Part shown: piece after piece, positions 1 through 64,000 of the stretch
How positions within the stretch are numbered: the first letter of the stretch is position 1
How the letters are laid out: each line of letters opens with the position of its first letter
Assembly: GCA_002356215.1 (NCBI GenBank)
Contig: AP017959.1
Coordinates: forward strand, 248,001 to 312,000
Length of the DNA stretch: 64,000 bases
DNA from: [Synechococcus] sp. NIES-970
Lineage (GTDB): Bacteria > Cyanobacteriota > Cyanobacteriia > Cyanobacteriales > MRBY01
Direction of reading: 5' to 3'
The notes under the pieces: generated by a model
The model's database searches: none
What the model was told of the DNA's origin: nothing
The model's input: the letters and a program-made list of their open reading frames with translations, nothing else
Made by a program: the position numbers and the translations under genes

Positions 1-1
1 C

Positions 2-208
2 AACCGAGAATTTCTTGAACAACGCTTTAAAGACCTCGAAGCTGAGTATGCCGACAAGGACATTCCCCGGCCAGACCATTGGGGGGGCTTTCTCGTACGG
101 CCCGAAAAAATCGAATTTTGGCAGGGACGCCCCAGCCGACTCCATGATCGTCTTGTGTTTACGTTACAGGGCGATCGCACTTGGCAACGGCAACGCTTAG
201 CACCGTAG
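2..208 (+). CDS. pdxH: Pyridoxamine 5'-phosphate oxidase, C-terminal end (5' end outside window)
   Basis: This is the last 68 codons of a gene that begins left of the window; the frame runs open from base 2 to the TAG at 206-208. The translated end contains [22 protein letters not shown] and a terminal RQRLAP. These are the conserved C-terminal signature of PNP/PMP oxidase, the FMN enzyme that makes pyridoxal 5'-phosphate in the cytosol. The W-x-G-R-x-x-R-L-H-D-R block contributes to substrate and FMN binding in this family. Because the upstream part is missing, the start and the FMN-binding half cannot be assessed. The next gene starts 77 bases downstream on the same strand. Confidence 0.88.
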
Positions 209-285
209 TGTAACCCCGTAAATTTCGCTCTTGTCACCCGAAGCGACTTAAGATTTGTACTGAGTAATTTAGGGGAACCCAGTAC

Positions 286-2259
286 ATGAACAGCCTTTGG
301 AATGATCAAGAAGCCGCCGCCTACCAAGGGGATTTGGCCCTGCGGGTCTACACTTCTCGTCTATTGGGGCGGGATCCCTCCCTGGTGCTCCATGGGGGCG
401 GCAATACTTCCGTGAAAGTGACGGAAACAAATCTGGTCGGAGAAACCGAAGAAATTCTTTACGTGAAAGGGAGCGGCTGGGATTTAGCGACCATCGAGGC
501 GGCGGGTTTTGCGCCGGTGCGGATGAACCATCTGCTGAAATTAGCCAAACTGCCCAGTTTGAGCGATCCCCAGATGGTCAACGAGCTCAAAACCCAAATG
601 ACCGTTGCCACCGCACCCACCCCTTCGGTGGAAACCATTTTGCACGCCATCTTGCCCTACAAGTATGTCGATCACACCCATGCCGACGCGATTGTGACGA
701 TTACCAACACACCGGAGGGACTGGATCGAATCAAGGAAATTTATGGCGATCGCCTGGTGATCATTCCCTACATCATGCCGGGGTTTGACCTAGCCCGCCT
801 CTGTGCCGAAAAATTCGCCGCCGAAGCCCATGAAAAAACAGAGGGGATGATTCTGTTGAACCACGGAATTTTTTCCTTTGGGGGCACTGCCAAGGAGTCC
901 TACGAGCGGATGATTGCCCTCGTCCAAGAAGCCGAGGCCTATCTCCAGCGGCAAGGGGCTTGGGATATTCCCCAACGGGTCAAACAAACCAGTGACGCCC
1001 CCATGGCGAAAGCCTTGGCCCAACTCCGTTATGACGTTTCCCAGGTGGCCGGTTTCCCGGTAATTCTCAGAGGCGATCGCCGCCCAGAAACTCTCAGCTT
1101 TAGCCAACGGGACGATTTAGAGCGCATTTCCCAACAGAATCCCGCCACCCCCGACCATGTGATCCGTACCAAACCTGTGCCTCTAATTGGCCGCGATGTG
1201 CAAGGATTCGCTACCGCTTACCAAGCCTATTTCGCCAGTCAAGCGCCCCAGGCAAAGGAACCGAAGACGATCCTGGATCCGGCCCCAAGGGTAATCCTCG
1301 ATCCAGAATTAGGGCTCGTGACCGTTGGCCAAACCGCCAAAGCAGCGAATATTGTCGCCGATATCTATCGCCACACCATCGAAATTATTTCCCGCGCTGA
1401 ACAGCTCAGTCGCTACCAAGCCCTTTCCCAAAAAGATATTTTCGACATGGAATATTGGGATCTAGAGCAGGCGAAATTGAAAAAAGGTGGCACAGCGCCA
1501 GAATTTACCGGGGAGATTGCCCTTGTGACAGGGGCGGCCTCTGGCATTGGCAAAGCCTGCGTCGAATCCCTTTTGAAACGGGGGGCAGCGGTGGTGGCCC
1601 TGGACATTAACCCCGCCATCGAAACCCAATGCGATCGCCCCGATTTTTTGGGCCTGACCTGCGATCTCACCGACGAAACCCAAATCAGAAATGCCCTAGA
1701 ACAAGCGGTGCAGTATTTTGGCGGTTTAGATATGGTGATTCTCAACGCCGGTATTTTTCCCCCCAGTCAGGCGATCGCCCATTTATCCACCGACCATTGG
1801 CGTCAGGTGTTAGGCATTAACCTCGACAGTAATCTCATCCTGCTGCGGGAGTGCCATCCTTTCCTCAAACTCGCCCCAAAAGGGGGAAGGGTCACAATCA
1901 TTGGGTCTAAAAATGTTGCTGCCCCAGGCCAAGGAGTTGCCGCCTATTCCGTTTCCAAAGCCGCTCTCAACCAATTGGCGCGGGTGGCGTCACTGGAATG
2001 GGGAACTGAGGGCATTCGGATCAATACGGTGCACCCCAATGCCGTTTTTGACACTGGGATCTGGACTGCTGAAGTCCTCGAAAAACGCGCCCAAGCGTAC
2101 GGTTTAACCGTTGAGGCATACAAAAAAAACAATCTCCTCCAGGTGGAAATCACCAGCCAGGATGTGGCTGAATGCGCCGCTGCCCTCTGTAGCGATTTAT
2201 TTGCCAAAACCACTGCCGCCCAAATCCCCCTTGATGGCGGCAATGAACGAGTCATCTAA
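286..2259 (+). CDS. Bifunctional class II aldolase / short-chain dehydrogenase (RhaD-like fusion)
   Basis: A 657-residue two-domain cytosolic enzyme. The N-terminal half is a class II aldolase/adducin domain: HGGGNTSVK near residues 36-44, the zinc ligands HTHAD at 130-134 and a third His in NHG at 192-194. The C-terminal half is a classical SDR with TGAASGIGKA from about 415, NAG near 487 and the catalytic YSVSK near 554-558. The family is annotated as bifunctional rhamnulose-1-phosphate aldolase/lactaldehyde dehydrogenase. It would cleave a sugar phosphate and oxidise or reduce the aldehyde product. No kinase, isomerase or sugar transporter lies beside it, so the true substrate is open. The start at 286 agrees with the family N-terminus. 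Confidence 0.85.
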   Translation: MNSLWNDQEAAAYQGDLALRVYTSRLLGRDPSLVLHGGGNTSVKVTETNLVGETEEILYVKGSGWDLATIEAAGFAPVRMNHLLKLAKLPSLSDPQMVNELKTQMTVATAPTPSVETILHAILPYKYVDHTHADAIVTITNTPEGLDRIKEIYGDRLVIIPYIMPGFDLARLCAEKFAAEAHEKTEGMILLNHGIFSFGGTAKESYERMIALVQEAEAYLQRQGAWDIPQRVKQTSDAPMAKALAQLRYDVSQVAGFPVILRGDRRPETLSFSQRDDLERISQQNPATPDHVIRTKPVPLIGRDVQGFATAYQAYFASQAPQAKEPKTILDPAPRVILDPELGLVTVGQTAKAANIVADIYRHTIEIISRAEQLSRYQALSQKDIFDMEYWDLEQAKLKKGGTAPEFTGEIALVTGAASGIGKACVESLLKRGAAVVALDINPAIETQCDRPDFLGLTCDLTDETQIRNALEQAVQYFGGLDMVILNAGIFPPSQAIAHLSTDHWRQVLGINLDSNLILLRECHPFLKLAPKGGRVTIIGSKNVAAPGQGVAAYSVSKAALNQLARVASLEWGTEGIRINTVHPNAVFDTGIWTAEVLEKRAQAYGLTVEAYKKNNLLQVEITSQDVAECAAALCSDLFAKTTAAQIPLDGGNERVI

Positions 2260-2265
2260 ACAAAT

Positions 2266-2299
2266 AAGCCCCCCTTTTCAAAGGGAGACTTAGGGAGAG
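2266..2299. repeat. Short C-run/G-run palindromic repeat fragment
   Basis: Just after the aldolase stop codon there is AAGCCCCCCTTTTC followed by AAAGGGAGACTTAGGG. The core CCCTTT/AAAGGG is self-complementary. The pattern resembles the dispersed elements rich in GGGGGA and TTTAGGGGGA that I recall from many cyanobacterial genomes. Here it is a single degenerate copy. It may act as a weak terminator between the convergent aldolase gene and hemH. The assignment is by resemblance only. Confidence 0.3.
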
Positions 2300-2325
2300 C
2301 TCAATGTCTCAAATCAGGCCAGGGT

Positions 2326-3486
2326 CTACATGATACCCACAAAGTGGAGGGGGCCTTGGCCACTAATTAGCTCCAGCAACAGCGCTAAAAAGCCGATCAT
2401 TGCCAGACGCCCATTGAGCACTTCGGCGCTGGTATTCAAGCCCCAGGAAAGTTCTTGGGGATACATCTTCATGTTTTCCTTCGGGTGGGTCACCTGGGCA
2501 AAGGTGCGGGGCTGCTGCTCTAGGGAATCCGTTACCAAGTGAGCAAGGGATTCAATAAAGAGCGGGTGAGTATTGAGAGCAGGGACGCGGCGAAAATTCT
2601 CGATGCCCGCTTCTTCGGCCACTTCTCGGTACTCAATGTCAATTTCCTGGAGGGTCTCGATATGCTCTGAAACGAAGCTAATGGGGATCACGACTAAGTC
2701 TTTAACGCCCTTTTCTCCTAGGGCAATGAGAGAATCTTCAGTGTAGGGCTGGAGCCATTCCACCGGGCCGACGCGACTCTGGTAGGCGAGGGTATAGTCA
2801 TTGGGGCGGCCGAGGGCTTCCATAATCAAGCGGGTACATTCTTCAATTTCCCGTTGATAAGGGTCGCCTGCCTCTTTCACATAGCTCTGGGGGACGCCAT
2901 GGGCACTAAAGAAAATATGGGCCTGGTCGGGGTGCTCGAATTGATCGAGTTCTTGGCGAATCAGATCTACCATCGCGCTGATGTACTGGGGATGGTCATA
3001 CCAGGAGGGAATGAGGGTGTAGTTCAGTTGGCTGAGGTCTTTGTCAGTGCGCCACATTTCTTCGAGGACGCGAAAACTAGAACCACTGGTACTGATAGAA
3101 AATTGGGGATAGAGGGGAAGGACAACTAGGTGATCGAGGTTGTCTTGTTTAATTTCGGCGATCGCCTCTTCCGTGAAGGGGTGCCAATAGCGCATGCCGA
3201 CATAAATTTTTACTTCTTTGCCCCAGTCCGCCAGTTTTTGGGCGAGGGCTGCACCTTGGGCCTCAGTGATTTGCCGGAGGGGGGAACCGCCGCCAATTTC
3301 TTTATAATTTTCTTGGGATTTACCAGCTCGCAAGGTCGAAATAAGCCAGGCAAGCGGCTTTTGCATCCATGGTGCCGGTAAACGGATGATCTCGGGGTCT
3401 GCAAACAAATTAAAGAGAAAAGGACGGACATCCTCTAATTTGTCTGGCCCACCTAGGTTAAGTAATAAGACCCCAACACGACCCAT
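2326..3486 (-). CDS. hemH: Ferrochelatase with C-terminal chlorophyll-binding (CAB) domain
   Basis: A 386-residue enzyme inserting Fe2+ into protoporphyrin IX, the last step of haem synthesis. It begins [11 protein letters not shown], typical of the family. The catalytic His lies in SAHGVP near residue 196. After the roughly 320-residue enzyme core there is a linker and then a single hydrophobic helix at about 350-386 with the light-harvesting-type motif NGRLAMIGF and a following LLLELISG. This tail is characteristic of cyanobacterial and plastid type II ferrochelatases. It is thought to anchor the enzyme to thylakoids and bind chlorophyll or carotenoid. The gene is convergent with the aldolase gene. 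The upstream sequence around 3520-3540 has only a weak match to an HLR1 element, so light regulation is not claimed. Confidence 0.97.
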
Positions 3487-3634
3487 AGCTGATACAAATT
3501 TAATTTACTGGTATTTTCTTTAAGCTATTGTAACAATATATCCTTCTGGGACGGTGTGCCTGTCATGGTGGCTACCAGAAAGTCGAAAAAATTTACATTT
3601 CTTCGGTTTATTTTTCAGCTTTGGACACAGTTTT

Positions 3635-5818
3635 CTAAATTACCTGTTTAAGGCCTTCCGAAGACAGCCATTCGATCTGCTCGGCCCGTTGGGGGCGCCC
3701 GAGGAAATATCCTTGGGCAATGTCACAGCCCATTTCTTTTAATAGATTAAGGATCGCTTGATTTTCGACCCCCTCCGCAACAACCTCTAGACCAAGACTG
3801 TGGGCAAGGTTGATGGTTGATCTTACGATGACCAAGCTCTGTTCGTCACTCAACATATCCACTACGAAAGATTGGTCAATTTTTAAGGCGTGCACTGGAA
3901 AACGCTGGAGATAGCTCAAGGAAGAGTAACCTGTGCCAAAATCATCGATCGAAAGATGAACGCCCAAATTCGCGAAGCATTGCAATAGTTCGAGGGCAGC
4001 GCGGGGATCGCTCATCAGGGCGGTTTCAGTAATTTCTAGTTCGATCTGCTCGGGAATAATGTCATATTCCTGGAGGAGGGTTTCAAAAGTTGTGAGGCAG
4101 TTCGGGTCTAAAAGGCTACAGGCAGATAAATTGAGGGCGATCGTTAAATCAAGGCCCTGCTTTTGCCAGATTTGTTTTTGTTGAAACGCTTCTTCCCAAA
4201 TCCAGTAGGTGAGAGTGTGGATTGCGTCACTTTGTTCGGCTAAAGGAACGAATTCTGCCGGGGAAATTAGACCAAAGGTGGGATGGTGCCAGCGGGCTAA
4301 GGCTTCAACCCCAATGAGCCTTTTTTGCCGTAGATCACACTTGGGTTGGTAGCACAAGAAGAACTGTTTCCGGGCGCTGGGTTTGCCCAAGCTTGAGAGA
4401 ATAGCCAAGCGCCGGGGGGTGTAATGGTCGATATCTTCGTGATAAATCTCATAGGTGGTGCGCTTTTGTTTCGCGGCATACATGGCAACTTCAGCACTCC
4501 GGAGAGCGGCATGGCTATCAGTGCCATGCTCAGGAAACATTGCAATCCCGAGACTTGCTGTGATGTGAATGACATTCCCCCCAGTGACGAAGGGTTGCTG
4601 AATCGCTGCCTGGAGTACGCCCGCTAATTCTATGGCGTGTTTACAGGCTTGTTCTCGCTCACTCTGAACCATCGGGCAAGCTACAGCAAATTCGTCTCCC
4701 CCTAAACGACAGACAATGCCTTGGTAGGGGCTGAGGGCTGAGAGTAGCCGCAGGGCAATCTGTTGTAGAAAGGTATTCCCGAGTTTGTGACCTAGGGTAT
4801 CGTTCAAATCTTTGAAGCGATCAAGGTCAATGAGCATGATGATAATTAATTCATACCCGAGGGCCGGGGTATGCAGCCATTCTTGGATTGTGTCATGGAA
4901 AAGGTTGCGGTTGCCGATGGTGGTGAGGCTGTCGTAGCGGGCCTGGTAGCGGAGTTCTTTAAAATGATGGGCGTTGGCGATCGCCACCGAAATCGATTGT
5001 CCCAAAGCCCGGAGGGTATCGATTTCGTAGGATTCCAAAAACCGATCCTCCTGGAAGAGCATTAAAACTAAACCAAAGGTTTGTCGATGAAAAACCAAAG
5101 GCATTGCCAAAACCTTAAACCCTTCCCGGAGAAAAGCCGTTTGAGGATTTTCTTCTCCCCAACAATGTGCCCATTGTTCGGTGTCTAGAATCTGGAGTCC
5201 GCCTTCCTTAAGAATGTGACGAAAAAGCCGATTTTCTACGGTAACTTGCCTAAGGACAGCACAATGTTCTGGGGAAAAACCATAGTGATCTTGAAGCTTA
5301 AGGGGGCCATCGTGAAAGCTTTCCCCTTCCAATAGATAAAAACCAATGCAGATTTCTGGATAATGCTGTCCTAGGGTTGCAACGGTCTCCCGCACGATAT
5401 CCCGAACTTCTAGAGAACCATGTAATCGTTGGGTTAGGGCATGGGCCAGGGCCAAAAAACGATTGTGTAACTGCAGGGAATTTTGAGAATAGCGCAGTTC
5501 TCCTTCTACCTGTTTGAGGGTCACAAGCATTGGTAGCCATCGCAAAATTCCAAGACTCACCAAAAATGTACCTAGACCTTGGCCGACCCATAATTCGCCC
5601 AGACGCCAGACTTCTGCCAGGGGCTGCCACCGGGGGTCGAGATACTGTGGAATCTGCAAAAAAGCAGACCAGCGCCCTAGGGCTAATAAAATGCAGCCCA
5701 CCGTGATCCAACGGTAATCCCAATCTCGTAGGGGCACTTGCTTGTCATAGCGGATTAGGACATAGATAATGCCCGTTAAAGCGAGAGCAGTATACAACGC
5801 GACAAGCGACTGAAACAT
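3635..5818 (-). CDS. Membrane GAF-GGDEF-EAL cyclic-di-GMP signalling protein
   Basis: A 727-residue protein predicted to make and/or degrade c-di-GMP. The first ~100 residues contain about three hydrophobic segments (for example ALALTGIIYVLI and FLVSLGILRWL). A GAF-like sensor region of about 150 residues follows. Then comes a GGDEF domain with an intact RLGGDEFAVAC active site, and an EAL domain with [34 protein letters not shown] and AEGVE. Both catalytic motifs look complete, so synthase and phosphodiesterase activity are both possible. The signal sensed by the GAF region is unknown. The gene is transcribed alone, 138 bases downstream of the nfeD-like gene on the same strand. Confidence 0.92.
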   Translation of the reverse strand: MFQSLVALYTALALTGIIYVLIRYDKQVPLRDWDYRWITVGCILLALGRWSAFLQIPQYLDPRWQPLAEVWRLGELWVGQGLGTFLVSLGILRWLPMLVTLKQVEGELRYSQNSLQLHNRFLALAHALTQRLHGSLEVRDIVRETVATLGQHYPEICIGFYLLEGESFHDGPLKLQDHYGFSPEHCAVLRQVTVENRLFRHILKEGGLQILDTEQWAHCWGEENPQTAFLREGFKVLAMPLVFHRQTFGLVLMLFQEDRFLESYEIDTLRALGQSISVAIANAHHFKELRYQARYDSLTTIGNRNLFHDTIQEWLHTPALGYELIIIMLIDLDRFKDLNDTLGHKLGNTFLQQIALRLLSALSPYQGIVCRLGGDEFAVACPMVQSEREQACKHAIELAGVLQAAIQQPFVTGGNVIHITASLGIAMFPEHGTDSHAALRSAEVAMYAAKQKRTTYEIYHEDIDHYTPRRLAILSSLGKPSARKQFFLCYQPKCDLRQKRLIGVEALARWHHPTFGLISPAEFVPLAEQSDAIHTLTYWIWEEAFQQKQIWQKQGLDLTIALNLSACSLLDPNCLTTFETLLQEYDIIPEQIELEITETALMSDPRAALELLQCFANLGVHLSIDDFGTGYSSLSYLQRFPVHALKIDQSFVVDMLSDEQSLVIVRSTINLAHSLGLEVVAEGVENQAILNLLKEMGCDIAQGYFLGRPQRAEQIEWLSSEGLKQVI

Positions 5819-5956
5819 AGGGGAGGAGGGAGGAGGAGAAAAATATGCCGAAAACTGCTAGCAACTTCCTAGAGAACAATCATTGAAATATTTATTCAAG
5901 GATTGTCTTGAATTATAGTGCTGGTTTCAAAGGGAAGAATGGGATTTCTTGTCCAC

Positions 5957-6394
5957 TTAGGGTTCGAGGCAGTGACGGGGCATCACAATGAGGGTCGTAC
6001 CTTCTCGGCGTACGACATAAACAGTTTCTTGGGCGTCGATCGCCATGGTTTCATCGGCGCAGCGGGCGCGCCAGGAGCTGCCTTCATAGAGAATACGGCC
6101 TGGTTGGCCGGGGGCGATCGCCGTGATTGTTTCAGCTTCGGCGGCATCACTCAGGGTACGGACGGTTGTTTTTGGCGTAAAAAAGCGACGGGAGACGAGA
6201 ATGGCGACACTCGAAAAAATCAGCCACAGTAGAATTTGGAAGTTCGGATCGAGGCTCGGGATGAAATAGATAATCACAGCCACAGCCATCGCACCCATCC
6301 CGAGCATAAATTCCATGAAGGCCGTGGGAAAAATAAACTCGAGGGAGCAAAGTAACGCCCCAATGATCAGCCAAATAAGTAGAGGATTGACCAT
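5957..6394 (-). CDS. NfeD family membrane protein
   Basis: A 145-residue protein starting MVNPLLIWLIIGALLCSLEF. Three or four membrane segments occupy the first ~75 residues, followed by a small soluble beta-barrel (OB-like) domain ending GTTLIVMPRH. This is the short form of the NfeD family. In other bacteria members associate with SPFH/stomatin proteins or membrane proteases. The phrase GQPGRILYEGSSWRAR fits the conserved start of the NfeD C-terminal domain. No SPFH gene is adjacent here. It is divergent from the PP2C gene across a 145-base intergenic region that must hold both promoters. Confidence 0.85.
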   Translation of the reverse strand: MVNPLLIWLIIGALLCSLEFIFPTAFMEFMLGMGAMAVAVIIYFIPSLDPNFQILLWLIFSSVAILVSRRFFTPKTTVRTLSDAAEAETITAIAPGQPGRILYEGSSWRARCADETMAIDAQETVYVVRREGTTLIVMPRHCLEP

Positions 6395-6539
6395 GTACCG
6401 AAACTCAAATGGGGGGATTTTTCACAATATAATTCAAGCGGGGATAGCCGCCTTTGGGTTGTGATGGTAACCGCTGCCCTCATCATAACTTGACGACTGG
6501 GTCTGGGTTGTCTGCATGCTGTAGTGTTTTGTTAAGCTT

Positions 6540-8387
6540 ATGACTATTTCTCTTCCTTATCTCCGAGCATCAGGTTCCCTCGCGCTCACGTTTCAGGGGG
6601 CAGACCTCGTGGGCGATCGCTATTGGGTCGTCGCCCCGCAAATTTGGCAAGATACTAAGCCTGAAGCGCCGCCTGCCTGCACTGAGCTCACCAATATCCT
6701 GGCCCAAAAATATGGCAAACTCTATCCGCGTCAACTCCATTTACCCCGGGTGTATGATGTGCTTTCCTTGCCAGAGGGGGATATTTTATTACTAGATAAT
6801 CTGCCAATCAATGACCACGGGGAGCTACTCCCGGCCCTCGGGGCGCTGTGGGAAAAGGCTTCTCCCTTACAACAGTTGAGCTGGCTGTGGCAAATGACTG
6901 AGCTGTGGGAAGATTTGGCAGCGGTGGCGCTGGGGACGAGCCTTTTACCGTTGGAGAATATCCGGGTAGATGGTTGGCGAATCCGCCTCATGGAACTTGT
7001 GGAAGATCCGGCAGATAAGCCTGCGACTTTGGCAGCGGTGGTAACCCAGTGGCGATCGCTTTTACCCCAGAGCCATCCCAGTATCCAGGAGCCTTTAGGG
7101 GCTATTTTTGAAGACCTTGGGCAGCCCGATGGAGACCGGGAAACGATTTTAGGGCGCCTTAATGAGCTACTTTTGGCGCAGTCGAGCCAACATCAACTCC
7201 AAATGGCGATCGCCTCTGCCACAGACCGGGGAAAAAATCCTCCCCTCAATCAGGATTCCCACTACCCAACAACCCAAGATCTTGCGGCGCCACCCAGTGC
7301 TCTGCTCGATTTGAGCGATCATTTACTCATTGTCTGTGATGGGGTTGAAGGCCATGCCCAGGGGGAAGTGGCGAGTCAATTGGCGGTTCAATCGCTGAAA
7401 TTACAACTGACAGGGTTTTTCCAAGGAATATTTGATGCAGATACGATCCTTGAGCCAGCAGTGATTGCGCAGCAGTTAGCCGCCTATATCCGCATCACTA
7501 ACAACATGATCGCCGACCGTAATGATCGCGAAGGACGCACCGGGGGCGATCGCCTCGCCACAACCCTCACTTTGGCTCTGCAACTTCCCCAAAGGCTCAG
7601 TCAGGGAGAGAGGCAAGACCGCCATAGCCATGAACTTTATATTGCCCAGGTGGGGGATAGTCGCGCCTATTGGCTAACTCAAAGTCAATGTATCTGTTTA
7701 ACGGTGGATGATGATGTGGTAGCCCGGGAAGTCCAGGCTGGCCGCGCGGTATATCGCCAAGCCCGCCTACGCCCGGACCACATGGCCCTCACCGAAGCTC
7801 TGGGAACAAAGACAGGCGATCGCCTCCACCCGGTCATTCGTCGTTTTGTCTTCGCCGAAGATGGGGTTCTGGTGGTTTGCTCTGACGGTCTCAGTGACCA
7901 GCATTTTTTAGAGCGTCACTGGCAAACCTTTGCGCCGGTGATTATCCAGGGTCACTTGCCCCCTGGCACCATGCTCCAGACTTTGATGAACCAGGCGATC
8001 GCCCAGCAACAAGATGACAATATTACGGCAGTGGTTGCCTTTTATCGCTTTACGATGGATGCCCTAGATGAGGTCCCAGAAATAGCAGATCTCCCTGCCC
8101 TCAGCGAGTTCGCCCCGGAGTTATTGCCCCCTGATTTTGCGCCAGAAGAGCCAGAAACAAATCCAGACATAGATCCAGTGGATCAAGAATTAGAGCTCAG
8201 CCCAACATCTAGCCCAACATCTAGTGAAAAGCAAGACGGCCCCTCCCAACTCACCTTGGTTATTGGGGGTTTGGTGATCGCGCTCGTCTTCTTCGTTTTA
8301 GTGGCCCTTGGCTTGAGCTGGCTATTAAATCGCGAGACCCCGCCGCCGCCAGAAACAACCCCGGGACAACCTACAAGCTCAACGTAG
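6540..8387 (+). CDS. PP2C-type protein phosphatase with kinase-like N-terminus and C-terminal membrane anchor
   Basis: A 615-residue protein. Residues ~220-510 form a PPM/PP2C phosphatase domain: NQDSHYP, VCDGVEGH, GDRLATTLT, VGDSRAYW, VCSDGLSDQ and DDNITAVV supply the metal-binding aspartates. The first ~215 residues resemble a degenerate protein kinase fold. The phrase LLPLENIRVDGWRIRLMEL sits where the catalytic and DFG loops would be, but the catalytic Asp and the DFG are not evident. After an acidic, Pro-rich linker a single hydrophobic helix (VIGGLVIALVFFVLVAL) near the C-terminus anchors the protein, so the enzyme would face the cytosol. Its substrates are unknown. The 3' end overlaps the convergent murG gene by 17 bases. 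Confidence 0.88.
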   Translation: MTISLPYLRASGSLALTFQGADLVGDRYWVVAPQIWQDTKPEAPPACTELTNILAQKYGKLYPRQLHLPRVYDVLSLPEGDILLLDNLPINDHGELLPALGALWEKASPLQQLSWLWQMTELWEDLAAVALGTSLLPLENIRVDGWRIRLMELVEDPADKPATLAAVVTQWRSLLPQSHPSIQEPLGAIFEDLGQPDGDRETILGRLNELLLAQSSQHQLQMAIASATDRGKNPPLNQDSHYPTTQDLAAPPSALLDLSDHLLIVCDGVEGHAQGEVASQLAVQSLKLQLTGFFQGIFDADTILEPAVIAQQLAAYIRITNNMIADRNDREGRTGGDRLATTLTLALQLPQRLSQGERQDRHSHELYIAQVGDSRAYWLTQSQCICLTVDDDVVAREVQAGRAVYRQARLRPDHMALTEALGTKTGDRLHPVIRRFVFAEDGVLVVCSDGLSDQHFLERHWQTFAPVIIQGHLPPGTMLQTLMNQAIAQQQDDNITAVVAFYRFTMDALDEVPEIADLPALSEFAPELLPPDFAPEEPETNPDIDPVDQELELSPTSSPTSSEKQDGPSQLTLVIGGLVIALVFFVLVALGLSWLLNRETPPPPETTPGQPTSST

Positions 8388-9432
8388 TGCGCAGAAAATC
8401 AGCAATTTGTTCGGCACTTTGGGGGAGCCCCAAGGTCGCGGCATTGGCGGCGATCGCCTCCCGTTTTGCTGGATGGCGCAGCAGGTCTAAAACCATCTCT
8501 GACAGTCGTTCTGGTGTTAGGTCTTTTTGGGGTGCTAAGAGCCCTGCCTGGTGTTTGACAAAAACCTGGGCATTGATCGTTTGGTGATCTTCCGCTGCGT
8601 AGGGGTAGGGAATCAAAATAGCAGCGGTTTTTGTAATCGTTAATTCTGTTAAGGCACTGGCACCGGAGCGACTAACGACCACACTTGCCCGCTGGAGTAG
8701 GGCCGCAATTTTGTCGGTAAAGGGCAAAGGGAAGTAATGGGGATCTTGGAACTGCGCTACATCAGGGTCATTTTTCCCCGTGATATGCACAATGACCGCC
8801 CCTGCCGCGATCCAATCAACGGCACATTGGCGCACCAACTGATTGATGCCTACGGCCCCCTGGGAGCCCCCCATCACCAAAATTAAAGGGCGATCGCCAG
8901 GTAAATTTAGGTCAAGGGCTTGGGGGGTCAGAAATTCTGGTCGGACAGGGGTCCCGAGGTGAAGGGTTCTAGCTTTGGGGAGGTACTGAGCCGATTCTTG
9001 GAAGCCAATCACCACCGCCGTTGCGTATTTCCCCAGAAAGCGGGTCACTTTGCCGGGGAGGACATTGGACTCGTGAAGAATGACCGGAATCCGGCGCCAA
9101 CGGGCCGCCAGGATTGCTGGTGCCGCAATGTAGCCCCCAGTGGTAAAGACAAGATCAATGCGGCGATCGCCCAAAATTTTGTGGGTCTGGAACACGGAGG
9201 CTAGCAGTTGCAGGCCATTTTTTAGTTTTTGTAAAGGTTTACCTTGGAGCCCCTTCGCCGTCACTGTATGGCGATGATATTCCCCTGGGACAAGATCAGT
9301 TTCGAGGCGATCGGGGGTTCCCAGCCACTCGATGTCACAGTCAGTTAATTGTTTAGCCACCGCCAGGGCCGGAAAGAGATGCCCTCCAGTGCCACTGGCG
9401 GCCATGAGAATTCGGGTTACTGCCTTTGCCAC
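8371..9432 (-). CDS. murG: UDP-GlcNAc:lipid I N-acetylglucosaminyltransferase MurG
   Basis: A 353-residue GT-B glycosyltransferase that adds GlcNAc to lipid I to form lipid II on the inner face of the plasma membrane, for peptidoglycan synthesis. It contains the N-terminal glycine-rich loop AASGTGGHLFPALAVA and VMGGSQGAVGIN. It also has SRSGASALTE and PYPYAAEDHQTINA, which bind UDP-GlcNAc in this family. Length and start are typical. No other division and cell-wall genes surround it. It is convergent with and overlaps the phosphatase gene, and diverges from the secreted-protein gene at 9538. Confidence 0.96.
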   Translation of the reverse strand: MAKAVTRILMAASGTGGHLFPALAVAKQLTDCDIEWLGTPDRLETDLVPGEYHRHTVTAKGLQGKPLQKLKNGLQLLASVFQTHKILGDRRIDLVFTTGGYIAAPAILAARWRRIPVILHESNVLPGKVTRFLGKYATAVVIGFQESAQYLPKARTLHLGTPVRPEFLTPQALDLNLPGDRPLILVMGGSQGAVGINQLVRQCAVDWIAAGAVIVHITGKNDPDVAQFQDPHYFPLPFTDKIAALLQRASVVVSRSGASALTELTITKTAAILIPYPYAAEDHQTINAQVFVKHQAGLLAPQKDLTPERLSEMVLDLLRHPAKREAIAANAATLGLPQSAEQIADFLRTTLSL

Positions 9433-9537
9433 AATTTCAGTTGTTTTTCGTCTCAGGTTCTAGAATAGATTACATGGTCTGCTTAACGGAAGGAAACGGG
9501 GCCGATTCTGCCGATTCTTAAGGAGTAAAGAGAATTT

Positions 9538-10323
9538 ATGGGTTATGGGCACTTTTTAAAACGGTTTTTTAGTTTGGCGATCGCCACAGGAATGTTCACC
9601 CTCGGTTATGGTCTACGCACCGAAGCTCGTCCGCCAACAACAGCTCCGGCAGATCTGACGACTCTCCTGGCCGAGATTGACCAGGCGGCCAACGGCCAGC
9701 AACTCGATCAGCTCATGACCTTCTACAGTGAAAACTTTAGCCATAGTGATGGTTTGGCGAAGGGCGAATTTCAGACCCTAGTGACGCAGCTTTGGGAAGA
9801 TTATCCACGGCTCACCTACAACACAAGGCTCCTCAGTTGGGATCAAACGGACGATCGCCTCACCGCTGAAACTGAAACCCAAATCCAAGGGGTCAAGCGC
9901 GAAGCAGGTCGCTGGATCGATTACAACAGCACCATCCGTGCCCAACAAACCTTCCAAGGGGGCCAAATGATCAGCCAAGAGATCCTCTCAGAAGCTTCAA
10001 CCCTGACCAGTGGTGATAATCCCCCAGTTGTGCAGGTCGTGATCCCAGAAACCGTGGCCCCAGAAGCGGACTTTGGCTTCGATGTGATTGTTCAAGATCC
10101 TCTAGGCGATGAAATTTTACTTGGTGGTGCCCTTGAAGAAACGATTACTGGCACAACCTACAGCGATCCGGGCGCCTTTGAATTAGATCTTCTCCCTGCT
10201 GGGGGAATCTTTAAACGGGTGGTCGCCCCCGCAGACCCTGGTGATATGTGGTACTCCGCCATTGTTGTGCGCAGTGATGGCATGGTCTTGACGACTAACC
10301 GGGTCAAGGTTCAGGGCAACTAA
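9538..10323 (+). CDS. Secreted protein with NTF2-like region
   Basis: A 261-residue protein not recognised by name. It starts with a basic, hydrophobic signal peptide (about residues 1-30, KRFFSLAIATGMFTLGYG), so it is probably exported to the periplasm. Residues ~35-155 look like an NTF2/SnoaL-type small domain (LDQLMTFYSENFSHSDG and a Trp/Tyr-rich middle). Residues ~160-260 form a beta-rich second domain. An AAGGAG-like ribosome site lies about 13 bases before the ATG, which supports this start. A strong terminator follows at 10356-10380. Function unknown; NTF2-like domains often bind small ligands. Confidence 0.75.
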   Translation: MGYGHFLKRFFSLAIATGMFTLGYGLRTEARPPTTAPADLTTLLAEIDQAANGQQLDQLMTFYSENFSHSDGLAKGEFQTLVTQLWEDYPRLTYNTRLLSWDQTDDRLTAETETQIQGVKREAGRWIDYNSTIRAQQTFQGGQMISQEILSEASTLTSGDNPPVVQVVIPETVAPEADFGFDVIVQDPLGDEILLGGALEETITGTTYSDPGAFELDLLPAGGIFKRVVAPADPGDMWYSAIVVRSDGMVLTTNRVKVQGN

Positions 10324-10355
10324 TTTGAGCCAGCTATGATTATTTGCCTCGCTGC

Positions 10356-10380
10356 AATCTCCCTTATTGGGAGATTTTTT
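10356..10380 (+). terminator. Rho-independent terminator of the secreted-protein gene
   Basis: AATCTCCC pairs with GGGAGATT around a TTATT loop and is followed by TTTT. It lies 33 bases after the stop codon at 10323. Confidence 0.85.
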
Positions 10381-10439
10381 ACTTTTAGGGCCTATTGAGG
10401 TCTTCGGCCAGTTATTCACAACCCATGGCAAATGATCTG

Positions 10440-10913
10440 TCATCGGTGTTTTTGTTGTCTGGGGGGTAAAGGGGCCACATCGCGGTCTGGTTCGGATGGG
10501 GGGGCGTCGTCGGGATGACTTTGCTTCATGAAGTAATAGCCCACTGTCAGGGATAAAATAATGGCTGCAATGCCAAATAAACTCAAACTATCGGTGGTTT
10601 TGATATCCAGAATAATTACCTTGCGGGCGATCGCAATAATCGCCACCGAGAGTACCACTTCAAAATGGGGGCGCCCCTTGGTGAGGTAGGTATTGATAAT
10701 GCTTTCTAGTAGCTCGATGCCGATGATGATCAGCATAAAGAGGCTAAAGATTTCTAGCAGCTGTTCTCCCTCGATAAGTAATCGTGGTGGTGCCAAAATA
10801 CTTTGAAAAAGCACCCAACCGAAGTCCAGGGTTGCCAACCCAATGGCGATCGCCATCATCGTCAGGAGCACCTGAATCATCAACCTTTCGTAGCGCTTAA
10901 ATAGATTGTGCAT
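10440..10913 (-). CDS. PsiE-family (phosphate-starvation-inducible E) membrane protein
   Basis: A 157-residue membrane protein when begun at the ATG at 10913 (MHNLFKRYERLM). A longer reading to 10958 needs a TTG start and adds a polar, low-quality stretch. Four hydrophobic segments are visible, including VLLTMMAIAIGLATLDF, LFMLIIIGIELLESI and SLFGIAAIILSLTVGYYF. The conserved GRPHFEVVLSVAIIAIARKVI stretch is typical of PsiE proteins. The C-terminus is a polar, proline-rich tail. The molecular role of PsiE is not established. It lies downstream of mutS2 on the same strand and may share its transcript. Confidence 0.8.
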   Translation of the reverse strand: MHNLFKRYERLMIQVLLTMMAIAIGLATLDFGWVLFQSILAPPRLLIEGEQLLEIFSLFMLIIIGIELLESIINTYLTKGRPHFEVVLSVAIIAIARKVIILDIKTTDSLSLFGIAAIILSLTVGYYFMKQSHPDDAPPSEPDRDVAPLPPRQQKHR

Positions 10914-10976
10914 GGGTTCCCTGGGGCCGGAATGATTGGGCGGTCTGTTCCCCAGCAAACATTCTAGTACGAGGGG

Positions 10977-13421
10977 TTAATGGGAAAAATAGGCGAGGGT
11001 AACGCCAGCTCCGCCTTCCTTCTGATCAGCAAGGGTGAATTTTTGGATTTGGGGATGGTATTTCAGAAATTCATGGACCCCTTCCCGGAGCTTTCCGGTG
11101 CCTTTGCCATGGATAATCCAAAGCACATGGGCGCCGGCGGCGGTGGCGGTGGCGATCGCCTGTTCGAGTTGACTTTCGGCCTGGTGAATCCGTTGACCCC
11201 GAATATCAACGGTATTGTTGGCGGTGCGCACAGTAACTGTTTCCGGGGTTTTTGCTGGGGGTGGCGCTTGTTTTTTAGGTACTTTGGCCTTGGGTTCTAC
11301 TTCTACTTTTTGCCCCTGGAGCGATTCGATTTCCGTCCAGTCCAAGGACATTTTCATAATGCCAAAGCGGGCGACGAGGGTTTTGCTTTCTGCATCTAAT
11401 TCAATCACTTCGGCAGTTTGCCCCAGGCGCGAGATGCGAATTCTTTCCCCTAATTGTGGTTGGTAGCCTGGTTTTTTGGGGGTGGTTTTGGCGAGTTTGG
11501 TTTCGGCAATATCCCCCAGGGCTTGGGTGGCGGCTTGGGCTTTTTGGGCGGTGGGCTTGCCTTTTTGGAGGGTGCGGATCACCTGGGCGATTTCAGATTT
11601 CGCCTCGGCGATCGCCGCCTGCACCTGTTGATCCTGGGCGAGTTTCAATTCTGCTTCCCGGCGTTGGAGATCGGCGGCTTTCGCAGAAACTTCTGTGTAA
11701 AAACGTTCGGTCTGTTTGAGGAGGGCTTCTGCTTCCTTGGCTTTTTGCTCTTGGTCTCGCCGTTGGGCTTCCAGGGCGGCGATCACATCGTTGACATTGG
11801 TATTTGCATTCCCCAGCAGATTTTGGGCACTCTCGACAATTGCAGGATCTAGCCCCAACCGTTGGGCGATCGCCAAGGCATTAGAGCGGCCCGGAATACC
11901 CCAGAGGAGCTTATAGGTGGGCCGCAGGGAATATTCATCAAATTCGACGGAGGCATTTTCAAAGCGCTCATCCTCATATTTCAGGGCTTTGAGTTCCCCA
12001 TAGTGGGTGGTGGCGATCGTCAGCTGGGTATGGTCGGCGAGGTATTTCAACAGGGCGATCGCCAGGGCACTGCCTTCGGTAGGGTCGGTACCAGCCCCCA
12101 CTTCATCGAGGAGAACGAGATTGGTTTGATCTTCTGGTTGCAAAGCCTCGATAATGCGTCCAACCCGGCGAATATGTCCAGAAAAAGTCGATAAACTCTG
12201 TTGCAGAGATTGTTCGTCGCCGATATCGGCTAAAACTTGGTCAAACCAGGGGATTTCTACCGGGGCGATCGCCGGAATAAATAGGCCCACTTTTGCCATC
12301 AAAGCGGCCATGCCGAGGGTTTTGAGGGTGACAGTTTTTCCCCCTGTATTCGGCCCGGTGATCGCCACCACCCGGATATCAGGACGAATTTGTACATTGA
12401 TCGGCACCACCTCTAAGCTTTCTTCTTGTTTTTCCTGCCAAATCAGCAGGGGATGGCGCAAGTTACGCAGAATGGTTGGTTGCTCGGGGCTGACAAACTT
12501 TGGGGGATGGCCGTTAAGCCAGACACCATAGCGCATCCGGGCCAAGGCTAGGTCAAGGGTGGTGGCGATCGCCAAAAGTTTTTCTAAATCTTCCCCCACA
12601 GCCGCCACTTTCTCTGTTAACTGGCGCAGGACAATTTCAACCTCTCGTTCTTCCTGTTTGAGCGCTTGACGGAGGCGATTACCTACTTCGACGATCGCCT
12701 TGGGTTCAATGTAGAGGGTCGAGCCAGTACTAGAGATATCGTGAACAATGCCAGGAATTTGTTCTTTTTGGCCCGCTTTAACGGGCAAAACAAAGCGATC
12801 GCCCCGTTGGGTAATCACCGCCTCCTGGATCGAACTGCTGTGGCGCTGCATAATCCGCTGGAGGGTTTGATAGATTTGCTCCCTGGCCCCTTTGATCTTG
12901 ACGCGAATCCCTTCCAGTTTCGGACTGGCCCGGTCAGTCACATCGCCCCGATCATCGATGCAGTGGTGGATTTCTTGCTCCAGTTCTGGGTAGGTGCGCA
13001 GCTGTTCCACCAGATGAGTCAATTGGGGTAGATCTAATTCTGTATTTTCCACCAGGCGACGCAGGCGTCTTACCCCGGCCAGAGTGGTTGCAATAAGCAA
13101 TAAATCTTTCCCCGCGATCAGCCCACCCACCGCTGCTCGTTCTAAAGATTCGCTAATATCGCCAATGCCCTCAAAGGAAACCCCATTGTCCATCGCCCCA
13201 TCCAAGGCTTGCATCTCCACCGTTTGGGCCAAAAGCACTTCACTTTCTGCTTGGCTCTGGGGAAACACAAGTTGTTGGGCGGCGATCGACCCTAATTTTG
13301 TGGCAGCAAAGGTCGATAGATGCTGACAAAGGCGCGACCATTCGAGGAGCTTGAGGGTTTCGGCTTGGATCTGGGTCAAGGGCAATTCGTGGGAAATACT
13401 GCGAGAGTTACATTTTGACAT
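10977..13421 (-). CDS. mutS2: Endonuclease / ribosome-rescue factor MutS2
   Basis: An 814-residue MutS2. The ATPase core holds the Walker A GPNTGGKT near residue 355-362, Walker B LVLLDEVGAGTDP, and the family signature STFSGHIRR. A long coiled-coil region rich in Glu, Lys and Gln follows (about 530-640). The C-terminal Smr domain has VDIRGQRIHQAE and the nuclease signature HGKGTGKLREG. MutS2 suppresses recombination in some bacteria and splits collided ribosomes in others; which role applies here is unknown. The N-terminus is about 20 residues longer than many homologues, so an internal start is possible. It follows the TonB-like gene by 21 bases and probably shares its operon. Confidence 0.95.
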   Translation of the reverse strand: MSKCNSRSISHELPLTQIQAETLKLLEWSRLCQHLSTFAATKLGSIAAQQLVFPQSQAESEVLLAQTVEMQALDGAMDNGVSFEGIGDISESLERAAVGGLIAGKDLLLIATTLAGVRRLRRLVENTELDLPQLTHLVEQLRTYPELEQEIHHCIDDRGDVTDRASPKLEGIRVKIKGAREQIYQTLQRIMQRHSSSIQEAVITQRGDRFVLPVKAGQKEQIPGIVHDISSTGSTLYIEPKAIVEVGNRLRQALKQEEREVEIVLRQLTEKVAAVGEDLEKLLAIATTLDLALARMRYGVWLNGHPPKFVSPEQPTILRNLRHPLLIWQEKQEESLEVVPINVQIRPDIRVVAITGPNTGGKTVTLKTLGMAALMAKVGLFIPAIAPVEIPWFDQVLADIGDEQSLQQSLSTFSGHIRRVGRIIEALQPEDQTNLVLLDEVGAGTDPTEGSALAIALLKYLADHTQLTIATTHYGELKALKYEDERFENASVEFDEYSLRPTYKLLWGIPGRSNALAIAQRLGLDPAIVESAQNLLGNANTNVNDVIAALEAQRRDQEQKAKEAEALLKQTERFYTEVSAKAADLQRREAELKLAQDQQVQAAIAEAKSEIAQVIRTLQKGKPTAQKAQAATQALGDIAETKLAKTTPKKPGYQPQLGERIRISRLGQTAEVIELDAESKTLVARFGIMKMSLDWTEIESLQGQKVEVEPKAKVPKKQAPPPAKTPETVTVRTANNTVDIRGQRIHQAESQLEQAIATATAAGAHVLWIIHGKGTGKLREGVHEFLKYHPQIQKFTLADQKEGGAGVTLAYFSH

Positions 13422-13442
13422 TCCCTTTACACAAATTAAAGA

Positions 13443-14597
13443 TCAATCCTCCGATGCATCAGGATTGGCAGGCTCGATGGCGGGTGGTGCTGGCGGTGCG
13501 GGCGGATTAGCAGGTGAAGCTGGGGGAGGGCTAAAAGCCGCACAAAAAGCAGGCTCATAGCGATAATTAACGCTGACTCGATAGTTAATGTTGTTCCCAT
13601 CGAAGCGGGCGTTACGGATATCCTGGGCCGCCTGGCCGTCGAGGACATTACTGCCAGAACTCTGGGCTAAATTCACCTGGGAGGGAGCACCGTTACTGTT
13701 CACTACAACGGTGTAGGTGGCGGTGCCACTGGCTTGACTACTACAGGCATTCCGGGGATAGTTCCCCGATAAGGTGCGGCTTACCGTTGCACTATTGCGC
13801 GCCATCTGGGGTGGGGTCGGAGCCGTGTTACTGTCTCCACGGAGTTCTTGGGAGCGGAGTAACTCGGCATCAAAACGCACGTCATTGCCATTTTCTGGGG
13901 CGTTATTACGGGGGCGGGTGGCGATCGCCGCTTCTGCTTCTAGCTGTCGTTGCCGTTGGATCAAGTCAGCGTTATTTGACCGGGGCGTAATGGTTAACTG
14001 CTGCTGACTACCATTGCTTTCTGTCGAAGCTGGTGGTGCACCATTTACCTCGCCTGGAATCGAGAGGCTGGGCAAAGACTCACTGGGACGCACCGCTTCT
14101 AAGGGGGGTGGCGGCGGTAAAAAGCTCATATTCCGGGGGGGCGGGGGAGGCGTAAACCCGGAATAGCTGCTGGCAATGGGGGGAGGACTAATCGGCACAA
14201 AAGAAAAATTACTTTGGCCAAAATTAGGGCTCATGGGGGTGGGTAGCAGACTGAGGCTATTGGGGTCAGGGGCGATCGCCTGGCCATTGAGAGCCGACAT
14301 ATTCAAATCAAACCCCGGGTTTGTCTCAAAAATTGACAAATCCAGAGGAGGAGCCATGGTCGGTAGGCGATTTTGTACCTCCGGGGAAAGTTCCATCACA
14401 GGGACAACCGCTTGAACATCAGTGCTTTCCTCGGTGGGGTCAGAGGTAGCCCAAAAGGGAATCGTCAGGGCCGCTAATCCATGCAAGGCGATCGACCCCA
14501 ACACCGCGATTCCCTGGGGACGACGTCCATAGTTGCCCAATTTCTGAAATGTCTGGAGAAACTGCTCTGTGGGATTGTAGAGGCTTTTGTCTAGCAT
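13443..14597 (-). CDS. TonB-family protein (Pro-rich, periplasmic)
   Basis: A 384-residue protein with a short cytosolic start and one membrane helix near residues 28-45 (GIAVLGSIALHGLAALTIPFW). A long Pro/Ser/Asn-rich periplasmic spacer follows, with PPPPPR and PPPPPLE runs. The C-terminal domain, with YPRNACSSQASGTATYTVVV and DGQAAQDIRNARF, matches the TonB C-terminal fold. TonB proteins carry proton-motive energy from ExbBD to outer-membrane receptors. No exbBD or receptor gene is near. The protein then ends in another Ala/Pro-rich tail of about 35 residues after the TonB domain, which is unusual. It heads the likely tonB-like/mutS2/psiE-like transcript. Confidence 0.82.
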   Translation of the reverse strand: MLDKSLYNPTEQFLQTFQKLGNYGRRPQGIAVLGSIALHGLAALTIPFWATSDPTEESTDVQAVVPVMELSPEVQNRLPTMAPPLDLSIFETNPGFDLNMSALNGQAIAPDPNSLSLLPTPMSPNFGQSNFSFVPISPPPIASSYSGFTPPPPPRNMSFLPPPPPLEAVRPSESLPSLSIPGEVNGAPPASTESNGSQQQLTITPRSNNADLIQRQRQLEAEAAIATRPRNNAPENGNDVRFDAELLRSQELRGDSNTAPTPPQMARNSATVSRTLSGNYPRNACSSQASGTATYTVVVNSNGAPSQVNLAQSSGSNVLDGQAAQDIRNARFDGNNINYRVSVNYRYEPAFCAAFSPPPASPANPPAPPAPPAIEPANPDASED

Positions 14598-14736
14598 GGA
14601 TCTGGGGTTAACCTAGAAAAAAGGCTAAATATTAAAAAACATTGCTGTTCGATTCTAGCGGATCCCCTCATAAAATTTGGGTCGGGATGCGTCCGCTAGA
14701 ATGCCCTTAACGACCTTTTCCCTGGTAGAAAGTTTC

Positions 14737-16782
14737 ATGGCAAATCGTTTAGCCCAAACCAAAAGTCTTTATCTCCGTAAGCATGCAGAGAACCCGATCA
14801 ATTGGTGGTATTGGTGTGATGAGGCCCTAGCCCAGGCCAAAGCTGAAAATAAGCCGATTTTTTTGTCCATTGGTTATTCCTCTTGTCACTGGTGCACGGT
14901 GATGGAAGGGGAAGCTTTTTCGAATCCGGAAATTGCTGCCTATCTCAATCAATATTTTTTACCTATTAAAGTAGACCGGGAAGAAAGACCAGACATTGAC
15001 AGTATCTATATGCAGGCTTTGCAGTTGATGACTGGCCAGGGAGGATGGCCGCTGAATATTTTCCTGACGCCGGACGATTTACAGCCTTTCTATGGGGGCA
15101 CTTATTTTCCGCTGCAACCCCGGTACAATCGTCCGGGTTTTCTTGATGTGCTGACGTCAATTCGGCGCTTTTTTGATGAGGAACCAGAGAAACTTCAGGA
15201 GATCAAATCAGAAATTTTTATGGTACTCAGTCGTTCTGCTCAGTTGCCTCCAGGAGCAGTGACACTCGATGGCAGTCTACTACAACAAGGGTTGGAGCGT
15301 TGTACAGCGGTGGTGGCACGGCAGGATGCTGGCCCTAGTTTTCCGATGATTCCCTACGGGGCGATCGCCTTACAGGGTAGTCGCCTCACTGCCCAAGATA
15401 AGCACCATGGTTTAGACGTAAGCACCAAGCGGGGCCTAGATTTAACCTTGGGGGGCATCTATGACCATGTAGGCGGTGGCTTCCATCGCTACACCGTTGA
15501 TCCCCATTGGACAGTGCCCCACTTTGAAAAAATGCTCTATGACAATGGGCAAATCACAGAATTTCTCGCCAACCTCTGGGCCCAGGGGGTCACAGAACCC
15601 GCTTTCAAGACAGCTTTAGAAGGAACGGTAGCTTGGTTAGCCAGGGAAATGACAGCTCCCGCAGGCTATTTTTATGCCGCCCAGGATGCGGACAGCTTTT
15701 TAGAGTTGACCCATCCAGAGCCGGAAGAGGGGGCTTTTTATGTTTGGGACTATGATGAGTTGCAAGCCCAGCTGACCGCCGATCAATTCACAGAGCTCAG
15801 TGAGACTTTTTTTATTGCCCCAGACGGCAATTTTGAAGGAAAGATTGTTCTAAAACGCCGACATTCCGAAGAACTCTCGGAAAATATCCGAGCCATTCTC
15901 GATCGCCTATTTTTAGCACGCTATGGCAGTCCCAGAGATCAACTGACAAATTTTCCCCCGGCCCGGAACAACCAAGAGGTCAAGTCGGTTCCCTGGCCGG
16001 GACGTATTCCTGCGGTGACCGATACAAAAATGATCGTTGCTTGGAACAGTCTGATGATTTCAGGTCTGGCGCGAATCTATGGGGTGCTGAAGATGGAAAA
16101 AGCCTGGGATTTGGCGGTTAATGGCGCTAATTTCATCTTAGAAAATCAATGGCAAAATAACCACCTCTATCGACTTAACTTCGGTGATGCTCCAGATGGT
16201 GCAGCCCAGGCAGAAGATTATGCTTTTTTGATTAAAGCGCTCCTAGATCTGCAAACGAATCGCCCCTCAGAAATGATTTGGGTAGAAAAGGCGATCGCCC
16301 TCCAGACAGCCTTTGATGAAAACTTTTGGGCAACAGAGACGAAAGGCTATTTCAATAATCCCCATAGCCCAGAATTACTCATCCAAGAGCGGAGCTACCA
16401 AGACAACGCTACCCCTGCCGCCAATGGGGTCGCTGCCTGTAATTTAATACGTCTTTTTTTGCTGACTGAAAATACAATTTATTTAGAAAAAGCAACGCAA
16501 ATCTTAAAGGCCTTTGGTGCGATTTTGGAGACCTCTCCTCAACAAGTGCCGACCCTGGTATCCGCCCTCGATTGGTATCTCCATGGCACCGTGGTAAAAG
16601 CTCCCCATGAAAGACTCTTACCCCTGACCCAAATGTCGTTAAATACAGTTGCCCTGAAACCCACATTGGTATTACCCGCCGGGAGTATTGCCCTAGTTTG
16701 TCAAGGATTGAATTGTCTAGAACCCTGCCAAACTGAAGCTCAATTAATGACTCAAATACAGACGAGTCTCAATCGATTGTAA
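14737..16782 (+). CDS. DUF255 thioredoxin-fold / six-hairpin glycosidase-like protein (YyaL/SPATA20 family)
   Basis: A 681-residue protein from the ATG at 14737 ([20 protein letters not shown]), which matches the conserved N-terminus; the in-frame ATG at 14677 adds 20 unrelated residues. The first ~165 residues are a thioredoxin-like domain with [10 protein letters not shown] (CxxC) and [14 protein letters not shown]. The rest is an alpha/alpha-barrel like N-acylglucosamine epimerases, with [20 protein letters not shown] and [10 protein letters not shown]. The family is widespread in bacteria and animals, but its reaction is not established. It is a cytosolic protein with no signal peptide. 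The next gene follows after 55 bases on the same strand. Confidence 0.9.
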
Positions 16783-16837
16783 GCATCATGTAAATTCCCT
16801 GAGTCATTTTAAACAATCTCCCATTTCGGATTCTGCT

Positions 16838-17791
16838 ATGCACGACCCCCATCATCATTTGCCCCAAGATAATCGCCAGGAAGTGCGGCGTGTACTGTGG
16901 TTGACTCTCTGGCTAAATCTGCTGGTGATGGGCCTCAAGGCGACCATTGGTTTTTTGACGGGTTCCCTAAGTCTCCAGGCCGATGCGCTCCATAGCTTCA
17001 CGGACAGTGCGAATAATATTCTGGGGCTGTTTGCCAATCGATTTTCTTCGCCTACCCCAGACCGAGATCATCCCTACGGCCACCAGAAGTTTGAGGCGAT
17101 CGGCGCCTTGGGGATTGGGATGTTCCTGGGGATTGCTTGTTTTGAGATTCTTAAAGGGGCGATCGCCAAATTGATCGAAGGCCAAGGGGAGATCACCATT
17201 GGCTTAGGGGAATTAGGTTGGCTTGTAGTTGTGCTGGGGATCAATATTTTCGTCACCTTCTATGAGCGTAACGTTGGTCAGCGGGTGGGGAGCGCGATTC
17301 TCCTGGCCGATGCGAAACACACCATGAGTGATGTATGGGTAACGATTTTGGTGCTATTTGGGCTTTTGGGTATCTGGCAAGCAAGGGTCTGGGATATCCC
17401 GCAGCTCCAATGGCTCGATGTGTTTTTGGCGTTTCCAGTGGCGGCCTTGGTTTTTCGGAGTGCGTGGGAAGTTTTGACTGATAATTTGCCCTGGCTGGTA
17501 GATGAGATGGCGATCGCCCCCGAAGCGATCCATAAACAGGTAATGACCGTGCCTGGTGTCTTAAATTGCCATGACATCGCCTCCCGGGGGCTGTTGGGGA
17601 GACAAGTTTTTATTGAAATGCACCTCGTGGCGATCGCCGAAGATGTGGCCACCGCCCATGCCATCAGCGAACAAGTAGAAAAGCATCTCGAAGCTGTTTT
17701 TGCCCCGGCTCGGGTGACTGTCCATATCGAACCCAAAGCTTACGAATCAGCCCACATTGGCTTTGATGGCACCTCATCATCCCACCCATAA
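16838..17791 (+). CDS. Cation diffusion facilitator (CDF) family metal transporter
   Basis: A 317-residue inner-membrane transporter exporting divalent metals (Zn2+, Fe2+, Co2+ or Mn2+) in exchange for protons. It starts with a His-rich segment, MHDPHHHLPQ. Six hydrophobic helices follow. The two metal-site helices carry LQADALHSFTDSANN and LLADAKHTMSDVW. The xxDxxxHxxxD arrangement in which the first helix has A-D-A-L-H is closer to the Zn/Fe-type pattern, but selectivity is not predictable. The ~85-residue C-terminal cytosolic domain ends with HIEPK. The 3' end overlaps the downstream hairpin that serves mscL. Confidence 0.93.
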   Translation: MHDPHHHLPQDNRQEVRRVLWLTLWLNLLVMGLKATIGFLTGSLSLQADALHSFTDSANNILGLFANRFSSPTPDRDHPYGHQKFEAIGALGIGMFLGIACFEILKGAIAKLIEGQGEITIGLGELGWLVVVLGINIFVTFYERNVGQRVGSAILLADAKHTMSDVWVTILVLFGLLGIWQARVWDIPQLQWLDVFLAFPVAALVFRSAWEVLTDNLPWLVDEMAIAPEAIHKQVMTVPGVLNCHDIASRGLLGRQVFIEMHLVAIAEDVATAHAISEQVEKHLEAVFAPARVTVHIEPKAYESAHIGFDGTSSSHP

Positions 17792-17816
17792 AAAAACCCC
17801 AAGGCGATCGGGGGTT
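17789..17816 (-). terminator. Rho-independent terminator of mscL
   Basis: On the minus strand AACCCC pairs with GGGGTT around a ten-base loop that includes CGATCGCC, then a run of seven T. It ends mscL transcription and lies on the 3' end of the convergent CDF gene. Confidence 0.75.
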
Positions 17817-17875
17817 GCAGAAAAAATAAATTGCTTTTGCGTTATGGTCTTTGCCAACGAATGTGAAGCAGAAAG

Positions 17876-18313
17876 CTATTGGGGTCGATTCTCCATGAGA
17901 TCGGCAAGACGTTCCAGGGCAGCCGTGAGTTTTTCTTGGGCAACAACTGCGGCATCTGGCTCAGGGGCAGGTGTGTCTAATTCTTCCATGGCTTTCGCTC
18001 GGCTCAGCCGACGTTGTACTTTTTCGAGGGCGCGAATTAAGAGAAAAATAGCAAAGGCAATCACCAAAAAATTGATGACAGCTGCTAGGAAGACGCCATA
18101 TTTAATCCCATTGAAGGAGAGCTCACTCAAAGCATCTAAGTTTGCTGCATTAAGGGCTGGTTGCAACAGCACAGGAGTAATGATATCTGCTACCAAAGAA
18201 TTAATGATTTGGCCAAAGGCACCACCAATAATGACGGCCACCGCCAAATCAATCACATTCCCCCTCATGATAAAGGCTTGGAAGTCACTCCAAAAGCTAC
18301 TTTTTTTAGCCAT
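17876..18313 (-). CDS. mscL: Large-conductance mechanosensitive channel MscL
   Basis: A 145-residue channel protein that opens under high membrane tension to release solutes after hypo-osmotic shock. The N-terminal segment KSSFWSDFQAFIMRGNVIDLA and the first pore helix VAVIIGGAFGQIINSLV are the conserved gate. The second helix is AVINFLVIAFAIFLLIRAL. A charged C-terminal bundle follows. Its length is normal for the family. The start codon fits the conserved N-terminus. It is divergently transcribed from the receptor-type GGDEF/EAL gene across 409 bases. Confidence 0.96.
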   Translation of the reverse strand: MAKKSSFWSDFQAFIMRGNVIDLAVAVIIGGAFGQIINSLVADIITPVLLQPALNAANLDALSELSFNGIKYGVFLAAVINFLVIAFAIFLLIRALEKVQRRLSRAKAMEELDTPAPEPDAAVVAQEKLTAALERLADLMENRPQ

Positions 18314-18722
18314 GTATTAAATACCTCAATCCTATTTTAAAAAACCGTAAAGTCGCAGAATATTCAAAAATATTCATTGCTTCTCTAGGATAAATGATAG
18401 CCCGAATTGAATCAAGCTCTCAAATCAAACCTTAAAAGAAAATTAAGTGAGCTTTATGTTTTTTTGGCCAAAGAAACTATCATGATTTACCGGTGGCTGA
18501 TAAATTTCAACATATAAACTGAACAGAGTAATCATTTTTTATAGCTATTGATTGTTTGACGACTAAAGGGTCGGATTTTATCGATGTATCTTTTGTGACT
18601 AAAAAGCCAATCTTCTTGTTTCTTTGGGCAATGTATCAAAAGTAGCCATTGACATTGCCGTTAATTTTTTATTGCGACTATACTTAAACAATTCTTCCCC
18701 GTAGCCAACGCCGACAATTTTA
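18314..18722. other. 409-base AT-rich divergent intergenic region (mscL / GGDEF-EAL)
   Basis: No gene or HIP1 site is visible. There is a small perfect hairpin, GAATATT-CAAA-AATATTC, at 18358-18375. A TATACT -10-like box lies at 18679-18684, upstream of the gene at 18723, but it has no good -35 at normal spacing. The region is long and AT-rich for this genome and presumably holds both promoters. Confidence 0.5.
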
Positions 18723-21314
18723 ATGAACAAATATACTATGTCTTTGGCTTTAGGTCTTGCCGTAGTGGTCTCTGGCAGCGGGGTGATCGCCCAAAATCAA
18801 CCCGCCCAGACCGTCACAGTGGGCGTCTATCAGAATGATCCGAAGGTTTTTCTGGATGCAGGCGATCGCCCGCGGGGTTTTTGGGTTGATATTACCAATG
18901 AGATTGGTCGGGCAGAGAACTGGGGGATCACCTATGTGCCCTGTGAATGGGAGCAGTGCCTTCAGCAGGTAGAGCAGGGAGAGCTAGATCTGATGGTGGA
19001 TGTGGCCTATTCAGATAACCGTAACGAGCAGTTTGATTTTAATACGGTCATTGTTTTGGCCAGTTGGTCTCAGGTCTATAGCCGTCGCGGTGTCCGATTA
19101 GATAATATTTTAGATTTAGATCAAAAAAAGGTCGGCTTACTTGCCGCCGGCATTCAACAGGAAGTGCTGCAAGAAAGAATTAAATCCTATGGTATTCAAC
19201 CGGAGTTGGTGGGAATTAATAGCTATCCAGAAATGTTTGGGCAACTAGAAGCAGGCGCAGTGGATGCGGTGGTCGTCAATAATTTTTTTGGGAATAAATT
19301 TAGCCCCGATTATCAAGTCATTAAAACAGATATTCTTTTTAATCCAGCCCGATTACACTTCATTGTCCCTAAGGGAGACCCCAAACAGCTTATTCCGGCC
19401 ATAGACCAACAGATGAGTCGCCTTCTCCAGGAGTCTGACTCTGTCTACTATCAGGCGATCACCCAGTGGCTCGAGCCCCCGACAAAATTCAACTGGATCA
19501 CTTTTCAAAATCTATTATTTAGCCTTTTGATTTATTTACCTTTTGTGGTTTTGGGTTGGCTTATTCTGCGCAATTATAGCTTAAGAAAAGAAATTATCCG
19601 TCGCAATCAGATCGAAGCAAAGTTAGTAGATAGCCAGCATCGATATGCCAGCTTAGCGAATACAGCACCGGTGGGAATTTTGCGTACAAATCTCAACCAT
19701 GAGTGTGTTTATGTCAATGATTACTATTGCAAATTACTAGGAGTGGAAACAGAACAAGTCCTCAATAAAGGATGGTTACAACAGGTTCACCCAGACGATG
19801 TTTATCAAGTGCGTCAACAATGGCTGAAATGCATTGAACAAAAAGAATTATTCGCCTTGGAATACCGATTTCAGCGCCTAGATGGGTCAATTCTTTGGGT
19901 CTATGGTCAAGGGATGGCCGAACTGGATAGTAAAGGTGAAGTACAGGGTCATGTGGCAACAATTACCGATATTTCAGCGCGGATCAAAATGGAACAACAA
20001 CTCAAGCATGATTCGCTCCATGACCGCCTGACAAGTCTCGCTAACCGTAATTTACTGACAGAACGGCTGAGTTTAGCGCTCAAACGCCACAAGCGCTATG
20101 ACGCCCATCAGTTTGCGGTCCTCTTTTTTGACCTGGATAATTTCAAGGTGGTCAACGATAGCCTCGGGCACTTGGTCGGTGATGAACTATTGATGGCGAT
20201 CGCCCATTTACTCAAAGATTTTATTCGAGAAACCGATCTAGCAGCGCGCCTCGGAGGAGACGAATTTGTGATTCTCCTAGAGGAAATCAGTGGTGTAGAA
20301 GACGCTGTGCATATTGCCAATCGAATCCTCACCGCCCTTAAAGCGCCCCTCGAAATTGCCAACTATGAAGTATTTATGAGTACAAGTATTGGCATTATCC
20401 TTGGGGATTCTCGCCATGATTCGGCCCAGGATCTCCTACGGGATGCCGACATTGCCATGTACCGTGCTAAGCAAAATGGTAAAGGGCAATATGCCATTTT
20501 TGATCCTCAGATGCATCTCCAGGCCATGAAACGCCTGCAATTAGAACGAGAAATCAGAGTGGCGATTGAGCAAAAACAATTTGTCTTGTTTTATCAGCCG
20601 ATTATTAACCTCCACCAACAAACCATTGCTGGCTTTGAAGCCTTGATTCGGTGGCAGCATCCCCAGCGAGGCTTACTCTCTCCCTACGAATTTATTGAAA
20701 TTGCCGAAGAAACAGGCTTAATTGTGCCCCTAGGGGAATGGATTTTAGACACGGCTTGTCAACAGTTATCGGTCTGGCAAGAGGAATTTAATTGCCCGAT
20801 TAAGGTACATGTTAATTTATCCGTTAAACAACTCCAAGAATCGCTACTATCACTACTTGACGATCTCTTAGAACGCTATCCTCTGCGGGGCAATACCCTG
20901 GGTTTAGAAATTACAGAAAGTATGTTGATTCGCAATGTGGACATGACCTGTCACCTTTTGAGTCAAGTGCGTATGAAGGGGGTCTTTATTAGTGTTGATG
21001 ATTTTGGGACGGGATATTCTTGCTTGAGTTATTTACACCAACTCCCCATTGACTCCCTCAAAATTGATCGCAGTTTTGTCAACATTTCGGAGTTAAGCGA
21101 TCGCAACAAAGCCATTGCCGAATCGATTTTGGCGCTCTCGCGCTCCATTGGGATTCAAACGGTGGCGGAAGGGATCGAAACAGAGCAGCAATACCATTGG
21201 TTAAAAAATCAAGATTGTCAGTTTGGTCAGGGTTATTTATTTTCGCGCCCTGTCTCCCTGGAACAGGCCACTTTACTGCTACAAGAAAGCCTCGTCAAAT
21301 TATTGCAAAACTAA
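18723..21314 (+). CDS. Receptor-type c-di-GMP protein: periplasmic solute-binding domain, PAS, GGDEF, EAL
   Basis: An 863-residue membrane receptor. A signal peptide (~1-25, [14 protein letters not shown]) leads into a family 3 extracellular solute-binding domain (about 28-255: [29 protein letters not shown]). One transmembrane helix lies near 262-282. A PAS domain follows (about 300-420), then GGDEF (about 430-590, [10 protein letters not shown]) and EAL (about 605-855, [33 protein letters not shown]). Both output motifs are intact. By architecture, binding of a small amine or acid in the periplasm would change cytosolic c-di-GMP. Its ligand is unknown. It is transcribed alone. Confidence 0.92.
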
Positions 21315-21452
21315 CTTTGTTTCGCAAAATATAAGCTTGCTTGATTGTTTGTGGGAATCACAGGATAAGTGATTTTTTGAGATGCCACTTTTGGACAGGA
21401 TTTGCTGAAAGTGGCACACTAAAGGACAGTCTCTAATTCAAAGGTTTTGTGT

Positions 21453-22928
21453 ATGGAAATTCGTGGTAGTGCCCAAACGGCGGCGGCCTGGTCTGGTGAG
21501 GCGATCGCCCTCGGTTTTTTTGAGCAAGAAGCGGTAATCACAGTGCTAGAATCCCTAGCAGCACTAGATGAGCGGCTTTCTGGGGTGATTACTGAGGTGA
21601 TCACAGAGACAGACTTCAAAGGAAAATCTGGGGAACTGTCGGTAACCCGTGTTGGTTCTGGTGCGCCGATCAAAAAAGTGATTTTGGTGGGTCTCGGTAA
21701 CGGTGAAAAGTGGAACAGTGCAACCCTACGCAGTACAGCCGCAGCGATCGCCAGGGCAGTCAAAGGGGATAAAACCATTGTGAATTTGGCGCTCCAATTG
21801 CCCATTGCCGAAAACGAAGCAACCACAGCCCAGATGGTCACAGAAGGGATGTACTTGGCGTTCCATGAGGATAACCGCTTTAAATCGGAACAGAAAGATC
21901 CTCCCACTTTAGAAGCCGTTGAAATCCTTGGGATCGGTGAACAACCAGGGGCGATCGCCTTGGGGACGAGTCTCTGTGAAGGGGTGATTTATGCCCGGGA
22001 GTTGGTGAATGCACCAGCCAATATTATCAATCCTGTAACCCTCGCCGCCTCCGTCGAAAATCTCTCCAGCACCTACGGCCTCGAATTAAATATCCTCGGA
22101 GAAGCTGAATGTGAAGCCGCTGGGATGGGTTCCTTCCTTGGGGTTGCGGCCGCTTCAGATCTGCCACCAAAATTTATCCACTTGGTTTACAAACCCCCAG
22201 GCACACCCCGTAAAAAAGTGGCGATCGTCGGCAAGGGTTTAACCTTTGACTCCGGCGGTTATAACATCAAGCCCTCTGGCCCTAGTATCGCGATGATGAA
22301 AATGGACATGGGGGGGGCCGCAGCAACCTTTGGGGCAGCAAAGGCGATCGCCGAACTCAAGCCCGATGTGGAAGTGCATTTTATTAGTGCTGTCACCGAA
22401 AATATGATCAGTGGCCGGGGGATGCGCCCTGGGGACATTCTCACCGCCTCCAACGGTAAAACCATTGAAGTGAACAATACCGATGCCGAAGGCCGTCTCA
22501 CCCTCGCCGATGCTCTTGTTTATGCCGAAAAATTAGATGTTGAGGCGATCGTCGATATTGCCACCCTGACCGGCGCTTGTGTCATTGCCCTTGGGGATGA
22601 TATCTGCGGCCTCTGGAGCGACGATGAGGATCTTGCCCAGGCGATCGCCGCCGCTTCCGAAAAAGCTGGGGAAAAATTCTGGCGGATGCCCCTCGAAGAA
22701 AAATACTTTGAAGGCTTAAAATCCCCCATTGCTGATATGAAAAATACAGGCCCCCGGGAAGGGGGTTCGATCACAGCGGCCCTGTTCCTAAAACAATTTA
22801 TCGAAAAAACCCCTTGGGCACACCTCGATATCGCTGGCCCCGCCTGGTCAGAAAAAGAAGCCGATATCTATGGTAAAGGTGGCACAGGCTTCCCCGTCAG
22901 AACCCTTGTTCACTGGGTTCTCAGCTAA
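21453..22928 (+). CDS. pepA: Leucyl aminopeptidase (M17 family)
   Basis: A 491-residue cytosolic metallo-aminopeptidase. The start is the ATG at 21453 ([17 protein letters not shown]); two extra codons upstream need a TTG. The catalytic C-terminal domain shows [24 protein letters not shown] and the signature NTDAEGRL. These supply the two zinc sites and the catalytic Lys/Arg. The enzyme removes N-terminal residues during protein turnover and in some bacteria also binds DNA. A strong bidirectional terminator follows immediately. Confidence 0.95.
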
Positions 22929-22931
22929 GGT

Positions 22932-22973
22932 AAAAAAATCCCCCTAGTCAAATCCCTAGGGGGTTTCTTATTT
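22932..22973. terminator. Bidirectional terminator between pepA and the DUF4870 gene
   Basis: CCCCCTAG (22940-22947) pairs with CTAGGGGG (22956-22963). TTTCTTATTT follows on the plus strand and a run of seven T on the minus strand. It separates two convergent genes. Confidence 0.88.
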
Positions 22974-22986
22974 AGAGCCTGGGAAT

Positions 22987-23451
22987 TTACTTCAGAAGCC
23001 TCAGATTAAAGGGATAGCGATACATTTGCCCTTCCTGTACTTTGGTTGCGGCGAGGATGACCACAGCAATCTGGAAAATGGCGATCGCCACGATCAACGC
23101 AATAAAAGCAAAAAAACCAATACCAGTCAAAATAGCAATCAGGGCCGCAAATGGATTATTGCCGCCACCAATGCCCAACAAAACCATTAAAACAACCCCG
23201 ACGATCATCAAAATACCGAGAACAATCCCCGCCACCAGGCCATAGATCGTCATCGAAATCTGAAAGTTAAGGGATTCCTTCCCATGGGCGTCGATTAGCT
23301 CTGATTCCTCTTTCTTGAGATACCAGATGATTCCTGGTGCAATGACATTCACAAACGGAATGGCACCAATCCCAACGAAGGCCAAGAGAATCCAGGCCAA
23401 GCTCGACAGATGGCAGGCGATCGCCCAATTTTTTTCCTGTTCTGCGTCCAT
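22987..23451 (-). CDS. DUF4870 family membrane protein
   Basis: A 154-residue membrane protein from the ATG at 23451 (MDAEQEKNWAIACHLSSLAW). A longer frame to 23550 adds 33 residues that do not fit the family. The motif NWAIACHLSSLAWILL, then IAPGIIWYLKKEESELIDAHGKESLNFQIS, is the DUF4870 (Tic20-like) signature. Three or four hydrophobic helices follow (MTIYGLVAGIVLGILMIVGVVL and IGFFAFIALIVAIAIFQIAVVIL). The function is unknown; members are small, widespread membrane proteins. It diverges from the DUF4346 gene at 23664. Confidence 0.85.
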   Translation of the reverse strand: MDAEQEKNWAIACHLSSLAWILLAFVGIGAIPFVNVIAPGIIWYLKKEESELIDAHGKESLNFQISMTIYGLVAGIVLGILMIVGVVLMVLLGIGGGNNPFAALIAILTGIGFFAFIALIVAIAIFQIAVVILAATKVQEGQMYRYPFNLRLLK

Positions 23452-23663
23452 AACTGAAATTTCGATAGGGTTCACCCCAACTATATAGCAGCCTTGGGAA
23501 GACCGGAAAAAACCCGACATTATTATTAGAGAAAGGAAAAATTGTCCCAAATTTCCATGAGCAGGCCAAACACCCTAGGCAGATGTGAATTTTGGGGAGT
23601 AAACCCCATAAGCTATACTTAAAAACTGTGCCAAACGCCATTCCCTAACCATCCCTATCTCCC

Positions 23664-24047
23664 ATGACTGTTAACACTGAAGAACGGGCTAAACTCGATC
23701 ATGAATTATCCAGTCGCTTCATCGAACTAGATCCCAAGGGTTATTTCATTATCTATCTTGACCGAGACCAGGGTTTGATTTGCGCGAAGCATTACACCAA
23801 TACAATTAACGATCAAGGACTCGCCACAGACCCAGAAACTGGTGAAGTTTTAGCCTGTAAAGGCAGCCTAGAACGTACCCATACCACACTTTACACCGGT
23901 CAAACTGCCAAAGAATTAGGCATTAAAATTACCGAAGAAGCCAATCCCTGTCCTCTGAGTAAATTTGACCACGCTTTATATTTAGGTCGTGAATTTATGA
24001 AAGCAGAAATAGCCCTTTTGTCTGGAGAAGAATATATTCAAGACTAA
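23664..24047 (+). CDS. DUF4346 domain protein
   Basis: A 127-residue cytosolic protein conserved in cyanobacteria. It shows ELDPKGYFIIYLDRD and YTNTINDQGLATDPETGEV near the N-terminus, then GSLERTHTTLYTGQTAKELGI and a final DHALYLGREFMKAE. These fit the DUF4346 family, which is related to a subunit-A domain of methyltetrahydromethanopterin methyltransferase. No enzymatic role is established in cyanobacteria. The gene is followed after nine bases by the PLD/zinc-ribbon gene, so the two may be co-transcribed. Confidence 0.82.
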   Translation: MTVNTEERAKLDHELSSRFIELDPKGYFIIYLDRDQGLICAKHYTNTINDQGLATDPETGEVLACKGSLERTHTTLYTGQTAKELGIKITEEANPCPLSKFDHALYLGREFMKAEIALLSGEEYIQD

Positions 24048-24056
24048 CTAAAAATC

Positions 24057-24770
24057 ATGGCTAAATTTCTAACGACCTCTGGAACATCTCACCACATTGA
24101 ACAAATTATTATTGGCGCAAAAAAGACAGTTGTCTTTCTTACTCCCTATTTATTCCTTTCCAGAACGCTACTAGAAAGACTCCAGGACGCAGACCGTCAA
24201 GGAATAAAAATCATTATTATTTATCGCCAAAACAAACTACGGCCGGTGGAAGTTGAAGTTTTAAATAATTTCAAAAGCCTTGACATCTTCTATTCTCCCA
24301 ATCTCCATGCCAAGTGCTATTTCAATGCAAAAGAGATGATTATTACATCAATGAATATGTATGAATTTTCAGAGAAAAACAATCGGGAGATGGGCATACT
24401 AATCAACAGACAAGAGGATAAAGAACTATATATTAATGCCTATCAAGAAGCCAAGTCGATTATTGCAGCATCACAACGCTGTGACTCAATGGGTCAGCCT
24501 CTAGCCACGACAATCCCCCCTAGAGAAGTCGAGGTAAAGCCAGATTTTAATAGCGGTAGTATTTTAGAAGCAAAAGCTTTTTGTATCCGTTGTCATGGTG
24601 ATATTTTTTTGAACGTACATCGTCCTTTATGCTCTAAATGTTATGTTGAATGGGCGAAATTCAAAAATCGAAAACATCCAGAAAAATATTGCCACCAGTG
24701 TGGCTTAGAAAAACAAACCTCTCTCTCTAAGCCCATTTGCAAGAAGTGTTTTATTGAAAACAAAAAATAA
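24057..24770 (+). CDS. Phospholipase D-like protein with C-terminal zinc ribbons
   Basis: A 237-residue protein. Residues 1-140 have a single PLD-type half: [19 protein letters not shown], then [23 protein letters not shown], an HxK plus downstream Ser/Asn variant of the HKD motif. Such single-motif proteins work as dimers in the family. Residues ~175-237 carry two CxxC...CxxC modules (CIRC/CSKC and CHQC/CKKC), likely zinc ribbons that could bind nucleic acid. It may be a nuclease; this is inferred from the fold only. The gene lacks HIP1 sites and is more AT-rich than its neighbours, which hints at transfer. It lies nine bases after the DUF4346 gene and 50 before argS. Confidence 0.72.
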
Positions 24771-24820
24771 GACTTTGTAAACTATTTATTCATCCATTTA
24801 GAATTTATTTTTTATTCCCT

Positions 24821-26578
24821 ATGAAGCCTATTCTTTTTCAATTACGGTCTGCTGTTTCCCAAGCGCTGGTAAAAGCTTTCGGAGAAACTTTAAAAGAAAC
24901 AGATCCCCTGGTTGTTCTCGCGAGCAACCCAAAATTTGGTGATTACCAGTCTAATGTGGCTTTATCTCTCACAAAAATTCTGCAAAAAAATCCCCGGGAG
25001 ATTGCTCAAAATATTATCGATGCCCTTGAAATTTCTGACTTCTGCGAAACACCTTCTATTGCGGGGCCAGGGTTTATTAATTTCACCCTCAAACCTAGTT
25101 ATCTGGCCGGACTTCTTAAGGAAGTACAAACAAGCGATCGCCTCGGTATCGATCCTGTTGTGAATCCCCAAAAAGTCATTGTTGACTTTTCTAGTCCGAA
25201 CATTGCGAAAGAAATGCACGTAGGTCACCTGCGCTCAACTATTATTGGCGATTCTATTGCTCGCATTTTAGAATTTTGTGGCCAGGACGTTTTGCGTCTC
25301 AACCATGTGGGTGATTGGGGGACACAATTTGGGATGTTAATTACCTATTTAAAAGAAGTCTATCCCGATGCGTTGACGAAAGCAGATGCCCTCGATATTG
25401 GTGATTTGGTTGCTTTCTACAAAAAAGCAAAAATACGTTTTGATGAAGATGAAACCTTTAAAGAAGCATCCCGGCAACAGGTCGTCAAATTGCAATCGGG
25501 AGATGCAGAAAGTCATCAGGCCTGGCAATTACTCTGTGAACAGTCCCGCCGAGAATTTCAGAAAATTTATGACACATTAAACATTCGACTCACAGAACGG
25601 GGCGAATCTTTTTACAATCCCTACTTGGGGGATGTTATCGCTGCCCTAGATGAAGCCGGTTTATTAGAAAAAGACGCCGGGGCTCAATGTGTTTTTCTCG
25701 AAGGCTTTAAAAATAAAGATGGCGATCGCCTCCCTCTAATTGTCCAAAAATCTGATGGCGGGTTTAACTATGCCACAACTGATTTAGCCGCCATTCGCTA
25801 CCGAATTAAGGAAGATCGCGCCCAACGGCTCATCTATGTGACCGATTCCGGCCAGGCAGGACATTTTGCCCAGGTATTCCAGGTAGCAGAGCGGGCAGGC
25901 TTTATCCCCGATGATGTGGAAGTCATCCATGTGCCCTTCGGTTTGGTGCAGGGCGAAGATGGCAAAAAGCTTAAAACCCGTGCGGGCGATACGATCAAAC
26001 TCAAAGATCTCCTCGATGAAGCAGTCAGTCGCTCTCGTGCCGACTTAGAAAAACGTCTCGCTGAAGATGAACGCCAAGAATCCCCGGAGTTCATCGAAAA
26101 AGTCTCCCAAGTGGTAGGCATCGGTGCTGTGAAATATGCCGACCTCAGCCAAAATCGCACGAGCAATTACATTTTTAGCTTTGATAAAATGCTCGCCCTC
26201 CAGGGGAACACGGCGCCTTACATGCTCTACGCCTATGTCAGGGTCCAGGGGGTTAGTCGTCAGGGGGGTATTGATTTGAGTTGTCTGCCGACCGACACCA
26301 GCATTATTCTTGAAGACGCCCCAGAACTGACCCTCGTGAAGCATCTCCTGCAACTGAGTGAAGTGTTAATCAGTGTGGAACAGGATTTGATGCCGAACCG
26401 CCTCTGTGAATATCTCTATGATCTCAGCCGAAAATTCAACCAGTTTTATGAAGCTTGCCCCATCCTCAAGGCCGAGGGCGATCGCCGTATTTCTCGCCTA
26501 ATCCTGGCCGACACTACAGCCCGGACCCTCAAGCTTGGCCTCTCCCTCTTGGGCATCGAAGTCCTTGATCGGATGTAA
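24821..26578 (+). CDS. argS: Arginyl-tRNA synthetase
   Basis: A 585-residue class I aminoacyl-tRNA synthetase. It has an N-terminal Add-1 domain, then [21 protein letters not shown], where HVGH is the HIGH signature. The family-typical [12 protein letters not shown] replaces KMSKS. A C-terminal all-helical anticodon-binding domain ends with LGIEVLDRM. It charges tRNA-Arg in the cytosol. The start at 24821 gives the expected N-terminus. A 417-base non-coding region follows. Confidence 0.97.
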
Positions 26579-26835
26579 TGCCTAGGCAATTAGTTAGGGG
26601 AATAAGTAAACATTAAGAGATATAAAGGACTGATTATCTCAACCTATATCTCTGATAACTTATAGGCAGGGTACAAAATAAAAGTTCTAAGAAAGCTTTT
26701 ATTCGGACGGAGAGATTGAGCCCCTGTACCTATCTCAGTTCAGTCTCACCCAAAAGTCCTTCTCGACTTTTCAAGTTGACGATAGACTCGATTATTCCCC
26801 CTAACGGCATCGGGTAATTGGGCTATAATCACCGC

Positions 26836-26965
26836 CTGTTAGGTACTGTTTGTGAGAAGCGCTTGTTGGGCTCGTTGTTAACCTTATTTTGTCGTTTGGT
26901 AACTTTTTATTGTTAATTAAATCTGAATTGTCGGCCTACTCACCTGAGTAGGCTTTCGCATTTTA
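26836..26965 (+). ncRNA. Candidate small RNA (unnamed)
   Basis: A perfect -10 box TATAAT at 26824-26829 predicts a start near 26836. About 100 bases downstream a perfect 8-bp hairpin, GCCTACTC-ACCT-GAGTAGGC, followed by TTTCGCATTTT would end a transcript of roughly 125-130 bases. No coding frame of useful length lies between. The terminator is over 350 bases past argS, and the next gene is on the opposite strand, so a separate short transcript is the simplest reading. No -35 box is obvious. I do not recognise a named cyanobacterial RNA in it. Confidence 0.4.
26934..26964 (+). terminator. Rho-independent terminator of the candidate small RNA
   Basis: GCCTACTC (26934-26941) pairs perfectly with GAGTAGGC (26946-26953) around ACCT. 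T-rich sequence follows on the plus strand only. Confidence 0.7.
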
Positions 26966-26995
26966 AGGACTAAACAAACTTGCTTTTTAATCCCA

Positions 26996-27799
26996 TTAAG
27001 GGAGAGTCAAAGTCTCAGACAAGGGCGTATATTCTCCAACTTCGTATCCCTTTTCTTGAATTAAGACTTTAAGGTGTTCTACCCGTTTGGCGGGGGCAGG
27101 GTGACTGGTGAGAAAGTCCCAATTTGCCCCAAGATTCTGACTCATCCTGGCAAAAAAATCGGTGGCCCCTGCCGCTTGGCCATAGGTTTTATACAGTAAA
27201 TTTAGACCATATTCATCGGCTTGTTTTTCTTGGGATTGAGAAAAACGTGCGGCACTGGCGATTTGAGCGAGGTCGCCTAACCAACTGGCGTCACCAAAAA
27301 TTGTCGAAATAACGGTGCGAATTACCAGGGTACGACCAATATTGCGGAGATGATCGCGGTTTGCGAAATGGCCAATTTCGTGGCTGAGCACCATCATCAA
27401 TTCATTTTCTGATTCCATTTGCTCCAGAAGGCCCTGATAGACAATCACGGTATCACCAGGCAGTGCAGCGGCGTTGACGGTTGCTTCTGGGATATAGAGG
27501 AGCCGATAATCGCGTTTTTCCTTAGTGCCTGCGGTGATGTTTGCTTCTAGGCGATCAAGGAGGGCATTTAATTCGTCCTGCTGGGGTGAAGGGGGAGCTT
27601 GGGGTTCGTAGATTTTGACGAGGGCTTGGCCCAGCTGTTGTTCCCAGCGAACGGGCATCTGCACAATTAGCCAGGTCACACTGAAGTTGAGCAGCCAAAT
27701 AAGCAAGGCGATCGCACAAAAAAACATCCCGGTAAGGGTGAGGAGCTCCCAAGGGGAAGCTTCGGCATTGCGATCGCCTGTGGCGTTGGGATCAACCAT
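26996..27799 (-). CDS. M48 family metalloprotease, membrane-anchored
   Basis: A 267-residue zinc protease. One N-terminal membrane helix (WELLTLTGMFFCAIALLIWLLNFSV) is followed by the peptidase domain with the zinc-binding HEIGHFANRDH (HExxH). The third ligand is presumably the Glu in EKQADEYGLNLL, and LTSHPAPAKRVEHLKVL is the family C-terminus. Members such as HtpX and Ste24-like proteases degrade misfolded membrane or exported proteins. The ITP pyrophosphatase gene lies directly upstream with only two bases between its stop and this start, so the two form an operon. Confidence 0.9.
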   Translation of the reverse strand: MVDPNATGDRNAEASPWELLTLTGMFFCAIALLIWLLNFSVTWLIVQMPVRWEQQLGQALVKIYEPQAPPSPQQDELNALLDRLEANITAGTKEKRDYRLLYIPEATVNAAALPGDTVIVYQGLLEQMESENELMMVLSHEIGHFANRDHLRNIGRTLVIRTVISTIFGDASWLGDLAQIASAARFSQSQEKQADEYGLNLLYKTYGQAAGATDFFARMSQNLGANWDFLTSHPAPAKRVEHLKVLIQEKGYEVGEYTPLSETLTLP

Positions 27800-27801
27800 G
27801 G

Positions 27802-28377
27802 CTAATTAAAAAGGGCATTGAGGTAGGGTTGCAATTGGGCAAAGGCGCGCCCGCGGTGACTGGCGATATGTTTAACAGCCGCCGACATTTCGGCGAAGGT
27901 CTGTTGATATTCTGGCACATAGAAAATGGGGTCATAACCGAAACCGCCACTGCCCTGCAGTGTGGTGATGATTTCTCCGGGGCATTCTCCTTGGACTTGG
28001 GCAGCAATACTGCCATCGGGTTTGGCGATCGCCACGGCGCAGATAAATGTCGCCTGACGATTGGGGTTGTCACCGAGTTCAGTCAACAGTCGTTCAATGC
28101 GCTCTTGATCTGTAGTGCCATAGCGGGCAGAATAAAGCCCCGGCGCCCCATGCAGCGCGTCCACCGCCAGACCAGAATCATCGGCGATCGCCCATTCATT
28201 CAGTGCCTTGGCCACCTGGGATGCTTTGAGAGCGGCATTTTCCAAAAAAGTTGTCCCTGTTTCTTCGATATCTAATTCTGGGGGCTTGAGCCGCAACTCC
28301 CAGGGCAGATCCTGGAGATAGCTTTGCATTTCTTGGAGTTTCCCAGGGTTCCCAGTGGCGACAACAAGCACAGACAT
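27802..28377 (-). CDS. rdgB: XTP/dITP pyrophosphatase (RdgB/HAM1 family)
   Basis: A 191-residue house-cleaning enzyme that hydrolyses dITP, dXTP and ITP to monophosphates so that they are not built into nucleic acid. The start is set at the ATG at 28377 because MSVLVVATGNPGKLQEM begins exactly at the conserved substrate-binding loop; the frame extends to 28413 with 12 unrelated residues. Other signatures are ADDSGLAVDALHGAPGLYSARY and FGYDPIFY. It is the first gene of a two-gene operon with the M48 protease. Confidence 0.95.
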   Translation of the reverse strand: MSVLVVATGNPGKLQEMQSYLQDLPWELRLKPPELDIEETGTTFLENAALKASQVAKALNEWAIADDSGLAVDALHGAPGLYSARYGTTDQERIERLLTELGDNPNRQATFICAVAIAKPDGSIAAQVQGECPGEIITTLQGSGGFGYDPIFYVPEYQQTFAEMSAAVKHIASHRGRAFAQLQPYLNALFN

Positions 28378-28447
28378 AATAGAAAAATTTTTGAAAAGGA
28401 TGAATTGCTGCAACGGTGCAACGGCTTCTATTTTATGAAAATTTCCA

Positions 28448-28472
28448 CAAAAAAAGACGACCCTTGGTCGCC
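28448..28472 (-). terminator. Rho-independent terminator of hli
   Basis: On the minus strand GGCGACC pairs with GGTCGTC (one G-U pair) around an AAG loop. A run of seven T follows at 28455-28449. It lies about 57 bases after the hli stop codon. Confidence 0.82.
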
Positions 28473-28528
28473 TTCATCAAACTTATGCTGTTGAGGTGTT
28501 GTTTGCAAAAATTGGAAAAATTTGGATT

Positions 28529-28741
28529 CTATTGGAAGATCCCAACGACACCATGGCCGGTGAAGAGTTCGAGGAGGAGGAGAGAAGCAAAGCCGATCAT
28601 CGCAGCACGGCCGTTGAACTTCTCTGCATATTCGGTGAAGCCGACTCGGGGATTTTCTTGGATATAGACGGTGGGCTCAACGGCGAAGGTGTTGAGTTTC
28701 CCTTGGTCGTCAACGATGTTGCCTTGGTATTTCTTAGCCAT
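28529..28741 (-). CDS. hli: High-light-inducible protein (Hlip/SCP), single chlorophyll-binding helix
   Basis: A 70-residue thylakoid protein from the ATG at 28741 (MAKKYQGNIVDDQGKLNTF); the longer frame to 28783 is not needed. The single membrane helix carries EKFNGRAAMIGFASLLLLELFTGHG, the CAB motif ExxNGRxAMxGF with its helix-forming continuation. Hlips bind chlorophyll and carotenoid and protect photosystem II assembly and tetrapyrrole metabolism under high light. Upstream there is an HLR1-like element at 28802-28819 and a -10-like TATACA, and a strong terminator lies downstream, so it is monocistronic. The helix closely resembles the tail of hemH at 2.3 kb. Confidence 0.93.
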   Translation of the reverse strand: MAKKYQGNIVDDQGKLNTFAVEPTVYIQENPRVGFTEYAEKFNGRAAMIGFASLLLLELFTGHGVVGIFQ

Positions 28742-28786
28742 AGTTCTTGTGTCGGAGGGGAATGAGATGTTGCTTTTCGTCATGAA

Positions 28787-28819
28787 TGTATACTAACAAC
28801 TTTTGTAACAATTTGCAAC
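28787..28819 (-). promoter_or_regulatory. hli promoter with HLR1-like (RpaB-binding) element
   Basis: On the minus strand GTTGCAAATTGTTACAAA (28819-28802) fits the known HLR1 consensus of two (G/T)TTACA(T/A)(T/A) repeats two bases apart, with one mismatch (G for A in the first repeat). A TATACA -10-like box lies nine bases further (28792-28787), about 46 bases before the hli ATG. RpaB binding at such elements controls high-light genes in cyanobacteria. Confidence 0.65.
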
Positions 28820-28992
28820 AATTTATTTTTCGAGGTTGACAAAAAATACGGGGATGGTTTGTTTGACCTTTGTGATTATCATGATTGATTTTTTGGCGCG
28901 ATCGCCGCAGATGGTGTGGTGGGCTACAGATTTTTGCCCCATATCTTTTTAGGTTGGATCTTGGTTTTCTTGCACCTCAGGGGCTGCGGTCT

Positions 28993-29982
28993 ATGGTCTG
29001 CTCAAATTTCCCTGTCATCTATTCCACCCTGTCAGCCTTTGCCCTTGCCAAGCAGGTACTTCCGAAATACGGCCTGCGGGGCAATGTCGAGTGTGAACTC
29101 TGGAATCGCGGTCTCAGTGACATCTACCTTGTCCAAGCGGGCCAAGACTCGTTTGTATTGCGGGTATCCCACCACCACTGGCGATCAGCAACGGATATTT
29201 TCTTTGAGCTGGAATTTCTGAGTTTCCTCAAGGCGAAGGGTCTACCAGTCGCCGCCCCTCTGAGTACGGAGGCGGGAAAGTTAGCTGTTAAAATCAATGC
29301 CCCTGAAGGCGATCGCTATGCGGCCCTCTTTCCCTTTGCGCCAGGAGAAATCGCCCTGGGGGGTTGGAATGAAACCCAGAGCCACCGTTTGGGGGAAGTG
29401 GTGGCCCAGATTCACCAGGTTGGCCAAGAATTTGCCTGCGATCATCCCCGCAAACCCCTCGATTTGAATTATCTTCTTGACGAATCCTTAGCCGTGATTT
29501 TTCCGTTTTTTGGCGATCGCCCCCATGACTGGGGATTTGTGAAAGACACAGCCCAAAAAATTCGAGAAACCTTAGCCCAGTTACCCAGGGAAAAACCCCT
29601 CTGGTCAGTCTGTTGGGGAGATGCCCACTGCGGTAACGTTCATTTCACCGAAGACTGTCAACTAACCCTCTTTGACTTCGATCAATGCGGCTATGGTTGG
29701 CGTGCCTTTGAAATTGGCAAATTTTTCCAAGGCGCTCTCACCACAGGCATGCGCCGAAAAGTGCGGGAAGCATTTGTCGCAGGCTATGAGTCCCAGACCA
29801 CCTTTCTGCCCCAAGAGCAAACCGCCCTCCAAGCCCTCACCCAACTGGCTTATATCTGGTCATGGCGCATTAGTTTGACGAGTATTCAGATTTTTAGTAA
29901 CAGTCAGCTCGACCGTCATTACCTTACCCAACGGCTAGAACGACTTAAGGCACTGTCTTCCCGGGACTGGCAACTATTCTAA
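28993..29982 (+). CDS. Aminoglycoside phosphotransferase (APH)-family kinase
   Basis: A 329-residue protein from the ATG at 28993 (MVCSNFPVIYSTLSAF); the frame extends to 28885 through 36 residues of poor quality. It has the kinase-like APH fold: a nucleotide-binding start (ELWNRGLSDIYLVQAGQDSFVLRV), the catalytic loop CWGDAHCGNVHF (HxDxxxxN equivalent) and LFDFDQCGYGWRAFEIGKF, which holds the metal-binding Asp. The family includes homoserine kinase II, choline kinase and stress kinases such as SrkA, so the substrate cannot be named. It is probably cytosolic. It is divergent from hli. Confidence 0.82.
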   Translation: MVCSNFPVIYSTLSAFALAKQVLPKYGLRGNVECELWNRGLSDIYLVQAGQDSFVLRVSHHHWRSATDIFFELEFLSFLKAKGLPVAAPLSTEAGKLAVKINAPEGDRYAALFPFAPGEIALGGWNETQSHRLGEVVAQIHQVGQEFACDHPRKPLDLNYLLDESLAVIFPFFGDRPHDWGFVKDTAQKIRETLAQLPREKPLWSVCWGDAHCGNVHFTEDCQLTLFDFDQCGYGWRAFEIGKFFQGALTTGMRRKVREAFVAGYESQTTFLPQEQTALQALTQLAYIWSWRISLTSIQIFSNSQLDRHYLTQRLERLKALSSRDWQLF

Positions 29983-29992
29983 GAATACTGTC

Positions 29993-30082
29993 ATGACCGT
30001 TCCCCTGTCCCAAGGCATCAATGACAACTACCAACGTCTCTGCCAGGCCAAAATCGACTTTTTAAAAAAAAGAGTTGCTTGA
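29993..30082 (+). pseudogene. Probable truncated gene remnant (29 codons, possible frameshift at A8)
   Basis: An ATG ten bases after the APH-kinase stop opens a reading frame beginning MTVPLSQGINDNYQRLCQAK, with amino-acid use like a real protein. It hits TGA directly after a run of eight A. Removing one A would continue as DFLKKELLENL, a natural-looking helix, before running into sequence antisense to the small zinc-binding gene. I read this as the 5' end of a lost gene, but it could be a chance frame. Confidence 0.3.
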
Positions 30083-30086
30083 AAAT

Positions 30087-30230
30087 CTAATAATCGCTAT
30101 CGGCAACGCAAATGCCTTTACACCGAATGCCGTTAGTCGCTGTGCGCTTGCAATAGGGACAGAGAATCTTCTCAGAAGCAGTTTTTGAATCCTGGGATGA
30201 TACGATTTGAGAATTTTTTATCTCAGCCAT
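30087..30230 (-). CDS. Small Cys-rich (zinc-ribbon-like) protein
   Basis: A 47-residue protein from the ATG at 30230 (MAEIKNSQIVSSQDSK). The frame is open upstream to 30377, and an ATG at codon 26 of that longer frame is an alternative start. The C-terminal half has CPYCKRTATNGIRCKGIC, a CxxC...CxxxC cluster that could bind zinc, and ends ADSDY. I do not recognise a named family. It stands alone between the APH-kinase gene and the tRNA pair and has no HIP1 site. Whether it is translated is uncertain, though the Cys spacing argues for a real protein. Confidence 0.5.
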   Translation of the reverse strand: MAEIKNSQIVSSQDSKTASEKILCPYCKRTATNGIRCKGICVADSDY

Positions 30231-30453
30231 AGATACGTAAAAACAGGCATGGGTGAATGGTAATGTATTAATCTGAGCCCGAATAAAGGTCAGTTTAGAC
30301 ATTGCTTCTATTGAGTCTAAACATATCTTCGAAAAAATTGCTACTGTGTTGGAGGTTATTAAATCGTTCTCCAACAACCCAATAAATACTGAAAATCAGC
30401 TGAATTTGCACCACTTTCCGGCAATCAGCTCGACTATGTTTATTTTTTTAAGA

Positions 30454-30525
<72 letters not shown>

Positions 30526-30531
30526 AGTGAA

Positions 30532-30616
30532 TGGTGGGCCGAGCTGGATTCGAACCAGCGTAGACGTAGTCAGCGGATTTACAGTCCGCCCCCATTAACC
30601 ACTCGGGCATCGACCC
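30532..30616 (-). tRNA. trnY-GTA: tRNA-Tyr (anticodon GTA), CCA encoded
   Basis: An 85-base class II tRNA with a long variable arm, on the minus strand. The acceptor GGGTCGA pairs with TCGGCCC. The anticodon stem is GCGGA/TCCGC around CTGTAAA, giving anticodon GTA for tyrosine. The variable arm is TGACTACGTCTAC-like and the T-loop is GTTCGAATC. The gene ends ACCA, so the CCA tail is encoded, unlike its partner tRNA-Thr. A TATGCT -10-like box lies upstream at 30652-30647. Confidence 0.96.
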
Positions 30617-30708
30617 ACGTTTTTTCTTTTCACAGTTACCAATCCTAGCATAAATTTTTTTTTTTGCAAGCCCCTGCTTTTTTAGGAGGAAGATAGCTGC
30701 CACCTGCA

Positions 30709-32002
<1,294 letters not shown>

Positions 32003-32104
32003 AGTCAATACAGCGGCTCCTGATCCGCTAGAAGTCAAGGATGTATCTATTAGGTTAGCGAAAACCGCCCCCATCGACGCGCTAAATTTCTCAAAAAATC
32101 CAGA

Positions 32105-33178
32105 TCAAGCCATTGGGAATGGCGCGACCGGAGTTTTAGGCTTGTTGAGATATTGGTAATGGCGATCGGCGTCCTTCCAAACCTTACCGTCGAGGGCACT
32201 CTGTTCGATTAAACTGGCCAGACGTAGGGCCTTGAGAGCCTGCTCACCACCGACGGAGGGTTGTTCGCCGCCTCTTACACATTGAACGAAATGCTCTAGT
32301 TCCGCATGGAGTGGCTCAATATTGCTTGTGTAGACCTGTTCAATCAGGCCATCCTGACGGTAGAGAACTTGGCCGTAATCAGTGGTGTAGTTAGCAGTAG
32401 TTTGGCGGTGGATCTCGATTTCGTTATTGAGAAAGTCCGCTTCAGTGAGGGAATTTTGGCAGTGGGCGGCGATGGTACGGATTTTGCGGTGGGTGACTTT
32501 GCTCGCGGTCAGGGTAGCAACAATGCCATTGGCAAAGTTGAGAGTGGCAGTGACGTAATCGAGGTGGCTGGAGTCATCTTTTTTCGAGCCCGTCGCGGTC
32601 AACTGCACCACAGGGGAGCCGGCCATTTCTAGGAGTAAATCAATATCGTGGATCATCAAATCCAGCACCACTGAAACGTCATTGGCCCGGTCAGAATAGG
32701 GACTCATGCGGTGGGCTTCGATCGCCAAAAGTTTTTCGGTTTTCAGAACCTTACTCAGTTCTTGGAAAGCGGGATTAAATCTTTCGATGTGACCCACTTG
32801 GAGGATGACATTGTGTTCAGCGGCGGCGTTAACAAGGGCTTCGGCCTCGGTGATGCTGGCGGCGATCGGTTTTTCGATCATCACATGTTTGCCAGCGGCC
32901 ATACACTCTAAGCCAACTTGGTAGTGGAGCTTTGTAGGAACAGCGACACAAACGGCATCAACACGGGGGAGTAAATCCCGGTAGTCTTCGAAATAACGAA
33001 TGCGATACTTGCTGGCCAGGTCGAGACCCCGCTCGACATTGAGATCTGCCACGCCAATCAGTTCAATGTCTTTGAGGAGGCTGAGGACACGGGTGTGGTG
33101 TTGTCCCATGTTCCCAACACCAATCACACCGATTTTGAGAGGCGTATTTGAGGATAGACTGGACTGTAATTGGGCCAT
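32105..33178 (-). CDS. Gfo/Idh/MocA family NAD(P)-dependent oxidoreductase
   Basis: A 357-residue oxidoreductase from the ATG at 33178 (MAQLQSSLSSNTPLKIGVIG); the open frame extends to 33268 but with residues that do not fit. The Rossmann motif is GVIGVGNMGQHH. The catalytic-region motif HVMIEKPIA holds the EKP lysine. The family motif DLMIHDIDLLLEMAG follows. The family oxidises or reduces sugars, inositol and related compounds; the substrate is unknown. No sugar operon surrounds it. Confidence 0.9.
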   Translation of the reverse strand: MAQLQSSLSSNTPLKIGVIGVGNMGQHHTRVLSLLKDIELIGVADLNVERGLDLASKYRIRYFEDYRDLLPRVDAVCVAVPTKLHYQVGLECMAAGKHVMIEKPIAASITEAEALVNAAAEHNVILQVGHIERFNPAFQELSKVLKTEKLLAIEAHRMSPYSDRANDVSVVLDLMIHDIDLLLEMAGSPVVQLTATGSKKDDSSHLDYVTATLNFANGIVATLTASKVTHRKIRTIAAHCQNSLTEADFLNNEIEIHRQTTANYTTDYGQVLYRQDGLIEQVYTSNIEPLHAELEHFVQCVRGGEQPSVGGEQALKALRLASLIEQSALDGKVWKDADRHYQYLNKPKTPVAPFPMA

Positions 33179-33308
33179 AAGATTTAGGAAACTCCTTGAA
33201 CTCCTCCACCATAGATGTTGAGGAATACTTTTTTGCCTCGCCACCTTTTTGACTACCGATGGTAGCACGGATGTCTAGAGTCTAAAGAATTAATAAGAAG
33301 ATCGACAG

Positions 33309-33340
33309 CTAAGGAAAGAGGCGATCGCCTCTTTCCTTAG
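33309..33340. repeat. 32-bp perfect palindrome centred on a HIP1 site
   Basis: The half CTAAGGAAAGAGGCGA is followed directly by its exact reverse complement, with GGCGATCGCC at the centre. It lies between the M1 peptidase stop and the oxidoreductase start. No T-run follows on either strand, so it is not an ordinary terminator. It could form a cruciform or an RNA hairpin. Confidence 0.9.
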
Positions 33341-33376
33341 ACATTATCTCTATGGACGAGATTTGTGGGCGAAAGT

Positions 33377-35968
33377 TCACCCCTGCCCTTGGGCTTCAAG
33401 TTTAGCCAGGCGGCTCTGGAGTTGTTTATTTTCTTCTTTGAGCTTGTCGAGGTCTTCCCGCAATCCCTGAATTGCCTTATCGGTGCTGAGTTTTTTCTGG
33501 AGACTGGTCACCGTTTCTTCGGCCCGTTGGCGGACCCGCTTGTCGGGGGCTTGGCTGGCAAGGTTTTGGAGTAAACTAACGGCCTTGGGATTCTCGATCT
33601 GGCCGAGGGCAGCGACGATCGCCACCTGGGTGAGGAAAAATGTTTCTCGGGCGATCGCCTCTAAACGGTTGAGGATTACTTCTAATCTGTCGTTGGTTTG
33701 GCCGCTGGCGACCGTGCCTAGGGCACGAATAGCAGCGAGGCGCAACGGTTGGGGTACCCCCAATTCTGTATAGGGCAAGATCAGCTCCACCGCTTCAGCA
33801 GAGGTTTTCATCGCCGCTAAACCCCCAATGGCACCAGCGCGGACGACCTCATTCCAGCCGGCACGGGTTTCGAGAATCTGTTTCAGCACATCACGGCTTT
33901 CCTCGGCTTTTTCCGTTAAGCCAACGGTAACCATCGCCCCTAAAGTCCGGGCGGCGGCGGCCTCAGTGTAGTAGCTGGCATCACCCTTAAGCAAACAAGT
34001 TTTTACGGCTTCATAGCTGGTTGCGGTTTTAAATTTGCCGAGGCTGTTGATGGTGGCGCGGCGCACGCGGGGATGGGCATCCTGCAAGCCGACCAGCAGG
34101 GCCGTTTCTGCTTGGTTGAGCTGAATGGTGCCAAGGGCTTTGGCGATTTCTACCCGCACCCCCCAAAAAGATTCTGCGGTGAAAGCGGCCTGCAACGTCT
34201 TAACCGCTTCGAGGTTGCCTTCTTTGGCGATCGCCTCAGCCGCTTGAATCCGGGAAATAGGGTCAGGGTCGTGGGTGAGTTGATTTTTCAGTTCCGCCAT
34301 CGGGTAGGACAATTTCACCGTTTTTGTCCAATGGTTGCCGACATCGAAGCTGACAAAATCCGGCTTACGGTCGAGGGGCAGATAAAAAGTATGTTCTGGG
34401 TCGTTCAGGCGGAAGGTAAAGGTTTTTTGGCTAACGGCATCACCATCGATATAACTGAAGGCAACGGGAATTTTTAGATCAAAGAGGTTTTTTTCGTCTT
34501 TTTTCCCTTGGGTTTGTTTGACTGTCAGTTTGGCTAAACCACTTTCTCCGTCCCAACTGTAGGCGACTTCAAAATCAGGATGACCACCCCGGAAGACATA
34601 TTGATCAAACAAGGGCGCCAGGTTAAACCCAGTGGACGCTTCGATCGCCCGCAGTAGATCAATGGTTTCGACGGTCTGGTGGGCGTGCTTTTGGACAAAA
34701 TTTTGAATTGCCTTCGTGAACAATTCATCACCAAGCACTGTGCGGATCATGTGATAGACACAGGCTCCCTTTTCATACAGGTGGCGATCGTACAGTTCGA
34801 TGGGGGCGCGGTAGACATGGGTGACGATTGGGCGACGGTAACGGCTGCTATCTTCGTCGAGATAGTTACGCATCTGTTCAAGGAGGTAATAGGCCGCTTC
34901 TTCCTTGCCATACTCATGTTCCGTCCAGAGTACCTCCGCATAGGTGGCCATCCCTTCTTTGATCCAAGCGTGGCTCCAATGCTTAATCACCACCAGATCC
35001 CCAAACCATTGGTGGGCTAGCTCATGTAAGACCAAGGTTTCGGTGCGCTGATCATCGAGGCTGGCCCGCTCATCCAACAAACAGCGATCCGTTAAGAGCG
35101 TGGTGGAGGTGTTTTCCATGCCGCCGAAGATAAAATCATCGACACAAACCTGGGCATACTTTGGAAAGGGATATTTGTAGCCATAGGTTTGACTGAGAAA
35201 ATCGATCATCTGGGGCGTTTTACCCATGCTGCGATCGCCATCGGCTTCGCGCCCTTTTTCCACGTAGTAGAGGACAGGGATGCCTTGCCATTCGGTTTTT
35301 GTTTCGGCGAAATTACCCACCGCCAAGGTAATCAAATAGGAAGGATGAATTTCCTTTTGAGACCAGTGATATTCAGTTTTGTCCCCCTGGGTGGTGGTGG
35401 CGACCAGCTCCCCGTTGGAGATGGCACGATAGGGATTAGCCACGCGAATTTTGAGTTCAGAAGTCGCAAGCTGGCCGGGATAGTCGAAACAGGGAAACCA
35501 AAAGCGGGAATCTTCATCTTCCCCCTGGGTCCACACCTGGACAGGCTTTTCCGGGTAATGGTCATCCGGTTGGATAAAATAAATGCCCCGCTGCGGTTCC
35601 GTTAAATGGTAGGCGATCGCCAAATCAATTTTTTCTGTGGTGGTGGGCTGGAGTAAGCGGATATTAAGGGTTTCGCCGTCGTAATCAAAGGGCTGACTCA
35701 CGCTGCCGATGCACACCGATTCGATGGTCATATCCACCGCATCAAGGGTTAGGGAAGTCACCCCAGAACGCACTGGCGCTAGGGTAATTGTGCAGATGCC
35801 GGAGAGCGATCGTCCCGTCAGATCGAGGTCTAAATCCAGAAAAATATGTTCCACCTGCCCCGGCCGGTCTGGGTTGTAGTGGGGTTTCGCGCCGGGTAAC
35901 TCAAAGGAGCGGGTCGCTTCGGTATCGACAAAATATTCAAAATTAATTCCAGACAGTTTACTCGGCAT
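33377..35968 (-). CDS. M1 family aminopeptidase with C-terminal HEAT repeats
   Basis: An 863-residue zinc aminopeptidase from the ATG at 35968 (MPSKLSGINFEYFVDTEATR). A GTG nine codons upstream (35995) is an alternative start. The catalytic domain has the substrate-binding GGMENTSTT and the zinc signature HELAHQWFGD followed by WIKEGMATYAE. The last ~270 residues are alpha-helical repeats (LTHDPDPISRIQAAEAIAKEGN, DAHPRVRRATINSLGKFK, VRAGAIGGLAAMKT), typical HEAT repeats. The protein ends in a short coiled coil (LREDLDKLKEENKQLQSRL). It removes N-terminal residues from peptides in the cytosol. The HEAT region replaces the usual ERAP1-like domain. Confidence 0.93.
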   Translation of the reverse strand: MPSKLSGINFEYFVDTEATRSFELPGAKPHYNPDRPGQVEHIFLDLDLDLTGRSLSGICTITLAPVRSGVTSLTLDAVDMTIESVCIGSVSQPFDYDGETLNIRLLQPTTTEKIDLAIAYHLTEPQRGIYFIQPDDHYPEKPVQVWTQGEDEDSRFWFPCFDYPGQLATSELKIRVANPYRAISNGELVATTTQGDKTEYHWSQKEIHPSYLITLAVGNFAETKTEWQGIPVLYYVEKGREADGDRSMGKTPQMIDFLSQTYGYKYPFPKYAQVCVDDFIFGGMENTSTTLLTDRCLLDERASLDDQRTETLVLHELAHQWFGDLVVIKHWSHAWIKEGMATYAEVLWTEHEYGKEEAAYYLLEQMRNYLDEDSSRYRRPIVTHVYRAPIELYDRHLYEKGACVYHMIRTVLGDELFTKAIQNFVQKHAHQTVETIDLLRAIEASTGFNLAPLFDQYVFRGGHPDFEVAYSWDGESGLAKLTVKQTQGKKDEKNLFDLKIPVAFSYIDGDAVSQKTFTFRLNDPEHTFYLPLDRKPDFVSFDVGNHWTKTVKLSYPMAELKNQLTHDPDPISRIQAAEAIAKEGNLEAVKTLQAAFTAESFWGVRVEIAKALGTIQLNQAETALLVGLQDAHPRVRRATINSLGKFKTATSYEAVKTCLLKGDASYYTEAAAARTLGAMVTVGLTEKAEESRDVLKQILETRAGWNEVVRAGAIGGLAAMKTSAEAVELILPYTELGVPQPLRLAAIRALGTVASGQTNDRLEVILNRLEAIARETFFLTQVAIVAALGQIENPKAVSLLQNLASQAPDKRVRQRAEETVTSLQKKLSTDKAIQGLREDLDKLKEENKQLQSRLAKLEAQGQG

Positions 35969-36133
35969 ATTTCTATAATCTTGGGCGATCGCCACCCCAA
36001 AAATTCCCTCGCTTCAAATCATAACAATCCGACCCTACTCCAAGCGAACCGCCCCCAGATATCCCCACTGCTTCCTGCAAAAACTTACTGCCATAATGGG
36101 AAATAGCGTAAATATTTAGAAAACTCAATCCCT

Positions 36134-38203
36134 ATGACCCAAAATCCCCTCCTCATCGGCCAAGGTTTACCCCCTTTTGCAGATATTAGGCCGGAGCAGA
36201 TCGAACCCGCCGTCACCACTCTCCTTGACACCCTCGAACAGCAAGTCAGCAGTCTCGAAGCTAACCTCCAGCCCACTTGGGAAGCCTTTGTTGAACCCCT
36301 CACTCGCCTCGAAGAAAAACTGATGTGGACTTGGGGGGCGATCGGACATTTAATGAGTGTGAAAAATAGCCCCGAACTCCGTGCCGCCTACGAAAAAATG
36401 CAGCCCGCCGTAGTCCAATTCATTAACCGTTGGAGCCAGAGTCGCCCCATCTACGAAGGTTACAAAGCGATTCGCGAAAGTGATCAATGGCAAACCCTTG
36501 AGCCAGCCCAGCAGCGCATCGTTGAAGCCGCTCTCCAGGAAGCGGAGCTGGCCGGGGTGAGCCTTGACGGGGAAATCAAGGAAAAATTCAACGCCATCCA
36601 ATTAGAACTCGCAGATCTCTCGACGAAATTTTCTAATAATGTCCTTGATGCAACCAAGGCTTTCAAGCTCAAGCTAACGGATAAAGCCGATGTTGCTGGC
36701 TTACCTGATAGCGCCCTGAGCCTTGCGGCCCAAACCGCCCGCAGTGAAGGGGAAGATGAGGCCACCCCCGAAAACGGCCCCTGGGTGATTACCCTCGATT
36801 ACCCAAGCTATCTGCCCTTTTTGCAATATGCTGACAATCGAGACCTGCGGGAAAAGGTTTATAAAGCCGCAATTTCTAAGGCCTCCTCTGGGGAATTTGA
36901 TAACCATAACAATATCGATCGCATCCTCACCCTGCGCAAGCAAAAAGCAGAGATTTTAGGGTTTGCGAATTATGCTGAACTGAGCCTCGCCCGGAAGATG
37001 GCCCCCAATGTGGCGGCAGTAGAAAATTTGATGGAAGAGTTGCGCCAGGTCAGCTTCGATGCGGCCCAACAAGAATTGGCTGAACTGAAAACCTTTTCGG
37101 GACAAGCAGAACTCAAACATTGGGATATCGCTTACTGGTCAGAGAAGCAAAAAGAAGCTAAATTTGGCTTCAAAGCGGAAGAATTACGCCCCTATTTCTC
37201 TCTAGAGCGAGTGCTAGATGGTCTATTTGGTCTAGCCCAGCGTCTTTTTTCGGTGCAAATTGTTGCGGCGGACGGGAAAGCACCTGTATGGCAAGAGGAT
37301 GTGCGCTATTTCCAGATTAATGACGAATCCGGGACGCAAATCGCGAGTTTCTACCTCGATCCCTACAGCCGTCCGGCAGAAAAACGCGGTGGCGCTTGGA
37401 TGAATGATTGTGTCGGTCGGGCGAAATTAGTGGTCGATGGCCATACGGTAACCCGATTGCCTGTGGCTTATCTCATCTGCAATCAGACACCGCCCGTTGA
37501 TGGCAAGCCTAGTCTGATGACCTTTGGGGAAGTAGAAACGCTCTTCCATGAATTTGGTCACGGGCTGCAACATATGCTGACCCATGTGGATTACCCTGGG
37601 GCCGCTGGGATCAATAATGTGGAGTGGGATGCGGTGGAGCTGCCTAGCCAGTTTATGGAAAATTGGTGCTATCACCGAGAAACGTTGTTCGGTATGGCCA
37701 AGCATTACGAAACAGGCGAAACACTCCCAGAGCACTATTACCAAAAACTCCTAGCGGCACGCACTTACATGAGTGGCTCGGCAATGCTGCGGCAGTTGCA
37801 CTTTAGTTTGCTAGATATTGAACTGCACGCGAAATATGATCCGGCTAGTGATGAAACCCCTGAACAGGTGCGTGATCGCCTGGCAGAAACCACCACAGTC
37901 ATGAAGCCGTTACCCGAAGATTCTTTCCTCTGTGCCTTTGGTCATATCTTCGCTGGGGGCTATGCGGCGGGCTATTACAGCTACAAGTGGGCGGAAGTGC
38001 TCAGTGCCGATGCATTTGCAGCTTTTGAGGAAGTGGGTCTAGAAGATCCGGTGGCGATCGCCTCTGTCGGTAAAAAATTCCGCGAAACAGTTCTTGGTTT
38101 AGGCGGCAGTTTGCACCCAATGGAAGTGTTTAAAAAGTTCCGTGGACGCGAACCCCAAACCGAACCTTTACTCCGTCACAGCGGTTTATTGCAAACAGCA
38201 TAA
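36134..38203 (+). CDS. prlC: M3 family oligopeptidase A
   Basis: A 689-residue cytosolic metallopeptidase. It carries the zinc motif HEFGHGLQHMLTHVDYPGAAG (HExxH) and the C-terminal EDSFLCAFGHIFAGGYAAGYYSYKWAE typical of oligopeptidase A/thimet oligopeptidases. The enzyme degrades short peptides, including cleaved signal peptides. Length and start (MTQNPLLIGQGLPPFADI) match the family. It diverges from the M1 aminopeptidase gene across 165 bases, so two peptidase genes face away from each other. A strong terminator follows. Confidence 0.94.
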   Translation: MTQNPLLIGQGLPPFADIRPEQIEPAVTTLLDTLEQQVSSLEANLQPTWEAFVEPLTRLEEKLMWTWGAIGHLMSVKNSPELRAAYEKMQPAVVQFINRWSQSRPIYEGYKAIRESDQWQTLEPAQQRIVEAALQEAELAGVSLDGEIKEKFNAIQLELADLSTKFSNNVLDATKAFKLKLTDKADVAGLPDSALSLAAQTARSEGEDEATPENGPWVITLDYPSYLPFLQYADNRDLREKVYKAAISKASSGEFDNHNNIDRILTLRKQKAEILGFANYAELSLARKMAPNVAAVENLMEELRQVSFDAAQQELAELKTFSGQAELKHWDIAYWSEKQKEAKFGFKAEELRPYFSLERVLDGLFGLAQRLFSVQIVAADGKAPVWQEDVRYFQINDESGTQIASFYLDPYSRPAEKRGGAWMNDCVGRAKLVVDGHTVTRLPVAYLICNQTPPVDGKPSLMTFGEVETLFHEFGHGLQHMLTHVDYPGAAGINNVEWDAVELPSQFMENWCYHRETLFGMAKHYETGETLPEHYYQKLLAARTYMSGSAMLRQLHFSLLDIELHAKYDPASDETPEQVRDRLAETTTVMKPLPEDSFLCAFGHIFAGGYAAGYYSYKWAEVLSADAFAAFEEVGLEDPVAIASVGKKFRETVLGLGGSLHPMEVFKKFRGREPQTEPLLRHSGLLQTA

Positions 38204-38227
38204 ATTAATTGCTAATTTAAACTTAAT

Positions 38228-38265
38228 AAATGGGCTTCTGAGTTGATCCAAAAGCCCATTTTTTT
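38228..38265 (+). terminator. Rho-independent terminator of the M3 peptidase gene
   Basis: AAATGGGCTT (38228-38237) pairs with AAGCCCATTT (38252-38261), followed by a T run. It ends six bases before the ATG of the split AT-rich gene, so that gene would need its own promoter, which is not visible. Confidence 0.88.
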
Positions 38266-38271
38266 GCCTTT

Positions 38272-38736
38272 ATGATTAAAAATAAATTATCTGAGACAGT
38301 ATCTGTGAATACAGAAATAGGCAATGAATTCGAAAAAAGAATAAACTTCCTAAAAAGAATATCTAGAATAAAAGAGTGTTTTTGTAAGAACAAAAATTGT
38401 TCATCTCAAATCATTAATGCTCACTCAATACAAAATAATAAAATTCTTAGAGAAATCGCTGTTAATGGAAAAGTGATTTCTATAGTCCCCACAGAAGTCG
38501 ATAATCAATTTGCAACTAAGACAAAAAAAATAGGGAGAAAAGTGGCAACGGTTTCAACTAATTTTTGTGGATACCATGATACTGAATTTTTTTTGCCAAT
38601 TGAGTCTAAAGATTATCAAAAAAATAATCGACAACAAGAATTTCTGTTTGCGTATCGTGCGTTAGCTAAAGAGTATCATGCTAAGCGTGAAATGCTTTTA
38701 TTTTTAAGAAATAGTATATATCAGTCAAGTAGTTAA
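38272..38736 (+). CDS. N-terminal fragment of the split AT-rich gene
   Basis: A 154-codon open part that could still be translated. It has a charged start, then a putative zinc-binding block (ECFCKNKNC, NAHSIQNN and later TNFCGYHDTEFFLPIE). It ends FAYRALAKEYHAKREMLLFL followed by QSSS and TAA. The putative zinc ligands all lie in this half. No Shine-Dalgarno sequence is seen: the T run of the preceding terminator ends just before the ATG. Confidence 0.45.
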   Translation: MIKNKLSETVSVNTEIGNEFEKRINFLKRISRIKECFCKNKNCSSQIINAHSIQNNKILREIAVNGKVISIVPTEVDNQFATKTKKIGRKVATVSTNFCGYHDTEFFLPIESKDYQKNNRQQEFLFAYRALAKEYHAKREMLLFLRNSIYQSSS

Positions 38737-38751
38737 AAAAGATTAGATTTT

Positions 38752-39276
38752 TTGTCACAAGGCTTGCCCGGAATAAAAATTGCACTAAAACAATTAGAGT
38801 TTGAAAAGGTTTATTTTAACAAAAAACTGCAAATCTCCGATTTCAAGTTCCTTAAAACATATTATTTTGAATTTCGTGGTTTATCGGGAGTTGCCGCGTC
38901 TAGTTTGATTTCTATTGAAAAAGATTTGCTTGGTAATACTGTGAATAATATTGATGATTTCAATGAAGATCTTAGGTTGTTATTTTTGAGTGTCTTTCCT
39001 CAAAGAGATAAGACAGTTTTATTTTTGAGTTTTCACAAAAAAGAACAGGTTTTCAAAAATTTGATTAAACAAATACAAAAAATGCGCAAAATAGATCAGC
39101 AAATTATCTTTTCAAATATATTACTCTTTTATGTAGAAAACTTTGTTTTGTCTCCTTGCTTGTGGGATTCATACTCAATTCAAAAACAGCAAGATATACA
39201 AAGAGTAGTCTCTGAAATTGGTGAAGTAAACTCAAATAACTTAGGGCAAATCAAGAATATTAATCTTTTTTTGTGA
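38752..39276 (+). CDS. C-terminal fragment of the split AT-rich gene
   Basis: A 174-codon open part in the same frame as the preceding fragment. Its only start near the left end is a TTG at 38752, and an independent ribosome site is not obvious. The sequence is rich in Phe, Leu, Lys and Ile (TYYFEFRGLSGVAASSLIS, RLLFLSVFPQRDKTVLFLSF), with a helical C-terminus ending INLFL. It is best read as the distal half of a single gene, not as a gene of its own. No catalytic motif is evident. Confidence 0.4.
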   Translation: MSQGLPGIKIALKQLEFEKVYFNKKLQISDFKFLKTYYFEFRGLSGVAASSLISIEKDLLGNTVNNIDDFNEDLRLLFLSVFPQRDKTVLFLSFHKKEQVFKNLIKQIQKMRKIDQQIIFSNILLFYVENFVLSPCLWDSYSIQKQQDIQRVVSEIGEVNSNNLGQIKNINLFL

Positions 39277-39318
39277 GGTTGTTGCTTTGCCCCCATGAAC
39301 TCTGCCTCAGACATCCTC

Positions 39319-42300
39319 TTAGATAGAATCTAACCAGTTTTCCTCTGGGTCAGAATCCGCGCCAACATAGGCTGGAGGATTTGTTGCTCTGGTCGGGGAT
39401 TCTAAGCCATTAGCTGTTTGCTCTGGCTCATCTATACCTAACCATTGATCATCGGGTTGTTCAGCATCAAAGGAAACAGCCATCGTCGTCTCATCTTCGC
39501 CCCAATCATCATCAGGTTCATCGAGTTCAACTTCTGCGACCACAACTTCATCCGGTGCGACGACAGGAAGAATTTCTGCTTCTGTCGTTATAGATGGCTC
39601 TTCGGGTTCTGTGGGTTGCTCTTCCAGTTCCGGTAAGATCGCCACCTCTGCAATCGTCAGGGGTTCTTCCCGTTCGGGGCGTTGTCGATCAAAGACTAGT
39701 TGCCCATCGGCACAATCAACCACAATGCGATCGCCTTCTATGAAGTCCGTTTCTAGAATGCGGTTGGCGATCGGGTTTTCTAGCTCCCGCTGAATCGCCC
39801 GCTTGAGCGGTCTGGCCCCAAAGGTTGGGTCATAACCCGCTTCTACCACATGATCTAAAGCCTGATCCGTAAGTTGAAGCACAATTTTCTGATCTGCGAG
39901 TAACTTCTCAATGCGCTTAATTTGCAACTTCACAATTTCCTTTAACTCGTCCCGTTTGAGGGTATGGAAAATAATCAGCTCGTCAATGCGGTTCAAAAAT
40001 TCTGGCCGGAAATTTTTCCGTAGAGATCCTGTCACCTGATCGCGCATTTGATCGTAGTTCGCATCATCCCCTGACAAACTCAGGATAAACTCACTGCCAA
40101 TGTTGCTCGTCATTACGATGATCGTATTGCGAAAATCCACGACCCGTCCTTGAGAATCAGTGATCCGGCCATCATCTAGCACCTGTAACAGGATGTTAAA
40201 CACATCCTTATGGGCTTTTTCCACTTCATCTAGAAGCACCACCGAATAAGGGCGCCGCCGCACCGCCTCCGACAGTTGACCTCCTTCTTCGTAACCCACA
40301 TAGCCTGGAGGCGCTCCAATTAAACGCGACACGGCATGTTTTTCCATGTACTCGGACATATCAATACGCACCATCGCTTCTTCACTGTCAAAGAGTAGTG
40401 CCGCTAAAGCCCGTGCTAATTCTGTTTTGCCGACCCCCGTTGGCCCCATAAACATAAATGAACCAATCGGACGACTGGGATCCTTCATCCCAGCCCGGGC
40501 ACGACGGATTGCCGCAGAAACCGCTTCCACCGCTTCCTGTTGGCCAATAACTCGCTGATGAAGATGCCCTTCGAGTTGCAACAGCTTTTGGCGCTCCGAT
40601 TCCATCAGACGGTTCACGGGAATGCCAGTCCAACGGGCAACAATTTCCGCAATGTCTGCCTCGGTGACCTGTTCCCGGAGCATCGCATCCCCAGCCGCTT
40701 GAATTTCCAAAAGCTTGGCTTCTTTTTGGCTCAGTTCTGCTTGTAATCCTTCGAGGCGGCCATATTTTAATTGGGCCGCTTTGTTGAGGTCATAGGCTCG
40801 CTCTGCCTGTTCTACCTGGAGGCGCAATTGTTCTTCTTCTTCCTTAAGGCCATTAATCTCATCAATCAGATTCTTCTCCGCAAGCCACTGGGAAGAGAGG
40901 TCTTTTTGTTGAACTTCGAGATTTTTGATTTCCTCATCAATGCGATCAAGGCGTTCTTTGGATGCGAGGTAAGCTGGGGAATTGGCCCCCAGTTGTTCTT
41001 CTCCCTTCAGGGAAAGTTGTTCCATTTGTAGTTGCATCAAACGGCGATCGATCGCCTCTAGTTCTACAGGTTTAGAGGTGATCTCCATCTTAAGTTTGGC
41101 GGCAGCCTCATCCACCAAGTCGATCGCCTTATCCGGGAGAAAACGGTCGGTAATGTAGCGGTTCGAGAGGGTGGCCGCCGCAACCAGAGCAGAATCGGTA
41201 ATATTGACGCCGTGGTGCAGTTCATAGCGCTCTTTTAGACCCCGCAGGATTGAAACAGTATCCTCAACTGTGGGTTGTTTCACCAAAACCTGTTGAAAAC
41301 GTCGCTCCAGGGCCGGATCTTTTTCAATATGTTTGCGAAACTCATCAAGGGTGGTCGCCCCAATGCAGCGCAGTTCGCCCCGGGCCAGCATCGGCTTGAG
41401 CAGATTCCCCGCATCCATGGAGCCATTGGTGGAGCCGGCCCCTACGACGGTGTGGACTTCATCAATGAACAAAATAATTTGGCCGTCGGATTGGGTCACT
41501 TCTTTAAGCACCGACCGTAGCCGCGCTTCAAATTCGCCCCGATATTTTGCCCCGGCGATCAGGGAGCCCATATCCAAAGACATGAGTTGGCGGTTTTTTA
41601 ACGATTCAGGTACATCTCCATTAACAATTCGCTGGGCCAAGCCCTCGGCGATCGCCGTTTTACCGACCCCCGGCTCCCCAATGAGGACTGGATTATTTTT
41701 CGAACGGCGAGACAGCACCTGGATCACTCGGCGAATTTCATCATCCCGCCCGATGACTGGATCGAGTTTGCCGTCCTTCGCTTGCTCCGTCAGATCCCGG
41801 CCATATCTACCCAGGGCACTGCCATAGGCACTGCTACTGCCGCCATCTTCCCCTTCCTCTTGATTTTGCGTGGTGACCCTCTGGCTCCCCTTGACCGCTT
41901 TAATTTTTAGTTCAAAATCTTGGGGATCGAGGTTAAAACTTTTGAGCGATCGCCGCCCGATACGGTCATCTTCTGCAAAGCCCACCAGCAGATGCTCCAC
42001 AGAGATAAAATCATCCTGCCAACTGACCCGGCAGGCCTCTGCCCGGTCAAGCATCACATCCAGTTGGGGGCCGAGATAGAGTTGATCACCCCGCATCAAC
42101 TTCGGTTGCTGTTGCGTAAAGCGTTCAAGCTGTTGCTGAAGCCGCAGTGAGTCGATACCCGCCTGGGTCAAAATAATTTGGGCCAGCCCCTGATCCTGTT
42201 CCAACAAAGACAACAGTAAGTGCTCTACCTCAAGATTTTGGTGTCTGTAACGACGGGCGATCTCCTGTGACTTGACGATCGCATCCCAAGCTTGCTCGGT

Positions 42301-42327
42301 AAATTTGCTGGAATCAGTGGGCTGCAT
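39319..42327 (-). CDS. clpB: ClpB disaggregase (Hsp100) with acidic C-terminal extension
   Basis: A 1002-residue chaperone; ClpB proteins are usually about 870. It has a Clp-N domain (1-150), a first AAA+ ring domain with [13 protein letters not shown], the long coiled-coil M domain (about 410-530) and a second AAA+ domain with [13 protein letters not shown]. Together with DnaK it resolubilises aggregated proteins after heat or oxidative stress. The last ~120 residues (coding bases about 39322-39681) are an acidic tail. It holds Trp-centred motifs [15 protein letters not shown] and ENWLDSI that are not part of the family core. It is divergent from speD. Confidence 0.96.
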
Positions 42328-42390
42328 CAGTAATTTTCGGGGTTGGCATGAACAGTTTTCTTCAGCTCAGTTTAACACCCCCACCGCCGT

Positions 42391-42448
42391 CCCAAGGGGC
42401 TGCCCGTGGGAGATCTTGGGGTCATTCCTCACCCGAAGCCCCCTTGGG
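42391..42448. repeat. Imperfect inverted repeat between clpB and speD
   Basis: CCCAAGGGGCT (42391-42401) faces AGCCCCCTTGGG (42437-42448), complementary except for one extra C, with 35 bases between. It lies in the divergent promoter region. It is not a CIRCE element (no TTAGCACTC/GAGTGCTAA). Confidence 0.55.
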
Positions 42449-42471
42449 AAAATTAGCAAAATCCTAAATTC

Positions 42472-42548
42472 AGGTAAAAATTAGGTAAAAATACGGATTT
42501 ATTTTCCAAGAAAAATCATTGAAACTGTTATCTTCCTTGTGGTATTAA
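42472..42548 (+). promoter_or_regulatory. speD promoter with tandem AGGTAAAAAT repeats
   Basis: A -35 box TTGAAA (42519-42524) and a -10 box TATTAA (42543-42548) are separated by 18 bases. Upstream lie two direct copies of AGGTAAAAAT at 42472-42481 and 42483-42492, 11 bases apart (one helical turn), which suggests a regulator binding site. Prediction from sequence only. Confidence 0.5.
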
Positions 42549-42590
42549 TAGGAAATTTACCCCTTTACTTGGAGTGTAAGGATAACAAGA

Positions 42591-42971
42591 ATGAAAAAAT
42601 TGGGTACTCACCTTGTGGTGGATGGTTGGGGTTCCCCTGCGAACCTGCTTGATGATCCCGAAGGTATCCGTCAGGCTATGATCGAAGCGATCGCTGCCGG
42701 AGAAGCTACTCTAATTGACCTCTGTGTCCACCAGTTTAGTCCCCATGGTGTAACTGCCACCGCAACCCTTGCCGAGTCTCACATTGCGATTCACACTTGG
42801 CCCGAATATGGGTATTTTGCAGCCGATTTATTTTTCTGTGGTCGCGGTAAACCCGTCGAAGCCATGAAATTCCTTCAGAAAGCGTTACAGGCGACGGAAT
42901 GTAAAATGACCGAGTTTGACCGCGGCTTCCCTAAGGAAATGCTTGTTCCTCCCATGGCGGCGATCGCCTAA
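42591..42971 (+). CDS. speD: S-adenosylmethionine decarboxylase proenzyme
   Basis: A 126-residue proenzyme of the short bacterial (SpeH/SpeD class 1B) type. It cleaves itself before the Ser in LAESHIAIHTWPEYGY to make the pyruvoyl cofactor. The mature enzyme decarboxylates S-adenosylmethionine to supply aminopropyl groups for spermidine. Conserved Cys appear at LIDLCVHQFSPHG and at FFCGRGKP. Length is normal for the family. A hairpin terminator follows, so it is monocistronic. No spermidine synthase gene is nearby. Confidence 0.95.
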   Translation: MKKLGTHLVVDGWGSPANLLDDPEGIRQAMIEAIAAGEATLIDLCVHQFSPHGVTATATLAESHIAIHTWPEYGYFAADLFFCGRGKPVEAMKFLQKALQATECKMTEFDRGFPKEMLVPPMAAIA

Positions 42972-43046
42972 ATCTATCAGTTTCTCAACCCTTGAAGTTA
43001 GCAATATATTTAAGACTTCCTCAGTAACTGAATAACTCGAACGCTT

Positions 43047-43083
43047 CCCTTCCTCTGATGATTCGCAGGAAGGGATTCTTGTT
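43047..43083 (+). terminator. Terminator of speD
   Basis: CCCTTCCT (43047-43054) pairs with AGGAAGGG (43067-43074) around a 12-base loop, then ATTCTTGTTT. It lies 75 bases after the speD stop in a 306-base intergenic stretch that otherwise shows no feature apart from a HIP1 site near 43138. Confidence 0.65.
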
Positions 43084-43277
43084 TGGGCCGTTGCTGGTAC
43101 TCGAAATTGACTTTTGGGTAACAGGGTTTATCTGAGGCGATCGCCCCAGGACACAGCCCCGAGAAGATTAAAAGTATTCTCCCTGGCCCAACGTTGGTTA
43201 AATTCCCCTAGGATTTTAGTACGGCGATATATGGCGCCCTTTGATAGAATGTAGCTCACCCATTGACTGCCATTTCT

Positions 43278-43508
43278 ATGGAAAATAATCCGACCGATAT
43301 CCCGCAACGCAGCGAAAAAACCCAAATTTCCATCCACATTGATCCAGATGTCCTTGAGCAGATCAAACATCTCACCAATGATCCGAGTAAAGTGATTGAA
43401 ACGGCGGTCAAACAATGGCTCCGGGGCGAGCGGGTGCGGGATGATGAGTTGACGCGACGTCTCCGCCGCAATCCACCAGTCCCCCCCAAAGGAGAATGGA
43501 ACGATTAG
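43278..43508 (+). CDS. Small ribbon-helix-helix-like protein
   Basis: A 76-residue protein from the ATG at 43278 (MENNPTDIPQRSEKTQ). The middle, QISIHIDPDVLEQIKHL then PSKVIETAVKQWL, has the beta strand plus two helices pattern of ribbon-helix-helix (CopG/MetJ-type) DNA-binding proteins. A basic, Pro-rich tail (TRRLRRNPPVPPKGEW) follows. It may be an antitoxin-like or autonomous repressor, but no toxin gene lies beside it. The long frame on the opposite strand (43128-43715) is only its shadow. Confidence 0.62.
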   Translation: MENNPTDIPQRSEKTQISIHIDPDVLEQIKHLTNDPSKVIETAVKQWLRGERVRDDELTRRLRRNPPVPPKGEWND

Positions 43509-43874
43509 GCTGAGCATGGCCGCGCATTTTATTTGATCTCCTCGATGTTCCTCTGGGGAAAGTGTGAAGATCTCCAATGCTAGATTTAAGTGGCAAGTCG
43601 CATGGGCGCTAGTAAAGGACATGGACAATACCTGGGAAAAAAGTTGGCTAGAGCTGTCGCATCTATAGAATTCTTGGGGATATTGCTTTGTCGATAAACG
43701 GGCGATCGCCCACAATAAAAGCTTTTTTCAAGCAATATCCTAAGAGCCAAATCCGAAAGTGCATCGATAGTTTGAATGCCGGAAAATCAGCCGAAAAAAA
43801 TTAATAATCTCAGTATTTTTTACCTGCAAATCGACTATAGTCTGGAAAGATTGTCTTAAATTCTCACATTCACC
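43509..43874. other. 366-base intergenic region upstream of folC
   Basis: No gene is seen. It holds an 11-bp perfect inverted repeat, GGATATTGCTT (43678-43688) and AAGCAATATCC (43730-43740), with the 12-bp HIP1 palindrome GGGCGATCGCCC (43700-43711) between the arms. The AT-rich stretch before folC includes a possible -10, TATAGT, at about 43838. Confidence 0.5.
43678..43740. repeat. Inverted repeat enclosing a HIP1 palindrome
   Basis: Two perfect 11-base arms, GGATATTGCTT and AAGCAATATCC, stand 41 bases apart around GGGCGATCGCCC. The arms could fold as a 63-base hairpin. It looks like a small non-coding element or the remains of one; it encodes nothing. Confidence 0.6.
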
Positions 43875-45137
43875 ATGAGCCAGACGGCCATTACTGATCG
43901 CCTCGCCATCTTTGAACATTTTGGCATTAACCTCGGCTTAGACCGCATTCACAATCTCCTTGCCCATCTCCATCATCCAGAACGGCAAGTCCCGATCATC
44001 CACGTTGCCGGGACCAATGGCAAAGGTTCAGTCTGTGCTTATTTATCGAGCATTCTCACCGCAGCGGGCTATCGAGTCGGCCGGTTTACCTCTCCCCATC
44101 TGGTGGATTGGACAGAGCGGATTTGTCTCAATAACCAACCCATCGCCGCCGATCGCCTCTTCAAAATTCTGCAACAAGTTGAGACTGCCATCGATCCGGC
44201 ACAGGAAACACCCACCCAGTTTGAAGTCATTACAGCGGCTGGGTTTTTGTATTTCGCCCAGGAAAATGTTGATATCGCAGTGATTGAAGTGGGCTTGGGG
44301 GGCAGACTGGACTCAACCAATGTTTGCGATCGCCCCTTGGTTTCGGTCATCACTTCCATTGGAATGGATCATTGGCAACGGCTGGGGAATAGCCTCGATA
44401 AAATTGCGGCAGAAAAAGCGGGGATTCTCAAACAAGATTGTCCGGCAGTGATTGGGGTCGTGCCAGAACTCGCCGCGCAGGTGATTCAGGAAAAAATTGC
44501 GGCGCTAAATTGTCCCAGCACTTGGATCCAACCAGCCCAGGCAGTTCACTCCTCTTCAGGGGGAGGGCAGAGGGGAAGGTTGGCGAAATATGGTGATTTT
44601 GAGTATCATTTGCCGCTTCTAGGGGATATTCAGCTCCACAATTCGGCGATCGCCATCGAAACCATCTACACGCTACGAAAACAAGGCTGGCAGATTACCG
44701 ATGCAGCATTGCGCGATGGAATCGCTCAAACCCAATGGGCGGGACGGATTGAGTGGCGACGGTGGAAAGCGCATGACATTCTCATCGATGGGGCCCATAA
44801 CGGTGTGGCAGCGGTAGCACTCCGGGAATATGTCGATACCCTGCCACAACCTGTGACTTGGGTGATGGGGATGCTCACCACCAAGGATCATCAAAATGTC
44901 TTTAAGGCGTTGTTGCGGAAAGGCGATCGCCTCCATTTAGTTCCCGTGGGCGGCCATAGCAGCGCCAATCCAGGCGAACTTGCCATGTTAGCCCAGTTGA
45001 GTTGTCCCACATTGGAAAACTGTCAAACCCACGCTACTTTGCCCGCAGCCCTTGATCAGGCCATTGTCAACAAGGAAACTGTGGTGCTATGCGGCTCTCT
45101 ATATCTTTTGGGAGAATTTCTTAGCTATGCAGCCTAA
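43875..45137 (+). CDS. folC: Dihydrofolate synthase / folylpolyglutamate synthase
   Basis: A 420-residue Mur-ligase-fold enzyme. It adds glutamate to dihydropteroate and to tetrahydrofolates, retaining folates in the cell. The ATP loop is VAGTNGKGSVCAYLSSIL. Other signatures are GRFTSPHLVDWTERI, EVGLGGRLDSTN and ILIDGAHN. The start MSQTAITDRLAIFEHFGINLGLDRI fits the family. The last 11 bases overlap the next gene, indicating translational coupling. Confidence 0.95.
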   Translation: MSQTAITDRLAIFEHFGINLGLDRIHNLLAHLHHPERQVPIIHVAGTNGKGSVCAYLSSILTAAGYRVGRFTSPHLVDWTERICLNNQPIAADRLFKILQQVETAIDPAQETPTQFEVITAAGFLYFAQENVDIAVIEVGLGGRLDSTNVCDRPLVSVITSIGMDHWQRLGNSLDKIAAEKAGILKQDCPAVIGVVPELAAQVIQEKIAALNCPSTWIQPAQAVHSSSGGGQRGRLAKYGDFEYHLPLLGDIQLHNSAIAIETIYTLRKQGWQITDAALRDGIAQTQWAGRIEWRRWKAHDILIDGAHNGVAAVALREYVDTLPQPVTWVMGMLTTKDHQNVFKALLRKGDRLHLVPVGGHSSANPGELAMLAQLSCPTLENCQTHATLPAALDQAIVNKETVVLCGSLYLLGEFLSYAA

Positions 45138-45504
45138 ATTCAAAACCAGACGAGCTTGGAACCAAGCCGAAGCCTTGTTACAACCAGCCTTTATTCGGGT
45201 GGTGGACAACTTTCGCGCCCAACTAGAAGATTCTGCCTGGAGTGGCGAGTACGAAGATATCCAGACGCCCTATCCAGGTTATCTGTTACACCTCAAAAAA
45301 GAGGGGCTGGAAACCAGCATCAATATCTGGGATCTGTGCTACCAAATTTGTTTCTGTGAATATCCCACCACAGCCATTGTGGGCAATAGTTGTGAAGTGG
45401 AAATCGATCAAAGCCTCTTTGAAGACGCCGGTGCTGTGGATTGGCAACGGCTTGAAACTAAGACCCAGCGGTTAATCGAAGCAATTTTTGACCAGTTGCC
45501 ATAA
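45127..45504 (+). CDS. Conserved cyanobacterial protein of unknown function
   Basis: A 125-residue protein from the ATG at 45127 (MQPKFKTRRAWNQAEALLQPAF), inside the end of folC; the frame extends upstream only as overlap. It is soluble and acidic, with aromatic-rich motifs: YEDIQTPYPGYLLHLKK, INIWDLCYQICFCEYPT and VEIDQSLFEDAGAVDWQRL. I do not recognise a domain. Its 11-base overlap with folC suggests co-translation. Confidence 0.72.
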   Translation: MQPKFKTRRAWNQAEALLQPAFIRVVDNFRAQLEDSAWSGEYEDIQTPYPGYLLHLKKEGLETSINIWDLCYQICFCEYPTTAIVGNSCEVEIDQSLFEDAGAVDWQRLETKTQRLIEAIFDQLP

Positions 45505-45594
45505 TTCGGCCCAGTTGCCGTGATGCGAGATTATGCTGAGTTGAAAAGACAAAACCCGGGGGCGATCGCCGACGTCTTAATTTGACAAGAGCCG

Positions 45595-46221
45595 ATGGAA
45601 ACAGTAATTACCTACGCAGACTGGAAGCTTGATCTCCTCACCTATGACACCGACACAAGCAGTGACAACTCTCTCATTTGGGCGATCGACGCCCCACAAA
45701 CCTATCGCTATACAGCCCAATTTTTCGCCGAGGCCAATGGTCTTCTCAACGAAATAAGCCCTGAAGAACTGAACAAAATTTTTTGGTTTTTGAGCCATGA
45801 TGTACTCAATGTTCAGCCAGAACATTATCCAGATCTACCGATCTGGCAAGACTATTTAGGCGCAATCAAAATTCTCTTTCGCGATCTTTTCAACATCCAC
45901 TGTGCCCCGGTCCTCGGGCATCGCGATGAGCAACCGACAACCCCCCTCAATAGTGCCTGCTACATGTGGTGGGACATCCTCCCCGTTTGGCATTCTGACG
46001 AAAATTGTCGCTTTGCCATCCAGTCCCTTTGTTTGGAGGTGATGACATTTTGTCTGTCCCTGGGGAATCTCGCCTGCAAGGAGTCGGCCCTGCATGGCCT
46101 CGGACATTGGTATCATTTCGCACCGCGAGAGGTTGAAAGGATTATTCAAGAGGGCGATCGCCACATTCCTCCCCCACTCAAAAACTACGCGAAATCCGCC
46201 CAATGTGGCTGTGTACTTTAA
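45595..46221 (+). CDS. Uncharacterised protein with CKESALHGLGHW motif
   Basis: A 208-residue soluble protein of unknown function starting METVITYADWKLDLLTYDTD. It is rich in Trp and Tyr. The C-terminal half has NLACKESALHGLGHWYHFAP, followed by EVERIIQEGDRHIPPPL and a terminal CGCVL. This local pattern resembles the helical-repeat segment of proteins that track conserved alpha-alpha units, but I cannot name a domain. It lies 90 bases after the preceding gene on the same strand and just before the nitrogen-regulated urt promoter. Confidence 0.68.
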   Translation: METVITYADWKLDLLTYDTDTSSDNSLIWAIDAPQTYRYTAQFFAEANGLLNEISPEELNKIFWFLSHDVLNVQPEHYPDLPIWQDYLGAIKILFRDLFNIHCAPVLGHRDEQPTTPLNSACYMWWDILPVWHSDENCRFAIQSLCLEVMTFCLSLGNLACKESALHGLGHWYHFAPREVERIIQEGDRHIPPPLKNYAKSAQCGCVL

Positions 46222-46337
46222 TCCCCAGAAAATCAGCACAATGACCCTGGCGGAAAGACCACAAGCCATAATTTTGCATGAAGTTATGTTAATTTTCCCC
46301 GGCGGAAGAACTTTTAAGCTCAGACCCTCAGCACTTT

Positions 46338-46379
46338 GTATCGGGTGTCACTTTTTTTCGGGGGCTGGACTTTTACACT
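46338..46379 (+). promoter_or_regulatory. NtcA-activated promoter of the urt operon
   Basis: GTA (46338-46340), eight bases, then CAC (46349-46351) is a one-mismatch match to the NtcA consensus GTAN8TAC. After 22 bases comes TACACT (46374-46379), a TAN3T -10 box. The spacing is exactly that of classical NtcA-activated promoters, in which the site replaces the -35. It lies 86 bases before the urtA ATG. Nitrogen control of urt genes by NtcA is known in cyanobacteria. Confidence 0.7.
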
Positions 46380-46464
46380 GCAAGGCTTAAACATCACTTA
46401 AACTCTCCGGCTTTTCTCTTCTCACACACTACCCTAAAGCCCCTTGAGAAAATTACATTTAACC

Positions 46465-47781
46465 ATGAGTAATCTCGGAAGACGTAAATTTATCCTCTAC
46501 AGCTCTGCTGCCCTCGGTTCCAGTATTCTCCTCAAAGCCTGCGGCCAAGCTACAGATACAACGAATCCTGATAGTAGCAGTGGGACAACTTCTACCCCTA
46601 GCGGTGACACCATCAAAGTGGGTATTCTCCACTCCCTCAGTGGCACAATGGCGATCAGTGAAACCACCGTTGTCGAAGCAGAACAGCTCGCCATCAAAGA
46701 AATTAATGCGGCTGGTGGCATCAATGGCAAACTCATCGAGGCGATCGTTGAAGATGGCGCCTCTGACTGGGATGTGTTTAAAGAAAAAGCGGAAAAACTC
46801 ATCGATCAAGATGGTGTTGCCGTTGTCTTCGGTTGTTGGACATCTGCCAGCCGCAAAGCTGTCAAGGATGTTTTTGAAGCAAAAGACCACATTCTGTTCT
46901 ACCCACTCCAATATGAAGGCCAGGAATGTTCTAAGAATATTTTCTACACAGGGGCAGCCCCAAACCAACAGATTGAACCGGCTGTTGATTGGCTCCTAGA
47001 AAATAAAGGGACTGAGTTTTTCCTCGTCGGCTCTGATTATGTGTTCCCCAGGACTGCAAACACGATTATCAAGGCACAGTTGGAAGCAAAGGGTGGCACT
47101 ACTGTCGGAGAAGACTATCTCCCCCTTGGTAATACCGAAGTGACACCGATTATTTCTAAAATTCAAGCTGCACTCCCCGATGGTGGCGTGATTTTCAATA
47201 GTCTCAATGGTGATAGTAATGTTGCTTTCTTCAAGCAAATTAGGGATGCGGGCCTGACTCCTGATAAATATCCGGTAATGTCTGTGTCGATCGCCGAAGA
47301 AGAAGTGCGGCAAATCGGGGCTGAGTATCTCGTCGGCCACTATGCGTCTTGGAATTATTTCCAAACGGTGGAAACCCCGGAAAATGAAAAGTGGGTGACA
47401 GATTTTAAGGCAGAGTATGGTGATGACCGGGTGACCAATGACCCCATGGAGGCGGCCTACATCATGGTCTATCTGTGGAAGCAGGCCGTGGAAGCGGCGA
47501 TCGCTGGCGGTGCGGCTGATGCCTATGACCTCGAAGCAGTACGTAATGCAGCCATCGGTCAAGAATTTGCGGCCCCCGAAGGCCCCGTTACCATGAATGT
47601 CAATCACCACCTGTCGAAGACGGTGCGTATTGGTCAGGTGCGGGAAGATGGCCTGTTTGATATTGTTTGGGCCACCGACGGCCCCATTGATCCCCAGCCT
47701 TGGAACCAGTTTGTTGAGTCCACTAAGGGTTTGGGTTGTGACTGGAGTGATCCCACTAAGGGTGAACAATACCAAATCTAA
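46465..47781 (+). CDS. urtA: Urea ABC transporter substrate-binding protein
   Basis: A 438-residue periplasmic binding protein from the ATG at 46465 ([20 protein letters not shown]). The start has a twin-arginine-like RRKFIL and a lipobox-like LKACG, so it is probably an exported lipoprotein. The mature part follows the branched-chain amino-acid/amide/urea family: [33 protein letters not shown] and [21 protein letters not shown]. The last is a strong UrtA signature. It binds urea, and perhaps short amides, for UrtBCD. It heads the operon downstream of an NtcA promoter. Confidence 0.96.
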
Positions 47782-47884
47782 AGGTTTTTAGGGGAAACTT
47801 CGGGATAGTTGCTAAATTTTTTTTTTGCAATTACTCGATGTTTCCCTGGAATTTTTTTATGCGTATTGCGGGGAATGTGGGTCA

Positions 47885-49063
47885 GTGACAGAACTTTTAA
47901 TTGGTATTTTTAATGGCCTGAGTATTGGCTCGGTGCTACTTCTTTCAGCACTGGGGTTGGCGATCGCCTTTGGGTTAATGGGGGTGATCAACCTCGCCCA
48001 TGGGGAACTGATGATGTTGGGTGCTTACACAACATTTGTCGTACAGAATGTCTTCCGGAGTTTTGGAGAACCTTGGTTTAATCTCTATATTCTTTTTGCC
48101 CTCCCCATTGCTTTCTTGGTGACGGCAGCGGTGGGCTTTGGCCTGGAGCGGGGGGTGATTCGTTACCTCTATGGCCGTCCCCTAGAAACTCTGCTGGCGA
48201 CCTGGGGGGTGAGCCTGATTCTGCAACAGTTTGTCCGCAGTGTAAATTGGGCGATCGCCGCTGGGTTAACGGCCTTCTTGCTCAAAGATGTGATCCGCTG
48301 GCTTGTCTTAAAGGTGCTGAGTTGGAAATCGTTTGATCACGAAAAAATCCGCCATGGCTTCCAGCAATGGGCAATTCCTGCCGGGTTATTCCTCGGCTTT
48401 GGGGTGCTTTTTGGGATCAACCAGACAGCAAATACCACTTTGACCCGGCCTTGGTTCAGTGCTCGAAATGTGGATGTGACTGCCCCCAAATGGCTCCAGG
48501 GTGGTATTTCCTTTGGGACAGCCCAACTGCCTTACAGTCGAATTTTTATCATCGTCCTTACCCTGATTTGTTTGGCGGGGATGTATTGGTTTTTAAATAA
48601 ATCTAATTGGGGTTTACGCATCCGTGCCGTGACCCAGAACCGTCAAATGAGTGCCTGTCTTGGTATTCCCACCGCGAAAGTCGATGCCCTTACCTTTGCC
48701 CTCGGGTCTGGTTTGGCGGGGATCGCAGGGGTGGCGATCGCCCTGCTGGGTTCCGTGGGGCCGAATACCGGCCAAAACTACATTGTCGATGCCTTCATGG
48801 TGGTGGTGGTCGGTGGTGTTGGGAATCTGTTGGGGACAATTCTCGCCGCCATGGGCTTAGGGATCATCAACTATCTGATCGGTTCAGGCACTTTTGTGAC
48901 CCTATTTACAAAAATGCAAGCCCCTGACTTTTTCACCGAGATCGCCAGTTTTTTTGCAACCACCAGTATGGCGAAAGTAATGGCCTTTGCGTTGATTATT
49001 ACCTTTCTTCAATTCCGTCCGGCGGGACTTTTTCCGCCCAAAGGAAGAACGGCAGAGCTGTGA
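47885..49063 (+). CDS. urtB: Urea ABC transporter permease UrtB
   Basis: A membrane permease of the LivH type, 392 residues from the GTG at 47885 (TELLIGIFNGLSIGSVLLLSALGLA). The frame also runs back to a TTG at 47825, but the added residues (LDVSLEFFYAYCGECG) look unnatural. Eight or more hydrophobic helices are present. Signatures are FGLMGVINLAHGELMMLGAY and LGIPTAKVDALTFALGSGLAGIAGVA. The central ~60-residue insert is usual for UrtB. It works in the plasma membrane with UrtC as the translocation pair. Confidence 0.92.
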   Translation: MTELLIGIFNGLSIGSVLLLSALGLAIAFGLMGVINLAHGELMMLGAYTTFVVQNVFRSFGEPWFNLYILFALPIAFLVTAAVGFGLERGVIRYLYGRPLETLLATWGVSLILQQFVRSVNWAIAAGLTAFLLKDVIRWLVLKVLSWKSFDHEKIRHGFQQWAIPAGLFLGFGVLFGINQTANTTLTRPWFSARNVDVTAPKWLQGGISFGTAQLPYSRIFIIVLTLICLAGMYWFLNKSNWGLRIRAVTQNRQMSACLGIPTAKVDALTFALGSGLAGIAGVAIALLGSVGPNTGQNYIVDAFMVVVVGGVGNLLGTILAAMGLGIINYLIGSGTFVTLFTKMQAPDFFTEIASFFATTSMAKVMAFALIITFLQFRPAGLFPPKGRTAEL

Positions 49064-49153
49064 TTTCGATCGGTCATTGAGAGAGCCACCACCTAGTAAG
49101 TGCACTTTTTCTTGCCCCATAACTGACCCTAGACCCTTAAATCCAAACGAACC

Positions 49154-50329
49154 ATGATGAATGTTGGCTTAAGCCCACGGGATAAAAAACAACAGGCGAA
49201 AACAAGATTTTTCATTGAAGGGGGGATTATTTTGGCCCTCCTCATCCTGTCGATGCTGGTCTTGCCCCTCGCGATTCCGGCATTTCGATTGAAGTTAGTG
49301 GGACGGTTTTTAGCAATGGCGATCGTTGCCTTAGGCATTGACCTTATCTGGGGTTATACCGGGCTCCTTAGTTTGGGCCACGGTATTTTCTTTGCCTTAG
49401 GAGGTTATGCCTTTGCGATGCATCTCAGTTTGCAATTGCCCAATAATGCGATCCCCGACTTTTTCATGCTCTATGGCGTGAATGATCTGCCGTTGTTTTG
49501 GCAGCCATTTTACTCCTTGCCGTTTACCTTGATGGCGATGGTACTCATTCCTGGGGCTGTGGCGGCAATCTTAGGGTATCTGGTTTTTCGTAATCGGATT
49601 AAAGGGGTTTATTTTTCGATTATTACCCAGGCAGCTTTACTGGTCTTTTTTAATTTTTTTAATGGTCAACAAAAACTAATTAATGGTACGAATGGCTTAA
49701 AAACAGACACCGCACTTTTTTTTGGGCAACGGGTTGGAGATACGCCGATGCAAATTGCCTTCTATGAAATTACGATTGTGGCTTTGCTCTTGGTTTATCT
49801 GCTGTGCCGCTGGTTAACTAGTGGGCGTTTTGGTCGGTTGCTCATTGCGATTCGGGACGATGAAACCCGCGTCCGATTCACAGGCTATGACCCCACCTGG
49901 TTTAAGGTGGTAGTTTTTGCCATATCTGGGGCGATCGCCGGCGTCTCGGGAGCACTGTATACGGTACAAACCGGAATTATTACGCCAAATTTCATGGATG
50001 TGGGTTTCTCGATTGAAATGGTAATTGCCGTGGCGGTGGGGGGCAGAGCGACCCTAAGCGGTGCAATTCTCGGCACAATTTTAGTGAACTTTGCCCGCAT
50101 TTATTTGAGTGAAAATTATGAGGAGACTTGGCTCTTTTTCCAGGGGGCATTATTCCTCTTAGTCGTCACCGTTCTACCCGATGGTATTATCGGCTGGGGA
50201 CGGGACGTATTGTGGTTTCAAGTGCGTAAATGGTTGGGGATGGATAGCACGATTACCTATCCGGCGATCGCTGATGCCGATGACCCAGATCTAAACAAAA
50301 TCCAAGACCAACTCGTGACGAAAGAATAG
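49154..50329 (+). CDS. urtC: Urea ABC transporter permease UrtC
   Basis: A 391-residue LivM-type permease. A hydrophobic start (about residues 22-45) is followed by LIWGYTGLLSLGHGIFFALGGYAFAMHL, the family signature, and by ISGAIAGVSGALYTVQTGIITPNFM. About ten membrane helices are expected. Length fits UrtC. The start at 49154 is ATGATG, so the second ATG three bases on is equally possible. It pairs with UrtB and lies 17 bases before urtD. Confidence 0.94.
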   Translation: MMNVGLSPRDKKQQAKTRFFIEGGIILALLILSMLVLPLAIPAFRLKLVGRFLAMAIVALGIDLIWGYTGLLSLGHGIFFALGGYAFAMHLSLQLPNNAIPDFFMLYGVNDLPLFWQPFYSLPFTLMAMVLIPGAVAAILGYLVFRNRIKGVYFSIITQAALLVFFNFFNGQQKLINGTNGLKTDTALFFGQRVGDTPMQIAFYEITIVALLLVYLLCRWLTSGRFGRLLIAIRDDETRVRFTGYDPTWFKVVVFAISGAIAGVSGALYTVQTGIITPNFMDVGFSIEMVIAVAVGGRATLSGAILGTILVNFARIYLSENYEETWLFFQGALFLLVVTVLPDGIIGWGRDVLWFQVRKWLGMDSTITYPAIADADDPDLNKIQDQLVTKE

Positions 50330-50346
50330 GGGGCAACACTCATACC

Positions 50347-51105
50347 ATGGAGAATATCCTAGAAATCGAAAATATCACCGTCAGCTTTGATGGCTTTAAG
50401 GCTCTCAATAACCTCAATTTCACTGTTAAAAAAGGGGAACTGCGGGTGATTATTGGCCCGAACGGAGCGGGGAAAACAACTTTTTTAGATGTCATCACCG
50501 GGAAAGTGAAACCCACCATCGGCCGAGTAAAATTTAAGGGTAAAGTCATTAGTGGTCTCCCGGAACATAGGGTGGCCGGTCTTGGGATTGGGCGAAAATT
50601 CCAGACGCCCCGGATTTACCAAAATCTGACAGTGCGGGAAAATCTAGACCTGGCCTGTAGCCGCCATAAGAATGTTTTGAGCACGTTGTTTGGCAAAGTC
50701 CAAACGACGGAAAAAAATCAGATCCTCAGCCTTTTAGAAACCATTGGTCTCACCGATAAAGCCGATCTCCAAGCTGCCTGGCTTGCCCATGGGGAAAAAC
50801 AGCGCCTCGAAATTGGGATGTTGGTGGCACAGTCACCAGAGCTTTTGTTGGTTGATGAACCCGTGGCAGGCTTAACCGATGAAGAAACAGAAAATGTCGG
50901 TAATTTACTACTGGCTCTCGCGGAAAGTCATTCTTTAATTGTGATTGAGCATGATATGGAATTTGTGCGACAAATCGCCCGCCAAGTTACGGTGCTACAC
51001 CAGGGCTCCGTGCTCTGTGAAGGGAATATGAATGAGGTCCAAAATGATCCCCGGGTGATTGAGGTGTATTTGGGCGAAGATCCGAATGGCACTGCCCATG
51101 GGTAA
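50347..51105 (+). CDS. urtD: Urea ABC transporter ATP-binding protein UrtD
   Basis: A 252-residue ABC ATPase. Walker A is GPNGAGKTTFLD, and the ABC signature region reads WLAHGEKQRLEIGMLVA. Walker B is LLLVDEPVAGLTDEE and the switch His lies in IVIEHDMEFV. These match the LivG/UrtD subfamily. It energises urea uptake with UrtBC. UrtD normally works with a second ATPase, UrtE, but the next gene is larE and no urtE follows, so the partner must be encoded elsewhere or absent. Confidence 0.95.
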   Translation: MENILEIENITVSFDGFKALNNLNFTVKKGELRVIIGPNGAGKTTFLDVITGKVKPTIGRVKFKGKVISGLPEHRVAGLGIGRKFQTPRIYQNLTVRENLDLACSRHKNVLSTLFGKVQTTEKNQILSLLETIGLTDKADLQAAWLAHGEKQRLEIGMLVAQSPELLLVDEPVAGLTDEETENVGNLLLALAESHSLIVIEHDMEFVRQIARQVTVLHQGSVLCEGNMNEVQNDPRVIEVYLGEDPNGTAHG

Positions 51106-51191
51106 TGGGTGCTAATGGAGGGGGATGGCGATCGCCCCTAGCCAGAAAATCCATAAAACAATCTGTTAAGATTGCAGGCTAAACCTTTGGG

Positions 51192-52073
51192 ATGGGCACA
51201 GAAGTTATGGTTTGGCAAGAAAAACTCGACGCTCTACGGGCTTTTTTTCGGGAAACAGAGCGGGCCTTGATTGCCTATTCTGGGGGAATTGATAGTACCC
51301 TCGTGGCGACAGTAGCCCATGATGTTCTGGGCGATCGCGCGATCGCCATTACCGCTGTTTCTCCCTCCCTACTACCAGAGGAGTTAGAAGAAGCCATTGA
51401 CCAAGCCAGAGCCATTGGCATTGTCCATGAACAGGTGGAAACCCACGAGATGGATAATCCCAACTACGCTAGCAATCCCGTCAACCGCTGTTATTTTTGT
51501 AAAAGTGAGCTCCATGACACCCTCAAGCCCCTTGCCCTAGAACGGGGTTATCCCTACGTGATCGATGGAGTCAACGCCGATGATCTCCAGGATTATCGCC
51601 CCGGCATCCAAGCCGCTAAAGAACGGGGGGCGCGATCGCCTTTGGCAGAACTGGGCATTACCAAACTAGAGGTGCGCGAAATTTCTAAGGGATTAGGGCT
51701 TCCCTGGTGGGACAAACCGGCGCAACCCTGCCTTAGCTCTCGGTTTCCCTACGGAGAGTTGATCACCACTGAAAAGCTCCAGCGGGTTGGTCGATGTGAA
51801 GTGTATTTGCGCAAATTAGGTTGGCGATCGCTCCGGGTGCGCTCCCAAGGAGACACCGCCCGCATCGAATTACCCCCCGAACAAATTAAAGATTTTGTCG
51901 TCCAGGTAGATTTGGAGATCTTGGTGGCAACTTTTCAGCGCTACGGTTTTCTCTATGTCACCCTCGACCTTGAAGGCTATCGCAGCGGTAAGCTCAATCA
52001 AGTTCTCGACCTAAACGCTCCCCATCATCGGCAGGATCTGGGGACAAACCCCGCTATGATCAAATCCATTTAA
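51192..52073 (+). CDS. larE: LarE-type ATP-dependent sacrificial sulfur transferase
   Basis: A 293-residue PP-loop ATPase from the ATG at 51192; an ATG five codons downstream (51207, MVWQEKLDALRAFF) is an alternative start. It has the PP-loop SGGIDSTLVAT and the conserved NRCYFCKSELHD, whose Cys residues are the sulfur donors in LarE or bind a cluster in variants. It also has IDGVNADDLQDYRPG and PCLSSRFPYGE. LarE adds sulfur to the nickel-pincer nucleotide cofactor of lactate racemase-type enzymes. No larA, larB or larC is beside it, so the acceptor here is unknown. It lies 86 bases after urtD and may have its own promoter. Confidence 0.88.
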   Translation: MGTEVMVWQEKLDALRAFFRETERALIAYSGGIDSTLVATVAHDVLGDRAIAITAVSPSLLPEELEEAIDQARAIGIVHEQVETHEMDNPNYASNPVNRCYFCKSELHDTLKPLALERGYPYVIDGVNADDLQDYRPGIQAAKERGARSPLAELGITKLEVREISKGLGLPWWDKPAQPCLSSRFPYGELITTEKLQRVGRCEVYLRKLGWRSLRVRSQGDTARIELPPEQIKDFVVQVDLEILVATFQRYGFLYVTLDLEGYRSGKLNQVLDLNAPHHRQDLGTNPAMIKSI

Positions 52074-52103
52074 TTCCACAGTTTTTTTAATTTCACAAAA
52101 ATA

Positions 52104-53741
52104 ATGATTTATTCCCGGCAATTTTATTCCGCAGCGGCGATCGCCCTTTGTTTTGGCTCTTTACTGATTGGCTGTAATCCGAATCCTAGCAGTACAAACC
52201 CAGGTAGCGAAACCAGTACGGTCGCCACCGACCCGAATAATCGTCTGACCCTAGGGACAACCGCCAGACCAAGAACGATTGATCCCGCTGACAGCTACGA
52301 AATTGCTGGCCTAAACATTATCTATAACGTTACTGAGAGCCTCTATACCTACGAAATTGGCACTACCGAGATTCAGCCCCTTTTGGCCACTGCCCTGCCA
52401 ACAATTAGTGATGATGGCCTCACCTATACCATTCCTCTGCGAGAGGGGGTGACCTTCCACGATGGGGAACCTTTTAATGCGGCAGCGATGAAATTTTCCC
52501 TGGATCGCTTTATTCAAAACCAGGGCAAACCCTCTTTTCTGCTGGGCGATATCATCGATACCATCGAAGCCACCGGAGACTATGAACTCACCATCACTCT
52601 GAAACAACCCTTTGCTGCTTTTCCGGCTCTCCTCGCCTTTGCCGGAGCCAGTGCCGTTTCTCCTGCTGCCTATGAAATTGGGGAAGGCGCCTTTAACCCG
52701 AACCAATTGGTCGGCACCGGTCCCTATCGCTTGGTCACCTTTGGCAGTGATAGCATCACCCTCGATCGCCATGAAGAATATTGGGGAGAAGCGCCGAAAA
52801 ATGCTGGGGTAGACATTCAAATCTTTAGCAGTAATGCGGCGAACCTTTTTAACTCCCTCCAAACTGGGGCCGTTGATATTGCTTACCAATCCCTCGAACC
52901 AGAACAGATTACCAACCTCCTTCGGGAGGCAGAAGCAGGACGGATTCAGGCGATTGAAGCGGAAGGAACAGCGGTGAATTTTATGGTGCTCAATCGCAAC
53001 CAAGCCCCCCTTGATCAGCTGGAGGTGCGTCAGGCGATCGCCGCCCTTCTAGACCGAAATTTAATTAACGAACGGGTGCTCAATGGCCAAGCTGACCCCC
53101 TATATAGTTTAATTCCCACCTCGTTTCCTGCCTCTGAGCCCCTATTCCAGACCGCCTATGGTGATGCAAATATTGAACGTGCCCGGGAACTCCTCACAGA
53201 AGCGGGCTTTACCCCCGAAAACCCCGCAGTAATCCCCCTGTGGTATCCCTCCGGCTCCACCGTGCGGGGAATTATCGCCACCACTCTCCGGGAATATGCG
53301 AACCGGGAGTTGGGTGGCTTACTGCAGTTTGAGCCTAGCAGTGTCGAAGGGGCGACCTATTTTCAAAATATTGCCCAAGGCATTTATCCCGCAGCCTTGG
53401 GGAACTGGTATCCCGACTTTTTAGACGCTGATAACTATCTTCACCCCCTCTTAAGTTGTGAGGTGGGAGCGGCAGAAACCGGGTGTGAATCAGGGGCATC
53501 CCAAAACCAAGGCTCTTTTTATTGGAATGAGGCGATGAATCAATTAATTAGCGCCCAACGGACAGAAACAGACCCCACAAGACGCCTTGAAATTTTCACC
53601 CAGATTCAACAGCAAATGGTTGAAGATGTGCCTTACATTCCAATGTGGCAAGGGAAAGAATATGTATTTGCCCAAACTGGGTTAGCCGGTTTGACAGTAA
53701 ATCCGAGCCAAAGTTTACCCCTTTGGCTTGTGGAAAAATAA
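52104..53741 (+). CDS. Family 5 (peptide/nickel-type) ABC transporter substrate-binding lipoprotein
   Basis: A 545-residue binding protein. The signal peptide ends LCFGSLLIGCNPN, a lipobox with the lipidated Cys near residue 24. The mature protein has the SBP_bac_5 signatures TLGTTARPRTIDPADSYE, LREGVTFHDGEPFNAAAMKFSLDR, GTGPYRLVTF and DVPYIPMWQGKEYVF. It would feed oligopeptides, or in some members nickel or other ligands, to a Dpp/Opp permease. No permease or ATPase genes are adjacent. It follows larE by 30 bases, so the two may be co-transcribed. Confidence 0.9.
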   Translation: MIYSRQFYSAAAIALCFGSLLIGCNPNPSSTNPGSETSTVATDPNNRLTLGTTARPRTIDPADSYEIAGLNIIYNVTESLYTYEIGTTEIQPLLATALPTISDDGLTYTIPLREGVTFHDGEPFNAAAMKFSLDRFIQNQGKPSFLLGDIIDTIEATGDYELTITLKQPFAAFPALLAFAGASAVSPAAYEIGEGAFNPNQLVGTGPYRLVTFGSDSITLDRHEEYWGEAPKNAGVDIQIFSSNAANLFNSLQTGAVDIAYQSLEPEQITNLLREAEAGRIQAIEAEGTAVNFMVLNRNQAPLDQLEVRQAIAALLDRNLINERVLNGQADPLYSLIPTSFPASEPLFQTAYGDANIERARELLTEAGFTPENPAVIPLWYPSGSTVRGIIATTLREYANRELGGLLQFEPSSVEGATYFQNIAQGIYPAALGNWYPDFLDADNYLHPLLSCEVGAAETGCESGASQNQGSFYWNEAMNQLISAQRTETDPTRRLEIFTQIQQQMVEDVPYIPMWQGKEYVFAQTGLAGLTVNPSQSLPLWLVEK

Positions 53742-53766
53742 CCAATTATGTCGACAAAAAACTAGC

Positions 53767-54015
53767 CTAGGACTTGGTCTCCTCTTCAGGGAGATCAAGG
53801 CTCTTGCGGGTATGTTTTAGGGTTTTCCAAAGATTTTTAATTTCTTTATACGCTTGCTGGGAAGATAACTTGCCATTGGTTTCGAGGTTGCAGATAAAAT
53901 TGACCCGCTGGGCAAACTCCTGGAGATTGGCATTAAAGAGGACATTTTCTACTTTGAAGTCGCCCCGATAACTTTCGAGGGGATATAAAAATTGATCTTT
54001 TTCGGATTGAGACAT
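53767..54015 (-). CDS. Small conserved cyanobacterial protein (82 aa)
   Basis: An 82-residue soluble, charged protein of unknown function, MSQSEKDQFLYPLESYRGDF. It is helix-rich, with VLFNANLQEFAQRVNFICNLETNGKLSSQQAYKEIKNLWKTLK. I recall short proteins with this FNANLQEFAQRV pattern across cyanobacteria. No domain is assigned. It is convergent with the binding-lipoprotein gene and lies 230 bases downstream of rpsN on the same strand. Confidence 0.75.
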   Translation of the reverse strand: MSQSEKDQFLYPLESYRGDFKVENVLFNANLQEFAQRVNFICNLETNGKLSSQQAYKEIKNLWKTLKHTRKSLDLPEEETKS

Positions 54016-54160
54016 GGCGATCGCCTGGGGTGAATTTTACAAAATTTCAACAATAAAAAAAGGCCAAAGACGACTCCAGTGTAACGAAAGAGTTTTCCTA
54101 AAGATGGTGTGAAGGACTGCTTTTTCCAGAATTTGTTCTCACCTTAACCTCGCCATAAAA

Positions 54161-54190
54161 AAAGGTAGAGCAGCGCTCTACCTTTGGAAA
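54161..54190 (-). terminator. Rho-independent terminator of rpsN
   Basis: On the minus strand AAAGGTAGAGC pairs perfectly with GCTCTACCTTT around a three-base loop, followed by T-rich sequence. It lies about 60 bases after the rpsN stop codon. Confidence 0.9.
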
Positions 54191-54245
54191 TATATTTAAA
54201 AAATTTAGGGTCAGTCGTTTTGATCCCTGGTCATCGGCGCTCGGC

Positions 54246-54548
54246 TTACCAACTGGACTTAACCACACCGGGGAGGAGTCCTTGGTGGGCCCATTCCCGT
54301 AGAACGTTACGACACAGGCCGAAATCACGGTAGTAGCTGCGGGGTCTGCCAGTGACTTGGCAACGGTTCCGCATCCGAGTGGGGGAGCTATTACGGGGGA
54401 GGTTTTGGATTTTGCGGTGAATTTCGAGCTTCTCAAGGGGATCTGCTGTATTTGCAAAAGCTTCCTTAAGGGCAGCTCTTTTTGCGGCGTATTTTGCCAC
54501 CGTGAGAGCGCGTTTCTTGTCGCGCTCAATCATTGATTTCTTTGCCAT
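54246..54548 (-). CDS. rpsN: 30S ribosomal protein S14
   Basis: A 100-residue protein, the long zinc-free form of S14, from the ATG at 54548 ([20 protein letters not shown]). It ends [41 protein letters not shown], the conserved C-terminus. It binds 16S rRNA in the 30S head. Unlike in many bacteria it lies outside the large ribosomal protein cluster, as is usual in cyanobacteria. A strong terminator follows, so it is monocistronic. Confidence 0.97.
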
Positions 54549-54689
54549 GAAATTTAGTCTAAGAGTTCGATATAAAGACAGCATTCTCTATCATAGCCTA
54601 AGTGACCGAGATTCCTATCCCTCCTAGGGGAATTCCTGGCGATCGCCTAGAATGAAAGCTTTGATCTTTGCGCCAATTTATAGGTGGTT

Positions 54690-55325
54690 ATGGCAACTCT
54701 GGGAACTCCTTTTTTGGGTTTAGCGCTCCACACAACAACGCCCCAGTTGGGATTAAGCATAAAAAACATCACGACGAAGGAACAGCACACTGCGGTCTGG
54801 GATTTGGGCCGGGGGCTCTCGGCAGAACTCCACTGCTATCTACAAGATTTTATCCAGCCCTACCATTGGCAAGATGTGGCTTTTTTAGGTGTTGCGAAAG
54901 GGCCTGGGGGCTTCACAGGAACTCGTTTAGGGGTGGTGACGGCCCGTACCCTCGCCCAACAATTGGAGATTCCTCTCTATGGCATTTCTACTCTAGCGGC
55001 GATCGCCTTGCGAGTTGCCCAAGATAATCTCGATCAAGCGATCGCCGTTTATTTGCCAGCACGACAGGGGGCCGTGTTTGGGGCCATCTATCAAATCACC
55101 ACCACAGGGGTTAAATCGCTGGTGCCAGATCAGCTGTTTACCCCGGAAGCTTGGGCCGATTGTCAGCAGAACTTCGCTGATTTACAGGTGATTGAGCCGC
55201 CGGAAACCCTTGGTGATACTGCTGCAGAAATTTTGAGTCTGGCCCAACAGCAATGGCAGCTTGACCCCCAGGGGCCTTGGGGGGCAGTGGTGCCTTTCTA
55301 TGGTCAGCACCCTGTTCATCGGTGA
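54690..55325 (+). CDS. tsaB: tRNA threonylcarbamoyladenosine biosynthesis protein TsaB
   Basis: A 211-residue ASKHA-fold protein from the ATG at 54690 (MATLGTPFLGLALHTTTPQ), with TAGGTGG just upstream; a GTG two codons earlier is an alternative. The motif KGPGGFTGTRLGVVTARTLAQQL is the TsaB signature. It partners TsaD and TsaE to make t6A37 in ANN-decoding tRNAs. Its stop overlaps the start of the next gene (TGATG), so the two are co-translated. Confidence 0.95.
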   Translation: MATLGTPFLGLALHTTTPQLGLSIKNITTKEQHTAVWDLGRGLSAELHCYLQDFIQPYHWQDVAFLGVAKGPGGFTGTRLGVVTARTLAQQLEIPLYGISTLAAIALRVAQDNLDQAIAVYLPARQGAVFGAIYQITTTGVKSLVPDQLFTPEAWADCQQNFADLQVIEPPETLGDTAAEILSLAQQQWQLDPQGPWGAVVPFYGQHPVHR

Positions 55326-55936
55326 TGGCAGACCACTTAATTATTTTCACGCGCTATCCAGTACCAGGCCAGACCAAAACTCGCTTAATTCCGGCTTTGG
55401 GGGCGGCTGGTGCTGCCGATTTACAGCGACAACTCACAGAACATACCCTCAATACTGTCCAAACCCTGGGGGATCTTGATATTTCAATCTATTTTTCCGG
55501 CGGTAATGTTGAGCAAATGCAAACTTGGCTTGGGGATCAATGGCATTACCAAGCTCAACAGGGAAAAGATTTAGGCGATCGCCTGATTCATGCTTTTCAA
55601 GCCAGTGAAGACCAAGGCCATACCAAAACCGTGGTGATTGGTATCGACTGCCCAGGAATTACCAGGGAAATTCTGACGGCAGCCTTTGACAAACTTGATT
55701 CTGCAGCTGTTGTCCTCGGCCCTGCTGTGGATGGGGGTTATTATCTAATCGGCCTACATCAGAATATTGCTGCACTGTTTACGGATATGCCCTGGGGCAC
55801 AGCGACGGTTTTCCAGGAAACCCAGACCCGTTGCCAGCGGCTAGATTTAAGCCTTGCCCTACTGCCCATGCTGCAAGATATTGACTATCCAGAAGATTTA
55901 GCTGTTTGGGAACAGATTACAAAAGCTGCTGAATAA
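55325..55936 (+). CDS. TIGR04282-family glycosyltransferase
   Basis: A 203-residue protein from the ATG at 55325, overlapping the tsaB stop by one base. It begins MADHLIIFTRYPVPGQTKTRL, the signature of the TIGR04282 arsenosugar-type/nucleotidyl-like glycosyltransferase A-fold. It has IGIDCPGITREIL, VVLGPAVDGGYYLIGL and MPWGTATVFQET. Its substrate is unknown. The gene ends 20 bases inside the convergent fructosamine kinase gene. Confidence 0.9.
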   Translation: MADHLIIFTRYPVPGQTKTRLIPALGAAGAADLQRQLTEHTLNTVQTLGDLDISIYFSGGNVEQMQTWLGDQWHYQAQQGKDLGDRLIHAFQASEDQGHTKTVVIGIDCPGITREILTAAFDKLDSAAVVLGPAVDGGYYLIGLHQNIAALFTDMPWGTATVFQETQTRCQRLDLSLALLPMLQDIDYPEDLAVWEQITKAAE

Positions 55937-56786
55937 TTCTCTTGGTCTGACTGCCATAGCCACCCCCAAATAGGTTGAAGTGGTTCAGCACATGGTAGAG
56001 GTTGTACAAATCCCGGCGATCGCCATAGCGAGAATCCAGAGGCCAAACCTCGTTATAACCCTGATAGAAGCTGCCAGGAAAGCCGCCAAATAATTCCGTC
56101 ATCGCGATATCTACCTCGCGATCGCCATAGTAGGCCGCCGGGTCAAAAATGATTGGTTCCCCTGCCGCTGTCACCGCCGCATTCCCTGACCAGAGATCCC
56201 CATGGACTAGGGACGGTTGAGGCTGGTGATCCCGGAGGAGATGGCGCACCCGGTTAATCACCTGCTGAGTTTCCGGAAAATCGCCCCCTTTGCGCTGGGC
56301 TAAACGCAGTTGGTAGCCAATTCGGGTTTCTGCCCAAAAAGTTGCCCAATGGTCTTGCCAATCGTTAATCTGGGGCGTCGAGCCGATGGTGTTCTGGCGA
56401 TCCCAGCCGAATTGATCTGCGGTACCCAAACGATGGAGTTGGGCCAATTGCTGACCCATTTTACGCCAAGCATCGTTACTACCGCCCCCGAGGTCGATCC
56501 ACTCCAATGCAATGTAACTGTGATTTTGGGTTTCGCCCCAACAGATCGGCGTAGGTACGCGAATTGTTGCGGTTGCCCCCATCTGCTGGAGGGCCAGGGC
56601 TTCGGCCGCAAACATCGCCGTTTGATTGGGCTGGTTCAACTTGACGAAATACTGTTGCCCGTCCCCCTGGAGACAGTAGCCCTGGTTGATGCAGCCGCCC
56701 CCCACAGAACGCTGTTGCTCGATCGCAAAAGGGTGTCCGGTGGTGGTGGCAATCTGGGCGGCGATCGCCTCAAAGGAATTCCGCAT
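55917..56786 (-). CDS. Fructosamine kinase family protein
   Basis: A 289-residue kinase. It starts MRNSFEAIAAQIATTTGHP and has SVGGGCINQGYCLQGDGQQYFVKLN (nucleotide and substrate region) and the catalytic loop SLVHGDLWSGNAAV. Metal binding is at IIFDPAAYYGDREVDIAMTELFGG. The family phosphorylates ketoamines formed by protein glycation and starts deglycation. It is related to APH kinases like the one at 29 kb but is a distinct branch. The coding ends overlap the glycosyltransferase gene by 20 bases. Confidence 0.94.
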   Translation of the reverse strand: MRNSFEAIAAQIATTTGHPFAIEQQRSVGGGCINQGYCLQGDGQQYFVKLNQPNQTAMFAAEALALQQMGATATIRVPTPICWGETQNHSYIALEWIDLGGGSNDAWRKMGQQLAQLHRLGTADQFGWDRQNTIGSTPQINDWQDHWATFWAETRIGYQLRLAQRKGGDFPETQQVINRVRHLLRDHQPQPSLVHGDLWSGNAAVTAAGEPIIFDPAAYYGDREVDIAMTELFGGFPGSFYQGYNEVWPLDSRYGDRRDLYNLYHVLNHFNLFGGGYGSQTKRIIQQLL

Positions 56787-56831
56787 GACAGGGTTAGAAG
56801 CTTGGCGTTGATTTTTTGAAACAGGTAATGT

Positions 56832-57713
56832 TTAGGCGATCGCCTTTTGGAGTGGAAAACCCAACTCTTCCCGCTGGGCAAGATAAAGATGGGCCACTCG
56901 GCGGGCCATATTGCGAATCCGGCCAATATAGCGGGTCCGCTCGGCCACGGCGATTACGCCCCGTGCATCGAGCAGATTAAACGTGTGGGAACATTTCAAC
57001 ACATAATCTAAGCTCGGCATCACCAAACCCTTTTCGATTAGTTGTTGCGCCTCGGCCTCGTATAGCGAAAACAACTGAAAGAGCATCTCCGGGTTGGACG
57101 CTTCAAAATTATAGGTACATTGCTCGATCTCACTCTGGAGGAAGATATCCCCATAGCTGGTGGTTTCATTCCAACGAATCTTGGTGATCGCATCCACCTC
57201 CTGGAGATACATTGCCAGCCGCTCTAGGCCGTAGGTAATTTCGATGCACACCGGACGACAGTCGATCCCGCCGCACTGTTGAAAATAAGTAAACTGGGTG
57301 ATTTCCATGCCATCGAGCCACACTTCCCAGCCCACGCCCCAAGCACCGAGGGTCGGCGATTCCCAGTTGTCTTCCACAAAGCGGATATCATGATCTTTCG
57401 GGTGAATCCCCAGAGCTTTGAGGGACTCTAAATAAACCTCTTGGATGTTTTCCGGTGACGGCTTGATAATCACCTGGTACTGAAAATAATGCTGTACCCG
57501 GTTAGGATTTTCCCCATAGCGGCCATCGGTGGGACGACGACAAGGTTCCACATAGGCAACAGACCAGGGCTCAGGGCCGATCGCCCGCAGAAATGTATGG
57601 TGATTCATCGTGCCCGCTCCCTTTTCGGTGTCGTAGGATTGGGCAATTAAACAACCGCGCTCCTGCCAAAATTGATTCAGGGTGGCGATGATTTCTTGAA
57701 AGTTTAACGACAC
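56832..57713 (-). CDS. glyQ: Glycyl-tRNA synthetase alpha subunit
   Basis: A 293-residue class II synthetase subunit from a GTG at 57713 ([21 protein letters not shown]), which fits the family N-terminus; the frame stays open to 57812 without matching residues. Conserved stretches are [35 protein letters not shown] and [19 protein letters not shown]. In the alpha-2/beta-2 enzyme, alpha holds the catalytic site. The beta subunit gene is not in the window. It lies 45 bases upstream of the fructosamine kinase gene on the same strand. Confidence 0.96.
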
Positions 57714-57872
57714 GCTACTTTGCCTCGAACGCTTGCTAGGAGATAAACAGAAATATTGCGATGTTTCCCTACTGAAGATATCACAAGAGCTCTCCCCCTG
57801 GGCCGCCAACAAAAATACCCCCCTGAAATGTATCCTTGTACATCCAAGAGGGTACCCAAAAATAGAGAAAGC

Positions 57873-58151
57873 CTAGTGACTAAAGCTCAGGATCGGCATC
57901 AGTGTTTTTTTTGGATCAGGATCATCAAAGATAGTCAATTCTTTCGGTGTGGCGCACCGCTTTAGGTCGACCCGAATACCCTGGGCCCCTTCTTTACTCA
58001 GGTCTTCAAGGAAGCCAACTTTAGCGGTCTCTGCTTCCTTGCGGCTGAGATAAGGGCCAAAATAATAGGTACATTCGGGCTGCTCGGTTTTGATTTCGAG
58101 CCAATGGGCACGACCAAATGTCTCGAAGAGCTTGAGCAAAAGTTCTTTCAT
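57873..58151 (-). CDS. DUF1816 domain protein
   Basis: A 92-residue protein, MKELLLKLFETFGRAHWLE. It has the family block IKTEQPECTYYFGPYLSRKEAETAKVGFLEDLSKEGAQGI followed by VDLKRCATPKELTIFDD. DUF1816 proteins are restricted to cyanobacteria and their function is unknown; the aromatic YYFGPY is a hallmark. It is soluble. It lies 129 bases downstream of rlmB on the same strand and is likely transcribed separately. Confidence 0.88.
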   Translation of the reverse strand: MKELLLKLFETFGRAHWLEIKTEQPECTYYFGPYLSRKEAETAKVGFLEDLSKEGAQGIRVDLKRCATPKELTIFDDPDPKKTLMPILSFSH

Positions 58152-58280
58152 ATCTGTCCCTTTGGTGATGGAGTTTAAGGTCTGGAGCTACTAGAAAAAT
58201 ACTTGTTGTTACTGATAGTCTCTGGAGTATCGCGCAACAACCTTTGTTGTATCTCGAAAAGGCTCGTTTTGCATACTGCC

Positions 58281-59564
58281 CTAGGGGGTATCTGGTAGGG
58301 TGATTTCCACCTGACGCACAAGTTTTTGTCGATAAACCTCATATAAGGCGATCGCCGCCGCTACGGAAGCGTTCAAACTAGGGGTTTTGCCGGCCATAGG
58401 AATGGCAACCAGTTCATCGCAGTGTTTTTGGGTCAATAAACTGAGCCCTTGTCCCTCGGAACCGATAACTAATCCTATCGCCCCTTCAAACTTGATACTG
58501 TGTAAGGCTTTACTAGTTCCGGCGGCAGTGCCATAGATCCAGAACCCAGCTTCTTTGAGCTCTTCGAGGGCTCGACTGAGGTTAATCACCCGCGCCACAG
58601 GAAAATGTTCGAGGGCTCCCGCCGCAACTTTCATCACGGTGGAGGTGACGCCCACAGCCCTTCTTTGGGGAATGATCATTCCTTGGGCACCCATGGCTTC
58701 GGCTGTGCGGATAATTGCCCCGAGGTTATGGGGATCAGTAATTCCATCGGCGATGACCACGAGGGGAGAATCTGTTTTTGCCTTGGCCTGTTCCAGGAGG
58801 TCTGGTAAGTCTAGATATTCGTAAGGGGCTGTTTGGGCCGCGATTCCCTGATGGACGCCACGATTAGTCAGGTGATCGAGGCGGGTCATACTCACTTCAT
58901 CGATAACTGTGCCCTGATTTTTCGCCGCTTGGAGGAGGGAATGGAAACGGTTAGCGTGACGTAAGCGGGCGGTAATCCAAATACGATTGAGGGGACGCTC
59001 ACTTTCGAGAACGGACAGGACAGCGTGTTTTCCGTAGATTAGATCATTTTCTTCTTCTAGGAGTTCCTCATTGGCCTCTCCCGAAAAGACTTGGGGAGTT
59101 AAGTCTGTGGCGTCCTGGGGGGGAAACTCAGCGGGGGCGCGGCGGGGGCGGTCTTCGAAGCGTTGTCTTTTTTCTGGGAATGCCCCCCTGGAAACAGAGC
59201 GATCGCCTCGTTGGTCAAATCGCTTGGAGGGTCGATCACCCCGATCATCTCGGCGAGAAAACTGTCCATCGCGGCGCTGGGGCTTGCGATCATCGCGCTC
59301 GAAGCGACGCCCTTCTTCCCGACGCTCGGGGCGGTGCTCACGGTCAAATCTTGAGCCTTCTTCGCGCCGATCAGGGCGGCGTTCATCACGGTTGAATTTG
59401 CGACTGTCCGGACGGCGATCACGGTCAAATTTTGCGCCTTCTTCGCGGCGATCGCGATCAAAAGAAGAGGATGGTTGACCGTATTTTTTGCTGGGTTTAC
59501 GGTCTCGATTACCAGTAGGTTTGCCGTATTTTTTACCAGAGTCGGATCGATGGGGCTTATTCAT
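58281..59564 (-). CDS. rlmB: 23S rRNA 2'-O-ribose methyltransferase RlmB with Arg/Asp-rich N-terminal extension
   Basis: A 427-residue SpoU/TrmH-family enzyme. The catalytic part starts near residue 175 ([18 protein letters not shown]) with the substrate-binding domain. It continues through the knotted methyltransferase domain: [31 protein letters not shown] and [22 protein letters not shown]. These are the SPOUT motifs that bind S-adenosylmethionine. The first ~150 residues are a low-complexity, highly basic/acidic region with repeated REEGxxFDR(D/E)xRP-like units. The enzyme would methylate G2251 of 23S rRNA. The extension may help RNA binding. Confidence 0.93.
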
Positions 59565-59807
59565 AAAAAAATCGATACTTGGGTCGTTGAAACCTATTAA
59601 CTTGTCAAGGAAAATCTATAAATGGGGTTCCGGAAGGGCGATCGCCCGCCAACGGGAAAACGATGAAATCACATCACTCCGGAAATATTAGAATTTGTGT
59701 CAGAGAAAGGCTGCAAAAGAAACATTACGACTTTACAGATCTCGTAACTGGCCAATTTATTTGATCAAATCACCCAACAGAACACGAATAGAGAGTGAAT
59801 CATCATA

Positions 59808-60203
59808 TCAGACCCCAGGCGTTTCTCGGGGCAAATGGGCGAATAATTCTTCGAGGCGTGACTGGTTTGTTAGGTAGAGATAGCCAATGAGGGCTTCGAA
59901 ACCCGTCGCCTGACGATAAAGGGTGACACTCAGACGCCTCGGTTTTCCCGTTGCCGCATTGCGGCCGCGACGAACAATATCTCGCTCTAGATCAGTTAAC
60001 AAGGGCTCTAAAACCGTTAGATATTGTGCTTGGGTTTCAGCACGCACCTCTGCCACCACTCTGTCATGGTAATCAGCGCTGCGGCGGGGGGGCAGCAAAA
60101 AATAACAACGGCAATAAAGTTCATAAACAGCATCCCCCACATAGGCTAAAGACGCGGGGGAAAACTGTCGCAGTCGATCTGCAGAAATCTTAGGGACAAA
60201 CAA
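59808..60203 (-). CDS. mrnC: Mini-ribonuclease III
   Basis: A 131-residue RNase III-type catalytic domain without the dsRNA-binding domain. It holds the active-site motif LAYVGDAVYELYCRCYFL, where the Asp and Glu bind Mg2+. The C-terminal helix is YRQATGFEALIGYLYL. Mini-III matures 23S rRNA ends. The end, LPRETPGV, is usual. It follows the STAS-protein gene by 15 bases on the same strand, so the two may be co-transcribed. Confidence 0.94.
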   Translation of the reverse strand: MFVPKISADRLRQFSPASLAYVGDAVYELYCRCYFLLPPRRSADYHDRVVAEVRAETQAQYLTVLEPLLTDLERDIVRRGRNAATGKPRRLSVTLYRQATGFEALIGYLYLTNQSRLEELFAHLPRETPGV

Positions 60204-60218
60204 CCTGGTATCTCGTCC

Positions 60219-60569
60219 CTATTTCTTTTCTTTGAGATGGGCGATCGCCTCATCGACGGAGTTCCGCAGAGACAAAAACTTCTCAAGACGGACTAACTTA
60301 ACTGTCTGGGTAACCCGGGGGTTGGTGACCACCTGCATTGTCCCCCCAGCATTCTGGGTATGTTTGACCAGCTGCACTAAGGCTCCAATCCCAGAACTAT
60401 CCACAAAGTCAATTTGGGCCAAGGAGAGAATAATGTGCTGTGGGCCAGCATCAATGCGGTTTTTGATCGCCGTGCTAAACACAGGCTCGGAGAAAGCGTC
60501 CAATAGCCCAGTTAAGCGAAAAACTTGGTACTCATTATCAATGACCTCGTAAGTTCCTCTCAAACTCAC
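60219..60569 (-). CDS. STAS domain protein (anti-sigma-factor antagonist type)
   Basis: A 116-residue cytosolic protein of the SpoIIAA/RsbV family, MSLRGTYEVIDNEYQVFRLTG. It has IILSLAQIDFVDSSGIGALVQLVKHTQ, in which the Ser in the DSSG motif is the usual phosphorylation site. Such proteins are controlled by a partner kinase and by PP2C phosphatases. The partner switch is unknown here. It lies directly upstream of mrnC. Confidence 0.92.
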   Translation of the reverse strand: MSLRGTYEVIDNEYQVFRLTGLLDAFSEPVFSTAIKNRIDAGPQHIILSLAQIDFVDSSGIGALVQLVKHTQNAGGTMQVVTNPRVTQTVKLVRLEKFLSLRNSVDEAIAHLKEKK

Positions 60570-60717
60570 AGTCAGATTTAGCGGTTCAGGAATTGTTCTT
60601 TCCTCCTCAAACTGAACGAAGATCCACAGCCAATTCTAGCTTATTGTGCCTTGAGGCAGAATAAAGGGTAAAAAACAGTTACTAAGACTGCAAATTTATC
60701 CTAATTTACGCCGAATT

Positions 60718-61779
60718 TTAGAATTCATCCCAGCCTGTAATCCCCGAAGACATTACATAGCTTGTCACACCCGCCTCAAAGAAGTTGGCTTTGGTATTCC
60801 CTGCCTTTTTCGTGTCCGAAAATCGCTCTAAATGACGGTAGGGACTCTTTTTATACTGTTCCCCTTGGTACAGTGGTTCAAGGCCGATCGCCTGGAGGCG
60901 GATATTCGCCAGGTACTTGGTATAGGTCTCGGTGCTTTGTTCTGTGATTCCGAGGATATCATTGCCGACGATGTGATTCGTCCATTGGCATTCATACTGC
61001 ACCGCCCGCTCAACCATCTCGTAAATGTGATCGACAGAATGATCAAAGGTCGCCATCGCTTCGGGGATCAATTTTTGGAACAGGCGCACGTGGCTAAGTT
61101 CATCCCGGTTGATCATCTTAAAAATGTCCGCCGAGCCCGGCATCAGCATCCGCGAAGCAAGGTTATAGAAAAAGACAAAACCATTATAGAAATAGAGCCC
61201 TTCCAGGAGATAATCTGCCATCAGGGTCGTGAAATAATTCTCGGGGGTAGGGTTATCGATGTAGCGCTGGTAATGGCTGGCGATGTATTCACAGCGATCG
61301 CGTAAGACCTTATCCGTCCGCCAAAAATCATAGACCGCACTGCGGCGCTCACTGGGGATAATCGTCTCGATCATGTATTGATAAGACTGGTTATGCATTC
61401 CCTCCTGGGAAATCTGCTCAGCGATGCAAAGGCTGATTTCTGGGGCAGTGATCGAACTCTTGATGTGAGGCAGATTACAGGTCTGGACAGAATCTAAAAA
61501 CGTTAGATAACTCAAGATGCCATCGAAGGCGCGGCGTTCCGCATCGGTCAAGTTGTGGTAATCGGTCACATCCTGAGTGATGTCGAGTTTTTGGGGGATC
61601 CAAAAATTTTCCCGCATCTGCTGATATAACCCCACCGCCCAGGAATAGCGCACGTCGTTGAGCTGCATCAAGTTTGTGGTTTCACCGAACCAGACGGAAC
61701 GGTGAGCGATGTCGTCGTTTCCCCCAGGGTTGAAAATGGGGTTGATGGGCATCCGGTTAAGTAGTGTTGTCTGTGGCAT
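60718..61779 (-). CDS. nrdB: Class I ribonucleotide reductase beta subunit
   Basis: A 353-residue diiron subunit from the ATG at 61779 (MPQTTLLNRMPINPIFNP); the longer frame to 61827 is unlikely. The metal ligands and radical Tyr are visible: EQISQEGMHNQSYQYMIE holds ExxHxxxY, and NRDELSHVRLF supplies a later Glu/His pair. The C-terminal tail VTSYVMSSGITGWDEF fits binding to the NrdA subunit. It makes deoxyribonucleotides in the cytosol. The nrdA gene is not in the window. It is transcribed alone. Confidence 0.95.
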   Translation of the reverse strand: MPQTTLLNRMPINPIFNPGGNDDIAHRSVWFGETTNLMQLNDVRYSWAVGLYQQMRENFWIPQKLDITQDVTDYHNLTDAERRAFDGILSYLTFLDSVQTCNLPHIKSSITAPEISLCIAEQISQEGMHNQSYQYMIETIIPSERRSAVYDFWRTDKVLRDRCEYIASHYQRYIDNPTPENYFTTLMADYLLEGLYFYNGFVFFYNLASRMLMPGSADIFKMINRDELSHVRLFQKLIPEAMATFDHSVDHIYEMVERAVQYECQWTNHIVGNDILGITEQSTETYTKYLANIRLQAIGLEPLYQGEQYKKSPYRHLERFSDTKKAGNTKANFFEAGVTSYVMSSGITGWDEF

Positions 61780-62047
61780 GGGGATATGAACTCTATGTCT
61801 GTTATTAAAATTCGCTGTGTTGTCCAAAAAAGATTTTAATAAAATCCTTTATCGCCTCACAGAATATTTCTCTATGCAATCAGCTTTTAGTAAAAAGCCT
61901 GATTCGAAGAATCTCCGATTCAAAGAAAAATCCCGGATTAGGAGAATGATTAGACAGAAAGATTTTACGTCTGTCTTTTAAGCCCGCTTATGCTCAAGGA
62001 CTTTGAGCCTATTCTCTTAACTATATCTCTCAGTTGTGAATGGGGTC

Positions 62048-62860
62048 TTAAGATTCAGATTCGGATGGACTGGGTTGGTTAAACATCGGTGCAATAAAAG
62101 CGACGATCGCCCCCATCATGAAGCCCAACACGTTCCGGAACAGAGGGAGCCACTCGGAGGTGCGGGTGACCACCGGGCCGACACCAAACGCCAGAAAGAG
62201 AATGCCCCAGAGGGGAGACATAATCAGCGCCCATTGCCAGGCAAAGACTTGCCCTTCTTTGCGGGGGATCCCTGCAAAACCACAAATGATACCACCTACG
62301 ACAGAACTAATCAGGGTCAACAGCCACTGCTCCCTGGGTAAGCCAGGCACAACGATACAGCCCCCTTCCCTTGTGACACAGGTTTTGACGGTTTCAAGGG
62401 CGTCGGCGATCGCCTGATTTTCACCGTGGTCCCGCACATAATACATATTGCCAAAACGGGTCTGGAGTTCAATCCAGAAGGTACGGGGCATCAGTTCATA
62501 CACATCGTCACCAATGCTAAAAGCAAGGAGGTTCCCGCCCCGACCATCGGCAACGAGCAAAATACTTTTGTCATCTAGGCCCCAATATTCCTTAACCGCG
62601 CGACCAGGACTACGGTCATATTGGGTCAGTACCCGCATTTTCCAGCCAGTTTCTGCTTCAAAATTGTTGAGATCAGCGACAAGATTTTCTTCCTGGAGCT
62701 GGGGGAGAAAGTTGGCTAGATCTACTACTGGGGTTTCGTAATCGGGGAGGAGTTCGGGGTTATTTACAGCATGGGCAGCGGGGGCGATCGCCCAAGTCAT
62801 GGCTGCCAAACAGACCACCAAAAGACCACGGAGCAGAGGACGGGGGAGAAAATGATTCAT
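62048..62860 (-). CDS. Psb32/TPM-domain thylakoid protein
   Basis: A 270-residue protein. The start MNHFLPRPLLRGLLVVCLAAMTWA is a signal peptide with cleavage near AHA. The TPM domain (about 35-170) includes LPDYETPVVDLANFLP and LLVADGRGGNLLAFSIGDDVYELMP. Two hydrophobic helices follow in the C-terminus (LLTLISSVVGGIICGFAG and WALIMSPLWGILFLAFGVG). The family includes Psb32/TLP18.3, associated with photosystem II repair and photoprotection. A lumen or periplasm location is expected. Confidence 0.9.
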   Translation of the reverse strand: MNHFLPRPLLRGLLVVCLAAMTWAIAPAAHAVNNPELLPDYETPVVDLANFLPQLQEENLVADLNNFEAETGWKMRVLTQYDRSPGRAVKEYWGLDDKSILLVADGRGGNLLAFSIGDDVYELMPRTFWIELQTRFGNMYYVRDHGENQAIADALETVKTCVTREGGCIVVPGLPREQWLLTLISSVVGGIICGFAGIPRKEGQVFAWQWALIMSPLWGILFLAFGVGPVVTRTSEWLPLFRNVLGFMMGAIVAFIAPMFNQPSPSESES

Positions 62861-62993
62861 AGGGGTTTCTGAAAATAATGCGGGCGGCAGGGGCCAGAGA
62901 TTATGAAAAATGGCCGCAGTTTTATTACAGCTTGTTACTTTATTTTAAGTATTTTAAGATTTTTCTCAATGGTTGCCCAGGAAATCCCTGGGA

Positions 62994-63800
62994 CTATGGC
63001 ATTAGTTGGCCGCTCAAATGCTGCAATTGACGGACAGCTGGGTGGTTTATGGACAAAGGCCAAGGCTCTATGGCGCCTCCCAAAATTTCCTGGAAGGGAA
63101 TCACCCCTACGACGCTGTTGCTATAGGCGATCGCCTCAAATGTTTGTACCAGCTCCAGATCCCAGGGGATTTCTTGGAATGGTATCTGGCATTGGGTCAA
63201 CTGCCGCTGGAGATAAAGCCGCATTACCCCAGGAAGAATCTCACCGAGGGGCGGTGTGTACCAAGTCCCCTGCCGAAAACCCCACAGATTTCCCGTCGCT
63301 GTTTCTAGCCATTGCCCATGGATATTTAACAAAATTGCTTCCCCAGCCCCTTGGTTTAACGCCCGCTGGCGCGCCTGCCAAGCACTAAGATAATTCCCCG
63401 TTTTAAAACTGGCCTGGGGTCTTTGGTAGTCCAGCGCCGGGGCAATCCATCCCTTGATACCCTGCTGTTGTTTTTCCTTTAACTGCTCAGGTAGGGAGCG
63501 GCCTAAAATCAATTCCCGGCCATCGTGGAGGAGGGTAATTCGGATGACTGGAGCGACTGAGGCCATTTTTTCTGCCCCTCGTCTAATATCGTCCCAGTTG
63601 GGAGCGGCCCACCGTAAGGCTTGGATACTGTGGCGGAGGCGATCGCCATGGTCAGACCACAAACCCAAGGGGTGATCTAGGGAGCTGTGGTGAATCCGAG
63701 CGGTGGTGAAGAGAGTCGCCCCAAACAAAAAACTTGGATCGTCAGTTTTTAGGCATAAATTGTCGCCATCATACCAAGTCCCTTTGTACCAATAGCCCAT
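62994..63800 (-). CDS. Class IV aminotransferase (aminodeoxychorismate lyase-like)
   Basis: A 268-residue PLP enzyme starting MGYWYKGTWYDGDNLCLKTDDPSFLFGATLF, a class IV fold type. The Lys that binds PLP is likely in SFKTGNYLSAWQARQRA. LETATGNLWGF is the conserved binding loop, and LPGVMRLYLQRQ follows. The closest assignments are PabC (4-amino-4-deoxychorismate lyase, folate) and branched-chain/D-amino-acid aminotransferases, which cannot be separated by eye. No pabA or pabB is adjacent. Confidence 0.85.
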   Translation of the reverse strand: MGYWYKGTWYDGDNLCLKTDDPSFLFGATLFTTARIHHSSLDHPLGLWSDHGDRLRHSIQALRWAAPNWDDIRRGAEKMASVAPVIRITLLHDGRELILGRSLPEQLKEKQQQGIKGWIAPALDYQRPQASFKTGNYLSAWQARQRALNQGAGEAILLNIHGQWLETATGNLWGFRQGTWYTPPLGEILPGVMRLYLQRQLTQCQIPFQEIPWDLELVQTFEAIAYSNSVVGVIPFQEILGGAIEPWPLSINHPAVRQLQHLSGQLMP

Positions 63801-63832
63801 GAAGATTATTTCCTAAGATTTACGCTTTGGGT

Positions 63833-64000
63833 TTACACAGGGCTTTCGGTTGCAGTTTGGGACTGGACTCGCCGCAGAAGCCAATCAAATCGTGTTGTTG
63901 CCACATTAAAGCTTTCTCGGGCGACAACAGGGATCTCTTCGCTGATAAAACTCTGGTTAAATACAAAATCTTTATCTTCCCCCAGGTGACGCACAGTATT
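63833..64000 (-). CDS. Unrecognised protein, C-terminal end (rest outside window)
   Basis: On the minus strand the frame is open from the window edge to TAA at 63835-63833, giving 55 residues: NTVRHLGEDKDFVFNQSFI and so on, ending in RVQSQTATESPV. The composition is that of a normal cytosolic protein. I do not recognise a family. It lies directly upstream of the class IV aminotransferase gene in the same direction (33 bases), so they may form an operon. Confidence 0.5.
   Translation of the reverse strand, partial: NTVRHLGEDKDFVFNQSFISEEIPVVARESFNVATTRFDWLLRRVQSQTATESPV

What the first reader, a model, noticed from the sequence alone, without database searches (positions are those of the whole stretch)
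38272..39276. AT-rich accessory gene interrupted by a single in-frame TAA
Two open stretches of 154 and 174 codons lie in the same frame, separated only by one TAA and five sense codons. Joined, they make one ~334-residue protein: a Cys/His cluster (C36, C38, C43, H51, C99, H102), then a Phe/Leu/Lys-rich helical half. The DNA is clearly more AT-rich than its neighbours and has no HIP1 site. It sits alone between the M3 peptidase gene and clpB, directly after that gene's terminator. A recent nonsense mutation, regulated readthrough or a sequencing error are all possible. The insert looks horizontally acquired and is the strongest candidate here for an unfamiliar system, perhaps defence-related, though that is only a guess.
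Basis: partly seen in the sequence, partly recalled or inferred. Interest (0 to 1): 0.62.

Follow-up and report, generated by a model that had tools for sequence, protein, structure and literature searches.

The report
Broken copy of undescribed mobile gene
A cyanobacterium carries a horizontally acquired gene, cut in two by one young stop codon, from a widespread family of zinc-site proteins of unknown function that may help bacteria resist phages.

Summary
ORF A (38272-38736), an in-frame TAA (38734-38736) and an open downstream half (to 39276) form one 334-codon gene, the most AT-rich stretch of its length in the window. In relatives both halves lie in one frame: 52 of 58 loci fetched with family patterns; none of the loci examined encodes the halves as two genes. 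The stop falls in the variable linker between a zinc-type domain and the C half. The C half keeps 6 of 6 highly conserved residues and has no second stop, so the stop is young, or an error; relaxed selection is not supported. The family rides on plasmids, P2-like prophages and islands, is AT-rich against its flanks in 42 of 44 loci, and in sister genomes the same slot holds other cargo, once type I restriction genes. Its core has no clear Pfam, NCBIfam, PADLOC or PHROG model, no PDB match for a confident AlphaFold model, and no study in the search listings I saw. Defence is plausible but unproven: the neighbour test was inconclusive, an HNH-nuclease test failed, and free-phage records hold almost no members. 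Verdict: young pseudogene of an undescribed mobile family.

The parts
36134..38203 (+).
38225..38264 (+). Hairpin with T-run after the upstream gene, its terminator; the insertion begins just after it
   Evidence: (I5); similar hairpins by eye in five sister genomes
38268..39310 (.). Inferred inserted segment (boundaries approximate): similarity to sister genomes is lost between the terminator and the 3' end of clpB
38272..38733 (+). 5' open half (154 codons): zinc-type domain plus the first long helix; the first ATG is 5 bases past the T-run and the true start may be further in
38377..38379 (+). C36, putative zinc ligand
   Evidence: 48 of 48, 19 of 20
38398..38400 (+). C43, putative zinc ligand
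   Evidence: 48 of 48, 20 of 20
38422..38436 (+). H51-S-I-Q-N55 motif; H51 invariant, the others only typical of part of the family; putative active or ligand-binding site
   Evidence: H 20 of 20, S 14 (T 6), Q 16, N 11 of 20; 48 of 48, but those loci were fetched with this motif
38566..38580 (+). C99-x-x-H102-D103 motif, invariant
   Evidence: 48 of 48, 20 of 20
38656..38658 (+). R129, invariant
   Evidence: 48 of 48, 20 of 20
38734..38736 (+). In-frame TAA, in the variable linker between the two conserved halves
38737..39273 (+). 3' open half (179 codons), aligns with the C half of intact homologues; TGA stop at 39274-39276
39319..42327 (-).

Best explanation
The feature is a young pseudogene: one single-gene, horizontally mobile accessory unit, inserted between the terminator of the upstream peptidase gene and clpB, later cut by one nonsense codon. 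SHOWN: one gene in relatives, mobile and AT-rich, conserved Cys/His motifs, stop in a linker, no second lesion. INFERRED: the intact protein has an N-terminal zinc-stabilised domain (ligands C36, C43, C99, H102) with conserved polar residues (H51, D103, R129, with S52, Q54, N55 in part of the family) that form a catalytic or nucleic-acid/ligand-binding site, joined by a long helical hairpin to a less conserved C-terminal half that I take to be the sensing or partner-binding part. The window copy should yield only a 154-residue product (zinc domain and one of the two long helices) and is most likely inactive.
For: One gene: 52 of 58 loci (51 distinct sequences) have both halves in one uninterrupted frame. 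In 291 cyanobacterial genomes 10 match: the own copy (1 TAA), 8 intact (4 of them identical to genes among the 58; G043's reported TAA lies upstream of its ATG) and one weak 55-residue hit with a TGA. In 20 genomes that had supplied loci, 23 of 23 matches have no stop inside. Mobility: 29 plasmid records, 22 with at least 80% of the query; E. coli P2-like prophages between gene D and ogr (one search shows it after D, ogr not listed); 92 of 5426 E. coli genomes; 12 viral-collection contigs. Slot: type I restriction genes plus MNT/HepT in G001, a ParA/ParB-like pair in G002, a 174-aa gene in G003. AT-rich against flanks in 42 of 44 loci, mean -7.0 points. Young stop: of the columns at least 90% conserved in 48 relatives the window keeps 21 of 23 in the N half and 6 of 6 in the C half; in simulation 40 neutral substitutions in the C half (7% of its bases) leave no new stop in only 4% of runs. 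Fold: AF2 model of an intact relative, pLDDT 93.4, pTM 0.92, helices 105-135 and 141-171; the stop maps to about residue 143 of it, in a gap-rich stretch.
Against: Defence: 140 neighbours of the family in 20 loci against 140 genes of control stretches gave 83 against 55 PADLOC models at 1e-15, but that counts redundant models, not proteins, and one control kinase alone matches 31: inconclusive. Of 50,697 phage records only 2 match, and those look like host chromosome pieces. By eye several of the closest cyanobacterial members sit among housekeeping-like genes. Nuclease: profile comparison with an HNH alignment gave probability 0.3%. The window's C half scores lower than those of its nearest relatives (138.5 bits against 172-185 for L026-L028, while the N half is equal), which could hint at decay. 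The stop cannot be told from a base-calling error here. A 156-aa short form exists (L064, L081-L083), so the 154-residue product might still work.
Confidence: 0.72

Rival explanations
1. The stop is a base-calling or assembly error and the gene is intact.
For: Everything else about the gene looks intact: one lesion only, conserved residues kept in both halves, downstream half scores as a family member (138.5 bits).
Against: The assembly is nearly complete (99.99% complete, 5 contigs), though that says nothing of single bases. A homopolymer indel error would shift the frame, whereas this is a same-frame stop, so a substitution error would be needed. Broken copies also occur elsewhere in the family.
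Confidence: 0.13
2. The gene is functional as a short form: the 154-residue N-terminal domain alone is the working product and the rest is debris.
For: A 156-aa form that ends in the corresponding helix exists in L064 and three viral-collection contigs. The zinc-type domain is complete in ORF A. The C half scores lower than in near relatives. With free topologies the window's C half seemed to evolve much faster than its N half (branch ratio 3.9).
Against: With one fixed topology the ratio is 2.0, inside the range of the eleven relatives (0.76-2.66), and largest in only 5 of 100 bootstraps. The C half keeps 6 of 6 highly conserved residues and no further stop. The four short loci share one protein sequence, so they are probably one event.
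Confidence: 0.1
3. Programmed stop-codon readthrough or reinitiation makes a long and a short form.
For: The frame is open on both sides and a TTG lies five codons after the stop.
Against: No intact relative examined has a stop at this place. TAA is normally the least leaky stop (recalled).
Confidence: 0.05
4. The family is not a defence system but other mobile-element cargo, for example a toxin, a regulator of the element or a ribosome or SecA-pathway modulator (9 of 20 aligned members carry an N-terminal SEC-C motif).
For: SEC-C motif in 9 of 20 members. The neighbour test was inconclusive. No PADLOC model clearly matches the core. Almost absent from free-phage records.
Against: The window copy and other members lack SEC-C, so it is optional. 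The same slot holds type I restriction genes in a sister genome, and Abi or AbiH genes stand near it in 3 of the 12 plasmid and phage-collection stretches viewed first; L019 has CD-NTase/SLATT-like neighbours, recognised by eye.
Confidence: 0.35

Closest known systems
'SEC-C domain-containing protein' / 'YecA family protein' entries on plasmids and E. coli prophages
   Same: Same family: 22-32% identity in the plasmid records that cover 80-93% of the joined protein in one piece; same Cys/His/Asp/Arg positions.
   Different: These annotation names seem to rest on an optional N-terminal SEC-C motif, which the window copy lacks. The search listings I saw held no study of the family.
P2-like prophage defence cargo (old, tin and other hotspot genes; PMC9122126, passages read)
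   Same: Single accessory gene carried at one slot of P2-like prophages in the three E. coli records viewed.
   Different: The published hotspot is between gpA and gpQ; this family sits between D and ogr. No sequence relation was tested.
HNH / His-Me finger nucleases (PF01844)
   Same: Two Cys, a conserved His, then C-x2-(C/H) followed by a polar residue, in the same order (my reading).
   Different: C-x6-C instead of C-x2-C; profile comparison probability 0.3%; no Pfam HNH match in 48 members.
Single-gene abortive-infection proteins on lactococcal plasmids (as a kind; recalled)
   Same: About 360 aa, solitary, on Lactococcus plasmids among IS elements.
   Different: No PADLOC Abi model among the 8 families that match any of 20 members at E 0.1.

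Membership tests
The undescribed family defined here (alignments A1 and A3) | C43, H51, C99, H102, D103 and R129 (window numbers), in order | tested here: met
   all present in the window copy
The undescribed family defined here (alignments A1 and A3) | N and C halves in one protein of about 310-380 aa | tested here: not met
   Homologous over both halves (170.3 and 138.5 bits) but the window frame is interrupted by TAA: a broken member
SEC-C motif proteins (PF02810) | SEC-C motif | tested here: not met
   No match in the window protein; 9 of 20 aligned members have it
HNH nucleases (PF01844) | Profile similarity to the HNH core | tested here: not met
   hhalign probability 0.3%, 9 columns, against 30 HNH domains; no HNH family among the 21 weak Pfam hits of 48 members
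HNH nucleases (PF01844) | Beta-beta-alpha metal finger fold | tested here: inconclusive
   Full model shows two 2-residue strands (36-37, 79-80) before a helix (85-91), not seen in the lower-confidence domain-only model; no coordinates at hand; no significant PDB match
Known anti-phage systems (PADLOC 2.0.0) | Match of the protein core to a system model | tested here: not met
   Window halves and joined protein: none. Among 20 members only weak matches, best E 4.9e-6, to E2, E1-E2, PDC-S12 and others; that these reflect SEC-C is inference
Anti-phage defence genes | Enrichment beside known defence genes | tested here: inconclusive
   140 neighbours from 20 of the 46 genome loci against 140 control genes from the same genomes
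Anti-phage defence genes | Reduced phage plating when expressed | not testable with these tools
   Needs an experiment

The most novel reading that the evidence does not exclude
The intact family is an undescribed one-protein anti-phage or anti-element system with an unrecognised fold: a zinc-stabilised domain carrying an invariant His/Asp/Arg site, joined by a helical hairpin to a more variable sensor half, spread over Cyanobacteria, Bacilli, Clostridia, Proteobacteria and archaeal MAGs by plasmids, prophages and solitary insertion, and repeatedly lost again (nonsense here, frameshift in L057, IS insertion in L158).
Probability: 0.35. Interest if true: 0.7.

Novelty: new variant of a known kind. 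Interest (0 to 1): 0.4.

Why it matters
The broken copy itself is ordinary: mobile accessory genes are often lost this way. What matters is the family behind it. It is widespread, its core has no clear domain model or solved relative, and I found no study of it in the listings I saw. It rides on plasmids and P2-like prophages, so intact members can be tested directly in laboratory strains. It also marks the peptidase-clpB gap of this cyanobacterial genus as a site of cargo turnover.

Tried and rejected
HNH nuclease: suggested by motif order, rejected as a membership claim by profile comparison; fold level left open. Faster decay of the C half: looked strong with free topologies (ratio 3.9), not upheld with a fixed topology and bootstraps, so dropped; the lower C-half score is left unexplained. 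H-S-x-Q-N as an invariant site: the 48 loci of A3 were fetched with patterns that contain it; in 20 members found without patterns only H is invariant, so the claim was cut back. Defence-neighbour enrichment: inconclusive; only model counts are returned, 25 families shown. Pfam on the same two sets: resolvase 3, phage integrase 2, transposase 1 and terminase 1 in the visible part (25 of 100 families) for neighbours, against 2 DDE transposases in the visible part (25 of 143) of the control: suggestive only. Free phages: of 50,697 records 2 match in each of three searches. Fold searches of the full model and of the zinc domain alone (PDB, VIA, and BFVD for the full model): nothing significant; this does not prove a new fold. 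Rfam: one sub-threshold hit overlapping the terminator, dismissed. Flanking direct repeats: none that frame the insertion. Promoter-like sites at chance level (5 against 4.7 expected). Literature: eight searches, seen as listings (in most of them only part of the hits is listed); PMC9519451 (section 7 and passages), PMC9122126 (passages) and PMC12111858 (passages) were read. The few papers that name SEC-C proteins were not opened. Rows dropped: A3 holds 48 of the 58 loci; left out were L057 (frameshifted), L064, L081, L082, L083 (short), L071 (contig end), L060 (no start found), L062 (start doubtful, overlong), L070 (short C end) and L074 (same as L041). Of the 10 genomes, G169 (L010) and the weak G054 (L013) were not put in alignment A1. 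One search skipped L049 and L071 of 46 (flank under 6 kb).

Full report
OBSERVATION. The window has an ATG frame of 154 codons (38272-38736) closed by TAA at 38734-38736, then 179 open codons in the same frame to TGA at 39274-39276. The segment is 28.7% GC in a 49.3% window and holds the lowest-GC 1005-base windows of the 64 kb. None of 2000 mononucleotide shuffles gave runs this long. The absence of a HIP1 site is not informative (107 sites in 64 kb, with longer gaps elsewhere).

ONE GENE. Searching with the stop read as X found, in 291 cyanobacterial genomes, 10 with a match: the window's own (1 TAA), eight intact genes of 320-345 open codons, and one weak 55-residue hit with a TGA. The TAA reported for G043, the closest relative at 48% identity, lies upstream of its ATG. 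A first scan of the species genomes with the single sequence found no relative; a scan with a motif from an alignment gave 46 loci, and one of viral contigs gave 12. In 52 of these 58 both halves are in one uninterrupted frame; L057 is frameshifted, L064 and L081-L083 are short and share one protein sequence, L071 is cut by its contig end. Four of the eight cyanobacterial genes are identical to genes among the 58, so the two sets overlap. None of the loci examined encodes the halves as two genes.

THE STOP. It falls in a length-variable linker. In the AlphaFold model of the intact relative L026 it maps to about residue 143, where the first long helix (105-135) has ended and the second (141-171) begins. 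Of the columns at least 90% conserved in 48 relatives the window copy keeps 21 of 23 in the N half and 6 of 6 in the C half; both differences are shared with L026. Random substitution of the C half at the local base composition leaves no new stop in 17.5% of runs at 20 substitutions, 4% at 40 (7% of its bases) and 1% at 60, so probably little neutral change has followed the stop. Two results point the other way. The C half scores 138.5 bits against 172-185 for L026-L028, while the N half is equal to theirs. A first tree comparison gave a fast C half (branch ratio 3.9), but with a fixed topology the ratio is 2.0 against 0.76-2.66 in eleven relatives and largest in 5 of 100 bootstraps. The stop is therefore young, or not real; I cannot tell these apart.

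HORIZONTAL ORIGIN. In the genus, the M3 gene and clpB lie within about 10 kb of each other in four of six genomes but with different contents between them: the window gene; in G001 HsdR-, HsdS- and HsdM-type genes with an MNT/HepT pair and an 825-aa gene; in G002 a ParA-type protein with an HSDR_N-like domain plus a ParB_N protein; in G003 a 174-aa gene with no Pfam match. In G004 and G005 clpB was not found in the stretches fetched. The family member of G004, in the same genus, lies far from its M3 gene, between other genes. By eye a hairpin with T-run follows the M3 gene in all five sisters, so the insertion lies just after the resident terminator. Across 44 genome loci with enough flank the gene is more AT-rich than its flanks in 42, by 7.0 points on average over the 44, and more AT-rich than every flank window tested in 15. 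Family members occur in 29 plasmid records and in P2-like prophages between gene D and ogr (in one search after D, ogr not listed). They also occur in an integrase- and AlpA-containing stretch of a Salmonella plasmid and in what looks like an integrated element of E. coli ECOR29. 92 of 5426 E. coli genomes have a close relative of the prophage copy. In an even draw over the phylum 3 of 386 genomes match at 1e-8, so it is rare and patchy. Of 50,697 phage records only two match, and these look like host chromosome pieces.

WHAT THE PROTEIN IS. In 20 homologues found without motif patterns, C43, H51, C99, H102, D103, F107 and R129 (window numbers) are invariant and C36 is 19 of 20; position 52 is S or T, Q54 is 16 of 20, N55 11 of 20, position 289 E or D. 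In the 48 members of A3, 13 residues are invariant, among them S52, Q54 and N55, but those loci were fetched with patterns that hold this motif. C36, C43, C99 and H102 are spaced like ligands of a treble-clef zinc site (inference). H51, D103 and R129 are invariant polar residues not needed for that, hence a likely active or binding site (inference). Nine of 20 members add an N-terminal SEC-C motif; the window copy does not. Apart from SEC-C-type and other weak hits no Pfam, NCBIfam, PADLOC or PHROG model describes the core. The model of L026 is confident (pLDDT 93.4, pTM 0.92), yet the best Foldseek E-values are 0.084 in the PDB and 0.036 in BFVD, VIA's best Z is 3.3, and the profile finds no PDB sequence. 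The zinc domain alone gave a weaker model (pLDDT 77.8) and no significant match. Motif order resembles an HNH nuclease, but comparison with 30 HNH domains from related genomes gave probability 0.3%. I do not call it HNH.

FUNCTION. For defence: mobile single-gene cargo; the same slot holding type I restriction genes in a sister genome; Abi or AbiH genes near it in 3 of the 12 plasmid and phage-collection stretches viewed first, a restriction endonuclease in another, toxin-antitoxin genes in several, CD-NTase/SLATT-like neighbours in L019 (by eye). Against: two of the twelve show no such neighbour by name, the matched neighbour test was inconclusive, free phages almost lack the family, and close cyanobacterial members sit mostly beside ordinary genes, though L027 lies by a YoeB/YefM-like pair and L028 by a cytosine methyltransferase-like gene (by eye). 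Defence is my best guess at about 0.5.

LITERATURE. Eight full-text searches, seen as listings, showed no study of the family. PMC9122126 (passages) places the P2 defence hotspot between gpA and gpQ, not at D-ogr. PMC9519451 (section 7) lists a zinc-finger-like defence protein whose identity I could not match; PADLOC holds at least one set of models named after that screen (PD-T4-6) and gave no clear match to our core.

VERDICT. A young, nonsense-interrupted copy of an undescribed, mobile, zinc-type accessory family. The interruption is ordinary; the intact family is the interesting part.

Noticed in passing
L057:761-1704 (Paenibacillus gorillae): Another broken family member: similarity runs through shifted frames.
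   Followed up: partly
L064, L081, L082, L083 near 7875-8445: One 156-aa truncated family gene; L064/L083 and L081 share about 100 bases downstream and then diverge, and the L082 contig ends at the gene; may be the edge of an element.
   Followed up: partly
L158:4001-6407 (E. coli CFSAN027346): Family member in a P2-like prophage split by an IS600-type transposase gene.
   Followed up: no
L094:3583-3732 and 3735-4361 (G005): Downstream of the M3 gene a Uma2-type gene is followed by a diverged second copy of the M3 3' end, as if cargo entered at that gene's end.
   Followed up: partly
L096:4347-4900 (G003): The M3 peptidase gene is frameshifted near its 3' end.
   Followed up: no
L019 (OR846759.1) 28-15648: A record named Listeria phage looks like a host chromosome piece: guaA-like gene at one end, then helicase/OLD-like genes, the family member and CD-NTase/SLATT-like genes (by eye).
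   Followed up: no
L093 and L099 (G001): Type I restriction genes with an MNT/HepT pair in the middle, in the same peptidase-clpB slot as the window gene.
   Followed up: yes
E. coli records (15 of 92 listed): RefSeq names the family member 'YecA family protein' in 12 of the 15 rows listed, perhaps from the SEC-C motif; the label may hide the family.
   Followed up: no
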